NCBI GenBank assembly: GCA_020152595.1
Contig: JAIGNY010001444.1
Location: 253,501-317,500 of the forward strand
DNA from: Chiridota heheva
Lineage: Eukaryota; Echinodermata; Holothuroidea; Apodida; Chiridotidae
Length of the DNA: 64,000 bases
Reading direction: 5' to 3'
Below the pieces are notes generated by a model. That model did no database searches. It worked only from the letters and a program-made list of their open reading frames with translations, and was not told where the DNA came from. Of this stretch, positions 1 to 64,000 are shown one piece after another (positions within the stretch are counted from its first letter, which is position 1; every line of letters starts with the position of its first letter). The translations under genes and the position numbers were made by a program.

Positions 1-1855
1 GTGTTGCTGCGGCTCCTGGTAGTAGCTGTGTTGCTGCGGCTCCTGGTAGTAGCTGTGTTGCTACGACTCCTGGTAGTAGCTGTGTTTCTGCGGCTCCTGG
101 TAGTAGCTGTGTTGCTGCGGCTCCTGGTAGTAGCTGTGTTGCTACGGCTCCTGGTAGTAGCTGTGTTGCTGCGGCTCCTGGTAGTAGCTGTGTTGCTGAG
201 GCTCCTGGTAGTAGCTGTGTTGCTATGGCTCCGGGTAGTAGCTGTGTTGCTACGGCTCCTGGTAGTAGCTGTGTTGCTACTGCTCCTGGTAGTAGCTGTG
301 TTGCTGCGGCTCCTGGTAGTAGCTGTGTTGCTTGGCTCCTGGTTGTAGCTGTATAACCACGGCTCCTGGTAATAGCTGTGTTGCTACTGCTCCTGGTAGT
401 AGCTGTGTTGCTGCGGCTCCTGGTAGTAGCTGTGTTGCTATGGCTCCGGGTAGTAGCTGTGTTGCTACGGCTCCTGGTAATAGCTGTGTTGCTACTGCTC
501 CTGGTAGTAGCTGTGTTGCTGCGGCTCCTGGTAGTAGCTGTGTTGTTATGGCTCCTGGTAGTAGCTGTGTTGCTACGGCTCCTGGTAGTAGCTGTGTTGC
601 TACGGCTCCTGGTAGTAGCTGTGTTGCTGCGGCTCCTGGTAGTAGCTGTGTTGCTGAGGCTCCTGGTAGTAGCTGTGTTGCTATGGCTCCGGGTAGTAGC
701 TGTGTTGCTACGGCTCCTGGTAGTAGCTGTGTTGCTACTGCTCCTGGTAGTAGCTGTGTTGCTGCGGCTCCTGGTAGTAGCTGTGTTGCTATGGCTCCTG
801 GTTGTAGCTGTATAACTACGGCTCCTGGTAATAGCTGTGTTGCTACTGCTCCTGGTAGTAGCTGTGTTGCTGCGGCTCCTGGTAGTAGCTGTGTTGCTAT
901 GGCTCCGGGTAGTAGCTGTGTTGCTACGGCTCCTGGTAATAGCTGTGTTGCTACTGCTCCTGGTAGTAGCTGTGTTGCTGCGGCTCCTGGTAGTAGCTGT
1001 GTTGCTATGGCTCCGGGTAGTAGCTGTGTTGCTACGGCTCCTGGTAGTAGCTGTGTTGCTACGACTCCTGGTAGTAGCTGTGTTGCTACGGCTCCTGGTA
1101 GTAGCTGTGTTGCTATGGCTCCTGGTAGTAGCTGTGTTGCTATGGCTCCGGGTAGTAGCTGTGTTGCTACGGCTCCTGGTAATAGCTGTGTTGCTACTGC
1201 TCCTGGTAGTAGCTGTGTTGCTACGACTCCTGGTAGTAGCTGTGTTGCTACGGCTCCTGGTAGTAGCTGTGTTGCTATGGCTCCTGGTAGTAGCTGTGTT
1301 GCTATGGCTCCTGGTAATAGCTGTGTTGCTACTGCTCCTGGTAGTAGCTGTGTTGCTGCGGCTCCTGGTAGTAGCTGTGTTGCTATGGCTCTGGGTAGTA
1401 GCTGTGTTGCTGCGGCTTCTGGTAGTAGCTGTGTTGCTACGGCTCCGGGTAGTAGCTGTGTTGCTACGGCTCCTAATAGTAGCTGTGTTGCTACGACTCC
1501 TGGTAGTAGCTGTGTTGCTACGGCTCCTGGTAGTAGCTGTGTTGCTATGGCTCCTGGTAGTAGCTGTGTTGCTATGGCTCCGGGTAGTAGCTGTGTTGCT
1601 ACGGCTCCTGGTAATAGCTGTGTTGCTACTGCTCCTGGTAGTAGCTGTGTTGCTGCGGCTCCTGGTAGTAGCTGTGTTGCTATGGCTCCGGGTAATAGCT
1701 GTGTTGCTACGGCTCCTGATAGTAGCTGTGTTGCTACGACTCCTGGTAGTAGCTGTGTTGTTACGGCTCCTGGTAGTAGCTGTGTTGCTATGGCTCCTGG
1801 TAGTAGCTGTGTTGCTACGACTCCTGGTAGTAGCTGTATTGCTACAAAGCCCCGG
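1..1855. repeat. 27-bp minisatellite, about 69 copies, cut by the window edge
   Basis: The unit is GCTCCTGGTAGTAGCTGT followed by GTTGCTRYG, 27 bp, repeated without a break from the first base. The period is nine codons, so one plus-strand frame reads APGSSCVA plus a variable residue and another reads LLRLLVVAV; several minus-strand frames are open too. Variation is mostly in one codon (GCG, ACG, ATG, GAG, ACT), giving A/T/M/E, with few silent changes elsewhere. That is not the pattern of purifying selection. A 17-unit block is duplicated (offset 458-459 bp), and the left copy has lost one base near 332, shifting the frame. The APGSSC frame ends at TAA 1856-1858, which overlaps a splice-donor-like GGTAAGG. 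I read it as a minisatellite; a repetitive cysteine-containing exon is a remote alternative. Confidence 0.9.
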
Positions 1856-1858
1856 TAA

Positions 1859-3178
1859 GGATCCAGGGGCGAAGCCCTCGGAAGCTCTCACAAAATTGAC
1901 ATTTCAAGGGCAAAAAAAGTATGTCACAACGCATAGTAAGAAGGTGTATTATACAAGTCAATATTCATGTCAAAGAGAGCTATAATACACCATATACAAA
2001 AGTAAAATTATGAAAATGCATAATGTGGAAATATAATGTTTTATTGTTTATGTTTGTAGATGCACGGTTAGGTTTATCCTCACTTTGAAAAAAATGGGTT
2101 GTCTAAAAGAAAGGTTTTCAATAATTTGCTCCAAACTTAAATGTTGTCAAACGTTTTAAATGAGCCTGTTTACATGCACTCTGACTCCCACTTTCTCCCC
2201 CCTCCCTCTCCCCACTCTCTAGACTCTCTGTGTTTTAGTTCATGTATTTAGATACAAAATCGCACAAATGTTTAATTTATTATTACCGAAGAACCTTTTT
2301 CTGAGAAAGTGCCCTTTTAAAATTTAAAAACATAATAAGCACCCGGAGCTTGTTAAACCGACAGATTAAGATATTGGAGAGAGGAGGAGGGAGGGGGAGG
2401 GGGTGGCGATCGATTAGGTTCCATCCATTGTATTCACCATAGTAGTGGGAGGAAAGTGTAGGAGGTGAAGGTGTAGCAGTCAGTGTACGTTGAAGGTTGT
2501 TTTTCTTTTTCTCTATTCTATTTTGCAGTTAAATATAGCATTTGCCTGGTGGGGTATTGAAATTTTGCAAATCACAGTTACAGTATGTTGATTTTTCTAT
2601 TATCTCCGCTCCCATGTCATTTGCATGTATCTTTTGTAAATTTTCAACAGTTTTTACTGATCGTTCTGATTGCAATTTTTCATTTTTGTTTTGCAAAATA
2701 TATCATTAACCTGTCAGGCTAATGACTTTTTGCAAAACAAATTTACCGTGAGCATTATTTACCATATCCGCATTAGGTTTCAATCAGGGAGTAGCTTTTA
2801 CGTAATCAATCTGACATATTTTCTGTTTTATTTGATATGTCATTTGGCTTTAAGAGCTAGGGGCAACATCTATCACACAAGGGCCATGTAGAAGGGGGAA
2901 CATGCCCCCTCACTTTTTTGCAAATCATGAGATGGATGACCTGCAATTTTGAAAAAATTACTGTTGCAATAGATATGAATAACAGATCATGTTCACTAAA
3001 AACTGATAATTAGATGGAAAATGAATAAAAAAATTCCATCAGATTAGGGCGATTATTTCTAAAAGAAGTGTGACAGCCACAAGAACTAAAAACATGAATT
3101 ATGTTGGCAAAATATTTGGTTAAATTATTACAATACAACGTCATTTTAAACTCTTAGCTGACAAAGACAACATGCATG
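1859..3178. other. AT-rich intergenic stretch, no gene seen
   Basis: Mostly unique AT-rich sequence with a purine-rich G/A tract near 2,370-2,410 and a pyrimidine-rich tract near 2,185-2,225. The longest open frame (2,670-2,891) is hydrophobic and low in complexity, with no recognisable domain. I see no splice-bounded coding segment. Confidence 0.5.
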
Positions 3179-3480
3179 CAGTGGCATATAGGATTCGGGT
3201 GAGTTAGGGGCCAAGGCCCCCTCCCCATAATTTTATTGGAGGGTGAAATTACAATTTTGGCCACCCAATAAATGAAGGTCTAATGAATTGATTTTGAAGA
3301 GTCAGATTCCATGGCAACTTTTCTTCTGGAAATCGGGAAATTTCCTTCAATTTTTGTACGATTTCCTTCATTTTTGTGAAATTTGCTTCAATTTTCGGGA
3401 TTTTTTTTTAATTTTGAGGGTATGTTGCCAAATTTACCAAAATATTCAATCATTTTACAAACCCTCCCTTTAGGCCCAAC
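3179..3480. repeat. Degenerate dispersed repeat beginning CAGTGGCATA
   Basis: It starts with CAGTGGCATA and runs into a CCAAGGCCCCCTCCCC tract, like other stretches of the window (near 6,260, 7,352 and 8,065). It continues into a TTTCCTTCAATTTTTG-rich low-complexity segment that resembles 30,950-31,130. No matching right terminus was found, so the extent is approximate. CAGTGGC ends are common in hAT-type MITEs, but this copy cannot be classified. Confidence 0.4.
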
Positions 3481-3764
3481 TACAATGATGGTTTTTTGGA
3501 CTGTGATAAGAGATTCAAGTGGGGGCACGCACTTTTTAAATGACCAATCTGAAAGACGGAAATGCAAAATCAGTGAATTGGTAAATAATTAACCTTCTCT
3601 TTGATTCCTTCAAACTCCCCCTCACTCATTAAAAATGTAGTTTCAAAGAGATACTGCTACATTGTTTATTTGGTTATGAAATATGGAAAAGCAAATACAT
3701 TTGATCGCGTCAGCGGTGTAGGAAGATATTTAACATTGGGTGACATTTTATTTTTGTCCACTCT

Positions 3765-4640
3765 GATATAATTGGAAGATACAGTACATGTAAACCTGAT
3801 TTAATTGGAAGATAGTTAAAAACCTGATTTGATTGGAAGATAGTTATGAACCTGATTTGATTGGAAGATAGTTATGAACCTAATTTGATTGGAAAATAGT
3901 TATGAATCTAATTTGATTGGAAGATAGTTATGAACCTGATTTGATTGGAAGATAGTTATGAACCTAATTTGATTGGAAGATAGTTATGAACCTGATTTAA
4001 TTTGAAGATAGTTATGAACCTGATTTAATTGGAAGATAGTTATGAACCTGATTTAATTTGAAGATAGTTGTGAACCTGATTTAATTGGAAGATAGTTATG
4101 AACCAGATTTGATTGGAAGATAGTTATGAACCTGATTTGATTGGAAGATAGTTATGAACCTGATTTGATTGGAAGATAGTTATGAACCTGATTTAATTGG
4201 AAGATAGTTATGAACCTAATTTGATTGGAAGATAGTTATGAACCTGATTTAATTGGAAGATAGTTATTAACCTGATTTAATTTGAAGATAGTTATGAACC
4301 TGATTTGATTGGAAGATAGTTATGAACCTGATTTAATTGGAAGATAGTTATGAATCTAATTTGATTGGAAGATAGTTATGAACCTGATTTGATTGGAAGA
4401 TAGTTATTAACCTGATTTAATTGGAAGATAGTTATGAATCTAATTTGATTGGAAGATAGTTATGAACCTGATTTGATTGGAAGATAGTTATGAACCTGAT
4501 TTAATTGGAAGATAGTTATGAACCTGATTTAATTGGAAGATAGTTGTGAACTTGATTTAATTGGAAGATAGTTATGAACCGGATTTGATTGGAAGATAGT
4601 TATGAACCTGATTTAATTGAAAGATAGGTATGAACCTGAT
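3765..4640. repeat. 28-bp minisatellite, about 31 copies
   Basis: The unit is GAACCTGATTTGATTGG followed by AAGATAGTTAT (28 bp). Variants differ mainly by GATTTGATT/GATTTAATT/AATTTGATT and TTGG/TTTG. The period is not a multiple of three and no coding frame results. The array fades at both ends. Confidence 0.92.
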
Positions 4641-6259
4641 TATCTTGCTGAAGACTAATTATCATTTAACCATGGCAGTAATGAGTGATGTTTTTTAGTT
4701 GGTTACCCATGCTTGAAATCAACATGATGCACTGCAAAGAATCGAGGCACTCATATGTACAACAGAAGCTGACTTTTTTCAAAGAATTGTTTTGTGTAAG
4801 ATCTAGTCAGTTAAATTCTATGTGTGTTTTTAGTTTGGGAATATTTTGAGTAAAAGTTGGGGTTTCACAGGATATTGAAGGGAGTTGTTATTTTAAGAAA
4901 TTTGTAAACAGTTGCTAACTTTATATAGAAAAATATTTTTAGATTAAAGAGAAAACAATTATTTACACAGAAACTTAATCTTTGGTACCAGAAGTGTAGG
5001 TGTCAACTCCTGAATAAAAGAAAAGTTTAAGGGTACTATTGGGGATTACTATCGAAACATTTGATATTCCTAGAAATTTGTAAACATATGTTACTTTATG
5101 TGCAGAAGTATTTTGTAAATTAGAAAAGAATTTGGGGGGTACTATTTGGGGACCAGGTAAAATTGAAACAAGTTGATATTCCTAGAAATTGGTAAACATT
5201 TTACTGCTTTTCTCATATTGTCCTCATATTGACTTCTATTTAAATTGAACTTTGAGATTTATCTACTAAGGCAGCACTGGTCAGTCAAGCTTTCAGCAAT
5301 ATCTAGTGCATGAGTGTCAACCTGGTGATTGTATGTAATATATATGTAGATAAGAAATTGTATTGTATGTAATTTATATGTAGATAAGACATTATTCAGA
5401 AATCAATCCCACCGCAGGGAGCCGTTTAAGTCTTAGACTTGTTAAGATGGCTACCATCAGATGACTGCTATACAAGATATGTTAAATTAATTATTAACAT
5501 GCTAAAAAGAAGTTATTTACAAATTAATTCTTAGAATCGTGAGGCCTGGTTGTTACATCTGCTGGGAGAATGACAAAAATAGAACTGAAGTAATTGATCC
5601 CCCATGTGGAACAAGAAAAGCTTAATCAGTGAGACTGATTGAATATGCAACTACAAAGAATTAAAATCTGTATATGCCACTGTTTATGGTCATAGTATTT
5701 CTAACATCAGTGGTTTACGAATAATAGAAGTTCCAGAATTCAGGTTGTCCATGTGTAACAGGCACGTAGCCAGTGTGGGGCATGAGAAGGGGGGGAGGGG
5801 GGAGGCATTCCCCCTTGCATGATTTCAAATTACTAGGTCTAATCAAAATTTCTTTTTCATATTTAATAATCATATTTCAAAATTTGGAGGTATTAAAGAA
5901 AACAATTTTTTTTTTGTATTTTAGTAAAATATCTGAGTGTTGTCTTTTACTTCTCTTGTTGTCCTCTATAACATTATGATGAACATGGCTGATGATTGGA
6001 GAAGATACAAGTCTCTCTACGTTAGTTGATCATATTTTGTAATGCTTTTATTGAGTATGGGAATCATATACTGAAAGGAATAAGCATGATATTACAGAGT
6101 AAAACCTAGCTAGAAGGCAAGGCAGGGTAAGGATTGCCATATACTTAAGCCCCACCATGATAAATTATTAAGATACAGTATCCCTTCTTAAGAAGAATTG
6201 TTCAATCTTCGGAATTGCGATCCTCCTACCCTCTCCAACCAAAAGTCTCTTGCTATATG
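4641..6259. other. Intergenic, with small local duplications
   Basis: AT-rich sequence. Around 4,845-5,200 a ~120-bp block is imperfectly repeated (GATATTCCTAGAAATT plus GGTAAACAT motif). At about 5,328-5,395 the phrase TTGTATGTAATATATATG recurs. A G-rich stretch at 5,775-5,815 resembles the CAGTGGC-type dispersed repeats. No supported gene. Confidence 0.45.
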
Positions 6260-6687
6260 CAGTGGCACAACTAGATTCATGGGGGCCGGTGGGGAATTTG
6301 GCACTTGGGGCCATTACAAACCTGTCTCAACATATATGTTTAGCTACTACAACATTGACATTTTCATGTTTTTATCTTAATTTGTATAATCTATGTATGA
6401 AATTACATTTTTTGGGGGGTAAAAGTGCAGGGAACTGTTTTGGGAAATGGGGGTCTGGACCCCCTTGGACACCTCCCCCCCCCCACCCCACACACACAAA
6501 CACCCACACACACTTTTTTGAGAAAATTTTCAAAATTTGGATGATCTTTGTTTTTTTATATCTTTTTTTGTTAAAAAATAAATAAGATTGCCCTCAAAAG
6601 TGGTCTACGTTTGAACAATTCATCTTGGGAGGGGGGTCTAGGACCTTCTCGGACCCCTTCACAATTTTATTCCTGGCTATGCCACTG
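6260..6687. mobile_element. MITE-like element with CAGTGGC terminal inverted repeats
   Basis: The left end CAGTGGCACAACTAG is inverted at the right end as CTGGCTATGCCACTG, giving ~428 bp between matching termini. The inside is non-coding, with G-rich and C-rich runs and a (CA)-rich stretch near 6,495. The termini resemble hAT-superfamily MITEs. The flanking 8-mers (GCTATATG-like and GGTCAATG) match only partly, so a hAT assignment is tentative. Confidence 0.5.
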
Positions 6688-8235
6688 GGTCAATGCTCCA
6701 CTCAACATTCAGACAGTTGACATTCCTCAACAAAGAAAGATTGAGTAAGCTTAATTTAAACTTAGTTGCAAACCATTTTTTGACCTACAGTATAACCAAA
6801 ACCGGGAACAACGATCAGACGATTCGAGCTATTTTCATGTTCTGATATGTGAAATGATTATCTTACATTCAATTATTTCAGAACTGTAACGTCTCTTTCA
6901 AGGTGTTTTTGTTATACTACAAAAAAAAAGTTTTGTTGGGTTGAATTTTGATTGAATTTTGATTACAATATTACACGTGACGATTATTCTTGCGTGTCTT
7001 GTAGAGCTATAATTGTCTTATTCTAATATTTATACACTTCAACAATATATTACTTCACTTCTGAAAAAAATGCTTAAGAGCATCGTGTATTTTCCAATGC
7101 ATTCGTTCATATTTTATAAGTGTGAAACAAAGTTTGATTCTTCACAATGACAAGAAGAGAAGCAGTCGTTGAAGGCACTATAAGAATTTGCATCAATTTG
7201 ATAACAGCCGAAAATCTAAGAAACATTTTTTTTTTTTTATCATTGCTCAGTTTGACATACAGTATCAGATTTGTTGCAAGATTGTCGTAATTTTGGAAAT
7301 GCTGTTAAATGATGCATTTTAACCAATTTCATCATTTTTGTGGTAATCAGTGGCATAACAAAAAAGGGTCAGCCACCCACCCTTGTTGGGCCTGGCCCGG
7401 GCCCTATAAAGGGGGCCCGTAAGAAAAATAAACCATTATACCTATCCATATTTGGTTAAATTGCTACAATACAATGTCGTTTATATCATATGTATTGATT
7501 TTTCCATGTTTCATAACAAAATGAACATTTGTAGTAATATCAAAATAAACATTTGTAGTAATATCATGCCAAAATGATCTTCTTTTTTTTTTTAGATGGG
7601 TTTTAGATAAGAGAAGGAAGGGGGAATCGAAGAGATGAATTATTCATACCAATTCCTGACTTTGCATTTTCATCTTTCAGATCAGCCTCATTTCAAATGT
7701 GCATGCTTGCAACCACTTGAAATACTGCTCTGCAGCCTATGCTAGTATCATTATCGTAGTTGTAATTCCTGTAAAGAAAGTTGAAGAAATAAAATTCAAT
7801 TATTAAAAACGTAATTACTTTTCATTAAAATTAATTGTTAAAAAAGATGTCTAAACTTTCAATGGCTTTGCCTGCAGGAACACTTGTCTGAAATGTTTAA
7901 ATATTGCCAACATTTCTTGTTTTTAATGTTATTACTATGTTATTAGAATCTGCCTCTAATTTACTAAGAGCTACAGCACCAATTTGGGATGCCCTAACTC
8001 AAAATCTTTCTTACTAAAGACATCACAATATTTCTTTAGTGTCCCACAGTGCTGCCATCCAATTGCATAACTAGAGTCATGGGGGACAGTCAGTAATTTG
8101 CCGCTTGGGACCCCATGCATAGCAAACATATTACAATGTCATTTCTCAAGGCCCCCAAATTGCATTTACGCACCCTTCTCACCCTAATGTTGCGCGACTG
8201 GCTACAAGCTACAAAGCTTACAGAACATACAGTAT
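6688..8235. other. Intergenic, with degenerate dispersed repeats
   Basis: AT-rich. CAGTGGCATAAC at about 7,352 is followed by a GGGCCTGGCCCGGGCCC stretch, and a related stretch begins near 8,065 (GCATAACTAGAGTCATGGGGG), but neither shows a clear partner terminus. A 30-bp phrase around TTTGTAGTAATATCA is repeated at 7,528-7,566. No gene seen. Confidence 0.45.
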
Positions 8236-8551
8236 CATGTGTTTTAGCCCTGGCCTAATGTGTTTTAGCCCTGGCCTAATGTGTTTTAGCCCTGGCCTAA
8301 TGTGTTTTAGCCCTGGTCTAATGTGTTTTAGCTCTGGCCTAATGTGTTTTAGCCCTGGCCTAATGTGTTTTAGCCCTGGCCTAATGTGTTTTAGCCCTGG
8401 CCTGTGTTTTAGCCCTGGCCTAATGTGTTTTAGCCCTGGCCTAATGTGTTTTAGCCCTGGTTTAATGTGTTTTAGCCCTGGCCTAATGTGTTTTAGCCCT
8501 GGCCTAATGTGTTTTAGCCCTGGCCTAATGTGTTTTAGCCCTGGCCTAATT
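8236..8551. repeat. 21-bp minisatellite, 15 copies
   Basis: The unit is ATGTGTTTTAGCCCTGGCCT plus A (21 bp), nearly identical between copies. One copy (about 8,401) lacks exactly 3 bp (AAT), so the plus-strand frame stays open and reads MCFSPGL repeats up to about 8,704. No signal or domain supports this as a protein; the open frame follows from the 7-codon period. Confidence 0.93.
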
Positions 8552-9112
8552 CATAGAGAGAATTGTTACTTATACTCATTTGGGAGAATATATATGACTA
8601 CTTCATTGATTATTATATGTTCTGATTCATCAAATAATCAGTGGATTACATTACTTTGTGTCTGCATCTGTGAAAGATCTTTTGCTGTATTGTACAAAAA
8701 CTAGGGGTTTGGGGAGGGATAGGATGTCATTGTAAAATAACAACAAAAAACTAGGGGAAGCTAGGGGGTCCGTGGTCAAAAACATTATGTCCTTTACCAG
8801 AAAATTATGAAGAACATAAAATGTATTAGAAATGTGTTAAAGAGGGGATCTAGTCTCAAGAAAATTGCTTGACCGTCACCCAAAAATATGATCATACTAT
8901 AGTAATGTAACTTCCGCGGCAGTAATTAATTGGCTTATCGGGGCATGGTTGGTGATTGTGTAAACATTTTGACCAATCAGAACTTTGTATTTTATCATAA
9001 TTCTGATCTCCACGGTAACACAATATCTGGCCTCTGAACGAATTGCCCACCTGATGTATGCCTATGATAGGCTGACACCCAGTGTTACTCAAAATACATT
9101 ATTACAAACAAA
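8552..9112. other. Intergenic
   Basis: No coding segment supported. A short block at 8,895-9,070 is more GC-balanced and contains TTGACCAATCAGAAC, a good CCAAT-box match. With no gene attached to it I do not call a promoter. The sequence runs into the 5' region of the LINE that follows. Confidence 0.35.
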
Positions 9113-9430
9113 TTGTCTACATCGGCAGTGTTGAGAGTGATGGACTTATATTCTATTCTCTCCAACTTTTCATTCCATTTCACTTTACCTTGCACTTTAC
9201 CACCTACATTTTGTTTTATATCTTCATTTTCCGGGATTCTCTCTCTGTGGATGAGCATCTGCTTTCGGTGAGATCGTTTTTTTGTATTTTCTTCCCTTCC
9301 GTTCTGACCAGACTTTCTGACCAGACTTTCGCGCCTTATTGTTACCTGTACAGCGGTTCTCCTATAGTAGTTCCGCAATTTTTTTCCTAGTTGCCTCGGG
9401 TCTCTTGGCCCTTGGTTTTTTTTTTTCATC

Positions 9431-10435
9431 ATGAAGAAATGCTTCTGCCTTGACCTTGACTCTCCCTCCCCTCCCCGTGACCCACCTGCTACCTCCATTG
9501 ACCATTCTTCAGCCCCAGTCTCCAAAATTCTAATAATACAGGCCACCAATAAACCAGATAGTTTTAAAAGTTTCCCCTTTTCTAATTCACAAAGTGCTCC
9601 AAGGCCTTGTCAGTACCCTCTCTAAGGTCTCCACCCTCAGATCTGGTGAGGGACACTCAAGCCACCACCCCCCTCACAACTTAAACCCTAGCCAATGCCG
9701 TTATTGACGTTACCCCCCACCATTCCCTGAACTCCAGCAAAGGTGTGTTTAGAACCATGGAACCTAGCTTACCTGACCGATGAAGACCTCGTAGAGGAAC
9801 TTACCAATCAACACGTTACTGAAGCCCGTCGTCTTGTCCTCAAGAGAGACGGTGCTGAAACACCTAACAATACCATCTTCCTGATGTTTTCCGCACCAAC
9901 TCTCCCCTCCCACATCACTGCTGGCTACCTAAGAATCCCAGTCACCCCTTATGTTCCTAACCCTCTCCGTTGTCATAAGTGCCAGAGGTATGGCCATGGT
10001 AAAAGCTTCTGCCGCAGTCAAGCGCGGTGTGGCAACTGGAGCCCTGGACCATGACAGTATCTCCTGCACTAGCACCTCACACTGCACCCATTGCGACGGT
10101 ACTCACCCAGCTAACCCATCCTTCCTTCTCAAAAGACTGCCCCATCTGGCTTCAGGAAAAGCAAATAACCAAACTAAAAACCTTCATCCCAACGTCACTT
10201 ACCTGGAGGCCAGGAAGCAATTTCTTGCTTCTCTCCACACTAAACCATCCTACTTGAGCACAGTCTCCTCTAACACCAATATCGCTCCCCCTATCACAAC
10301 TAAAACTGACTCACATACCCAAACCGACCTCACCTGGCTCTTCTTACCCAGTCCAAAGCCCATCTCCATTGCCAACAACCCAACCACACCCATTACCCAA
10401 ACCACTCTAGACCCCATGCAAGCTCTCCTACAAGC
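9431..10435 (+). pseudogene. ORF1 (Gag-like, CCHC zinc knuckles) of LINE copy A
   Basis: This would be the nucleic-acid-binding ORF1 protein that coats element RNA. The start at ATG 9,431 is chosen because translation then runs into ORF1-like sequence; frame breaks occur near 9,625 and 10,040. A segment reading LTDEDLVEEL...EARRLVLKRDG precedes a clear CCHC knuckle, CHKCQRYGHGKSFC, at 9,971-10,012 (C-X2-C-X4-H-X4-C). Further knuckle remnants follow in a shifted frame, including CTHCDGTHPAN near 10,092-10,124, and then a QEKQI...KLKT segment typical of this ORF1 family. The protein ends at the deletion junction near 10,435. Not functional. Confidence 0.8.
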
Positions 10436-11845
10436 AACACATCACCAATCTGAAACAGAAATGCAACAGCTCCCTTAACATTCTTCGCCTCCTCTCCAAC
10501 ACCACCTGGGGTGCGAACCGCCATGCTCTCCTCAAAATTTTCAGGCTCACTATTCGTGCCAAGCTTGACTCTGACAATATTGTCTACTGTGTCGCTCACA
10601 ACTCATACCCCAACCACATCAACACCATCCAAAAGGAAGCCTTCAGGCTTTGTATGGGTGCCTACAGTACCTCCCCAATCACCAGCCTTCATGTTGAAGC
10701 CAATGAACCACCCTTTCTGCTAAGATGTAGAAAGCTTAACCTCTTCTATGCTTTTAGAGTCCTCACCAATGCCCAGAACCCTGTTTACAACCTTAGGTAC
10801 CCCAATTTCTCCACCCTCTTTGATAGGACTAAAACCCTATCCCCTCCCTTTAGCCTACGCAATAAATCAGACCTCCATCTTGGCATCAAATCCGCCACTC
10901 TTGGCACCTTCTCCTGGCCCACTTTTCCTCCTTGGGCCACCCCCTTCCCTGCTATCCACCTAGGCCTCTTCACTTATCACAAAACCCAAACCCACCCTAA
11001 CCTCTTCATCAATCTCCATAACCAAATCAAAGACCAACTCTCAAACTACACCTCCATCTATTCTGATGGCTCCAAGGAAGGCGACAAAGACAGCTGCTGC
11101 TGCTGTCATCCAAGACATCACCCTTAGTAGCAGACTTCCTGACTACTCATCCATTTTTTCAGCCGAGGCAAAGGCCATCATCCTCGCCCTCAATTTTATT
11201 GAGTACTCTCCACTCAGCCACTTTGCCATTTTCTCCGACCCCAAGGCTGTTCTTACTTCTTTACTCAATCTTAAATAGGATAATATCTCACCTCCTCCTC
11301 TGGAAACTCCTTTCACCCACCCTCTGCAGGAAAAGAATTCTTTTCTTCTGGATACCCAGCTATGTTGGCATCCCTGGCAGTGACAGGGCTGATGCAGCCG
11401 CTAAGCTTGCTCTCAACCTCATCCTACCCCATTACCCAAAACCCTTTCTGACATCAAACTGCTTATCGCTTCCCTTGTTCGTGACCGCTGGCAAACCTTA
11501 TGGGACTTTTAAATTGATAACAGACTTCACGTCATCCAGCCCACCATTCCGATCAATCCCACCATCAACAACCTCTCTCCTGTCGACAACGTTTATTTTA
11601 CCTGTCCTAGAATAGGTCACACCCACTTCACTCACTCCCACCTCCTTATTGGCTCCCCCAACGCCTCTGCAACAATTGCCATTGCATTCTCACAGTCCAT
11701 CACGTTCTCCTTAAATGCCCCCTGTATAACCTTCCCAGAGCTTCCCTCGCTCCCCACAACTCAATTGCCGAATTCTTCCAGAAAAATCCTCCGGATAAGA
11801 TTATTTACTTCCTTCATCATACTTCCCTCTACAACCATGTTTAGT
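10436..11845 (+). pseudogene. ORF2 remnant of LINE copy A: RT C-terminus and RNase H
   Basis: Translation in mixed frames gives the RT thumb region (NILRLLSNTTWGANR, then EAFRLCMGAYSTSP and VEANEPPF) at about 10,455-10,720. RNase H follows, with IYSDGSK (~11,058), EAKAIILALNF (~11,167) and FAIFSDPKAV (~11,221) around the acidic residues, then FFWIPSYVGIPGS...RADAAAK (~11,342-11,404). The last motif has Tyr where His is usual (compare WIPSHIGIPGNERAD in copy B). A zinc-finger-like tail is degenerate. The endonuclease and the YXDD-type catalytic core are absent. Several frameshifts. Confidence 0.82.
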
Positions 11846-12055
11846 CTTCCTCCCCCCCCCTCCCTCTCTCTACTTTGTTTTTTTTTCACCCATGCACCTC
11901 CTCTCTCGATCCCAGCTTTCTGACCTTTAGTTCTTGTATTTCTCTCATTCTCTCGCTGTTTTCTTTCCTTCCTACCTCTAGAATGATCTAACCTCTCAGG
12001 CACAATTTGACCCTCGTTGTCATGGTGCCGTTAAGCCCTCATCAAACATGCAAAC

Positions 12056-12964
12056 AAACAAAATACTTCAAGGTTGAAATGCCATCATCTTGGAAAATAA
12101 ATTTCATGTATGCAAATATATTTTATGGAGCAGAGGGTTGGAGTGGGGAATATCCAAAAAAAAAAATATTGCATGTGTAAAAAAATATTGTTAAATATTA
12201 AACGTCCAAAATTAATCTCACTTAATTGCTCTTATTTCCAAGTTTAGTTTGAAATAAGCTTTGAAATTTGCTTCCCGAGAATCTGTCTAAATTTGTAAAA
12301 TTTTAACAAGGAAGATGAAGCCCCTGTGACCCCTTTCAAAACACTGCTGTTGAATATCATGGCTTTGAAAATTGGCTTGTCGATTTGTTTCCTTCCTGCC
12401 TGATTCTAGAGTGCTTGTAGAATTTTGTATGGTGTGGGGCATTAGGGATGTACCCTAGGTTACATCATCAAAATGTTGTTGCTAAACAACTTTTGTCCTT
12501 TAATAAATCCTGTTTTAGATGTTGATCAATGTGCAATTATTTGATTTTCTGCAGTCTGAATGAGAACAGATATTTACACTTATGCCGTAGCCTTATATAG
12601 AACAACAATAACTGAGACAACCTCTTTCTAATATTAGGGCTTTCTACGAATAGCTTCTCTCATTGACCATCAATAATCAGAGCGAGTGATTGAGATAACC
12701 TTCATACAATTGAGTTTGCCTGCTCCAAAAACGCGAGCTGTAAGAAAGAGTCTGACAGGCCTTGGTATTTATATTGATTTGGATTTTCTGGCCAATAAGT
12801 TTACAAATTGGGCTGAATACAACTACAAATGACTATAAAATGATGGGAAATATAACATTTTAAAATGGTATAGGTTTTTGTTTCGCCTGCAAAGCATGAT
12901 GAAGAGACCTAGGGGTCATCCTGTCGTCGGCTTTGTCATCCACAAATGTTTAAATGAGCTCAGT
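12056..12964. other. Intergenic, no gene seen
   Basis: AT-rich sequence without a recognisable coding segment or a strong repeat. The minus-strand open frame just upstream (11,761-12,003) is a shadow of the LINE 3' region. Confidence 0.45.
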
Positions 12965-13585
12965 GCATAACTTAAGTTATGAATGGTGTACATTCATTTA
13001 ACTTGGCACAGGGGTAGAGGACATTGATATTGTTTAAATGACCATGATTAATGGTGAGGGGGTTGTGTGTGCATACTTATTAGCCTACTTGCATTACAAT
13101 GCAAATATTTGTATCTCTTAAATTGAAGTGGGGGTGGTGATTTATGTTACACAAATGATCATATACATGAAGATCATCATCTACACTTAATAGTGATGTG
13201 TAGTGTACATATTAATTTGGTTATTTGTATAGCAATAGACTTGCAAAATGTTTAACCTGAGAACATAACTTGAGTTATGAATGGTGTACATTCCTGTAAC
13301 TTGGCACAATGGTAGAGGGCATTGGTACTGTTCAGTTGAGCATGATTAGGGGATGTATGTGCATACTAATTAGATTATTTGCATAACATTGAAATATTTG
13401 CATCTATGATATCTCTTAGATTAAAGTGGGTATGGTGATTTGCTTATGCAAATGATTATTCAAAGAGCATTGTTTACACTTAATGGTGTAGTGTGCATAT
13501 TAATCAGAATATTTGCATAACAGTAGACTTTCATGGGATCAACTTAAATTATGAATGGTATACATTTATTTAAAGTGGCACAGAG

Positions 13586-14395
13586 ATAGAGGAATAAATG
13601 AGCTTGATATTTTTGGGGGGAGGTGTACAGGGGTGTTGGAAGGAACTCAGGGCAAGGGGGGCAGAAAATCAAGTAAGGGCACTTTTTTACTGTAAATGGG
13701 GAACACTTTTTGTTTTCAAAAAGGGGCACTTTTGTCAGTTTTTGAAAAAGTGGGGCATGTGCCCCCTGTTCCTGGTTCCTACACTAATGGTTTGAGCATA
13801 GCCTGAACTTAGGGGAGGCACCCCACTTTTTTTAAGATGTATATACTTTTGTATGCTGGTTGTTTGTAATTTATTATGACTTTCTCCCCACTTTTGACTT
13901 AACCCTTACTTTTGGCAGGCAAATCTTGGCAAATTATTAAGGGCCATGTCCTCCTTCTTTCACCATGGCCCTCGGAGTCGGGCCCCTGATAAATGACATG
14001 TTTTAATTGTGTCAAAGGAATACTAAATGTATGGTACTTCTTCTATGAGCTATGCAGGATTTGTGAGTGAGTGGATTTCTATTTGTTTTAAAGCTTCAAG
14101 AATGACCTCTATAATCTCATATAATTTATAAAAGGGCACCATCTGCCCTCATCCGCCCCGACTTTCAAAAGGGCACCTCCTGCCCTCATCCGCCCCAACT
14201 TTCAAAAGAGCACCATCTGCCCTGGTCCACCCTCAACTTTCAAAAGGGCACCTCCTGCCCTCATCCGCCCCGACTTTCAAAAGGGCACCATCTGCCCTGG
14301 TCCACCCCCAACTTTCAAAAGGGCACCTCCTGCCCTCATACGCCCCGACTTTCGAAAGGGCACCTCTTGCCCCCCTTGCCTCTGTGGTTCTGACA
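13586..14395 (+). repeat. Dispersed ~800-bp element, copy 1 (partner inverted at 60,040-60,912)
   Basis: GGTGTTGGAAGGAACTCAGG followed by a CAAGGGGGGCAGA stretch here matches the reverse complement of about 60,865-60,905. The downstream phrases (GGACATGTTTTAATTGTGTC-like, GATTTCTATTTGTTTTAAAG-like, GGGCACCTCCTGCCC) match 60,135-60,365 in the same order, inverted. No protein is encoded. It sits inside the ~290-bp repeat array, so it arrived later. Terminal repeats and target duplication were not resolved. Confidence 0.65.
14130..14392. repeat. 37/38-bp tandem repeat, about 7 copies
   Basis: The unit ACTTTCAAAAGGGCACCTCC followed by TGCCCTCATCCGCCCCG alternates between a CACCTCCTGCCCTCATCC type and a CACCATCTGCCCTGGTCC type, suggesting a two-unit higher-order repeat. 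It lies inside the dispersed element; the partner copy near 60,150-60,215 has only about two units, so copy number differs between copies. Confidence 0.8.
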
Positions 14396-14699
14396 TCGCT
14401 GGGTGTGCATACTAATTAGCTTATTTGCATAACAATGGCAATATATGTTTCTCTGATATTTCTTTAATTAGGTTGGGTGTGGTGTTGTTATTTGGTGTTG
14501 TTATTTATACAAATGGTATATGTGAAGACAGGTTATTTCCATAATAGATTCCATGTAGAATGTTAGACATCTGCTCATTACTAAGTTAGGAATGCTCTAC
14601 TGTACATGTATATTCACAAATTTCACTGCCACAGGTATGGAAAGCATGGGAGTTCTTTGTTTATTTCAATTAGCATATTTGCATAATAATTTAACTGCT

Positions 14700-14880
<181 letters not shown>

Positions 14881-15395
14881 TATTATATCTTAAAGTAGTG
14901 AGGATGTGGTCAGATAATACTAAGGTAAATTAGATAAAGTGTTGTGTTCTTATTAATTTTGTTATTTGCATAACAAGAGAGTTTTGTGGAGCAGATTTAG
15001 CCAGGTCAGATATTTATGGTTGGTGGTTGTTTTTGCATTATTTTACCTGGGTTGATACTTACCAATTGCCAACCATGGCCATAAAAGTCTTAACACTTTT
15101 TTCTAATCTATGTTACTTGTAAAAACATACTTTGTTATTAATTGTAAAATGAGAAAATATATGCCAGGTGAGACTTACTAACCTCACATTTCTAGTATAT
15201 GTTACTATCAAACTTTGTTTTTAATGTTCTGGCATCAATAGCTTAATTTTGATTTCTGAAAGGCAGTTAAAAAGAAGTATTAGAAATTTAACAAAAGATT
15301 GTTTTGCTAGGGCTTAGTTAACCACAGGCATAGCATTTAGTTGTTTTCATTATTTTGAAGAAAGCTCATTTTAGAACTAGGAAGAATATATACTG
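14881..15395. other. Intergenic, no gene seen
   Basis: AT-rich flank of the microsatellite leading into the next LINE. No coding or repeat structure supported. Confidence 0.4.
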
Positions 15396-15516
15396 TATCC
15401 CCCTCCCCATAAACCTCATCCCATTTCCCCCAGCTGCCCTTCTCTACTATTAGGGTACTTGCTGCCTCCTTCTTATTCCCCTTTATTCATTTATTCATTT
15501 CTTATTTTCATCTTCA

Positions 15517-16880
15517 TTGACACATCAGAACTTGAAACTCCACCTCAATCCTCCAAACACGCCGAGAAATGTCCCAAAAGGCCATGCTCTTCCCTTTAGT
15601 CTTATTTTTCCTCCCATTCCTCCTCTCTCCCTCTCTCACAACTTTTTACCCCGCCCCTCCCCACCATTGCCAAAATTCATCATTGTCTCCTCTCCCCCCC
15701 ACTCCCCTAGTAATCCAGGCCTAAAAAGCCTCTCCTCATTTGCCCTCACCAGGGCCCTGCAGGGTATCATTGGTACCCCCGACCTTGTCAAATGCCTAAA
15801 GTCCAGAGACCACCTGATCAAAAGTTCCACCTCTACCCAATCCAAACTCCTCCTAGCATCACAACCCTTGCTAACACTAATGTCAAAATCACCACCTCCC
15901 CACACCAATACATTAAATCTTCCAGGGGGTAATCAAGTGCCATGATCTTTATGGAAGCTCCCTTGAGGAAATAAAAACTGAACTGAAATCACAAGGCATT
16001 GACGTCTGCCAACTCACCCTCTCCCCCAACAATACCACACTATCCAAACTAACACATACTTCCTCATATTCAACTCCCCCACCCCTCCCACCTCCATTCA
16101 CATTGGTTACCTCAATATCCCTGTCTCCCCAATACATACCCAACCCTCTCAGATGCTACAACTGTCAAAAATTCGGCCACGGTAAATATAAATGCCGCTC
16201 CCAAGCCCGCTGTGCTAATTGTCGCTCCCCCTCTTTGATCGTACAAGCTGTAAAAACGAGCCAAATATTCATTAACTGTTCCAAAAACCACCCTGCCTCC
16301 TCCAGCTCATGCCCCAAGTGGATCAGGAAAAGGAGTTCTTCAAAATAAAAACCCTCCAAAACTTCTCCTTCTTCGAACCCAGAAAGATTCGAGATCTCGA
16401 TTCCAAAACCCCAGTTCCAAAAACCACCCTGCCTCCTCCAGCTCATGCCCCAAGTGGATCAGGAAAAGGAGTTCTCCAAAATAAAAACCCTCCAAAACTT
16501 CTCCTTCTTGAACCCAGAAAGATTCGAGATCTCGATTCCAAAACCCCAAAGCAGCTTAACACCCACACCTATTCTCAAGCTCTCACCCACAACAACCCTA
16601 CCACCACCAACAGCAACAAACCCATCTTCATCAGCACCTGCACTGTATCCAAGGGCATCCAGACAGACACAGTCTGGATTGACCAGTTTTCCCACCAGGA
16701 AAAAGTCACTTTTACCCCTCCCTCATTTATTTCTGCCTCCCCATCTACCTCTTCCACATCCACCAACACTTCAGGCCCCTCACATCAATATGCCACTACT
16801 TTCTCCCATTCTGGAGAAAACCAGTTTAACAACATGCCACTTCCTAAGGACCATAAACTCCAACAGAGCACCTCAATCTA
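15517..16880 (+). pseudogene. ORF1 (Gag-like, CCHC zinc knuckles) of LINE copy B
   Basis: From ATG 15,517 the translation reads a proline/serine-rich N-terminus, then SNPGLKSLSSFALTRALQGI, a segment typical of ORF1 in this family. A frameshift near 15,920 precedes GVIKCHDLYGS-like and SLEEIKTELKSQG coding. The first knuckle CYNCQKFGHGKYKC is at 16,154-16,195. A second (ARCANC...) follows, and a third reads NCSKNHPASSSSCPKW. A 136-bp tandem duplication (16,281-16,547) breaks the frame again. The encoded protein would bind element RNA; this copy cannot make it. The open frames after the duplication are low-complexity Ser/Thr/Pro. Confidence 0.82.
16281..16547. repeat. 136-bp tandem duplication inside ORF1 of LINE copy B
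   Basis: CCAAAAACCACCCTGCCTCC begins one copy at 16,281 and another at 16,417; the two are almost identical except a one-base difference in CTTCTTCGAACCC/CTTCTTGAACCC and minor changes. Since 136 is not a multiple of three it shifts the frame. The high identity implies a recent event. Confidence 0.92.
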
Positions 16881-17403
16881 AGAAATAATTAAAGGCAACC
16901 TTAAGAACATCCAAAGATCTCCCGTCAATTAACACAAACCTTCCCCAATCTTACCTTCCACCCCGCACCACTCAGGTTAAAAACGCCAGCAGAAACTCCT
17001 ATAAAATTCAGCAGAAACCTATCTTCCCAACAACAAGCACCCAAGATCAACTCCTCCAAGCCTTACAACAACGATGGAAACATCCCAGTCCAACTTTCTT
17101 CATCTTTAACCCTCCCCTTCATAGACTACAATCCTATCCAAGACATGGACTTCGGCCAGCCTCCCCGGACCCGGGCCCCTCCCTCCTAAATATTTTTGAT
17201 AGCTGCTGATATCATACAATGGAACTGTCACGGACTCTCTGCCATCTTACAAAAACTTGAAATTCTGATTTCCACTTTCAACTCTAGTATCATCTGCCTT
17301 CAGGAAACCTTTTTATCCTCCACTGACTCAACCCCCATTCCTGGGTACTCGGGGTCACGCTTTATTTTCCAGAATGCCAGAAAGGCTTCTGGTGGCTCTT
17401 CTT

Positions 17404-17968
17404 TGGACTTCCTTCTCAACAAATCTCAAAGCTTCAGCGCATTCGAAACACTGCTGCCAGATTAGTTACTCTCACAAATAAGAAATCTTACATTTAACCC
17501 ATCCTCCACCAACTTCATTGGCTTCCTATATGTGAAAGAATAAACTACAAGCTTCTCACCCTCACATACAAAGCCATCCATGGTCTTGCTCTAAATTATA
17601 TTTCCAACTTACTCACCTTACAATTACCAACTCGCTCACTTAGATCTAACAGTGCTATTCTCCTAAAGCCGCCAAAAATTAACACCAAGACTTATGGTGA
17701 ACGTTCTTTTCAATCTGCAGCCCCCAAACTCTGGAACATTCTCCCAATCTACATCAGAAATGCCCCTACTTTAGATATTTTCAAGAGTGTATTGAAAACA
17801 CACCTTTTTATGAGTTACCCTCATTGGACCTTGTAACTTTATCCTGCTTGTATCTTTTTAAGTATGGTTTTTTGTTCTCTTACTATTTGTATCTTAAGGT
17901 TTTCTTATGTTATATTTGTTTATGTAAAGCGCATTGAGACTGTTTGGTATAATGCACTATATAAAAAT

Positions 17969-18027
<59 letters not shown>

Positions 18028-18028
18028 T
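17404..18028 (+). mobile_element. Nested 5'-truncated CR1/L2-like LINE tail
   Basis: This interrupts the endonuclease of LINE copy B. Translation reads LQRIRNTAARLVTL, a stop, then LHQLHWLPICERINYKLLTL, YKAIHGLA, RSFQSAAPKLWNILP and FKSVLKTHLF: the conserved C-terminal block of CR1/L2/Rex-type ORF2 proteins. The 3' UTR has GCGCATTGAGACTG...GCACTATATAAA, a typical tail, and ends in an (ATT)n run. Nesting gives relative age: copy B inserted first. Confidence 0.85.
17971..18028. repeat. (ATT)n microsatellite tail
   Basis: About 19 ATT trinucleotides directly after the TATATAAAAATGT tail of the nested LINE; such short tandem tails are normal 3' ends of CR1/L2-like elements. Confidence 0.95.
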
Positions 18029-21000
18029 ATGTCAGGATTGATATCCCTTCGAATCTCATTCCTATTCACTTCAACCTCCAAACCTCCTACCGTTTTGTGA
18101 AACTCTCCCTCCCCCTCTCTGACCTTGACAACCTCATCTCATCAAGTCTCCAAACCCTTTATCCTAATGGGTGACTTCAATGCTCACAACCCCCTTTGGG
18201 GCTCCTCCTCCTCCTCAGTCAGAGGTAAACACATTGAAAACTTTCTGAACCACCGCAACTTCTGTTTCCTTAATGATGGCTCTTCCACTTACACACAGGA
18301 ACAGGCACCTTCACCAGCATTAATATCTCCATCTATGACCCCTCCCTCTTTGCAAAGTTCTAGAACTGGAGAGTTCAACCTTCACTCTGTGGAAGTGACC
18401 ATTTTCCCATCCTCATCTCCACCCTCCCCTCCTCTACACATACTTTCCCTACTAACTAGAAATTTCAGCATGCAGACTGGAATCTTTACTCCAGTTTATG
18501 CAACATCTCCATCACCAATGATATCCTTCTCTTCGACAACCCATCACTCTCTTCACCTCAAAGGTTCTGGAAATCGCAGATTTTTCTATCCTCTCTTCCT
18601 ATCCTCTCTTCCTCCTTCACCCTGAAAAACTTTAAATATTGGTTCACCACTTATTGCAAAAGAATAAAGCCGTTAAGAATAAAGCCCTCCTTTTCTTCAA
18701 AACCCACCCATCCCTCCAAAACCTGGATAACTTCCATAACTGCTTAGCCTCCACTTTCACCAAAACCTCCTTCAAAGAATCTTTCCCACTCCTTTCGAAA
18801 CCTGAAAATTGAGGCTGAGAGAAACTTTCTTAACTTCCAGTCTAAGTATAAGGAAAACTACAACCTTCTGTTCACCTACTCAGAACTCTACTCTGCCCTA
18901 AAAAGATCAGGGTCCTCTTCCCAAGGCCCCGTCAGCATTCACTATAATCTCCTATAAAACCTTCCAGGACTTCCCTTGACATCTTACCCAAGATTTATAA
19001 CCACCTGTGGTCCTTCAAAACTTTTCCTAACATTTGCAGAGAGGCCATCATTATCCCCATCCCTAAGCCCAACAAAGACAGATCCATTCCCAATAATTAT
19101 CGCCCCATCGCTCTCACGTCCTGCCTCTGCATGATAATGGAACATATGGTCAATTATAGACTTTGCTGGTACCTTGAGAAGAAGCTCTTCCTCTCCTCAT
19201 CTCACAATGGTTTCAGGAGAAACTGGAATCGCCTGGACCATGTACTCAATTTAGACACTTATGTTCATAAAGCCTTTGTCAGGAACCACCATCTCCATCT
19301 TCTTTGACCTCGAAAAAGCCTTTGACACCACCTGGCTGTATGGTATCCTGAGGGACCTACACTTTGGGGTCTTCTTCCAATCCTCATCCAGAACTATCTC
19401 CATTCTCCCAATTTCAGGGTGCGCATAGGAAACACCTACTCACAAAGGTATACCCAGCACCTGGGTGTACACCAAGGCAGCATTCACTCCCTAACTCTGT
19501 TTATCCTCAAAATCAACAGCATCATTAAAGCTCTCTTCCCTAACATCAAGTGCTCTCTTTATGTCAATGATTTTGCCTTTTTTTCGTCCTCCCCATGCTT
19601 CCAAATCTTCCAAAATAATCTTTAAAAATGCCTTGACAACCTAGCTTACTGGAGTGACACTAACAGCTTCAATTTCTCAAAAGACAAAACTGTTCTTATT
19701 CATTTTAGCAACAGCAACTCTTTCTTCTTTTGCCCCAATCTTTCATCTCAAAGATTCCATCATTCCCAGTAAAGAAAGTTCTCATTTCCTTGAAATCACT
19801 CTCGATTCTAGGCTCTTCTATTTCCTCCACATCAACACTCCCAAAACCAACTGTTACAAAACCCTCAATCTTCTCAAGGTCCTCTCCAACACTAACTGGG
19901 GAGCCAATCGTCTCACCTTGCCCACTGTATATTGCTCCCTTCTTAGATTTAAGCTGGACTACGACAACTTCATCTATGGCTTTGCCCACAAATTTTACTT
20001 GAGGTACATCAAGGTCATCGAAAACACTGCGCTAAGGATCTACCTTGGTGCCATCCAAACCACCCCCATAACCAGTCCTCTCGTAGAGGCCAATGAACTC
20101 CCCTTTGACCTCAGGTGTGCCAGGGCTAGTTTCTCCTTTGCTCTTCACATCCTCACTGACCCACGAAACCCTTGTTTCTATTGCACCCACTCTCCTTCAT
20201 TCACCAACCTCTTCAATCTCAACAAACACATCCCTCCACCATTCGGTATCCGATGCATTCTCATTTCTCCAAAGCCAACATCAATATTTTCTTTATAGCC
20301 AGGTACACTGTCCCTTCCACTCCCACCTGGCTTATCCCTCCTTCCCTCTCCTCCCAAGTTTTTCTTGGCCTCACCTCCTACATGAAAGCTCTTCACAACC
20401 CTGCCTTTTTTTGCTCCAAATACTGCCAACTCAGTAGACACTTCCATGACTACTCCTTTCTCTTCACCAAGAGTTCCACATGAGAAGGCTCCTCTGCAGC
20501 CTCCGCCACCTGTACTGGCCTCACCCTTTCATCAAGATTACCAGATGGAGCCTCCTGCCGAAGCAAAGGCTATCCTCCTAGCTTTAAACTTTGCAGAACT
20601 CTCCTTCTGCCTCTACTTCATCATCAGTTCTCACAGGCGTCCTCAACATGCTCTGGTCTAATCCACTTATCTTACAAATTTTAAAGAAAATTTACGCTCT
20701 CTCTTCTTCAGGGAAGAAAATGATCTTTTTCTGGATTCCCAGCCACATCGGTATCCCTGGGAATGAGAGAGCCGACAGAGCAGCTAACAACGCTCTGTGG
20801 AACCACATTTCACCAATCCTTATTCCGCACTCTGACTTTCGTCTCAACATTTCCAGCTACCTCAGGGAGACCTGGCAAGACTCTTGGAATCTTGAGACCA
20901 GAAACAAACTTCACACTATCAATCCCAAAGTAGGGACCAACCCTCCCTCACACAGTCGCAATCATAGAGAGAACGTCGTTATCACCCCCATACATCTTGA

Positions 21001-21455
21001 TCACTCCTTTCTCACCCAATCCTACCTCCTTTCAGGCTCTTTCAAACCTCTCTGCCTTACTTGCAACACTGATCTTTCAATCAAGCATATCCTCTTAACC
21101 TGTCCCTTATACCTAAACTTCACATCACTCCTTTCCTCCTCCACATCCATCTCTGATCTCTTCAAGAACAATCCCTCCTCCAATATCATCTCCTTCCTCC
21201 GCAATAGCAACTTATTGCACTTGATTTAATCCCTACCCACACTTCCCCCTTTCTACCCCACCATCCTATCCCTCGTTTCCTTTTTAAACTTTTTTTCACC
21301 TTTATTTTTCACCCTATTTTTCTCTCCTTCCTATTTCTTCTCCCTTTCCCATTAATCTCCATCCTAACTCTAGCACCTTAACTTTCTAACACCCTCTTGG
21401 GACATTTGACTGAATGCTGTGGTGCTGTTAAACATCAACAAACCAAACCAAACTT

Positions 21456-23035
21456 TCAAGTGTTAGACCCTGCCATGCACTTGCTCTTGGAATTGTCAAA
21501 TCTTTTCCACTTTTTCTTAAGTTTTCAGAGGTTGGTGTTATTTATGTGATGATGGCTCCTTTGGAGAAATTCTTGGATGTGCAACTTATTACACAGAGTG
21601 GCTATCTGATCTGCTTGTAGATTTATGAAATTCTGCCATCCTTGCCAAGCAACATAAGCTTTATCAGAATTGTCTTAATTTGAAATAATAAACAAAGTGA
21701 GCAACAGGCTCATAGCCAGCATCTGGAATGGGGGTGATGCCTCCTCCCCCTGGGAAGGTCTGTGTCAGCCATGCATGAATGAAGCAACAAGGAAATATGG
21801 AGACTCTGTCCAAGTGCCTCTCTGGTAGTATTTGAACTCCCACCCTTTGAGACAATTCCTTGCTATGGGTCTGGTGAGAAGTGTGGCTTGATGGTTTGCT
21901 TGGCATGTTTGTTACATGCAGAATTTGATTTCAATTTTTCATTGAATATGATATAAGCTTTTTTGTTGACCTCTGAAGTACTATGGAAGCAAACTATTTG
22001 CCGTTGCTTGGAGACAGCTCTTTAGGGTATTTATCATTCTGTTTCAGAAGAGTTTGTTGCAATCTTCAGAGGCCTGCTTGGAATTAAAATTCATTTCTTT
22101 TATCATTTTTACTTTTCTGCACAAAAATGAACATTATCAAGAATTAAACATGGTTCAACTGATCATTTAGTGAGAGAACAGCAAGAAAAAAGTGTGGGAA
22201 TTGATTGTTAACAAAATATTAATTACAAATGTAAAATATGATGTGCATGCAAGTTAAAAATCAGTCAGAGAGTAGTAGAGCTGGGAACAGGCGAAACTAT
22301 TTTATCTCAGCCCCATATTACAATTAAAAGTATTGTTTGCAATATATGAATATTGATAATTATGGATGAAACAAAATAAAATTTGTGTGGCATGATTATT
22401 GCATGTGCGGAAAGCATACCTTCATAAAATGATTGATTGATTTCACTTCTCAATTGGTAGGCTATTCAACATGAAGTTGATCTTCAAAGGGGGCCTCACA
22501 TGTTCAAACAATACATGAAAAAATTGAATTAAATCAAAGAAATGATTATAAAACATGAGAAAAAATTGAAAATAGTCAAATGTAAAAATTACTTACGATA
22601 AATGTACCAATATTAAATATAGAGTTCTAACAATTAAAATGGGGGGAGATTAACATAAGTGATTGTGACAAACAATATAAGAAACTGAAACTGTAAAGTC
22701 TTCAAATTTATCAGAAAGTAATTTAATCGTCCTACCCCTCCCCATCACTATTTATGCTACACTGTGAGTAACATAAGAAGGACAACACAGTCTGTATTGA
22801 AACATACATTATGTATTTAATGTTGATAACAGCCTTAAATTTGCAGGCTTACATGGTTTCAGGTTAATTCTTATTCCAGACTTGCAATCTCATGCAAACT
22901 TCATATATATTACAACTGAATAATTACAATCTCAGACATTTCCTATCAGTGTTATTTCCTGCTGTCAGTTTTTAAGTGCTGCATAATCAATTCCACAAAC
23001 ACCATGAATAACGATTTCAAGTGTTTGGTCATAAG
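21456..23035. other. Intergenic, no gene seen
   Basis: AT-rich unique-looking sequence. The open frame at 21,664-21,906 (minus) has no domain. No tandem repeat or terminal repeat was noticed. Confidence 0.45.
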
Positions 23036-23618
23036 CTTCTGAGGAACTAACATGTTGATATGAAAAACACCCTTCATTCTGTTTATGTCCATAAAGTTAC
23101 AAGCTTTATAGTGTGTGGTCAAGCAAATGCATCTTTTATCAAAGAAAGCTTGGTGAAGAAAGTACTTTGATATACAGTATCTTATTCTACTAAAGAGTTA
23201 ATTTAAGTTTAACATTCTCTCATTGATGTGGAAATGACTTGTGTGGAAAGTCTATAGGAGGTTGGCACACTAATCGTGTATTTTGAAGAAATGAGTGAAA
23301 CATTTGTACTAATTGGAATTGTTTTCTTTAAAATATTTTAGTTATATTACTACATTATGTTTTTCTGCTTTCATGACATATCCAATGGTTTCTGTAAGCC
23401 ACAAAATTGCAATAAAATACATAAACACACTGAAAAATGTGACGATGTAGTGTCACAACTAGTCTGATATCAGTAGTTTACACTCAAATGAGACATCTGA
23501 AATTTGGATATCTCTTTAACGGAAATAGATTTTTGAATGCTTTTTTTTTGTAGTACTCAACAAAGCTTTTAACAATGTCAGCTAATCTAAAGATGGAAAG
23601 GAGTTGTCAGTACAAAAC
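23036..23618 (+). repeat. Dispersed repeat, copy 1 (unexpanded form)
   Basis: In order, TATAGTGTGTGGTCAAGCAA, GTGGAAATGACTTGTGTGG, GTGTCACAACTAGTCTGATA, GATATCTCTTTAACGGAAAT and TTTTTGAATGCTTTTTTTTT also occur in the block 34,050-37,010 with moderate divergence. There a 2.36-kb minisatellite lies in the position of TTTAGTTATATTACTAC here (~23,337). No coding potential seen. Confidence 0.65.
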
Positions 23619-23621
23619 CAC

Positions 23622-23895
23622 CATGACTGTATGAAATGGATATTTTGTAGATTTGGACTGTATGAAATGAATATTTTGTAGATTTGGACTGTGTGAAATG
23701 GATATTTTGTAGATTTGGACTTTATGAAATGGATGTTTTGTAGATTTGGACTTTATGAAAAAGATGCTTTGTAGATTTCGAATGTATGAAATGGATATTT
23801 TGTAGATTTGGACTATGAAATGGATATTTTGTAGATTTGGACTGTATAAAATGGATATGTTGTAGATTTGGACTTTATGAAATGGATATTTTGTA
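23622..23895. repeat. 31-bp minisatellite, about 9 copies
   Basis: The unit TGAAATGGATATTTTGTAGA followed by TTTGGACTGTA (31 bp) varies at ACTGTA/ACTTTA and GGATATT/GGATGTT. The period is not a multiple of three. It starts at the right edge of the dispersed repeat copy. Confidence 0.92.
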
Positions 23896-24342
23896 ACATT
23901 GCAGCAGGTCAAATGAAATGCAATTAGTCAAGACAAATCCCAAGTGTTGTATAAATATATGTTGAAGGAAATGAACCAAAAGACACAACACATAATAACA
24001 GATATGTGCATTCATGCACAGTAAGTGCAACTCTAGAGACTAGGTGGGTTTTCATCAACATCATATTTATATGCATGGAGAGTCAACGACTTACAAATTT
24101 TCTTATTAATAGCAGAGAGCCTCGCAGCTTCATTAATTTGAATGTACACACTTGTGAAGTTATCTTTTAAAACACTTTTCTGCATTTTAAGACCTTTAGT
24201 AGATAACATACTGACTTTTCCTCATTTGTGTGTTTTTGACCCCAAAAGTCATGTCTGTTTATGCAGCTCCCCAGTTTAGATTTGGTTTGATTAAACTGTA
24301 TTAAGTTTTCGTGATATGTAAACCCTCATTTTATTTACTCAG
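23896..24342. other. Intergenic or intronic, no gene seen
   Basis: AT-rich, ending in a pyrimidine-rich tract and CAG that would serve as the splice acceptor of the candidate exon that follows. Confidence 0.35.
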
Positions 24343-24451
24343 AAGGAATTGAGACAAGCAGAGAGATCAGTGGCAGCATCTAATCATGAGATATGCGAAT
24401 ACAGAGAAAGATTCAACCAAGGGTTATTGGCCAAAATAGAAGCTCAAGAGG
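24343..24451 (+). CDS. Candidate coding exon, coiled-coil-like (unidentified)
   Basis: A strong acceptor (CCTCATTTTATTTACTCAG) precedes a frame beginning KELRQAERSVAAS and continuing with NHEICEYRERFNQ and GLLAKIEAQE. This is charged, helix-prone and unlike the repeat-derived frames nearby. The suggested end GAGG|GTTTGA is a weak donor; a second GT at 24,483 would add a GLNELDILLS-like tail. With the first donor the exon ends in phase 1, which fits the candidate at 42,807. I do not recognise the protein. No promoter, start codon or polyadenylation site can be tied to it. It could be chance, a pseudogene fragment or a real internal exon. Confidence 0.35.
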
Positions 24452-26006
24452 GTTTGAATGAGCTTGATATATTGTTATCACTGTGTCAAGCAATGTGACA
24501 CATATATTGTTATCATTGTCAAGCAATGTGACACATCATCAAAATGATTGGCTTTAAAAGGGTTTAAAAGGGATAATGATTTTTACAATGAGAAGGATAG
24601 TAGTTCATTTGATATGTTGCTAGGTCGATATGTTGAAGGTAAGGTTTCAGCCAATTTCCTAAGAAGAATATACAGCGCTATACAATACCATGAAATATTA
24701 ACGTTGGTCTCATGTGCTGTATGAATGTTAGCCTATAGATTTGTTCAACATCCAGAGATGTATTTCTCAAGTCAGCAACTTGAATCACTCTCTAGACATA
24801 TCTGTTCTTGACTCAACTTAACTGTGGTAAAATGACTTGAATTGGACTCTCAGACTCAGACCTGAGCATTTACTTGAGCAACAATTTAAATTCAGTGCAC
24901 TATATATACTGTATATCACAAATTTCACAAGTATCAAATATCCAAAAAGGATTTTTGTTATTTGACTCAGCCGATCCCCTTCGACACTACAACATGCAGC
25001 AAAAGTTGATCAAAAGAAGCTCGATTTCTTTTTCTATGATTGATTCATTAATTTTTTTGCTTTAATTTTTTAATGTAATTCTAATTTTCTTAATTAATTT
25101 TTATTTGTGAATACTCAGAAGGATTCTCTCATATCAGAATGTTTCCTAATGAGCAGCAATATTTACCAGTACAATATTTCCACATGTAACTTAAGAAATT
25201 TGGTGATTCCTTCCCAACATTTCTCGTGTCTGTTGTTGTTTTTAATTGGAGCATGGCGTGTACCTCATTCCTGATCTTGACTTGATGCCAAGAAGATTAA
25301 GTTTTAATTAACAGCTATAGTGTTCTGATGAGGTGCACAGGCATTTTGTATACAATTTGTAGAGGCTGTACAATTTTGTTGTTTTTCATTAATTAGTTTC
25401 TGTTTACAAACTTTGTACATGAAACCTTTATGGCTCCATTAACTCAAAGTATCTCCCCTTCTAAGAATCCTGGATATATTACTTACTTCGTTCATTGAAG
25501 TTTATGAGAGATTTGATTAACTGCACTGAGTGTAATTATGATTACCCAAGTGTTGCCTAGATCTAGCATTAGGTGGGTCCTAGAAATGAGGTCTCATCTC
25601 ACAAGAACTAAAACAATAAAGACCTTAATTGAATTACCATGATAAATATCACAATCATATTTGACTTTGCAGATGATAATGACAGTTCTTTACTGGATAT
25701 TTTGTCATGTATCTGATTTCATTAGGGTCACTATGCATACAGTTGCTTGAAGCATGTGAAACAAGCCTAAATAGATATAAACATCAAAGGTAAATGTGTC
25801 ACGGAGAACAAGATAAATTTCTTTGCAACACCCTGTTATTGCATTATGCTCAACATAAAAAGAATTGACCATCTGTGCAATGACAGCATATATGATATAA
25901 CAGACAATAGGTCACTACTTGAGAAAGCAGTGTAGAATACAGTAAAGTTTCATTTAGGCCACATCTTTGAAAGGCAGAGGATGAACTTGATTTGATGTAG
26001 GCCAGG
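24452..26006. other. Intergenic or intronic
   Basis: A ~45-bp phrase (ATATTGTTATCA...GTCAAGCAATGTGACACAT) is duplicated at 24,469-24,529. CATATTTGACTTTGCAG at about 25,656-25,672 is an acceptor-like site followed by a short open segment reading DDNDSSLLDILS in one phase; too short to call. Otherwise AT-rich and featureless. Confidence 0.4.
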
Positions 26007-26170
26007 ATGTCAACGCACATCCTATCTCAGCTAATCCAACACCTACTGGGAAATGATAATGGCCAGCTATTCCCAAGCCAGATAGCCAACCTTGCGATAA
26101 GAAGGGCTGGGGGAAGTTTACAATTGCATGTGTTACAGCCGACCATTGATGACAAAAGGTGTTGCCATAG
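26007..26170 (+). other. Short GC-balanced open segment of unknown origin
   Basis: An open frame from ATG 26,007 reads MSTHILSQLIQHLLG, then SQIANLAIRRAGG and LQLHVLQPTIDDK. Composition is richer in GC than the surroundings. It is cut at its 3' side by the small MITE at 26,171. Removing that insertion gives only a few more codons before a stop. There is no convincing splice acceptor. It may be an old coding fragment, but I do not recognise it. Confidence 0.2.
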
Positions 26171-26332
26171 GGCCGTAATTCCTATTTGGAAAGTGGGGGA
26201 CATGGCTGTATTCAAAAAGTAAATGGGACAAGAGGCAAATTTTTCCAAAATGTTCTGTTTTTGTTAAATTCTGCTAAAAAGTGGGGGACATGTCCACACA
26301 CCCCCCCCCCCACCCAGGGAACAATGGCCCTG
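26171..26332. mobile_element. Small MITE-like insertion with TGCCATAG direct repeats
   Basis: A 162-bp segment is flanked by TGCCATAG on the left (26,163-26,170) and the right (26,333-26,340). The ends are partly inverted: AGGGCCGTAATTCC on the left against GGAACAATGGCCCT on the right. The interior has two GTGGGGGACATG phrases. An 8-bp duplication with AGGGCC-type ends fits a hAT-like MITE. Confidence 0.6.
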
Positions 26333-26340
26333 TGCCATAG

Positions 26341-27059
26341 TACTGCCCAAAATTGAATGCATTGTATCCCAGAGTCTTGTTCAACATAAATGGGATCAGT
26401 ATGGGTCCTTTATTAAAGGGGAGTGGGTTCAATTGAGAAATTGTAATGTGCAAATAATTTATTAATGAAAGGAAAGGAAAAAGTAAATTTCGTTTATCAA
26501 GAACATGAGAGATTTTAGTTATGGCCGTATGGGCAAAACATGATTGGAGGGCAAAAACAAAGAACATGAAGCAATATGTTTCCTAAGGAGAAATGGTTCA
26601 TCAATCATGCACAATTAATGTACACATCACCTCAGGCATATGATACACAGCTATTTTTATCACCAATTTGCAAACAAATTTCTCCCACCAAAATATTTAA
26701 CACGGGTAAGTGATTTCAATACAAAAGTGCCCTGATTACTCAGCACTGGCTTTCTGTAATCTTATACACACAAATAACCTTGTGCTACTAGGCTGTGGTG
26801 TGCATGGGAATGGCAGATAAGCAATCATTGTTTGAAGTGAAAACACAATACACTGAACAGGAAGTCCGGTTGGTAATTGTCATTCCTGAGTTTTCAGGAT
26901 TAACTCTGGTGTCGGGTGTGGGTAGGCTTAAAGAGAAACTTGTTGGCATGACATCCTTTTAATTTTACATATATTTACCTCCGCCAAAATTTACGTTTTT
27001 GCCTGCAATTGTCTGTGTGTGGTTTTGTTAATGCTCAAATGTTCAAATGTTTAATGTTC
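26341..27059. other. Intergenic, no gene seen
   Basis: AT-rich sequence without supported coding or repeat structure. Confidence 0.4.
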
Positions 27060-27570
27060 AAAATAATTTATAAAGCGCCATTATCCACAACGAAGCTATG
27101 TGCAGCGCTATAAAGAAAATGCTTCTGCATAAAAATGAGCCTTGAGCCTTTGTTTAAAAACATTGATATTGGGAGCAAGTTTAATATTAAGTGGCAAGGA
27201 ATTCCATAAAGCTGGTGCAGCAGATGTGAATAAGAGATGACCAAAAGATTGAAGTTTCCAATTGTAGCGTGTGAAGAAGATGCTTGTTCGATGAATGCAG
27301 ATTTCATGAAGATGATTTGAAATGAATGAGATCAGCCAGATATTTAGGTGCAAGTCCATGGATAGATTTATAGGTTATTAAAAGTAACTTCAATTCTGTA
27401 CTATAAAGGAACTTAATGGAGTTTCTTTAATACAGGGGTGATATGGTCAAACTTATTTGAACGGGTTACAATTCTGGCAGCAACATGTTGAGCACGTTGG
27501 AGTGGAAGAAGTTAAAGAGTCGGGCAGATCTGCCAAGACTTAGTTGAAACTTTCCAATAGAATGTGCTGA
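27060..27570 (-). mobile_element. CR1-like LINE 3' fragment, minus strand
   Basis: Read on the minus strand, the block at about 27,110-27,360 gives FTSAAPALWNSLPLNIKLAP and VFKQRLKAHFYAEAF, the conserved C-terminal block of CR1/L2-like ORF2. It is followed at 27,060-27,110 by a TATAGCGCTGCAC...GGCGCTTTATAAATT tail. The neighbouring 27,365-27,520 (GGGGTGATATGGTCAAAC, GGCAGCAACATG) resembles a repeat segment common in animal genomes and probably belongs to the same element. Broken by frameshifts. Confidence 0.6.
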
Positions 27571-28761
27571 ACAATGAATTCATTTCATGAATGGAAATCC
27601 AAGCAATCAATTCTCTGGACTTTAATCAAATCACATCAAGTGGTGGTATCAAGAGAATCAAAACAATTGGTTTCTTGCATGAAAGAAAAATGATGGATCC
27701 TGAAGTATTTAAAATTCAACTAGAAAATGTTTTTCATAGGGCAATTCCAATTTTGACTATTTCATCAAGCAAAATCATAGCATTGAAGAGAAATGGTAGG
27801 ACAATTAATATTTGCATACCTTTATGTTTATTTTTTTTTTGCATAAAGAAAAAATGCTTTTGAAAATGTTCTGGAAATATAGTTATTTTTGTTATTTTCA
27901 TGGACATACTGCCAGTTGGCTGGACACCAATCTTAGTTCGGAAATAGATGTAAGATGTCGGTTGTACTGTTTAATTCAGATATATCTCAATTATGCCCAA
28001 CTCAGTTGGATATCAGAATCATGTCCTCCCGACTTGGCATGATGCTGACAACATGATTCTTGGGTTACCATTCTGAATAAGGCAAGAATGTGAAATGTCA
28101 GATACAGTAGCGTAGCTAGCCTCCCAAAAGTTTGGGGGTTGGGGGAACTGTGAATATTGACTGTCCCAAAGGTGGAGAATGTTAAGGGACTTTGATAACA
28201 TTATTTCTGAAAAAGTGGGTGAGGGATCACTGGTCGAACGTACTATTTATATTAGAGAATGGAAATCCTGCATGAATTATCTAGATAACAGAATCAACTC
28301 GGCATGATGATTCTCGGTGTGGGCAACTGGGACATGAAAAATACCACTCCCACACATGTTTAAAATCCTGAGCCCTGAAAACATGGGCCATTTTGGGCAT
28401 TAAAATCAAGAAATATTCAGAGCTACGCCTGGACCCGAACACAATTTTGCCTGAATTTTCTCAATTTTTATGGGAATTTTAATTATCCTCTGCCTATTTA
28501 GAAATGGTAACCTTAATGCTTATAGATTTTAAGATAAGAATTTAAAATTGTATTCTTTTCATCAATCTTATTTTTGAACTTTGTGTTGATTTTAAATCAT
28601 TTTGGGGCATCAAAAGCAAACAATCTTCAGAGATTCCCCATACTAGGGCTTTGCCTGTGAATCCCACAATTTTGCCAATTTGCCACCTGGACCATTCCAA
28701 GGCTTGCATCTTAATCCTGCCAGGGGCCTTTTAACATGCACACACTGTTACGCAGTGTCTC
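27571..28761. other. Intergenic; possible hAT-like left end at 28,105
   Basis: CAGTAGCGTAGCTAGCC at 28,105 could be a degenerate CAGTGGC-type left terminus. The nearest right terminus is GGCGATGCCACTG ending at 29,145, which would define a ~1.04-kb element with the fold-back element nested in it. Flanking 8-mers do not match, so I do not call the larger element. No coding region supported. Confidence 0.3.
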
Positions 28762-29093
28762 CCTTACAGAAAAACTAGCTTGCAGCAAGCTTGCGATAAG
28801 CTAACATTTGTAGCTTGAGCAAGCTTGCAGCAAGTTAGTATTTGGGACAAATGCAAGCTTTCTAGCTTTTGCAAACTAACATTAGCTTGCACAAGCTAGC
28901 AAAAATATTTGTTAGCTTGTGCAAGCTTGCAGAAAGTTTTTGCAAGCTTGCGGAAAGGTTTTTGCTACCTTGCACAATCTAACAAGTTTGCATTTGTCCC
29001 AAATACTAGCTTGCTGCAAGCTTGCAACAAGTTTGCGCAAGCTAAAAATGTTAGCTTATTGCAAGCTTGGAGCAACCTAATTTTTCTGTAAGG
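28762..29093. mobile_element. 332-bp fold-back (near-palindromic) element
   Basis: The left end CCTTACAGAAAAACTAGCTT mirrors the right end (AACCTAATTTTTCTGTAAGG). Complementarity continues inwards: GGGACAAATGCAAGCTT at about 28,844 against AAGTTTGCATTTGTCCC at about 28,984. The centre is a second palindrome, GCTTGCACAAGCTAGC against GTTAGCTTGTGCAAGC (about 28,887-28,927). The interior is built from AGCTTGCAAGC-like words. No protein is encoded and no clear target duplication was seen. It would form one long hairpin as single strand. Confidence 0.75.
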
Positions 29094-30879
29094 ACTTGTT
29101 TGGCATTTGAGTACCACCAAGTCAAAATCTCTGGCGATGCCACTGGGTATGGGATGTTCTTAATTCTTCTATATTGTGTGATTGTATAATCATTTGTAGA
29201 GATTGTATAATCATTTGTAGATAAATCGGGCAAATGCGAATTTCCATGGGACATATTTGTCTTACACTCTCCTGAGCTTGAGGTATACTTAAGCCCCTGG
29301 GAGCAAGTACACCCCTTGCCCCTATTGTGAGCTGTCAGTGTCTTCACTGCTTGTAGTTCAAACACTTAAAAATAAAAAGCATAATATCTTATTAAAGATA
29401 CAGACACCTTACTGTGGCTTATATTTTAACCAATGAAAGTACAAATAGCACAAAGACATGTTGAAATTGAAATTTAAGTGGAGACAGAAATCTTTCTCTA
29501 CAACCAAGTTTGATAAACAAATCTAGGAAAATAGGATGTTGACCAGGAGGGAGCCTCCTTTTTGCACGATTGTTCTGATTTGATAAACCAAAACCTAGCT
29601 CAGTGTATGCATAATTTCTTGATGATTCACATTTGAATATGAAGAAGGGTCTGGTTGGTTAATCTTGTTGTATGATGTAGGGCCAGAATTTAGATCTGTC
29701 TGGAGATACATAATTAAATTTGTAATGAGTTTATTTGAAGCTGACATCAGAGAAACATTGTATTACATTCTGTCTGATGTTTTTTGCCACATTTAGTCTT
29801 AATTTTGAAACTTAAAATCTTTACATCACATTTAATTCCAATTTGTATGAATTTATTTAATAAAGATAACATCAGAAACAACTCACCTAATTCTGTCTGA
29901 GGTATGTCGCCACATGTCTGAATTTTGAACGTTTACATTACATCTAATTCCTCATCATTGCAAATACTTCAGCATGGAGTGTAGAAGAAGTATTCCTTTC
30001 ATCAAATTTGTTTTGACTTTGCATTCTGTAATGGGTACCCCCACAGCCTAATCACTTGTAATTGTGTACCAGGGAGTTATCATGTACCTGGCAACTCCCT
30101 TAATTCTCACAGCTGGTGGTGCTGAAAAGAATCAAAGCAACATTTAGAAGGAACATTCAACATTGAGTATGTCTGCCCATCATATATGACAGAGAAACGT
30201 AAGATGAACAAACACTTGACAAGGGACATTTTGGAAAATATGATATTGAAATTTGAAATTTGTTTTGTCATAAAATTACTGGAATCAAACTAATTGCAAA
30301 GATATCAAAGATTGTCGTCAAGTATTATCACAAACTTTGTAATTATCAATGCATTCCATTTGAAAATAATTGGATCTGTAAGAAATCATTACTGAAAGCT
30401 ATACCTTAGAGAAAGAGAATGTCTTTCAATTATTTGTCATTGCAACAGAAGTAGATCAATATTTACATGAAAATAAGCAAGACCTCTGAGGGAATTGACT
30501 TGTCTTCCAATAGACAGGATTCTGTCTTTTCCTAATTCATATTTTTGCTTTGGTGATTTTTTATCTTAGTGTGATTTTATGTATTTGCTCACCACTTTCC
30601 ACTTTTTATTGGCAAATCTTGTTCTTGTTTCTTCCTTTCCAGGGAGTAGATTTCTGTTGCCAGATTTTTTTAAAGCAAATTTGAAAAAGCTATACATAAT
30701 TCAATTATCAACATATTTACTTAAGCGAGGGGTGGGGGATAGGCAAAATTCTGTATATAAAATGTAAGTGAGTAGGATATACCAGTATACAATATACTAT
30801 ACTTATTTTGGAATTCAACTAAAAAATTACTATATGTTTAATATCTCCCAAATTTGGTTGTGATTTTGTTTCTAGCTAA
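29094..30879. other. Intergenic, no gene seen
   Basis: AT-rich. Two short direct repeats (GTATAATCATTTGTAGA at 29,184 and 29,205) and an inverted phrase GGGAGTT...AACTCCC at 30,071-30,098. Nothing coding recognised. Confidence 0.4.
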
Positions 30880-31140
30880 ACAAAATCTTCGGTAAATTTC
30901 TGAAATTTTTGGTAAACATCTGAAATTTTTGGTAAATTTCTGAAATTTTTGAAAATTTGGTAAATTTCTGAAATTTTCAGAAACTTTTCTTTAATTTCGG
31001 GAATTTTTCTTTAATTTCCTTCATTTTTGGGCAATTTTCTTCGATTTTTGGGCAAAAGTTTCTTCCAATTTTTTGGCAATTTTTTCTATTTTCTGGCAGT
31101 TTTCTTTAATTTTTCTTTGATGTTCGGGAAATATGGTTTG
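30880..31140. repeat. Low-complexity TTTCTGAAATTTTTGGTAAA repeat
   Basis: Short irregular repeats of TCTGAAATTTTTGGTAAA pass into a T-rich stretch of TTTCGGGAATTTTTCTTTAA-like words. A similar stretch occurs at about 3,335-3,420, so this is probably part of a dispersed repeat. Confidence 0.65.
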
Positions 31141-31620
31141 TCAATGACACCATCTTTCTTTTGTATATCTTAGTTATATCAAAAAATATAAATATGCAAC
31201 AGTTTGGCATTCCCCCACTGTCTGGGAGAAATTTCGACATTGCCTAATATTAATTCACATGAAAATATTAAACCATTAGTCAGCTAACACACAACGTTTT
31301 AATAACGCTATATTACGTTTTGTTGATTTTAAATAACAATATCAAAATGCTGTTATTACGTTATTATGTTATCTATTAGCGGAGAATGCCTACAATACAC
31401 CCAGGCTCATTGTAAATTGTTATTTATTAATGGGGTAATCGCAAACAGCTGTTCACCATTACCCCACATACACGCTAACTGTTTTTCCCAACCTTGTCGT
31501 CTGAATACAAATTCCACTATCAACGCATGGTGGTTTGTTAATACGGTTTAGGCTGCACAATTGACCTCTCTGAGTTAGTTGATTGACAGCTTTTTTGTTT
31601 TTTAAATCTTTAAATGTTTA
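31141..31620. other. Intergenic, no gene seen
   Basis: Slightly more GC-balanced around 31,380-31,550, where a 61-codon frame is open without a domain or splice context. Confidence 0.35.
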
Positions 31621-33230
31621 TAATTTAACAACCACATGTCTGTTTTGTTTTATATGTGGTCTAATGATGATGTTAGCTGGTGTGTACACGTTCATGACAT
31701 AAAAACGATGAATTTCATTAAAATGCAAAGTGGGCAGGGCTTAATATAATTTTGCTGAAAAGAGCTTGTAAACACGGTAACTCAAGAACGGTAAACTGGA
31801 TTCATGTCATATTTGGTAGAAAGATAACACATGGTTTGTAGATGTGCCCAATTGTTTTTGATGATGATGTCATGAATATTACTGAGTAGGCAGGGCTTAA
31901 TGTACAAATCTTGAAATACTCATATTTTAAGAAGTGCATGTATGTTTTATTTCGTATTTGGTATAATTATGTTATTAGCTGGTATGTACAGTACGTGGTT
32001 ATGACGTAAAATAGTTGAATTTCATTAATATGCGTAGTGGGTGGGGCTTAATATGATTTTGCTGAAAAGAGCTTGTAAACATGGTATCTCAAGAACGGTG
32101 AACTGGATTCATGTCATATTTGGTACACAGATGGCTAATAGTCTGTAAATGTGCCCTATTGTTTTTGATGATGATGTCATGCATATTAATAAGTAGGGAG
32201 GGTTTAAAGTGAAAATTTGAAATGTTCATTTTTTAAAAACCACATGTCTGTTTTGTTTCATATTTGTATAATTATGATGTTAGCTGGTGTGTACATATTC
32301 ATGACATAAAAACATTCAATTTCATTGATATGCATAGTGGGTGGGGCTTAATATGATTTTGCTGAAAAGAGCTTGTGAACACTGGCACAGTATCTCAAGA
32401 ATGGTAAACTGGATTCATGTCATATTTGGTACAAAGATAGCGCATGGTCTGTAGATGTGCCCTATTGTTCTTGCTGGAGATATCATACATATTAATGAGT
32501 AGGCGCATCTTAATATAAAAAAGATTAAATGCACTCATTTTGACAATCACATATCTGTTTTACTATTTGTTCTGATAATGATGTTAGCTAGTGTGTATGG
32601 TTTCAAAACGTTGAATTTCATTAATATGAGTAGTGGGCGGGGCTTAATATGTTTTTGTAAACAAAAAGCACAAGTAAACATGATCTCAAAAACTAGGAAC
32701 TGGATTCACATCATGTGTGGTACACAGAAAGCTCATAGTCTGCAGATGTGACCTAATGTTCATGGTGGTGATGTCATGCATATTTATTAGTGGGCGGGGT
32801 TTAAAGTGAAAATGTGATCAACTGTATGTCTGTTTTGCATCATATTGGGCATGATAGTTTTGTTGGTTATTGTGTACATGTTTATGTTATCAACAGATTG
32901 CATTAATATTTATGGTAGGCGTGGCTTAATGTGAAAGTTCTAAATGATGTAAACACCATAAACGATATATCAGATTTATGCTATATGTGGTACACAGATG
33001 GATTATGGTCTATGCATATGTTTTAATGTTGTGGTAGTGATGTCATGAATACTAATGGGTAGGCAGGGTTTACCAAAAAATTCTTGAAATAGAATAAATG
33101 AGCAATCATATTTGCATCATACTTGCTTTGATAATGTTAATTATTGTGCAAATGCTAATGTTGTCAACATTTCTATTGATCTGCATGGTGGGTGTAGCTT
33201 ATGAATAAATATCATGGAACAACTATTTCA
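31621..33230. repeat. ~300-bp tandem repeat, about 5 units
   Basis: The marker TGGGYGGGGCTTAATATG (with variants) recurs at about 31,731, 32,038, 32,338, 32,634, 32,916 and 33,189, giving periods of 307, 300, 296, 282 and 273 bp. Other shared blocks are AACTGGATTCATGTCATATT and GATGATGTCATGCATATTAA. Units become more diverged to the right. A related two-unit block lies at 61,331-61,870. Non-coding. Confidence 0.85.
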
Positions 33231-34049
33231 TGATATGCAATGACATGACAGGTAATACAAAACTTGCAAATCAATCAGCTAATGAAAAAAAAGCATCAGA
33301 ACCACAAAACCTTTGGTTCTGGTTGAAACTTATCCTCTGAAAATGATGGAAAGACTTCTGAAAAACATGCAAAATATTAGGCCTAAGTTCATTGCAATTT
33401 CACATGAACAAAATTTTGACTGCCATTGACTTTTAGTAGAAGCACCTTAGGAAAAAAATCACCTGTATCCTGGGACTAAAAATAAATTGTTCTAAAACAT
33501 TTCTTATACCCAAGTTGATATTTTGCCATTTTAGTAATATTCATAAAGATTCAAAATTGAAATATAAATGATTGAAACATTTGAAGAATCTGACTCCTTT
33601 GGACATTTTCCAAAGGAAAGCAATTAGTATGCAGAGGGTTTTCAATATGTGTTGATTTGCCAGGAACAAGAGTCTTATTGCTCGGGGTAGAAGTGATATT
33701 TCACAGACGAGTTAATGCCCCGAGTTCATCAATTCATCAAGAAGACATTTCTTCTCAGAATTGCGCATGACTTTTCAAATCTTTTCAGTTTGATTTAATA
33801 CACCTGCCACAACAATTTTTTTTTCATTTTCATCACAAGAGATTGATACAAAAATAGAATTAGAATGAAAGGTTGTTTTTCGTGTAGAATTCTGCCAGTT
33901 TGATCATCGTTGATGGAATTTTTGATCAATGAAGTACAATTTTTCCTTCTTATCTGAAACAAAAGGAATGCAAGAAACCCATAGGTAGCATTATGAAAAA
34001 TGAGTTTCTATATTTTCCAGGTTCACCCATTATTTATTTTCGAATGGCA
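33231..34049. other. Intergenic, no gene seen
   Basis: AT-rich; no supported coding, repeat or terminal structure. Confidence 0.4.
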
Positions 34050-34374
34050 GTATTGTATTACCTCTTTATGTTACCTTGTATACAAAGAAAAATTATGCAT
34101 TGAAGGAATTATAGTGGTCAAGCAAGTTTATCTTACATGAAAGAGAACTTCAGTAGAAACATAAAGGTAAATAAAACTACTTCAATATCTTTTTTCATTG
34201 AGGAGATATTCAAGTTCAAAGCTGTCTTATCAGTGTAGAAATGACTGGTGCAGTAAGTCTACTATGAAAGGTCACCGTAAGTCTACATCCTAAGCTTCTT
34301 AATAATTGTTATTGCATTTTGAAGAAAATTGATTTAGTTTTTTTGCTATTTAAATTATTTTTTCTTCAGACTTA

Positions 34375-36730
34375 ATTCAGGTAGTTAATTATAATTACTC
34401 TTGCTAAATAAGGTAAATTGTAATTGTTCTTACTAAATAAATATGGTAATTATAATTAGCCTTACTAAATATAGTAAATTATAATTACTCTTACTAAATA
34501 AATACGGTATTTTATAATTACTCTTACTAAATGAATATGGTAAATTATAATTACCGTACTAAATAAATATGGTAAATTATAATTAGCCTTACTGATTAAA
34601 TATAGTAAATTACAATTACTCTTACTAAATAAATATGGTAAATTATAATTACTCCTACTAAAAATATGGTAAATTATGATTACCCTTACTAAATAAATAT
34701 GGTAAATTATATTTATTCTTACTAACTAAATATGGTAAAATATAATTACTCTTACTAAATAGATATGGTAAATTATGATAAGCCTTACTAAATAAATATA
34801 GTAAATTATAATTAGCCTTACTTAATAAATATAGTAATCTATAATTACTCTTACTAAATAAGTATGGTAAATTTTAATTACTCTTACTAAATAAATTTAC
34901 TAAATAAATATGGTAAATTCTATCCCTTACTAGATAAATATGGTAAATTATAATTACCCTTACCAAATAAATATGGTAAATTATAATTAGCCTCACTAAA
35001 TAAATATGGTAAATTATAATTAGCCTCACTTAATAAATATAGTAATCTATAATTAGCCTTACTAAATAAATATAATAAATTATAATTACTCTTACTAAAT
35101 AAATATGGATTTTATAATTGCTCTTACCTAATAAATATGGTAAATTATAATTACCCGTACTAAATAAATATGGTAAATTATAATTAGCGTTACTGAATAA
35201 ATATAGTAAATTACTCTTACTAAATAAATGTGGTAAATTATAATTACTCCCACTGAAAAATATGGTAAGTTATGATAACCCTTACTAAATAAATATGTTA
35301 AATTATAATTACCCTTACTAAATAAGTATGGTAAATTATATTTACTCTTACTAACTAAATATGGTAAAATATAATTACTCTTACTAAATAAATATGGTAA
35401 ATTATAATAAGCCTTACTAAATAAATATAGTAAATTATAATTACTCTTACTAGATAAATATGGTAAATTATAATTACTCTTACTAAATAAATGTACTAAA
35501 TAAATATGGTAAATTATAATTAGCCTTACTATATAAACAGAGTAAATTATGATTACTCTTACTAAATAAACATAGTAGATTATAATTACTCTTACTAAAT
35601 AAATATGGTAAATTATAATTAGCCTTACTAAATAAATATAGTAAATTATAATTAGATTTACTAAATAAATATGGTAAATTATAATTATTCTTACTAAATA
35701 AATATGGTAAATTATAATTACTCTTACTAAATAAATAAGGTAAATTTTAATTACCCTCACTAAATAAATATGGTAAATTATAATAACCCTTACTAAATAA
35801 ATATATTAAATTATAATTACTCTTACTAAATAAATATGGTAAATTATAAATACTCTTACTAACTAAATATGGTAAATTATAATTAGCCCTACTAAATAAA
35901 TATAATGATTATAATTAGCCTTACTAAATGAATATGGTAAATTATAATAAGTCTTACTAAAAATTATGGTAAATTATAATTACTCTTATTAAATGAATAA
36001 GGTAAATTCTAATTACCCTTACTAAATAAATATGGTAAATTATAATTACCCTTACTAAATAAATATGGAACATTATAATAATCCTTACTAAATAAATATG
36101 GTAAATTATAATGACTCTTACTAAACAAATATGGTAAATTATAGTTACCCTTACTAAAAAATATGGTAAATTATAATTACCCCCACTAAAAAATATGGTA
36201 AATTATAATTACCCTTACTAAATAAATATGTTAGATTATAATTACCCGTACTAAATAAATATGGTAAATTATAATTACTCTTACTAACTAAATACGGTAA
36301 AATATAATTACCCTTACTAAATAAATATGGTAAATTAGAATTACTCTTATTAAGTAAATATGGTAAATCATAATTAGCCTTACTAAGTATGGTAAATTAT
36401 AATTACCCTTACTAAATGAATATGGTGAATTATAGATACTCTTGCTAAATAAATGTAGTTAATTATAATTACCCTTACTAAATAAATATGGTAAATTATA
36501 GTTACAATTACTAAATAAATATGGTAAATTTTAATTACCCTTACTAAGTAAATATGGTAAAATATAATTACCGTTGCTAAATAAATATGGTAAATTATAA
36601 TTACCCTTACTAAATAAATATGGTAAATTATGTTCATTCTTACTAAATAAATATGGTAAATTATGGTTACCCTTACTAAAACATATGGTAAATTATAATT
36701 ACCCTCACTAAATAAATATAATAACTTACT
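34375..36730. repeat. 33-bp minisatellite, about 71 copies
   Basis: The unit AAATAAATATGGTAAATTAT plus AATTACCCTTACT (33 bp, 11 codons) varies mainly at ATTACCC/ATTACTC/ATTAGCC and ATGGTA/ATAGTA. Units with GCC or CTC tend to cluster, which suggests local block duplication. Minus-strand frames reading VIIIYHIYLVR repeats follow from the 11-codon period; stops and frame jumps occur and nothing else supports a protein. Confidence 0.94.
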
Positions 36731-36930
36731 AAACTTTTTTTTACTACTCTCCTGCTGTATCCAATAGGGGTTTTTTTAGCACAAAATCAATGGAAGAAAT
36801 ATGATAGAATACATAAAGACTTTGAAGAGTCTGAGGCTGTGACATCACAACTAGTCTGATTTCAGTCGTTTCTACACAATGATACAGAACATTAAACTTA
36901 AATATCTCCTTAAGAGAATAAGAGTTTTGA

Positions 36931-36935
<5 letters not shown>

Positions 36936-36971
<36 letters not shown>
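36936..36971. repeat. Poly-T run of 36
   Basis: Uninterrupted T tract at the right end of the dispersed repeat copy; copy 1 has a shorter tract at the same place. Confidence 0.95.
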
Positions 36972-36972
<1 letters not shown>

Positions 36973-37010
36973 AAGTCCTCTTTCAGATAAGATTAACTTG
37001 CTTGACTAAT

Positions 37011-37412
37011 GAGCTAAACTTTTAATGACATAATGACACCCAGTTGTATGATATAATGTCTACATGGTATGTATGGTGATGTAGGTAAATATATTTCAGG
37101 CTTGGAATTGAGTTTTAGGTTTGAGATAGTTTGATGTTATATTTACATGTAACAGGATGTGTTTATATATCAGATAGATTGTGTATCAATATGTTGGGTT
37201 GTATTTCAGTATGCCAGGTTAAAAATGTTTGTTTGCCCTCCTCCACTGCCCATAAATCACCGGAAAAATAGGCGCCGTTTAAAAAAAGGTTTTTTTTAAT
37301 TTTCAAAAATCCCTATACTTTGTAAAAATGCCTTTAAATCACCACAAAATAGTGTGGCAACCACTTTTGCATTGCCATATTACATATTACCCTACATGTA
37401 GGCAGCCTTAAG
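37011..37412. other. Intergenic, no gene seen
   Basis: AT-rich flank between the dispersed repeat and the next array. Confidence 0.4.
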
Positions 37413-37851
37413 TTTTATGGGCCTTAGGCTGAGTCTGTATGACCAAGTCCTTTTTTGGGCCTTAGGCTGAGTCTGTATGACCAGGTCCTTTTATGGGCCT
37501 TATGCTGAGTCTGTATGACCAGGTCCTTTTATGGGCCTTAGGCTGAGTCTGTATGACCAGGTCTTTTTAGGGGCCTTAGGCTGAGTCTGTATGACCAGGT
37601 CCTTTTATGGGCCTTAGGCTGAGTCTGTATGACCAGGTCCTTTTATGGGCCTTAGGCTGAGTCTGTATGACCAGGTCCTTTTATGGGCATTAGGCTGAGT
37701 TTGTGTGACCAGGTCTTTAGGCTGAGTCTATATGACCAGGTCCTTAGACTGAGTCTGTATGACCAGGTCCTTAGGCTGAGTCTGTATGACCAGGTCCTTG
37801 GGCTGAGTCTGTATGACCAGGTCCTTAGGCTGAGTCTGTATGACCAGGTTT
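37413..37851. repeat. Minisatellite that switches from a 38-bp to a 27-bp unit
   Basis: Left part: CTTAGGCTGAGTCTGTATGA plus CCAGGTCCTTTTATGGGC, period 38 (about 7 copies to 37,700). Right part: the same unit without the 11-bp TTTTATGGGCC block, period 27 (about 5 copies, for example GAGTCTG at 37,751, 37,778, 37,805 and 37,832). Open frames occur on both strands in the 27-bp part only because 27 is a multiple of three. Confidence 0.92.
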
Positions 37852-38721
37852 TTTTTGTAAATATACTGTTTAGCACTGAAAATCCTAATCTCATGGTCTG
37901 ATAACCCTTTAAAGTTCACTTTTTTTTTTTTTATATTTTGAATCATGATGTACCAGTGCAATTTTGAATTTCGTTTCTCTCGTGATTATTTTTACTTCTC
38001 TTTTTCAAAGATGATTTTTAGAGCACGCATTTTATTTTTTACACCTAATTTTGGCGGTTTCCCCATTAGGTCCTTAGGCCCTAATGAGCTATCAGCCACT
38101 GCATGCCCCTTCCCCCTCCCCCCTCATGTCTGAAATTTAAAAAATATTATTATTTTGTCCAAAATAGCTATTTTTGACCTTTTTTAATGATGGGAGGGGG
38201 GGGGGAGATAGAATGTATTATTGTATAATTATAAGCTGCTATTTTAGATCATTCCATATATTGATTGAGGTGCAAATTTGGTACTTAAAAAACCTTTGTA
38301 TTGCACACATTCAGAGTCTTTTGGGACCCCCACTGGGGCTTTGTCCCTGAACCCCACAATGGGCCCTAAAGCGGGCCCTTTGACCCCATGCTGAAAAGGT
38401 TTGTGCCCCCAAAAATCGAACCTGTGATGGCACCACTATTGTATGTAGGGAGATACTGTAGAGAGAAATTGTTTGGCAAACACGAGCCACATGATACAAT
38501 ATTTGTTTGATCACATGATTGCTCTGTCTCCCCATAATGGCATCTGCTCCATGTGTTTCAAACTGTTCAATGCACAGCCTTTGATCAGATTTCAATTAAA
38601 ATGAAAAGATATCGTTCGTCAGCATGGTAAAGATCTTTAAAGACCAGAACAATCGGTGTTCTTGTGTCTCAGCGATTGCTATTAAATTTTTCATTTGCTG
38701 ATGTACACCATGAAATAAAAT
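37852..38721. other. Intergenic, with degenerate dispersed repeat
   Basis: CCATTAGGTCCTTAGGCCC...ATCAGCCACTGCATGCCCC (about 38,060-38,105), a G-run at 38,199-38,208, and GGACCCCCACTGGGGC (~38,324) resemble parts of the CAGTGGC-type dispersed repeats. No coding region supported. Confidence 0.4.
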
Positions 38722-39899
38722 CTTCATATGCCAGGCCATCTTCATATGCCAGGCCATCTTCATATGCCAGGCCATCTTCATATGCCAGGCCATCTTCATA
38801 TGCCAGGCCATCTTCATATGCCAGGCCATCTTCATATGCCAGGCCATCTTCATATGCCAGGCCATCTTCATATGCCAGGCCATCTCCATATGCCAGGCCA
38901 TCTTCATATGCCAGGCCATCTTCATATGCCAGGCCATCTTCATATGCCAGGTCATCTTCATATGCCAGGCCATCTTCATATGCCAGGCCATCTTCATATG
39001 CCAGGCCATCTTCATATGCCAGGCCATCTCCATATGCCAGGCCATCTGCCAGGCCATCTTCATATGCCAGGCCATCTTCATTTGCCAGGCTGTTATCTTC
39101 ATATGCTAGGCTATTATCTTCATATAGGCCTATATGCCAGGCCATCTTTATATGCCAGATTATAATCTTCATATGGCAGGCCATCTTCATATGCCAGGTC
39201 AATATCTTTATATGCCAGGTCATTATCTATATATGCCAGGCTATTATCTTCATATGCAAGATTATTATCTTCATATGGCAGGCCATCTTCATATGCCAGG
39301 TTATTATCTTCATATGCCAGGCTATTATCTTCATACGCCAGGTTATTATCTTCATATGCCAGGCCATCTTCATATGCCAGGCCATCTTCATATGCCGGGC
39401 TGTTATCTTCATATGCTAGGCTATTACCTTCATATGCCAGTATATCTTTCTATGCCAGGCTATTATCTTCATATGCCAGGTTATTATCTTCATATGCCTG
39501 GTTATTATCTTCATATGCCAGGCTATTATCTTCATATGCCAGGCTATTATCTTCATATGCCAGGCTATTATCTTCATATGCCAGGCCATTTTCATATGCC
39601 AGGCTATTATCTTCATATGTTAGGCCATCATTATATGCCAGGTTATTATCTTCATATGTCAGGCTATTATCTTCATATAGGCCTATATTCCAGGCCATCC
39701 TCATATGCCAGGTTATTATCTTCATATGCCAGGCCATCTTCATATGCCAGGCCATCTTCATATGCCAGGCCATCTTCATATGCCAGGCCATCATTATATG
39801 CCAGGTTACTTTCTTCATCTAGGCCTATATGCCAGGCCATCTTCATATGCCAGGCCATCTTCCTTTGCCAGGTTATTATCTTCATATGCCAGGTTATTA
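38722..39899. repeat. 18-bp then 21-bp minisatellite, left block
   Basis: From 38,722 to about 39,080 the unit is CTTCATATGCCAGGCCAT (18 bp, about 20 near-identical copies). It then alternates with a 21-bp form, CTTCATATGCCAGGTTATTA plus T or GGCTATTAT variants. Both periods are multiples of three, so long frames (SYARPS, MPGHLH; minus MKMAWH) appear on both strands. The array continues at 42,011 after an inserted element. Confidence 0.95.
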
Positions 39900-40689
39900 T
39901 TGGTTCGCATGCATAGCATTATGGGAACCTACATAATGGCGATTACCGCCATCCGGCCGTCCACAGATTTGTCCTGAGATTTCCTCAGAAATGTTTAAGT
40001 TTTTTGAGAACTCCTCAGAAAATGTTTAAGTTTCTTCAGAGTTCCTCAGAAAAAGTTAAAGCTTCTTCAGATATCCTTATGGAAGGTTAGAATTTCCTTA
40101 TGGAAGGTTAAAATTTCCTTATAAAATGTTAAAGTATTTTCAGAGATACTTATGATGACTAGTTTCCTCAAAAAGTCTACAATACATTTGATATTTTCTT
40201 AGATAACTGTAAAATGATATAATTTTCCAATTTACTTCAGAAATCTACAAGTCTCTCTTGTAGTACTTGAGATTTAAAATCCTTAAAATTCTTCGAAATA
40301 TTTGGGCACCAACAGTTGTATCAGGCATGATTTTTTAAACTCCACCTTTATTATTGTGCTCATTTACATAAAGTTGCTACAGTATTATGACCTGACCAGA
40401 CTTTTTTATTTATTATGCTTACTCAGGGAGTGTGACAGGATGTGATTGCATATAAACATAGGGAGGTATGCCATGTGGGACATGGATGGGGGCCATGAAG
40501 GACATATGATTTAATATTTACCATGTTGTATATATACCAAGGGCTATATCAGGCATAATTATTTGACTCCACCTTTTTTTCTTATTCAACAACTCATTTG
40601 CATATAAGTTATTATATGAACTGACACTTTAATACATAGTATGCTCAATCAGGGACTGTGGTAGCTAGGATGAGACTTCTTATGGAGCT

Positions 40690-41930
40690 TATGGGATGTC
40701 ATGTCAGACATAGGGTGGGATGTCAGTGGGACATGGGGTGGGATGCCATGTGGGACATGGGGTGGGATGCCATGTGGGACATGGGGTGGGATGCCATGTG
40801 GAACAGGGTGGAATGCCATGTAGGATATGTGGGGTGGAATGCCATGCAGGACATAGGGTGGATTGCCATGGGATGGAATGTCATGTGGGACATGGGATGA
40901 TATGGGATGTCATGTGGGACATGGCATCCCACCCCATTTCAACAAGTCATTTGCATATAAGTGATTATATGAACTGACACTTTCATACATAGTATGCTCA
41001 ATCAGGGACTGTGATAGCTAGGATGAGACTTTATGGAGCCTATGGGATATCATGTGGGACATGGGGTGGGATGCCATGTGGAACAGGGTAGAAAGCCATG
41101 TGGGACATGGTGGGATGCCACAAGTAACACAGTGTGACATAGGTTGGGAAGCCATGTGTGACATAAGGTAGGATGCCATGTGTGACATAAGGTAGGATGC
41201 CATGTGTGACATAGGGTAGGAGGCTATGTGGGACATAGGGTAGGAGGCCATGGGGATGTGGGACATGGGATGTGATGCCATGTGGGACATAAAGTAGGAT
41301 GTCATTGGGACATTAGGAGGGATACTATGTGGAACATATGGTGGGATGCTATGTGGGACATCAGGTGGGAAGCCACTGATGCGGGACACAGGGAGGGATG
41401 CCATGTGGGACATAGGGAGGGATGTAATGTGGTACATATGGTTGGATTAATGTGGGACATACATGTAGGATGGGATCCATGTGGGTCATAATGTGGGATG
41501 CCATGTTGGACATATGGTGGAATGCCATGTGGGACATATGGTGAAATGCCATGTGAGACACTGTATGGTGGTTTGCCATGTGGGAGATAAGGTGGAATGC
41601 CATGTGGGACAAGGCATGGGATGTCATGTGGGACATGAGGTGGGATATCATTTGGTACATGGGATGTGGGACATAGGGTGGAATGCCATGTGGGTCATAG
41701 GATGGGATGCCCTGTGGGACATATGATGGAATGCCATGTGGGACATGGGATGTCATGTGGGACATGGGGTGGGATTCCATGTGAAAGATATGGTGGAATG
41801 CCATGTGGGACATGGGATGGGATGCCATGTGGGATGCCATTTGGGATGCCATTTGGGATGCCATGTGGGACCTAGGGTGAGATGCCATGTGGTACATGGG
41901 ATGCCATATGGGACTTAGTGTGAGATGCCA
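40690..41930. repeat. ~24-bp minisatellite inside HINE-like copy 1
   Basis: The unit GATGCCATGTGGGACATGGG plus GTGG (24 bp) is well ordered at first, then degenerate, with GACATAGGGTAGGA and GACATATGGTGGAAT variants. Interrupted at about 40,930-41,045 by arm-like sequence (TCATTTGCATATAAGT...). Open frames on both strands (CHVGHGVG, MSHMASHP) follow from the 8-codon period. Confidence 0.9.
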
Positions 41931-41991
41931 TTTTTATAATTGGCCGGGTCATATAATATGGGTGTCAATTTGCATGGGCATGCGAACCATG

Positions 41992-42010
41992 ACGGTATTT
42001 ACCGTTCTAG
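41992..42010 (+). other. 3' hairpin and CTAG terminus of HINE-like copy 1
   Basis: ACGGTATTTACCGT can pair six bases around a TT loop, one base before CTAG. Copy 2 keeps the same structure as ACGGTATTTACTGT then CTGG (50,506-50,509), with a G-T wobble in the stem. Helitron 3' ends classically have a hairpin and CTRR; here the spacer is shorter than the usual 5-12 nt. Confidence 0.65.
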
Positions 42011-42462
42011 TCTTCATATGCCAGGCCATCATTATATGCCAGGTTATTATCTTCATATGCCAGGTTATTATATTTATATGCCAGGTTATTATCTTCATAT
42101 GCCAGGTTATTATCTTCATATGCCAGGTTATTATCTTCATATGCCAGGCCATCTTCATAGTATCTTCATATGCCAGGTTATTATCTTCATATGCCAGACC
42201 ATCTGCATAGTATCTTCATATGCCAGGTTATTATCTTCATATGCCAGGCCATCTTCTAGTATCTTCAAATGCCAGGCCATCTTCATAGTATCTTCATATG
42301 CCAGTCCATCTTCATATGCTAAGTTATTATCTTCATATGTCAGGCTATTATCTTCATATGTCAGTATATCTTCATATGCCAGGTTATCTTCATATGCCAG
42401 AATATCTTTGTTTGCCAGGCCATCTTCATATATGACAGGCTGTCTTCATATGCCAGGCAGTG
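42011..42462. repeat. 18/21-bp minisatellite, right block
   Basis: Continuation of the CTTCATATGCCAGG array, in 18-, 21- and irregular 30-bp forms (CATCTTCATAGTATCTTCAT). Its first unit begins TCTTCATATGCC, exactly where the left block stopped at 39,899. Confidence 0.93.
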
Positions 42463-42806
42463 TACCAAGCCAAGCCAAGCTTATTTAGTGTGGGGGGTAG
42501 GGAATTCAGGAGCCATTATCCCTGGCAAGGGGACCGTTTTCCATGAATCCTGTTCACGCAAAAGGATATGCAGTATCTTCTTTAAACATTACAAAAAATA
42601 TATAAACCAGATTTATAACACCCAAATTATGTGAGGTGAAGTAACTTCCATCTACAAGAAAAAGTAGAATAAACTTCTATATTTAATTCAAAACTCCTGT
42701 TTGTATAAAATGCAAATTAGTGTGTGTTTGCTCTTGTACAATCACAATGCAGAAAATAAACTTAGCTTGCATCAATTTTTGTTATGTTTTTTATCCCCTG
42801 TCACAG
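42463..42806. other. Intergenic or intronic; possible LINE tail
   Basis: CCAAGCCAAGCCAAGCTTATTTAG at 42,467-42,490 looks like the reversed tail of a retroelement with a short tandem end, followed by ~60 bp of GC-balanced sequence. No protein is recognisable. The right edge is a pyrimidine-rich acceptor-like tract. Confidence 0.3.
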
Positions 42807-42838
42807 TTCTTGGACGGAGAGCAGGTGGTTCTGTCAAG
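42807..42838 (+). CDS. Candidate 32-bp micro-exon (unidentified)
   Basis: A good acceptor (TGTTTTTTATCCCCTGTCACAG) and a good donor (AAG|GTGATT) bracket 32 bp. Entered in phase 1 it reads (V)LGRRAGGSVK and exits in phase 0, which fits both the candidate exon at 24,343 (exit phase 1) and that at 43,485 (entry phase 0). Read from its first base it gives FLDGEQVVLS. It is very short, so chance is a serious alternative. Confidence 0.25.
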
Positions 42839-43484
42839 GTGATTGCCAATATTGGTTAATAACTGCAATCCACTGAGCGCAAAAGATATTGTGATCATTT
42901 CCAATGACTGCTTATTAGGAAATAACTGTCAAACCTTCAGCTGTTTTTTGTTTCATGCATCACATATTTTGCATTTATTGAAATGTCCTTAAACTTATGA
43001 GTCAGTCATAACTCAAACACTGTTCTCAGGGCTATTGATTAAGTTGGGAATTTTTCATAATCGCAGAAGTGTCATGATATGTGTCTTTACATATCTACAT
43101 GTATCTGTGTTAGGGATGCACCCAAGTCGGAAATGTCAACACACACAAAATGTATTACATGAAATATTACAAAACACAGATTCCTACACATGAGATGGAA
43201 AATGAACTAAATAATCCTGTTATGCTACAATACATCATTTTAATTTATGTATTTGAACATTAATGGTTTTTAAAATGTGCAATTCTATTATAGTACAATT
43301 CCTTGCTTGTTATTAAACGTATCATTTTTAGTACACTAAAGGTCTTTTGCATTCCATGAGTAATGGTCTTTAAATTTTCACATATGATAAATTGCCTTCC
43401 AGCGTTCTTCTTAAAATAGGTTAACCCTTTGCTTGAAATAGTTCAAATATACAGTATTTGTGTTTTGTATTTAACTGTCGTCAG
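42839..43484. other. Possible intron, no feature seen
   Basis: AT-rich, no repeat or coding evidence. It would be the intron between the candidate micro-exon and the candidate exon at 43,485. Confidence 0.25.
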
Positions 43485-43549
43485 GAGGAGATGAAAGTAG
43501 AAAGAACTGCTTTAAATGCCATTTTGTCTACTCCTTCATTCAGCTGCAA
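43485..43549 (+). CDS. Candidate 65-bp coding exon (unidentified)
   Basis: The acceptor (TTTGTATTTAACTGTCGTCAG) and donor (CAA|GTATGA) are both reasonable. In phase 0 the segment reads EEMKVERTALNAILSTPSFS followed by C, with a codon left open (exit phase 2). Composition is charged and helix-prone, like the candidate at 24,343. I do not recognise the family, and no following exon was found in the window. Confidence 0.35.
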
Positions 43550-46500
43550 GTATGAAAACAATAAAAGCACGACACCTTCTGAATCAATTAGTTTAGTTGG
43601 CATTAGTACCTTAAACCAAAATGCATGACATTTTACTAAACAGCTTTAAGGCACATAATAGACATTGAAGTATTAATCATTTTCAGAAAGGATTTAGGTT
43701 TGAAGTTTCAATGTCAAGGCTGCATAAATATTATGGCGAGTGATTTTTAAATGCAGTATGGCAATTGTGATTGCTGTCCCCACAATAGTGGTGCCGTATA
43801 GTGTTACATGTCTGATATACACATCCTCATTGGATATTGATCATAACATCTGTATGCTGCCTGGTTTACAGTGCAATCACTGGCAGGTGTAAGAGATGTT
43901 AGTTGGAAGGGCAAAACATGATGTGGGCAGGGGAAGTAAACATCTTTTTTATTATATATATAATTCAATACAAAAAACAATCATTAGCAAATATTTCAGG
44001 GCAATTAGTGAACACTATAGACCCTATGGCGAGCCGCCCATGTTAGAAATAAAATCATTTCTTGCAAAACGATCAAATGTATTTCTCTTGTGATTTTAGG
44101 TTTTAGTGTTCTCAGGGAAACCTTCAATGATCAGAAAAAATAATCAGGTTGATTAAACTTTGTGTCAATTCTCTATTACTTTTTGTCAGATGCACTTACA
44201 TTTGAGAAAAGTCTAGGATTGATAGAAACATTGATTAGGGGCTGTTTTCAAATGCCCTACCATACTCAAGCTAATAGGTTTACTGTTTTACTGGAGTCAC
44301 AAATTTTAAAGAACTTTAAGATCAAATTTCATCTTCTTGACTTGACTTGAATCTTTTGAAATTAGCTAACCAGTAGACATAGAGATATGGACAGAAAGTT
44401 GATAGTACATGAAGTGTCAATGACCTTTCTCAACATCCTGTTCATTAGAAGCTCATAATCCAATGTACCGTATTTGACATATTAAGTGGCCCTGCTCTTA
44501 TAAGCGCTCACCCAACATTTGTTGACTGATAACATAATTTATTTGATTAATTAGAAGAGTTTAGATCAGTTTTGTTACATTATTTGCTTAGTTTGCCCGA
44601 TACTCATGATGTTTTGGTGGGGCTAGTATAGAACCAGTTCACACAATACATGCAGTTCCAATTGCACACTGTACATGGCCTGGAGCATGGCTGCTTATTA
44701 TGAAGAAACTTTGGGCCTAAAAAGTGCTGCAATTCTATTTTCGTGAGCAAAATGTTGAATACAATATTCTATTTGATCTCTTCTCGTTCTTCGATCTCTT
44801 TCAAAAAGCAAAAAACAACTGAAAAGCAAGAACAAATATAATCACAAAAGAAATAACCAAAGCAACCTTCCCATCTGCCCACTTGTCTTTACTCTATTTC
44901 CTTCATTAATGCACCTTGAATTTCATTATGTGTCATTATGATTTCAGGTACTTTTGCCACATTTGACCTGTTGACAAACTAGTTTATGCTTTGTCACGTC
45001 AACAGAAGTTGGACAAATATATTTTTAAGTTGTCATCACATTAAAGTATTTTGAAAGTTTCTTCTTTATTTTTTTTTCATTTTTGTGCTTTTAATTTAAT
45101 CATTGCCATGCATGAACTTTAAAAACTTGTGATAGTGAGACAAATTAAGAAACAGTTTACTTTTTTTTTCTGAATTTCATAAATATTTCTCTCTTTCTGC
45201 CCTGTGATTGACCAATATCTCATCTTCTAATATGCCTATATGTGTTTGAGCAAGTTAGAGTACAATTCTTTATTCAGTATATCATCACAGAGCACTATCT
45301 TTTGGAGGGGCCTTCTTTCATTATCTCCAATGATCAGATGTGAATGACCGTTCATGTCAAAATTACTTAAATTAGTTTGTATGAGGAGATGACGATAGCT
45401 CTCTCTCACTCAGCAAGGTTTAAGCATAAGTGATTTGTCTGACTAGCACAAAAATCACTTGAGATTGCAACAAAAAAAAATTGCCTAGGAAGTGGCATTT
45501 AGTGGAAGGTAATTGTTAGACATCCTACTTGGGGCATGGTGATGTATTAATGTAATATGATTGTCAATTTATAGGATGTTCATATGGTTGCATACTGCAC
45601 TTGCATAGTTTAAAAGATTTTCAATTTTAGAGTGAATTGAATAGTTATGATTTCCATCTTCTTGAAGCTTTAATGACATAACAAGACTTGAGTGTCCAAT
45701 AATTAGACTCCCAAAAAAGTGTGGGTGTCAGTGATTTTTACTTTTATATACTTTAAACAAATTCTGATTCTCATAAATTCTTATTTTATACTTTCCCTAT
45801 AACAGGTCCAATGTGAAGGCACTTTTCTGTTTAAAAGAAATCATTTATTTTCAAAATTCATTTCCGAAATGAGACAAATGTTTGACAGGCCATAATGAGT
45901 GTGACATTTGGAAGGAGCATCTGATTTGGAAATACTATATGATGAATGGATTTAAAGTTTAACAATTTAGAAATAATAATTAATGTAAGAGTCATTTTCA
46001 TTATGATGATTTGCTCCATGCAGAGTATTTTGATAGTCAGAAATAATACAAGTTATTTTCAAATTATAAGTCAGCAATTCTTAAATTGATGTTCGAGTGA
46101 GCCAACTTAAGACTAGATAAAAAGAAATACTTGATGATATGCCCCTTGCATTTTCGGATATCTAACACTACCCCAGTGTAACTAAGCACTTTGACCAACT
46201 TAATATTTTTACATTAAGGTAAAGTTCTTACTTGCATTTATAATATTTTGAAGGTTAACATATACAGGTATCCATGTCAGAACACTTCTAGATAGAAGCT
46301 AGGTCATATTTACAAATACTTTCTACCTTCCTTTCACCTATTTAATATCACCGCAGATTTCTACAGTTGGTCAAATATCATCAAGATGGATATGGCCCTT
46401 GTTGGTGAAGAGGGGATGTAGCATTTTTACTGTTTGTCGTTTGTCAGTCTAATCGTCCACCTCTATTGTCTATTATCTATCTGACCTCATGCATTGTTCA

Positions 46501-47087
46501 GCTACTGGGAACAAAATACTTCTTCCCTTGGAAAGGAGTTTTGACTATATTTGTGAAAGGAAATTTATGTAATAAAGTAGGCTCTTGCCTCAAAAAATTT
46601 ATAACAAATGCATTCCTGACATGAATAGCAATTAAGATATTTCTTCTGGCATGAAAAAAGTCAACAATAGAGCCTAATAGAGGGTGGAAGGTACGTTATT
46701 AGCGAAGTGGGGATTTGTTTAATTTGCTATACCTGGTATTTACTAGCTGTGGACCATGTTGGGATTAATTTCTGCATACTCCCATGCCAAGCTGACATTT
46801 AGCTAGACCACTGAGCTATTGTACATAAGGTGTTTTACATATCACATGTACTCTAGCATCACTAGTGAAAAGTTTCATGAAATGTTTTTATTTTATATAG
46901 ATATATCTACAACATCATCTATGTTAACAAAATGAGAGAGTTCATAGTACCCATAGATGAAACAGAGCTCTTGAACATACATGTGAGTTTGAAATCTTAT
47001 TGCAAGAAGTATTTCACTTTGGTTTACTCCTTGAGAACATAAATGTCTCTACTCACAGTTATTTGGAGTAACATTCAGTGTTTGCAT
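43550..47087. other. Long AT-rich stretch without recognised features
   Basis: No tandem arrays, transposon proteins, terminal repeats or convincing exons were noticed over ~3.5 kb. It is the longest quiet stretch of the window, compatible with a large intron or intergenic DNA. Confidence 0.45.
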
Positions 47088-47665
47088 GATAGAAGAAGCC
47101 AAAGCTATCCCTCTAGCCTTAACCAACCACTTTTCCATCTTCCCTGACTCTAGATTTTAGTCTCCACCTTTATAAACGTTCTAAATTGAAGCAATGCCCT
47201 TTCTCACCTTTGTCTTGCAAAACTTTATCCTCTCTCCCAGTGGTGTGGCCGGACCACCCCTCCACTTTTCTAAAATATATAATACTTCAGATATTTCTAA
47301 AATGAAGAGAAAGAATTTTTTGGAGACATGGAGAAATGGGATCATGTGGTTCAATTACATGACGGCCATTCATAACAAATGCATTGTCCTTTGAATCAAG
47401 TGCAATATTTTATATTATTGCTTAAAGTTTGCGTAAGTAATGCCATGTAAACAGTACATGATAATGTTAACCCTTCTCTTTAAATGCACTTGCCATGATT
47501 ATTACTTAAACATGTGCAAATTTGACCCCCTTCATTTGTTACAACCCCCTTCCCACCCCCACACTTATTTTACCCTGGCAATGTTACTGTTTTCTCCACT
47601 ATCCAACAAAAGCATTATTTACTTCTGGATCTCCAATCATGCGGGCATTCCATGTAAGCACAATG
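47088..47665 (+). pseudogene. RNase H fragments of an I-like LINE, split by an insertion
   Basis: EEAKAIPLAL followed by HFSIFPDSR (47,090-47,155) matches the central RNase H motifs of copies A and B (EAKAIILALNF, FAIFSD). IIYFWISNHAGIP at about 47,612-47,655 matches the downstream WIPSHIGIPG motif. Between them lies unrelated sequence with a CAGTGGTGTGGCCGG word (~47,239), probably a later insertion. Only ~40 residues are left; badly decayed. Confidence 0.5.
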
Positions 47666-47679
47666 TAAACACTCTTCCT

Positions 47680-47935
47680 GGCAGCTGGCTGTCATCAGCA
47701 TAGAAATGGCACTGGGCCCCATGTTTCTTGGCAATGTCGGCAACATGTCGAAAACAAAATTATACCTAAGACAGACCCTTATGGAACACCGAAAGTAGCC
47801 TCCCCTTTGGATACATCCATCTAAGATTAAATCCAAGCGAAAGCATCTCCAGTAATAGAAAAACGTTGCTGCAATCCAAGGAATAATATTTCATGATCTA
47901 CATATCGAATGCTGCACTTATGCCATATCCTTCAG
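47680..47935 (-). pseudogene. CR1-like reverse transcriptase fragment, minus strand
   Basis: On the minus strand, pieces in shifted frames read VDHEILFLGLQQRFSITGDA, then FGVP, a stop, GSVLG (usually GVPQGSVLG) and QCHFYADDSQL or its out-of-frame equivalent near 47,690-47,720. These are RT blocks around the catalytic YADD box. At least two frame breaks and one stop. It lies end to end with the plus-strand RNase H fragment of a different LINE. Confidence 0.5.
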
Positions 47936-48599
47936 ACTGATCCACCCTCCTCACTCACTCTAAAGGTCTCTCTACTTGTTTTGTTAAAAATACATATAAA
48001 TACACACCTGCTCCCTTGATCTTGCCTTTTATATACATATTAAAGAAGTGCTTTTTTGGTTCGTATGCGAAGCATAATGCGAACCTATGTAATGGCGATT
48101 CCGGCCGGACGGCCGTCCACAGTTTTTCCAGAGTTTTCCTCAGAAATGTTAAAGTTTTTTGAGAATTCCTTAGAAGTTGTTAAAGTTTCTTCAGAGTTCC
48201 ACAGAAAAAGTTAAATTTTCTTCAGATATTTTTTATGAAAGCTTCGAATTTCCTTGTAAAATGTACAAGTTTTACAGGGACACTTCAGACAGATTAAAGA
48301 CAAATTTCTCTAAAAAGTCTTAAAAACATTTGATATTTTTTAAGAAGATAACTGTATAATGATATAATTTTCCAATATTCTTCAGAGATCCTCAAGCGTC
48401 TCTTTCGTAGTACTGAAGATTTAAAATTCTTAAAATTCTTCAAAATATTTGGGCACCAACTGTTGTATCAGGCATGATTATTAAACTCCACCTTTATTAT
48501 TGCGGTCATTTGCATAAAGTTGCTACAGTATATGAACTGACCGACCAAACTTTTTTATTCAGTATGCTCAGACAGGGAGTGTGACAGGATGTGACTGCA

Positions 48600-48990
48600 T
48601 ATAGACATAGCGAGGGATGCCATGTGGGACATGGATGGGGGCCATGTGGGACATGGATGGGGGCCATGTGGGACATGGATGGGGGCCATGTGGGACATGG
48701 ATGGGGGCCATGTGGGACATGGATGGGGGCCATGTGGGACATGGATGGGGGGCCATGCGGGACATTATACACCAAGGGCTATATCAGGCATAATTATTTG
48801 ACTCTGCCTTTTTTCTCCCAAAGCATGGGATGGGATGTCATGTGGAACATGGGGTGGGATGTCATGTGGGACATGGGGTCAGATGTAATTTGGCACATGG
48901 GATGGGATCCATGTGGGTCATTGGGTGGGATGCCATGTGGGTCATAGGATGAGATGCCATTGGGACATATGGTGGAATGCCATTTGGGAC
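48600..48990. repeat. 22/24-bp minisatellite of HINE-like copy 2, left part
   Basis: Six nearly identical 22-bp units (GGCCATGTGGGACATGGATG plus GG) at 48,620-48,762, then diverged 24-bp-like units to 48,990. In copy 1 the regular unit is 24 bp with GGGTGGGAT, so the two copies amplified different variants. Confidence 0.9.
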
Positions 48991-50249
48991 AAGTTGTTGT
49001 TGTTCAAACTTTATTTCAATCTTTTCATAATATGTTTAATAAATTCAATTAATATATACAAGCATTTAAATAATTAGAAACTAAACAAATAAACCTAAAT
49101 AGTACAGATTGTAAGTTACATTGAAAAGAAAGAGGAAAACCTTCAGAAGACTACTAGAAGCTTGTGATTAAAGATTCCCCATGTATAACAAGGGACATTA
49201 ACTTTGAACATATATAGTAAGATAGAATTTAAACAAAACGAAAGAAAAAGGGAAAGTTACATAACACACACTAGTGACAATACCCACCTTCAAAATACAC
49301 TTGGCTAACAATACAGATTATTAACAATATAGAAATGGTCTAAGTGGGATGATGGGAAGAATTTGAAATTGATCTGAGGAAATACTTCTTAAGTTTGGAT
49401 TTGAAGCAAGTAATGCTGGGGCAGCTTTTAGCAGACGCTCGTAATGAATCCAAATTTGTACGCCTCGGTATTTTAAGTGGTTCTGACTTTTAGTGAAGCG
49501 TAACAATGGGGGTCTAAGTTGTGTGGCATGTCTTGTATCATAGTTGTGAATTAAAGAGTTACTTATGAAGAAGTTAGCAAAAGTAGGCGGCAATAAGTTA
49601 TTGTGAAACTGATACATGAAACGGCATTTTGAAAATGAATAATGTCAAAAAAGGGAAGAATGTTGCTATCTTTAAATAAGGGGCAGGTGTGAGCGTACCT
49701 TGGAGAGTTTGTTAGAAACCTGATAACTCTTTTTTGTAAAATACATAATTTATGAAACTTAGTTTTATAATTATTACCCCATATTATACAGCAATACATG
49801 AGATAAGGTATGATAAGCACATAATATAATCTATATAGAATATGAGCAGGTAAAATATCTTTTAATCTACTGATGATACCAACACTCTTTGCTACTTTAT
49901 TAGTAATTAAATCAATATGAGAGTTCCAAGACAAGCATCTATCGATAGTTACACCAAGAAATGTTGTATTGTTAGAAAAGGAGACTGGCATTCCATTTAT
50001 AGAAATGCGTAAGTTTGAGGTGTCTGCTCGCCATTGTTTGGGCCGAAATAAAATAAGAGTGGATTTTTTTTAATTCAGATGTAGCTTATTTGTTTTAAGC
50101 CATTCTACAGCTTTAGGCATTTCAGTATTAACAGTTTCAATTATATTTTTGACATTAGCATGGGTGCAAATAATGTTGCCATCATCTGCATACAAAGTAA
50201 AATCTAGTTTAGAAGTACATCGAGATAAATCATTTACATAAATGATAGG
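48991..50249 (-). mobile_element. 5'-truncated non-LTR retrotransposon inserted in HINE-like copy 2
   Basis: Minus-strand orientation: the 5' truncation point is near 50,249 in the RT, and the 3' end near 48,991 is a short (CAA)n tail (TTGTTGTTG on the plus strand). GGGAC is found at both junctions and may be a short target duplication. The encoded RT fragment is nearly intact, so the insertion is fairly young. It splits the GCCATGTGGGACAT array. Confidence 0.8.
49321..50249 (-). pseudogene. Reverse transcriptase C-terminal half (CR1/jockey-type LINE)
   Basis: One minus-strand frame runs from about 50,249 to 49,563 with a single stop (50,070). It begins IIYVNDLSRCTSKLDF then LYADDGNII (YADD at 50,181-50,192), so the catalytic box is kept. 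After the stop come FLGVTIDRCLSWNSHI, LYRLYYVLIIPYLMYCCIIW and LQKRVIRFLTNS, then HTCPLFKDSNILPFFDII. A one-base shift near 49,610 leads into YDTRHATQLRPP...RYRG-like C-terminus ending at 49,321. The fingers/palm start and endonuclease are missing. The apparent ATG at 50,396 lies in the flanking minisatellite. Confidence 0.82.
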
Positions 50250-50425
50250 GACGGGATGGGATGTCATGTGGGACAAGGGGTTAGATGCCATGTGGGAGAT
50301 ACGGTGGAATGCCATGTGGGACAAGGGATGGAATGGCATGTTATGTGGAACATGGGGTGGGATGCCATGTGGGACATGGGATGCCATGTGGGACATGGGA
50401 TGCCATGTGGGACTTAGTGTGAGAT
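50250..50425. repeat. ~24-bp minisatellite of HINE-like copy 2, right part
   Basis: GGGATGTCATGTGGGACAAG and GATGCCATGTGGGACATGGG units continue the array interrupted by the LINE. Confidence 0.88.
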
Positions 50426-50509
50426 GCCATTTCTATAATTGGCCGGGTCATATGATATGGGTGTCAATTTGCATGGGCATGCGAACCATGACGGTATTTA
50501 CTGTTCTGG

Positions 50510-51798
50510 TATATGATTCATCTGGGTGAAACTGAAGGAATGGCATCATCTAGGAAATTTGTGTACCGTAACATTGATACACATTCAGTTTTTTTAAATA
50601 CAGTAGCTATTGAGAATTGTCATATTACTTGAAGCATCAAGTAATAGTTGTGTCTCATCCTTTGATTCTTTATGGATAAGATAACTCTAAGCTGCAATCT
50701 AACGTGCTGTTTATCCACCATAATCATTCAGTAGATAGAATTAAGTTTAAGCATTGTATAAACCTTCTTATGATTTCATTTCCGTACCCTTAAGTATAGG
50801 CTCTCAACATTTTTGTGAGTTTGTTGGGATTGAAACTGATTATTGGTGTTTGTCCATTTCAAGAGGACATTTGGAAGCTGCAGTTCTGATAGGTACTTAT
50901 GTTTGCTATTGATCAGGATTCAGTGTCACTTACACCATTTCATGATACTCAGGAAATCCAGTGCAAAAACACAACCAGCTTTCAAGCTTTAAGTTAACAA
51001 ATTTTGAGTCCTCCATATATCTGTAATAGACATTTCGTGTTGTTAATCAAAGAATAATGCATCATAAAATTTATTGCTGAAACACAAGCTGTACACCATG
51101 ACATTTCAGGATTTATTTCCATCAACATAATTTTAAACTCCCTTAAGCATATGCAACATAATACTCATAATTTATTAGTAGTTTAATGTAATGATCAGTG
51201 TCAGCGCAGGGTATTAATTTAAGTGCACGTCAATCATGCAATTTCCCCCTCCTCAAATTTCCAGCTGTCCAGTTTTGTCAAATTAATTTTACTGCGAAGT
51301 AATTATTATCACAACTTACCAAGATTTGGAAAAGCCTTGTTTGCCCTTTAATACAGATTGATGATTTATTTTTAGGTCTCATTTTCGAGCTGGTTTTAGC
51401 ATTGTTGCTTAATTCATCAGCTTCCAAGGTCTTATGAAATAAATACCAAAGATATTAACTTAGAATTCATATCCTGCTCTGCCTCAAGGGAGAAGGGTCA
51501 TAATTGCTAACATTTTGCTGATCATTATGCTTTTTAATCGCAGCATTATATGCTAAACATGTCCTTTTTCTACATTCGTGTTGACTGAAGGCAACTCAAA
51601 CAGGTTTCTGATGAAGGATGTGTGCAATTTATTAATATTTATTGTGAAGATGTATCAGGGTAAGTACATGCATTGAATTTTTTAATATCTGATAGATACC
51701 TTGCCATGTGGAGTATTTAAACTTAGCATAATAAAATTTCAAATCTCAAAATGCACATTAGTTATCATACAACCAAATGCAGAATGTGATGTAATTAT
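50510..51798. other. Intergenic, no gene seen
   Basis: AT-rich unique-looking sequence; no supported exon, repeat or transposon protein. Confidence 0.4.
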
Positions 51799-51945
<147 letters not shown>

Positions 51946-52090
51946 TTCAAGTTATAAGTTACATCTTACCTTCCATGCTATAAATATGCAACCTGGTCCA
52001 ATAACCTGATTCTAACGCGCTTCTAAGCGAACTTAAAACATAGTTACCAACCCAGCCCTAACCTCCATAATACCTCTAACATCCCTCACT
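51946..52090 (+). repeat. Left terminal inverted repeat
   Basis: Begins near ACTTCAAGTTATAAGTTACA and runs to ACCTCTAACATCCCTCACTT. Complementary to 56,985-57,128. Confidence 0.75.
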
Positions 52091-52374
52091 TCTTTTTAGC
52101 GCATTGCTTTCACAACATTGCTGGAACTGGTTGCAAAATTTCTTCAAATTTTCACCGTTTTCCAACATTTTCTTCCTTACAGCTCTTTTCGTGAAGGTAA
52201 TTTTACACTGTTTGGCACTTTCCTCTAGTTTTTTCAGTCACCTGATGTAAGACGAAGTGGCCATGGGACTGGGAGTTATTGGTCTGACTCACAGAATTTC
52301 CTCAGGATTACACTAAAGTTAGATTGTTTTCCATCAGTCCATACAAAATGGATGCCTAGAACGATCCCACTAAC

Positions 52375-52780
52375 AGCTTCGTACGGGTCCGTGTCATGGC
52401 TTTACGGGTACATTGTATGGCCCCGTACGGGTCGATACAACTCCTTATTTAAGCTTTACGGGCCCATTTGGCTCTGGTGAACAGGTCCGTACAGATATAT
52501 ACTATCTGAATGGGGTAACTTACAGCATACGGTAAACCTGGAAGTAGACCCACTAGCTTCACAGCTACATAGTGAAGTAGTGAGAAAGCAAACTCTACAG
52601 GAAGTATAGCTTAACTACAGGTCCATACGGCTCCATTGTACAGCCCCGTACGGGTCCATACGGTAACTTAGTTAAACTTTACGGGCCCATACCGCTCCGG
52701 TGAATCCACTAGACTTACATGGGGTAACTTACAGCGTATGGTAAACCCGGAAGTGTAGCTTCACGGAAGCTAATTTCTTC
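52375..52780. repeat. Degenerate repeat built on CCGTACGGGTCC words
   Basis: Two diverged units (about 52,378-52,565 and 52,615-52,760) share CCCGTACGGGTC, CTTTACGGGCCCAT, GTGAA and ATGGGGTAACTTACAGC, followed by a GTAAACCYGGAAGT phrase. CCCGTACGGG is a perfect palindrome. Non-coding. Confidence 0.65.
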
Positions 52781-52824
52781 TTGTACCAGTAGCCATTAGC
52801 TACAGAGTTCCACAGCCGTTATTC

Positions 52825-53430
52825 TTACAGGGAGGCGTACTGAGTATGGTGGTTGTCCCTCACACATAACCACCAGCTTTGTAGCTCTGTGGTGAATAGA
52901 AGCAAATGGAGTTGACAGCTCATATAGCATACGTAGTACGTTAACACTATCGTATAAACATCGACTCCATTATATTTTTAGCTATTCCAACAGGGACGCA
53001 CACTGAGTATGGCAGTAGTCCCTCACACTTGTGGTGAGTAGAAGTATACTGAGGAACAGCCAGTATAACGTATGTGGTACATTAACGCTATTGTAGATCC
53101 AGGCGCTTCCATATTACTGACAGCTTTTCCGATAGGGATGCGTACCGAGTTCAGCAGTTGTCCCCTCACATAGCCATTAGCTTTGTAGCTCCATGGTGAA
53201 CAGAAGGAAACTGGGTGGATGGCTCGTAGAACATACGTAGCATGTTGATGCTATGGTAGATCCATGCGGCTCTATGATACTTAACAGGGATGCGCACTGA
53301 GTATGGCGACAGTCCCCTTCATGTAGCCACTAGCTTCGTAGATCTATGGTGAATTCAACCCCAGTGTTGGGTTAATAGCTCGTATGGTATGCGTAGTAAG
53401 TTAACGCGCTTTTAAAATTAACTCTACGTA
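52825..53430. repeat. ~150-bp tandem repeat, about 4 units
   Basis: The phrase AACAGGGATGCGCACTGAGT plus ATGG recurs at about 52,828, 52,991, 53,132 and 53,286. Each unit also has CACTAGCTTCGTAG-like, CATACGTAGTACGTTAACRC-like and GTAGATCCA blocks. Further degenerate GTTAAC-CCGTATAGCATACG words continue to about 53,850 and reappear at 54,439 and 54,950. Confidence 0.7.
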
Positions 53431-53879
53431 AGTTTGCCGTATCTTTTTGGCATAGGTGGCCACTTGTTAGACAGTCCCATGATCGTGGTAGCTGTTCAAG
53501 ACGACATTAACACTATGGCATGTTAGTTAATGACCCGTACAGCCTATGGTATCAGTTTTCTCCACATCTGTAGCGCTACACAGTCCCAAGGTTGTAACAA
53601 CCTTCCGAAGTTAAAGGCCCATATAACATACGCCGTACGTTAATGCCATATCTAATTACCTTATCACAAGTTAAGAGGCTGATGTCGGTAGCCAGTGGCA
53701 ACGCGGTTCCGCAACTGCAACACCCTGTTCAAACTTGACAGCGCGTATAGTTTACGCAGAATGTTAACATCTTTCTACAATAGCCTAATAAGGCCAACAT
53801 CTACGTTAACGGCCCATATAGCATACGCGGTTATCTTCAGGGCCGTAGCCAACGGCGTAGGGCCTCGTGGTCTTGCAAC

Positions 53880-54398
53880 ACAATTCCGATCAAATCCACC
53901 ATCAACAACCTCTCTCGTATCGACAACATTCATATTACTCTTCTTAGAAATGGTCACACCCACCTCACCCACTCCCACCTCCTTATTGGCTCCCCCAACC
54001 CCTCTGCAACAATTGCCATTGCACCCTCACAATCCATCACGTTCCCTTTTGATTGCCCCTTGTACAACCTTCCCAGAGCTTCCCTCGCTCCCCACAACTC
54101 AATTGCTGAGTTCTTCCAGAAAAATCCTCCGGATACAAATTATCTCCTTCCTTCATCATGCTAACCTCTACAACCATATTTAATTCTCCTCTTCCACTTC
54201 CTCTCTACTTTGTATATGTTTCACCCATGCACCTCTTCTCTGGATCTGCAGCTTTCTGACTTTTTGTTCTTGAATTTCTCCTATTCTCCCCCTGTTTCCT
54301 TTCCTTCCTACCTCTAGAATGATCTGACCTCTCAGGCACAATTTGACCCCCGTTGTCGTGGTGCCGTTAAGCCCTCATCAAACAAACAAACAATTAAA
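53880..54398 (+). mobile_element. 5'-truncated 3' end of an I-like LINE (copy C)
   Basis: From ATTCCGATCAA the sequence follows copy A (11,548-12,050) closely, through CTCCCACCTCCTTATTGGCT and CCAGAGCTTCCCTCGCTCCC to GGTGCCGTTAAGCCCTCATC and AAACAAACAAAC. The last part of ORF2 reads NNLSRIDNIHITLLRNGHTH and HSHLLIGSPN. CTTGCAAC (53,872-53,879) and CTTGCGAC (54,399-54,406) flank it as a likely 8-bp target duplication with one mismatch. It is less decayed than copy A over the shared part and sits inside the TIR element. Confidence 0.85.
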
Positions 54399-54406
54399 CT
54401 TGCGAC

Positions 54407-56984
54407 TCAAAACCGTCTTGTGGCTCAAAGCTGTACGCAGTTAACAGCCCGTTTAGTATAAGGCATACATTAACGGCTTGCCTTTTAACTCGTTAACCAG
54501 AGTTAATAGTACCAGTCAGACCCACAAAGTTGTGTTGTCTCTACAGTCTTCAACCACGCAGGTCTCTGCGACCAGCTGGGTTTACTCATTGGTTTAAGTC
54601 AGTCAGGTTGAATCAAACTTTATTCGTAGCCGTCCTAGACTCACATCAGTAAGGTCTTGCATCTACGGTGGGCATCTGAACAATGTAACGGGGAGACTTT
54701 TATTCTCACTACCATTCATGTGGGTTGAATGATGACCCATTTTTTATTCGCTGTTACTCTAACTCTAGACTTTAACAGCGCAAGGTAAAACATGCAGTCT
54801 CACCTGTCATGTGGCTCCTCGATCATCATGTAGCATCTCAACAATTAATTTGTACACTGACAGTATACGAAGACAACGGTCTCCTTATACTCTTCACAGC
54901 TGTAAGCATGTGATCCACAGTTCCGCTGTTGTAGGAGCTTTCCAGAGTTGACAGCCCGTAGAGCATATGATGTACGTTAACCTTAAGTTTGAAATAGCTT
55001 TTTGAAGCTAATGGTCTGTAAACTGTTTCCTAAGTTAACGGTGACATGGACAACCTAAGTAGGGTGTCCAATGTAGCCAGGCGCACCCCGGATGCACCCA
55101 GGTGCAGCTTTGGCAAGGGGTAGGTTAACCTCGTGCAGGGTATACCTGCGAGTCATGCTATAACCGCTGACAGTGTGATCCCCTGCACACTTGCAAATTA
55201 TGCAATGACTGAGACGTAGTGGTGTGGTAAGACCATGCGTGGCTTAAGAGTGGCACTTAAAAAAAGTCAATGCGGGAGCGGAGAAAAAAAGCACCGTTTG
55301 ACAGTCCTCTTCCCCTGCCTTCTCCTTCTCCACCACACTCAGCAGCACTGCATACCTTCCCTGCGGGTTTTGCCGACATCCAGCATTTTGCTAACTTATT
55401 TTCCCGGGTCCTCCCTACAGTAGAGCAGATCCCAGAGTAGGGATCGAGAAAGAAGCAGGAAGCACACACGGGGAGGACAGTTTCAGTCCTTCCCTTACTT
55501 TTCACTTCCTTCCTTCCCACCTGAGTCCAGGCGTGGACATAAGAAGAAAAATAGACTTAATCCATGGGAGGATGATTTCTGCCTTCATGGACTGCTTAAA
55601 ATTCAGGCTTCAGTCTTGGGTCACACAGGCTGTGGAGGAGAGGCCGCTGCCTTCTGCACACCACTGGCCAACAGCGACTGATGCGTACATTTAATGCCCC
55701 CCAGACTATGCAAGTCACCGGGAGGACGTCTTTGAAATCTACCCTTCAGGCTGAAGATGGTCTCACGAATGACCAGTATCTCCCCTTGGAGACACAACCA
55801 TCTCCAGAGTGGTGGATCGCTCCCTCGGTAGCACCCATTTGGTGCGGCCAACTGCAGTTCGCTCAACTGCTCAAATTTTTTGCTGGCTTCCCGTACGAGC
55901 TTCTGGTCAGAGACAACTTATGTCTCATTCCCTGGCTTTCGTGCGCTTTCTCCCAAAGAAGGTCATTTTCATCTTTTGTCCGGATTTGGTACTCGTACTG
56001 CCATTTGCGCCTTCAGACCCACCAGAAAACAGGGTATGGTGCCCCATCTGGCTTCTTAAGAATTGCTTTTAAAGTACACAGCCGATGCTCGGCATAAAAA
56101 AGCGTTCTTCATTTTGTTACAGAGATCTCATCGTACTGTGTCGCGAGACACTATCCTGTGATGAATCGTCCAAAGCAATCTTAAAGTGGTTGGCGCTGTT
56201 CATGGAACAGCCAGGGTATGCACTTAGGTTAGAGGTATAGACCCTTTCACGGGATAATTCGTGCATCCGTTTGGAAAATGCATGTCACATTTATTCCCCT
56301 GTATTAGCTTGACTTACTTTACGAAGTACATGTTACCCAGCTAACTTCTGCTTTAGCAAATACTTTAGCAAATTTTGCTTTAGCAAGGTTGTGTGCTAAC
56401 GAATTTTTTCCTGGGTTGGGGAATTCCTCAATTTGCATTAGCTTAAACACATGCTTCATTCCCAATCGTGTAATTAATGACCAGTTCCGTCTCATGGATG
56501 AACTCGATGAGTTTTGTTGCGTTATTTTAGACACTACTATGATATTTATATCATGTCCGAACGCTCTTTCAGTTGGCATGTTTTCTGAGTTACTAACTTG
56601 GGTTGCTGCGACGATTGCCTCAGTTTAATACTGGTAATGGGTAGTGACCTGTTCGGTTTGACTGTAACTAGGAGTTGTTTACTATTGTTTTGTAATTCCT
56701 ATTCAGAGGTTTTTTTGTCCTTAAGAGGATAAGGAATCTAATCCTTTTAGTAGGATAAAACTGGTGCGAGTATTAGGACCAGCCTTTTGTATGGGCTTCG
56801 ACCTGAACTCCCTTCCTTCTGATCCTTGGTTGCAATCTGATTGCATATTTATAGCATGTAAGATATAAGTTGAAGTAAATTTGTACCTGCTTACTGTAGC
56901 GGGGATATTTACGAGAGTTATTCTTACCTTCCATGCATCCCGGCCCGCCTCCCCTTTCATTCAGGCCTTGGTGGAATGTTAAGT
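54407..56984. other. Interior of the TIR element, function unknown
   Basis: GC-balanced sequence. An open frame at 55,681-56,097 (139 codons with stop) contains SPEWWIAPSVAPIWCGQLQF, GFPYELLVRDNLC and FVRIWYSYCHLRLQ. It resembles nothing I can name with confidence, and its codon context is interrupted upstream. Degenerate GTTAAC-type words occur at 54,439 and 54,950. A pyrimidine-rich patch lies at 55,300-55,345 and 55,485-55,525. If the element encodes a protein, its remains should be here. Confidence 0.35.
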
Positions 56985-57128
56985 AAGGAATGTTAGAGGT
57001 ATTATGGAGATTAGGGCTGGGTTGGTAACTATGTTTTAAGTTCAGTTAGAAGCACGTCAGGATCAGGTTATTGGACCAGATTGCATATTTATAGCATGGA
57101 AGTTGACTATAACTCTAAGTAAATATCA
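56985..57128 (-). repeat. Right terminal inverted repeat
   Basis: AAGGAATGTTAGAGGTATTA to ACTCTAAGTAAATATC, inverted relative to 51,946-52,090. Followed within 10 bp by a TA array. Confidence 0.75.
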
Positions 57129-57131
57129 AGC

Positions 57132-57135
<4 letters not shown>

Positions 57136-57223
<88 letters not shown>

Positions 57224-57229
57224 ATAATG

Positions 57230-57300
<71 letters not shown>

Positions 57301-57309
57301 TTATATATG

Positions 57310-57350
<41 letters not shown>

Positions 57351-57471
57351 CATACATACATACATACATACACCACACACACACATACACCCTCACACAC
57401 ACACACATACACATACATACACGTATGTATGTACATACATACATACATACGTACATACATACATACATACA

Positions 57472-57507
<36 letters not shown>

Positions 57508-57510
57508 TAT
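57136..57510. repeat. (TA)n then (CATA)n microsatellite, right border of the TIR element
   Basis: TA runs with GTATGTATG interruptions to 57,350, then ACATACATAC, a CA-rich stretch, and GTATGTAC/ACATACAT to 57,510. Open frames across it are artefacts. Confidence 0.95.
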
Positions 57511-57705
57511 ATTGAAAATGAACTCAAACTTACACCAAACAATGCAAAATATTTGGTTTAGGAATTGTGCATGCATATACATGTTGGCTGTGTAACGGTA
57601 TAGTGGAATGGAATGTACATCGAATTGCATCATCCTGAGGGTTAGTTTAAGATTTCCTTTTTTGTTAATTAAAAGAGATGCACAATAGTTGTTTTCCACA
57701 TTTGG

Positions 57706-58350
57706 AGGTGTGCAATCCCATTCGTTCTTTTTGACAATCGAATGCTCCAACCCTGCCTTTGGCTAAATAGGACACTGTAGATCTTACTCTGTTGTTCTAC
57801 TAGTCTTAAATTGTGTAATCTAGGTGTGCAATCCCATTCGTTCTACTAGACAGTCTAATGCTCCAACTGCACCCTTGCCTAAATTGGCCACTGTACTGTA
57901 TATCTTACTCTGTTGTTCTACTAGTCTTAAGGTTTGTAATCTAGGTGTGCAATCCCATTCATTCTACTAGACAGTCTAATGCTCCAACTGTACCCTTGCC
58001 TAAATTGGCCACTGTAGATCTTAGTCTGTTGTTCTACTAGTCTTAAGGTGTGTAATCTAGGTGTGCAATCCCATTCATTCTACTAGACAGTATAATGCTT
58101 TAACCCTGCCCTTGCCTAAATTGGCCACTAGATCTTACTCTGTTGTTCTACTAGTGTGAAGGTGTGTACTCTAGGTGTGCAATCCCATTCATTCTATTAG
58201 ACAGTCTAATGCTCCATCCCAGTCCTTGCTTAAATTGGCGACCATAGATATTACTCTGTTGTTCTATGAGTCTAATGCTCTAACATTGCTCTTGCCTAAT
58301 TTATTTGAAATTGGCCCAGTGTAGATCTTACTATATTGTTCTAGTAGTCT
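57706..58350. repeat. ~117-bp tandem repeat, about 5.5 units
   Basis: GGTGTGCAATCCCATTCGTT recurs at about 57,706, 57,822, 57,943, 58,060 and 58,177 (periods 116-121), with TCTAATGCTCCAAC, CTTGCCTAAATTGGCCACTG and ACTCTGTTGTTCTACTAGTC in each unit. The last unit is partial. Non-coding. Confidence 0.92.
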
Positions 58351-60039
58351 ACTATTGAGTGGATAAGTTGTTTACAGAACCAAGTAACCACTCCGATTAA
58401 GAAAATAAGCCGCACCCACCATAGCAATGCGGTAATTAGGCGAGGCAAACAAACTTGTGACTTCAAATCCACAATCATGATATGACCAATGCATTGACAT
58501 TTAGATGTTCATGTGACCTGCTGCAAGTTTTGATCCATTTAGGGCACATCTTCAGATCTCTAAAGTTTTTAGCAAAAGCAGTAAACAAAATTCCATTTGC
58601 TAAACGTTCTGGGTAACGGGAATCGGATCTAAAAAGCCCATAGCAGGCCCGTAGGCACAATTTTTGTTCACCTTGTCGTCACTCAGTCTGTGTGTTAAGC
58701 ATGTTAAGCCTTACTGTGTGTACAGAAATTTGTTTTGTGCAGTATATTGCATTGACTGCAGGAGCGTGACCCGCTAGCTAGCTGTGCCAGTACTGCTTAT
58801 TATTTGTGCCCCACTTAGTTACGTAGATTTTGTTGCTAATTGAAAGAAAACTTATGTATTCATTGGCTGGAGTGTTAAAATACCGACGGGCACATATGCT
58901 AATCGAGCTTGATATCCCATTTTGGATTTCTGCCAATGTGTAGTCAAATTGTGGTATAGCACTTCTTGATAGTTCATAGCTCGCTAATTCATTGGGCTCT
59001 AACTTGGTTTTAAAAAATATTGAAAGCTCAAGAATGGCTAAAATAACCTGAATAGGCTATTTAAACCATATAATGTGATTGAGGCTGGCTCTAAAATTAC
59101 CAAAGTCATTAAGAATTTTCGTCCCTTAGACCCTTCCAACCCGACACCCTCGATTTTCTCAAAAGCAGGGGTAATCCACACCATGCAGCCCGAGACTCTT
59201 CACAATTTATTGACTAGCAACCAGCTATTGTTACACCATACACAACACAGGGGTAATCTATACCTTCTTAACTGACAGCGTCTTCATAGTCTATTCCCAG
59301 TTCACTAGTTAGCAACCACCCACTGTTACACTGTACATAATAGGTCATTCATCTGGGGCTCAAACCACTTAACTGCTGTTCAGTGAAGCAAATCAGATTA
59401 GTCATTTGCTGAGCCTAAATATAAATATACATTATATGCTTGGGAGGACTTTATGCAAAATTCATGAAAGATTGATGGCCCATTTCTCCTAAAGATGTTT
59501 ATTTCCTCATGGTATAAATAACTCACTGATGAAAAATACCTTTCAAAATCTGCATGAGTCCTCTGTCACATTACAAGCATCACCTGTTCACAAGGAGTCT
59601 TTTTGTTTTGCGTGCAGATGATAGAAGTCTGTAATTACCGATGCATAAAATCACTGTTATTTGTAATGGGTATCTTAAAGGATTAGTTCAGGGTTCAAGT
59701 AAGTCCAGGAATGTGTTATAGATATATTTTGTTATAATGATTGCCACTTGGAAGTGTATTTGTGGGAAATTGTTATTGATTAATTCATTAATTGTGATAA
59801 CTAATTTTATATATATTAGCAATATGAGGAAAATATGCCATACCTAAATTCATGTCTTTTTGCAAGGATATAAAATCCATCTTGATTTTATACAAAAGTA
59901 TTTTGCTGTTGGTATGTCCTGTTTATGATTTCTATTTCACTTAAAAGCAAACATTCTTATTAAAGATTGCATCATATTGTTGTTAAGGCTTAAGTTTTGT
60001 AGGCTTACTTGAAAAACAGTTTTCACATATACAAACGAT
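58351..60039. other. Intergenic, no gene seen
   Basis: Mostly unique. A short duplicated phrase (AGCAACCAGCTATTGTTACA and AGCAACCACCCACTGTTACA) is at 59,217 and 59,312. No protein recognised. Confidence 0.4.
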
Positions 60040-60912
60040 ATTAAAGCTCCCATATGCGTGGATCAAGGAGGGGGGCACTGCCCCTGGTCTTAGAGTAAGA
60101 GGCAGAAAAAAAACCTTTTGAAATTATGCGGTCGGGACAGGGTGCACGGGTACAGGAGGTGCTCTTGAAAGTTGAGGGCGGACCTGGTGGAACAGGACCT
60201 GTCTGCCCTTTTAAAACTAATTTGAAATTACTAGGTCATTCTTGAAGCTTGAAAACAAGTAGAAATCCACTCACACACAAATACTACATAATACATACTG
60301 TAGAGGTTGTCACATACATTTAGTATTTATTTGACACAATTAAAGCATGTCATTTTACCAGGGGCACCAACACCGAGGGTAGTGGTGGGAGAAGGCATGC
60401 CCTCAATAATTTTCTAAGCAGCAATTTTCAAAAAGAAGCCTTTTACCTTTTCTCTCGATGGGTAATTGTCAACATTGTTCCTGGCACCTCATTATTTAAA
60501 TCCATAGGCAGAATTTGTGTACCGAAAGTGGGGTAAGTCAGAAGTGGGTGTGTGTGCGGGGAGGGTAGGGGGACAAAAGCTCCCATTTTTGGGGGGTAAC
60601 ATCACCATACAAAAGTACCTATTTTTTTTTTTTTTAGGGGGGGGGGGTGATATCACCATACAAAAGTACCCATTTGGACAAAAAGTGAGGGTGGGGAAGT
60701 GCCCCCTTGCTCTCCCAAATCATGCCTAAGCCCAAAGCATATGTGTAGGAACCATGGGCAGGAGCACGTTTCTTCCACAATTTCACTGACAAGAGTGCCC
60801 CTTTTTTAGAATGAAAAGTGCCTCTCAATTACTGTAAAAAAACCATGAACTTGATATTCTGCTCCCTCCCCCTTGCCCCAAGTTCCTTCCGACACCCCTG
60901 GCACTTTGGGTC
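60040..60912 (-). repeat. Dispersed ~800-bp element, copy 2 (inverted)
   Basis: Its reverse complement follows the order of 13,586-14,395: GGTGTCGGAAGGAACTTGGG, then ...GGGCCATTGGC-like middle, TGACATGCTTTAATTGTGTC, GATTTCTACTTGTTTTCAAG and the GGGCAGACAGGTCC units. The middle holds G-rich runs at 60,590 and 60,635 with a duplicated TATCACCATACAAAAGTACC phrase. No coding capacity. Confidence 0.62.
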
Positions 60913-61019
60913 CCATAACAAAGCTATTGCAGTGTCATTGTTCAGGGCTAGACCCAAATTGATATTGTCCAGGAGGGCCTGTAAGGTTTACCCACCCTTC
61001 CAGGTCCAACCTTTGGTTG

Positions 61020-61330
61020 CGCCACTATTAATCAAACTTGTTTTCCTTTCCTAACAACCCCAGCCTACCCAATGTAGCTCTCCACCAACAAAAGCAATCT
61101 TATACCCAGCTGCAAAACATATATTGAGCTACTACATCATTTATGTTCAAGCATCACCTTGATATTAAAGCTCCCGCTTGCATTTCCCCCCAAAATAAAC
61201 ATCAAACATTCTTTCGTGTATTTTTTTCTAACAACCCCAGCCTACTCGAATTAACTACCCACCAACCAAAAAAAAAGGCTTGTAATCACCCCAAAATAGA
61301 TATTGAGCTACTACATCATTCATGTTCTAG
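61020..61330. repeat. ~180-bp direct duplication
   Basis: CTAACAACCCCAGCCTACYC at 61,051 and 61,229, and TATTGAGCTACTACATCATT at 61,122 and 61,301, mark two diverged copies. Non-coding. Confidence 0.7.
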
Positions 61331-61870
61331 TAATAATATACATAGTGGGCAGGGCTTAATATGATTTCACTGAAAAAAGCTTAGAAATATGATATCTCAA
61401 GAGCAATAAACTGGATTAACGTCATGTGTGGTACACAGATTGCCCATATGGTCTGCAAGTGTGTCCCATTGTTTTTGTTTTGGTGGTGATGTCATTTATA
61501 TGAATGAGTGGTTGGGACTTCATGCAAAAATTGTGAAGAAATGGATAAATGTGCGAGCGTATGTCCATTTTGCATCATACTGGGCATGACGATATTGTTG
61601 ATTATTGTGTACATGCTTGTGTTATCAACAGATGTCATTAATATGCATGGTGGGCACTATGTGGAAGTGATCAAAAAAAATTGAAAACACCATATCTCAT
61701 CAAACGGTATAGCAGACTTATGCCATATGTGGTACACAGATGAGATATGGTCTGTAAATATGTTCTAATGTTGTGGTTGTGATTCATGAATATTAAGGAG
61801 TAGGCGGGGCCTACTGCAGGTTCTTTAAATCGGATAAATGAGCAACTATTTTTGCATCATACTTGCTATG
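61331..61870. repeat. ~300-bp repeat related to the 31.6-33.2 kb array, about 2 units
   Basis: GTGGGCAGGGCTTAATATGA (61,346), AAACTGGATTAACGTCATGT, GTGGTACACAGAT (61,429 and 61,729) and AGTAGGCGGGGCCTACTGC (61,799) repeat the vocabulary of 31,621-33,230. Confidence 0.75.
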
Positions 61871-62440
61871 ATAAAAAAATTAATATATAAGAAAATAATG
61901 ATAATTTTAAAAACAATTAAAAAAAGCCTGCTATGATAATGTTGTTATCTCATCACCCACATATACATATATGTGGAGATAAGATATTGTAGTCACTTTG
62001 CTGTATAGACAAATTACTGCCTATACCTCCTACACTGCATGGCCACCCACTTGATATAAGGGGGCTGGTGGGGCCCTCCAGGGGGTTTCATATGATGACC
62101 TTATATTAAGGGTTAAGGGTCGTAAGTTTTTGGAACTTGACAAAATTTGATGATTTTTGTGTCTGTCTGTGTGTTTGCGTGTGCGTATGCAACAATTAAT
62201 TTTGTGTCGCGTTTAACTCGCCAAGGTTTTAGGGTACAAGGTCAGAGGTCAAATGGGGCAAGTTTTTGGAGATGGCTGTATCTTTTGAAGGAATTTATTG
62301 GTATCTTTACACATTGCATAGGTGGGTAGGATTTAGCATTCTAACAAAACTTTAAAGTAATTGGACATAGGTGGGTAGGATTTAGCATTCTAACAAAACT
62401 TTAAAATAATTGGACACAATGTTAAAGTTCATGGGTCAAA
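61871..62440. other. Intergenic lead-in to the right-hand array
   Basis: A 49-bp phrase (CATAGGTGGGTAGGATTTAG plus CATTCTAACAAAACTTTAAA) is duplicated in tandem at 62,318 and 62,367. AGGTCAGAGGTCA at 62,239-62,251 shows that the AGGTCA vocabulary starts here. No gene seen. Confidence 0.5.
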
Positions 62441-62695
62441 GGTCAAATAAGTTCTTTTTACGCAAAATTTTGCAGATTCCTAAACTCAAAAAGTACAAGA
62501 CCTATATCAACGCTATAGTTGTACCATGACACCTTCATACATGAATTTGTGTCCCGTATAGACTCTGGGGTCAAAAGGTTCCATTGCCCCCTATATTTAT
62601 GGAATGGTAAGTGCGATGTGAGCATGAATGGTGTCATACAGTAGAGTTCGATAAATGTGAAAAATTTCAGAAGTTATTTCAGTGATTAGGGTTAG

Positions 62696-62708
62696 AGGTC
62701 AGAGGTCA
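62696..62708 (+). promoter_or_regulatory. DR1-type nuclear receptor half-site pair (one of several)
   Basis: AGGTCA G AGGTCA, two perfect half sites spaced by one base, the binding pattern of RXR/HNF4/COUP-TF-type receptors. Similar perfect or near-perfect pairs are at 62,239-62,251 and, with A as spacer, 62,847-62,859 and 63,146-63,158; GGGTCA-type variants recur in each unit. Binding is not shown, and these may be incidental to the repeat. Confidence 0.4.
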
Positions 62709-63336
62709 AATATGTGATTTTCGGGGTTATTATGTACTAATTTGTACAATTTTGCAGCATTTTAAATTCAAAAAGTACAAGACCTATATCAACCCTATGT
62801 TGCACCATGACACCTTGGTACATAAATCTACGTCTCGTAAATTCTGAGGTCAAAGGTCACCGAGGTATTGACCTTTTTTCACAATTTCTTATATTTATGG
62901 AATCGTAAGTGTGACGTGAGCATGAATGCTGTCATACAGTAGGGTGTGATAAATATAAAAACTTTCAGAAGTTATTTCAGTGATAAGGGTCAGAGGTCAA
63001 GTATGTGATTTTAGGAGTAATTATGTACTAATTTGTACATTTTCGCAGAATTTTAAACTAAAAAAGTACAAGAACTATACCAACCTTATGTTGTACCATG
63101 ACACCTTGGTACATGAATTTGTGCCATGTAGACTCAAGGGTCAAAAGGTCAAAGGTCACAGAGCTATTGATTTTTTTTACACCATTCTCCCTTTAGTGAT
63201 GGAATGGTGAGTGTGACGTGAGCATGAATGATATCATACAGTAGGGTATGATAAATGTGAAAAATTTCAGAAGTTTTTTTCAGTGATTAGGGTCAGAGGT
63301 CAGAAGTCAAATATGTGATTTTAGGGGTAATTATGT

Positions 63337-63641
63337 CAGGGAGACTGGTAGCTCAGTTGTTAGACTTAGATGCTGGAGGTACCGGGTTCAAGCCCTGGTC
63401 AGGTCTAACCCATTTTTCTACATGCAGACAGATACGCCAATCATCAAAGCAGAAGTATGTTGTTTGCAGCTCCTGCTCCAAATTCAGCTGTTGAGAGAAA
63501 TGGCAATGGTTGAATGGCGCTTGCCGTCCTTCGGAGGGGATGTTAAGCTGTCGGTCCGAATGGTAGGACAGTCACACCCTACCTGGTTCTCTAAACACTA
63601 TTCGAGAGGGAAACGTGAAAACACTGCGTTCATTCATTCAT
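63337..63641 (+). mobile_element. tRNA-derived SINE inserted in the 299-bp array
   Basis: The head is tRNA-like: an A-box region TGGTAGCTCAGTTGTTAG (63,346-63,363) and a B box GGTTCAAGCCC (63,385-63,395), correctly spaced for RNA polymerase III. A non-tRNA body follows, and the tail is (ATTC)n (about 63,629-63,642). The flanking array breaks at ATTATGT and resumes at TTTGTGCCATG, so ~120 bp of the unit were lost at insertion. No cloverleaf tRNA gene is intact. Confidence 0.75.
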
Positions 63642-64000
63642 TTTGTGCCATGCAGACTTGGAGGTCGAATGTCCAAGGTCACAGAGCTATTGATCTTTTT
63701 TACACCATTTTCCCCTATAGTGATGGAATTGTAAGTGTGATGTGAGCATGAATGATGTCATACAGTAGGGTATGGTAAATGTGAAAATTTTTAGAAGTTA
63801 TTTCAGTCATAAGGGTCAGAGGTCAAATATGTAATTTTAGGGGGTAATTTTGTTCTAATTTGTACAGTATTTGTACCACTTTAAATTCCGTAATTGCAAG
63901 ACCTATACCAAGCCTATGTTGTACCATGATACCATGGTACATGAAATTGTGTCCTGTAGACTCTGGGGTCAAAAGGTCAAAGGTCTGTTTGTACTCGCAT

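Follow-up and report, generated by a model that had tools for sequence, protein, structure and literature searches.

A Family of Probable Non-autonomous Rolling-Circle Transposons with a Central Minisatellite in Chiridota heheva

Two loci in a stretch of Chiridota heheva DNA of 64,000 nucleotides (the window) raise the question of whether they represent one mobile element and, if so, to which class that element belongs. A preliminary description, made from the letters of the window, had delimited two copies with a left arm, a minisatellite, and a right arm in common, and had linked them to the Helitron-derived HINEs, to DINE-1, and to the pearl elements of bivalves. The last-named elements, to which the present family may be likened by description only, are likewise non-coding and contain central repeats. 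From the analysis presented here the two loci are very probably a non-autonomous rolling-circle transposon, belonging to the Helitron2/Helentron side of the Helitrons and resembling HINE and DINE-1.

The two copies and their relatives in the genome

Both copies were confirmed with the proposed limits and with the three parts common to both (Table 1), as were the exact inversion of the left-hand sequence near the right end of copy 1 (12/12) and the last bases of each copy: the hairpin, one spacer base, and CTAG in copy 1, or the hairpin with one wobble and CTGG in copy 2, with T next in either instance. The left arms align over about 600 bp, with 505 of the 574 ungapped columns identical and 16 gaps, and the right arms are identical at 88 of 92 bp, free of gaps. 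An end replacement as the cause of the low left-arm identity was considered and dropped, since across 23 copies the left and right arms diverge from the consensus to a similar extent (418/12,756 and 85/2,112, respectively), so that only the left arm of copy 2 stands out; that arm, with 62 differences in 554 positions from the consensus of the 23 copies (11.2%, versus 4/92 in the right arm), we treat as a diverged subfamily.

The minisatellite of copy 2 is interrupted by a LINE-like fragment, which interruption was absent from the preliminary description and contains two reverse-transcriptase-like ORFs on the minus strand (49,563–50,069 and 50,070–50,432). The LINE label derives from the reading of those ORFs, since the one ORF of the insert that was tested matched no Pfam family. 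The 7-base repeat TGGGACA, found at 48,985 and 50,269 around the fragment, may belong to the minisatellite and not reflect a duplication.

Many further copies, between 1.3 and 3.5 kb long, are present in the 1.10-Gb eukaryotic assembly, dozens of them dispersed, with identical edges and unrelated flanks. Aligning the boundaries of many copies, as the preliminary description had proposed, gave the same boundaries across the genome: the 5' terminus of the 31 left ends was TTGG in 29, TTAG in 1, and TCGG in 1; the 3' terminus of the 23 right ends was CTAG in 20 and CTGG, CAAG, or CCAT in one each, and T was the adjacent base in 23/23. The minisatellite, which TRF detected in both window copies, has the same orientation in all the 23 copies examined. 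The left arm contains a 31-bp unit repeated about three times, and no GTCY-type microsatellite was recognised in that arm. At one locus (L070) a second left arm, truncated at its 3' side, lies directly upstream of a full copy, which double arm could be either a tandem rolling-circle product or the outcome of an insertion into an older truncated copy.

Table 1. Coordinates of the features of the two copies in the window
Feature	Position	Strand	Remarks
Copy 1, complete, 2,111 bp	39900..42010	+	Between A and T of a ~21-bp tandem array
5' ATIR/subTIR TGGTTCGCATGC, copy 1	39901..39912	+	12/12 inverted match to 41,978-41,989
5' hairpin, copy 1 (subTIR + downstream inverted repeat), imperfect	39902..39929	+	DNA fold -7 kcal/mol; 4/200 shuffles as good
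Central G-rich minisatellite, ~22-24 bp unit GCCATGTGGGACAT..., copy 1	40470..41930, edges approximate	+	TRF
3' ATIR/subTIR, copy 1	41978..41989	-	21 bp from 3' end
3' hairpin ACGGTA-TT-TACCGT, copy 1	41992..42005	+	Kept in genome copies
3' terminus CTAG, host T after	42007..42010	+	Copy 1
Copy 2, 2,454 bp including nested LINE-like fragment	48056..50509	+	Alignment to copy 1
5' ATIR TGGTTCGTATGC, copy 2	48057..48068	+	1 mismatch, by sequence
LINE-like fragment inside copy 2 minisatellite	48992..50247, edges approximate	-	RT-like ORFs
3' ATIR, copy 2	50477..50488	-	By sequence
3' hairpin (one G-T) + CTGG terminus, copy 2	50491..50509	+	By sequence

Terminal repeats, hairpins, and the site of insertion

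The 12-bp inverted repeats (ATIRs, or subTIRs) are placed asymmetrically, at distances of 1 bp (5' end) and 21 bp (3' end), and match at no fewer than 11 positions in 19 of the 21 full copies (12/12 in 10, 11/12 in 9, 10/12 in 1, and 3/12 in 1, L056, with an indel). In copy 2 the pair matches at 11/12 positions by reading, the longest exact stretch being 7; an exact inverted match of at least 11 arose once among 3000 random pairs of 30- and 60-base pieces.

The 5' hairpin, a structure absent from the preliminary description, forms a stem of 9 bp in the consensus of the left end (35 bases), and 271 of its 279 cells are paired across the 31 left ends (262 Watson–Crick plus 9 G-T). At the 3' hairpin 119 of 138 cells are paired in the 23 right ends (117 Watson–Crick plus 2 G-T), against 4–47 Watson–Crick cells in a slid control. 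Three compensatory-looking cells of that hairpin were discounted as covariation, those in L051 and L053 being CpG transitions and that in L057 occurring with an indel. By itself a 3' hairpin is weak evidence, since stems of at least 6 are formed by 594 of 20,000 random 25-mers from the window; among four single-copy end folds, that of the right end of copy 2 was no better than its shuffles (33/200 as good), and a mechanical scan of the window for a hairpin, CTRR, and T with an 11-base inverted copy at most 5 kb upstream returned five matches, of which only copy 1 belongs to the family, and missed copy 2. Stronger evidence comes from the other genome copies, in which the structure recurs at this same position.

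Insertion shows a marked target preference. The base to the left of the 31 left ends is T in 22, A in 6, and G in 3; the left flank ends in TTD in 28 of the 31, versus a background of 10.8% (P ~3e-24), and TTD^T is found in 20 of the 23 copies with both flanks. When joined, the flanks of copy 1 recreate the surrounding array, the 15+15-base junction having 6 exact occurrences and the 8+8 junction 13. Paralogous empty sites were found for 8 of 18 joined flanks, and 11 such sites for 4 flanks, all taken from equal-length rows, were read base by base, with 11/11 being free of a junction gap. Among sites known by length only, 12 of 13 for one flank (L034) are one base shorter than the joined flank, 9 of 11 for another (L059) are one base longer, and 9 of the 40 rows of one joined-flank search differ by 1–3 bases. 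A local empty-site search gave 8 junction-crossing matches—7 with 72–80% identity and an eighth, at 93%, within the locus of the copy itself—which matches we left out as evidence. As to the target duplications that the preliminary description had named as an argument against a Helitron, insertion at the sites read occurred without any, except that a 1-bp duplication of T is inseparable from the terminal T.

A cut-and-paste MITE, with near-terminal inverted repeats, a DDE transposase, and a duplication of 1 bp (T) or 2 bp (TT), would likewise have inverted repeats near both ends, and would accord with an element that starts with T and is followed by T at every right end; DINE-1, moreover, was formerly classed as a MITE (PMC2374699). 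We consider that reading very improbable, however, in that the repeats are asymmetric, with a conserved hairpin beyond the 3' one, and the conserved CTAG is not mirrored at the 5' end, while a TT duplication fails for copy 1 because the target of that copy, TTA^TC, lacks a TT at the point of insertion. Descent from a canonical Helitron (Helitron1), with TC...CTRR ends and an A^T target, appears very improbable to us: CTRR is indeed present at the 3' end (CTAG in 20/23, CTGG in 1) and copy 1 lies exactly between A and T, but the 5' end has TTGG in 29/31 instead of TC (TCGG only once), the left neighbour is T in 22/31 and A in only 6/31, the hairpin stands 1 base from CTRR and not ~11, and the ATIR and the 5' hairpin present here are absent from Helitron1 in the part of its description consulted (PMC3627910). 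That no transposon is involved, and that two minisatellite loci are alike by chance or arose by segmental duplication, as their richness in minisatellite and their distance of 6 kb could suggest, we hold to be next to impossible in view of the dozens of dispersed, same-edged copies in unrelated flanks, and the precise empty sites refute it.

Rep genes and other searches

The preliminary description had suggested looking for an autonomous Rep-helicase element with the same termini; the partner expected of a HINE is a Helentron that has its ends in common with it and encodes Rep, helicase, and an AP endonuclease. The genome contains 11 matches above cut-off to PF14214 (the Helitron Rep domain), which few matches have internal stops in 10 of the 11 instances; one reads FYRIEFQQRGSPHAH, fitting the published Helentron signature with S before PHxH, and one locus has a PIF1 helicase, and tests of four downstream ORFs gave no endonuclease domain. 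As judged from these predicted domains, the genome holds few Helentron-type Rep genes, most of them broken. A partial arm search found no autonomous copy with the family ends. It covered the 11 Rep loci (~3.2–3.4 kb each) and, beyond them, 7 kb downstream of two loci and 6.5 + 1.3 kb surrounding another; whereas the control copy gave E 0, the matches there were weak, the best being to the inner left arm in L045 (E 0.002, 28 bases, and 6e-4, 32 bases, when the arm of another copy was used). L045 also contains 22 bases similar to the left end (E 0.33), without the left-end hairpin, and ACCGTTCTAG in Rep locus L048 was rejected as part of a local tandem repeat. Since no Helentron-type Rep gene was seen to carry the family ends, we infer the mobilising partner.

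The exact right-end 18-mer matched one viral contig and eight bacterial sequences, which matches we attribute to chance, their number being about that expected by estimate and the viral match alone having been inspected. Scanning the window for Rfam families and for tRNAs gave no match. Of 8 window ORFs compared with Pfam, one matched two endonuclease families that overlap, one of these matches being sub-threshold, and a different ORF gave a sub-threshold match to RNase H; the remaining window ORFs, in overlapping lists of 45, 48, and 57, were inspected by eye only.

Relationship to known Helitrons and proposed transposition

The proposed HINE link is supported, the ATIRs, hairpins, central repeats, and T-rich target matching those of Helitron2, DINE-1, and HINE. 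For Helitron2, Bao and Jurka (2013, PMC3627910) describe ATIRs of 8–15 bp, situated 0–2 bp from the 5' end and 20–30 bp from the 3' end just upstream of the hairpin, together with an ATIR-formed 5' hairpin, a T at the 5' end, and insertion after a T-rich stretch with no duplication, in all of which features the present family is alike. The Chlamydomonas Helitron2 target, in contrast, is TTTT^T/C versus TTD^T here, and the consulted part of that paper does not list a 3' CTAG for Helitron2. HINE and DINE-1 also have subTIRs of 12–15 bp, a 3' stem-loop, central tandem repeats, no coding capacity, and a T-rich target without duplication, and DINE-1 has an inverted repeat beside the 5' subTIR as well (Thomas et al., 2014, PMC4067079; Yang and Barbash, 2008, PMC2374699). 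According to the same sources, the 3' subTIR and the palindrome in the HINEs of mites lie 38–60 and 8–35 bp from the 3' end, versus 21 and 5 bp here, and DINE-1/HINE have a GTCY-type microsatellite where the present left arm has its 31-bp unit; DINE-1, in the account consulted, is without CTRR (PMC2374699), in contrast to the CTAG here, whose position one base past the hairpin is unusual among Helitron2, DINE-1, and HINE. Cg_HINE of Crassostrea gigas (PMC7492417) has left and right modules flanking satellite-like repeats in a fixed orientation, a 3' palindrome, a T-rich target, and a subTIR of 11–12 bp with a complementary inverted repeat 1–12 bp away, all as in the present family; its right module is of 60 bp versus ~92 bp conserved here, which comparison is by description and not by sequence, and its authors likewise found no linkable autonomous partner.

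The preliminary description had noted the one-base spacer between hairpin and CTRR and the TT start as departures from textbook Helitrons. Both hold, but TT...CTAG had already been recorded for proto-Helentron-Pi of Phytophthora infestans, which element shares the 5' TT, the 3' CTAG, and the absence of duplication (PMC4067079); it differs in being a 14-kb coding element that inserts between A and T, with subTIRs not among the features named in the part of that source consulted. As a tentative and rather doubtful proposal, the architecture of DINE-1/Helitron2 could here be joined to proto-Helentron TT...CTAG termini and a four-base target, TTD^T, in which event the family would descend, as a non-autonomous form, from an element at the proto-Helentron stage, whose Rep would still recognise CTAG, the target being set by the three host bases to the left of the cut.

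Elements of this class probably spread by the rolling circle, and for the strand transfer, the Rep partner, and the order of events we reason by analogy with the family. A circle with joined ends has been reported for a Fusarium Helitron (PMC5148889). A Rep-helicase provided in trans by a Helentron-type element would nick the ends, peel off one strand, and copy; the 5' ATIR would first fold with its own downstream repeat, and upon replication at the right end the 3' ATIR could base-pair with its 5' counterpart, and the terminal hairpin, together with CTAG, would signal the stop. The single strand would then be joined into the TTD^T target with no target duplication, and the central minisatellite would be a passive cargo, whose array may grow and shrink.

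The element appears ordinary in kind and perhaps new in detail, and the understanding of the Helitron class is unchanged by the present family. What it offers is a cleanly bounded Helitron2/HINE family, whose two ends the empty sites locate with an uncertainty of one T, and a target, TTD^T, that is sharper than the TT or T-rich preference in the consulted parts of the published descriptions (PMC3627910, PMC4067079, PMC2374699, PMC7492417). The family is, furthermore, another case of a probable rolling-circle element dispersing a minisatellite, and as such bears on the spread of satellite DNA.

Structure and boundaries of the two window copies

Three parts are common to the two window copies of this non-autonomous, minisatellite-carrying family: a left arm (about 600 bp), a G-rich minisatellite, and a right arm (about 92 bp). 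The flanks of the two copies are unrelated, and a minus-strand LINE-like fragment interrupts copy 2. The first and last element bases assigned to each in the preliminary description proved correct. Copy 1 is hosted by a tandem array with a unit of about 21 bp, and its joined flanks (left plus right flank without the element) recreate that array: the 8+8-base junction recurs 13 times in the surrounding array, and the 15+15-base junction has six exact occurrences there. Among six boundary models for copy 1, only TTGG...CTAG and the equivalent TGG...CTAGT gave matches, which result indicates an insertion with neither loss nor duplication beyond a possible single T.

The tail of the left arm of copy 1 reappears within that copy (~70% and ~75%), which also holds a 94-bp repeat (96%, spacing 353 bp). 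Elsewhere in the window lie a decayed LINE-like stretch, apparently broken by part of another LINE together with a (TAT)n run, and many apparently unrelated minisatellite arrays (units of 27, 28, 33, ~18-21, and 116 bp).

Coordinates of the element copies and other features of the window
Feature	Position	Remarks
Copy 1	39,900-42,010	left arm, minisatellite, right arm
Copy 2	48,056-50,509	left arm, minisatellite, right arm; interrupted
Left-arm tail and 94-bp repeat within copy 1	40,305-40,450; 40,536-40,660; 40,968-41,017	
94-bp duplication in copy 1	see row above	
LINE-like stretch	15,454-21,229	plus strand; endonuclease match PF14529, sub-threshold RNase H match
Apparent break in that stretch	~17,466-18,100	
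Minisatellite arrays	1-1,845; 3,793-4,641; 34,387-36,719; 38,720-39,900; 57,706-58,273	

Genomic copies, empty sites, and target preference

The assembly containing the window (1.10 Gb, 3,744 contigs) yielded 3,731 first-look candidates for the left arm, of which 40 were scored to give 42 matches, and 1,076 for the right arm, of which 40 were scored to give 40 matches at 99-100%. The family is known to comprise at least some dozens of copies, most candidates being unscored. The 30 loci taken were those most similar to copy 1 and hence a biased sample; with copy 2 they provided 31 left ends, while 21 full copies from those loci and 20 longer stretches (one, L063, without a usable right end) provided, with both window copies, 23 right ends. 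Elements ranged from 1,307 to 3,482 bp, and the minisatellite motif was on the plus strand in 23/23 copies and on the other in none. Divergence from the 23-copy consensus amounted to 418 of 12,756 sites in the left arm and 85 of 2,112 at the right end; copy 1 had a typical left arm (21/538) and a right end identical to the consensus (0/92), and the left arm of copy 2 was an outlier (62/554). At locus L070 (~1,060-2,863), a complete copy begins directly where a 3'-truncated left arm breaks off (GACCAGACTTT^TCGG; ^, insertion point), which arrangement may be either a tandem rolling-circle product or an insertion at a TTT^T site of an older copy.

The left terminus was TTGG in 29 of 31 cases, with TTAG and TCGG once each, and the right one CTAG in 20 of 23, with CTGG, CAAG, and CCAT once each. 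T was the first base 3' of the element in 23/23 and the second in 17/23; upstream (n = 31), T occupied position -3 in 29 and -2 in 30, and position -1 was T in 22, A in 6, G in 3, and never C. TTD stood directly left of the element in 28/31, as against 10.8% of 39,269 background positions. Three of the 23 copies with both flanks departed from TTD^T: GTA^TT (L060), GTT^TT (L059), and TAG^TT (L034). CTAG precedes the L034 copy.

The joined flanks of 18 of the 21 copies were searched in the genome, in batches of ten and eight with 40 matches scored per batch, and paralogous sites crossed the junction for eight: L052, L060, L065, and L067 in the first batch, and L034, L055, L057, and L059 in the second. 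The other ten had none among the matches scored, which outcome is not evidence of absence. Genome and query spans were equal in 31/40 rows of the first batch, nine being off by 1-3 bases, and in 18/40 of the second, where the 22 unequal rows all came from L034 (13/13 unequal; 12 one base shorter, one longer) and L059 (9/11 one base longer); L055 (15/15) and L057 (1/1) were equal. At L034 and L059, both of which break TTD^T, a base may have been gained or lost at the junction, or the flanks may have mutated. The 11 empty sites read, all picked from equal-length rows of the first batch, were identical at 72-75 of 80 positions and had no gap at the junction; three had one gap in common, at the far end. 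The empty targets were TTT^TT (twice), TTA^TT, and TTT^TA, with TTA^TC for copy 1, and the L060 paralogues had TTA where the filled copy has GTA. Since these targets are T-rich left of the cut, the T-richness is host sequence and TTD^T a target preference.

Terminal repeats and the putative mobilising partner

Both ends carry a 12-bp asymmetric inverted repeat (ATIR), set in by 1 bp on the 5' side and by 21 bp on the 3' side; among the 21 full copies the pair matched at 12/12 in ten, 11/12 in nine, 10/12 in one, and 3/12 in L056, which carries an indel. The 5' ATIR is also able to pair with a repeat just downstream, in a 9-bp stem. This 5' hairpin had 262 Watson-Crick and 9 G-T pairs in 279 cells (slid control, 36-65 Watson-Crick), and the 3' hairpin 117 and 2 in 138 (slid control, 4-47). 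Of 200 shuffles, 4 and 0 folded as well as the left ends of copies 1 and 2, respectively, and 3 and 33 as well as the right ends.

The genome contained 11 matches above the cut-off to the Helitron Rep domain (PF14214, Helitron_like_N), ten with internal stops; searching with the protein of one of the 11 gave 19 matches, of which several fell in those loci. The five motif-2 hits shown were RIEFQQRGSPHAH, the near-variants RIEFEQRESLHAH and RIEFEQRRSPHAH, one stop-broken (HGSPHIH), and one spurious; an S before PHxH and an F-Y-R just upstream are given as Helentron diagnostics in PMC4067079. One Rep locus also contained a PIF1-like helicase and an RPA OB-fold match below the cut-off. From these features we infer that a Helentron-type Rep element may mobilise the family. 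No convincing element arm was found at and around the Rep loci in 58 kb (15 pieces), beyond which most of the presumed ends would lie: the best matches, both to the inner left arm and at L045, ran over 28-32 bases, with E 0.002 and, when the arm of another copy served as query, 6e-4; a control copy gave E 0. A 22-base left-end resemblance at L045 78-99 (TTGGTTCG...TAGCATTA; E 0.33) was devoid of the hairpin; the piece lies ~1.4 kb upstream of the Rep match on the same strand. At L047, a reading frame upstream of the Rep match holds a short in-frame tandem repeat (LPNVT...).

Proposed mechanism and place among known elements

Among the papers listed by text searches of an open-access library, which cannot compare sequences, none was recognised as a description of this possibly undescribed family. 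CTAG with a TT start is on record for proto-Helentron-Pi (PMC4067079), as in the element, and a satellite-carrying habit is likewise described for the oyster Cg_HINE (PMC7492417), whereas DINE-1 is stated to be without CTRR (PMC2374699) and the present element ends in CTAG. Unlike Helitron1, the element neither starts with TC as a rule nor keeps to A^T insertion.

In the Helitron2 proposal (PMC3627910), the 5' hairpin is opened when the two ATIRs pair with each other, and this pairing signals that replication is complete; every part so required is present here. By analogy, ATIR pairing would open the 5' hairpin of the element and signal that replication had ended, after which a single strand would be transferred into the target, with which step the duplication-free insertion is in keeping. 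The element has the structure that defines Helitron2/HINE, its noteworthy trait being a 3' CTAG one base past the hairpin.
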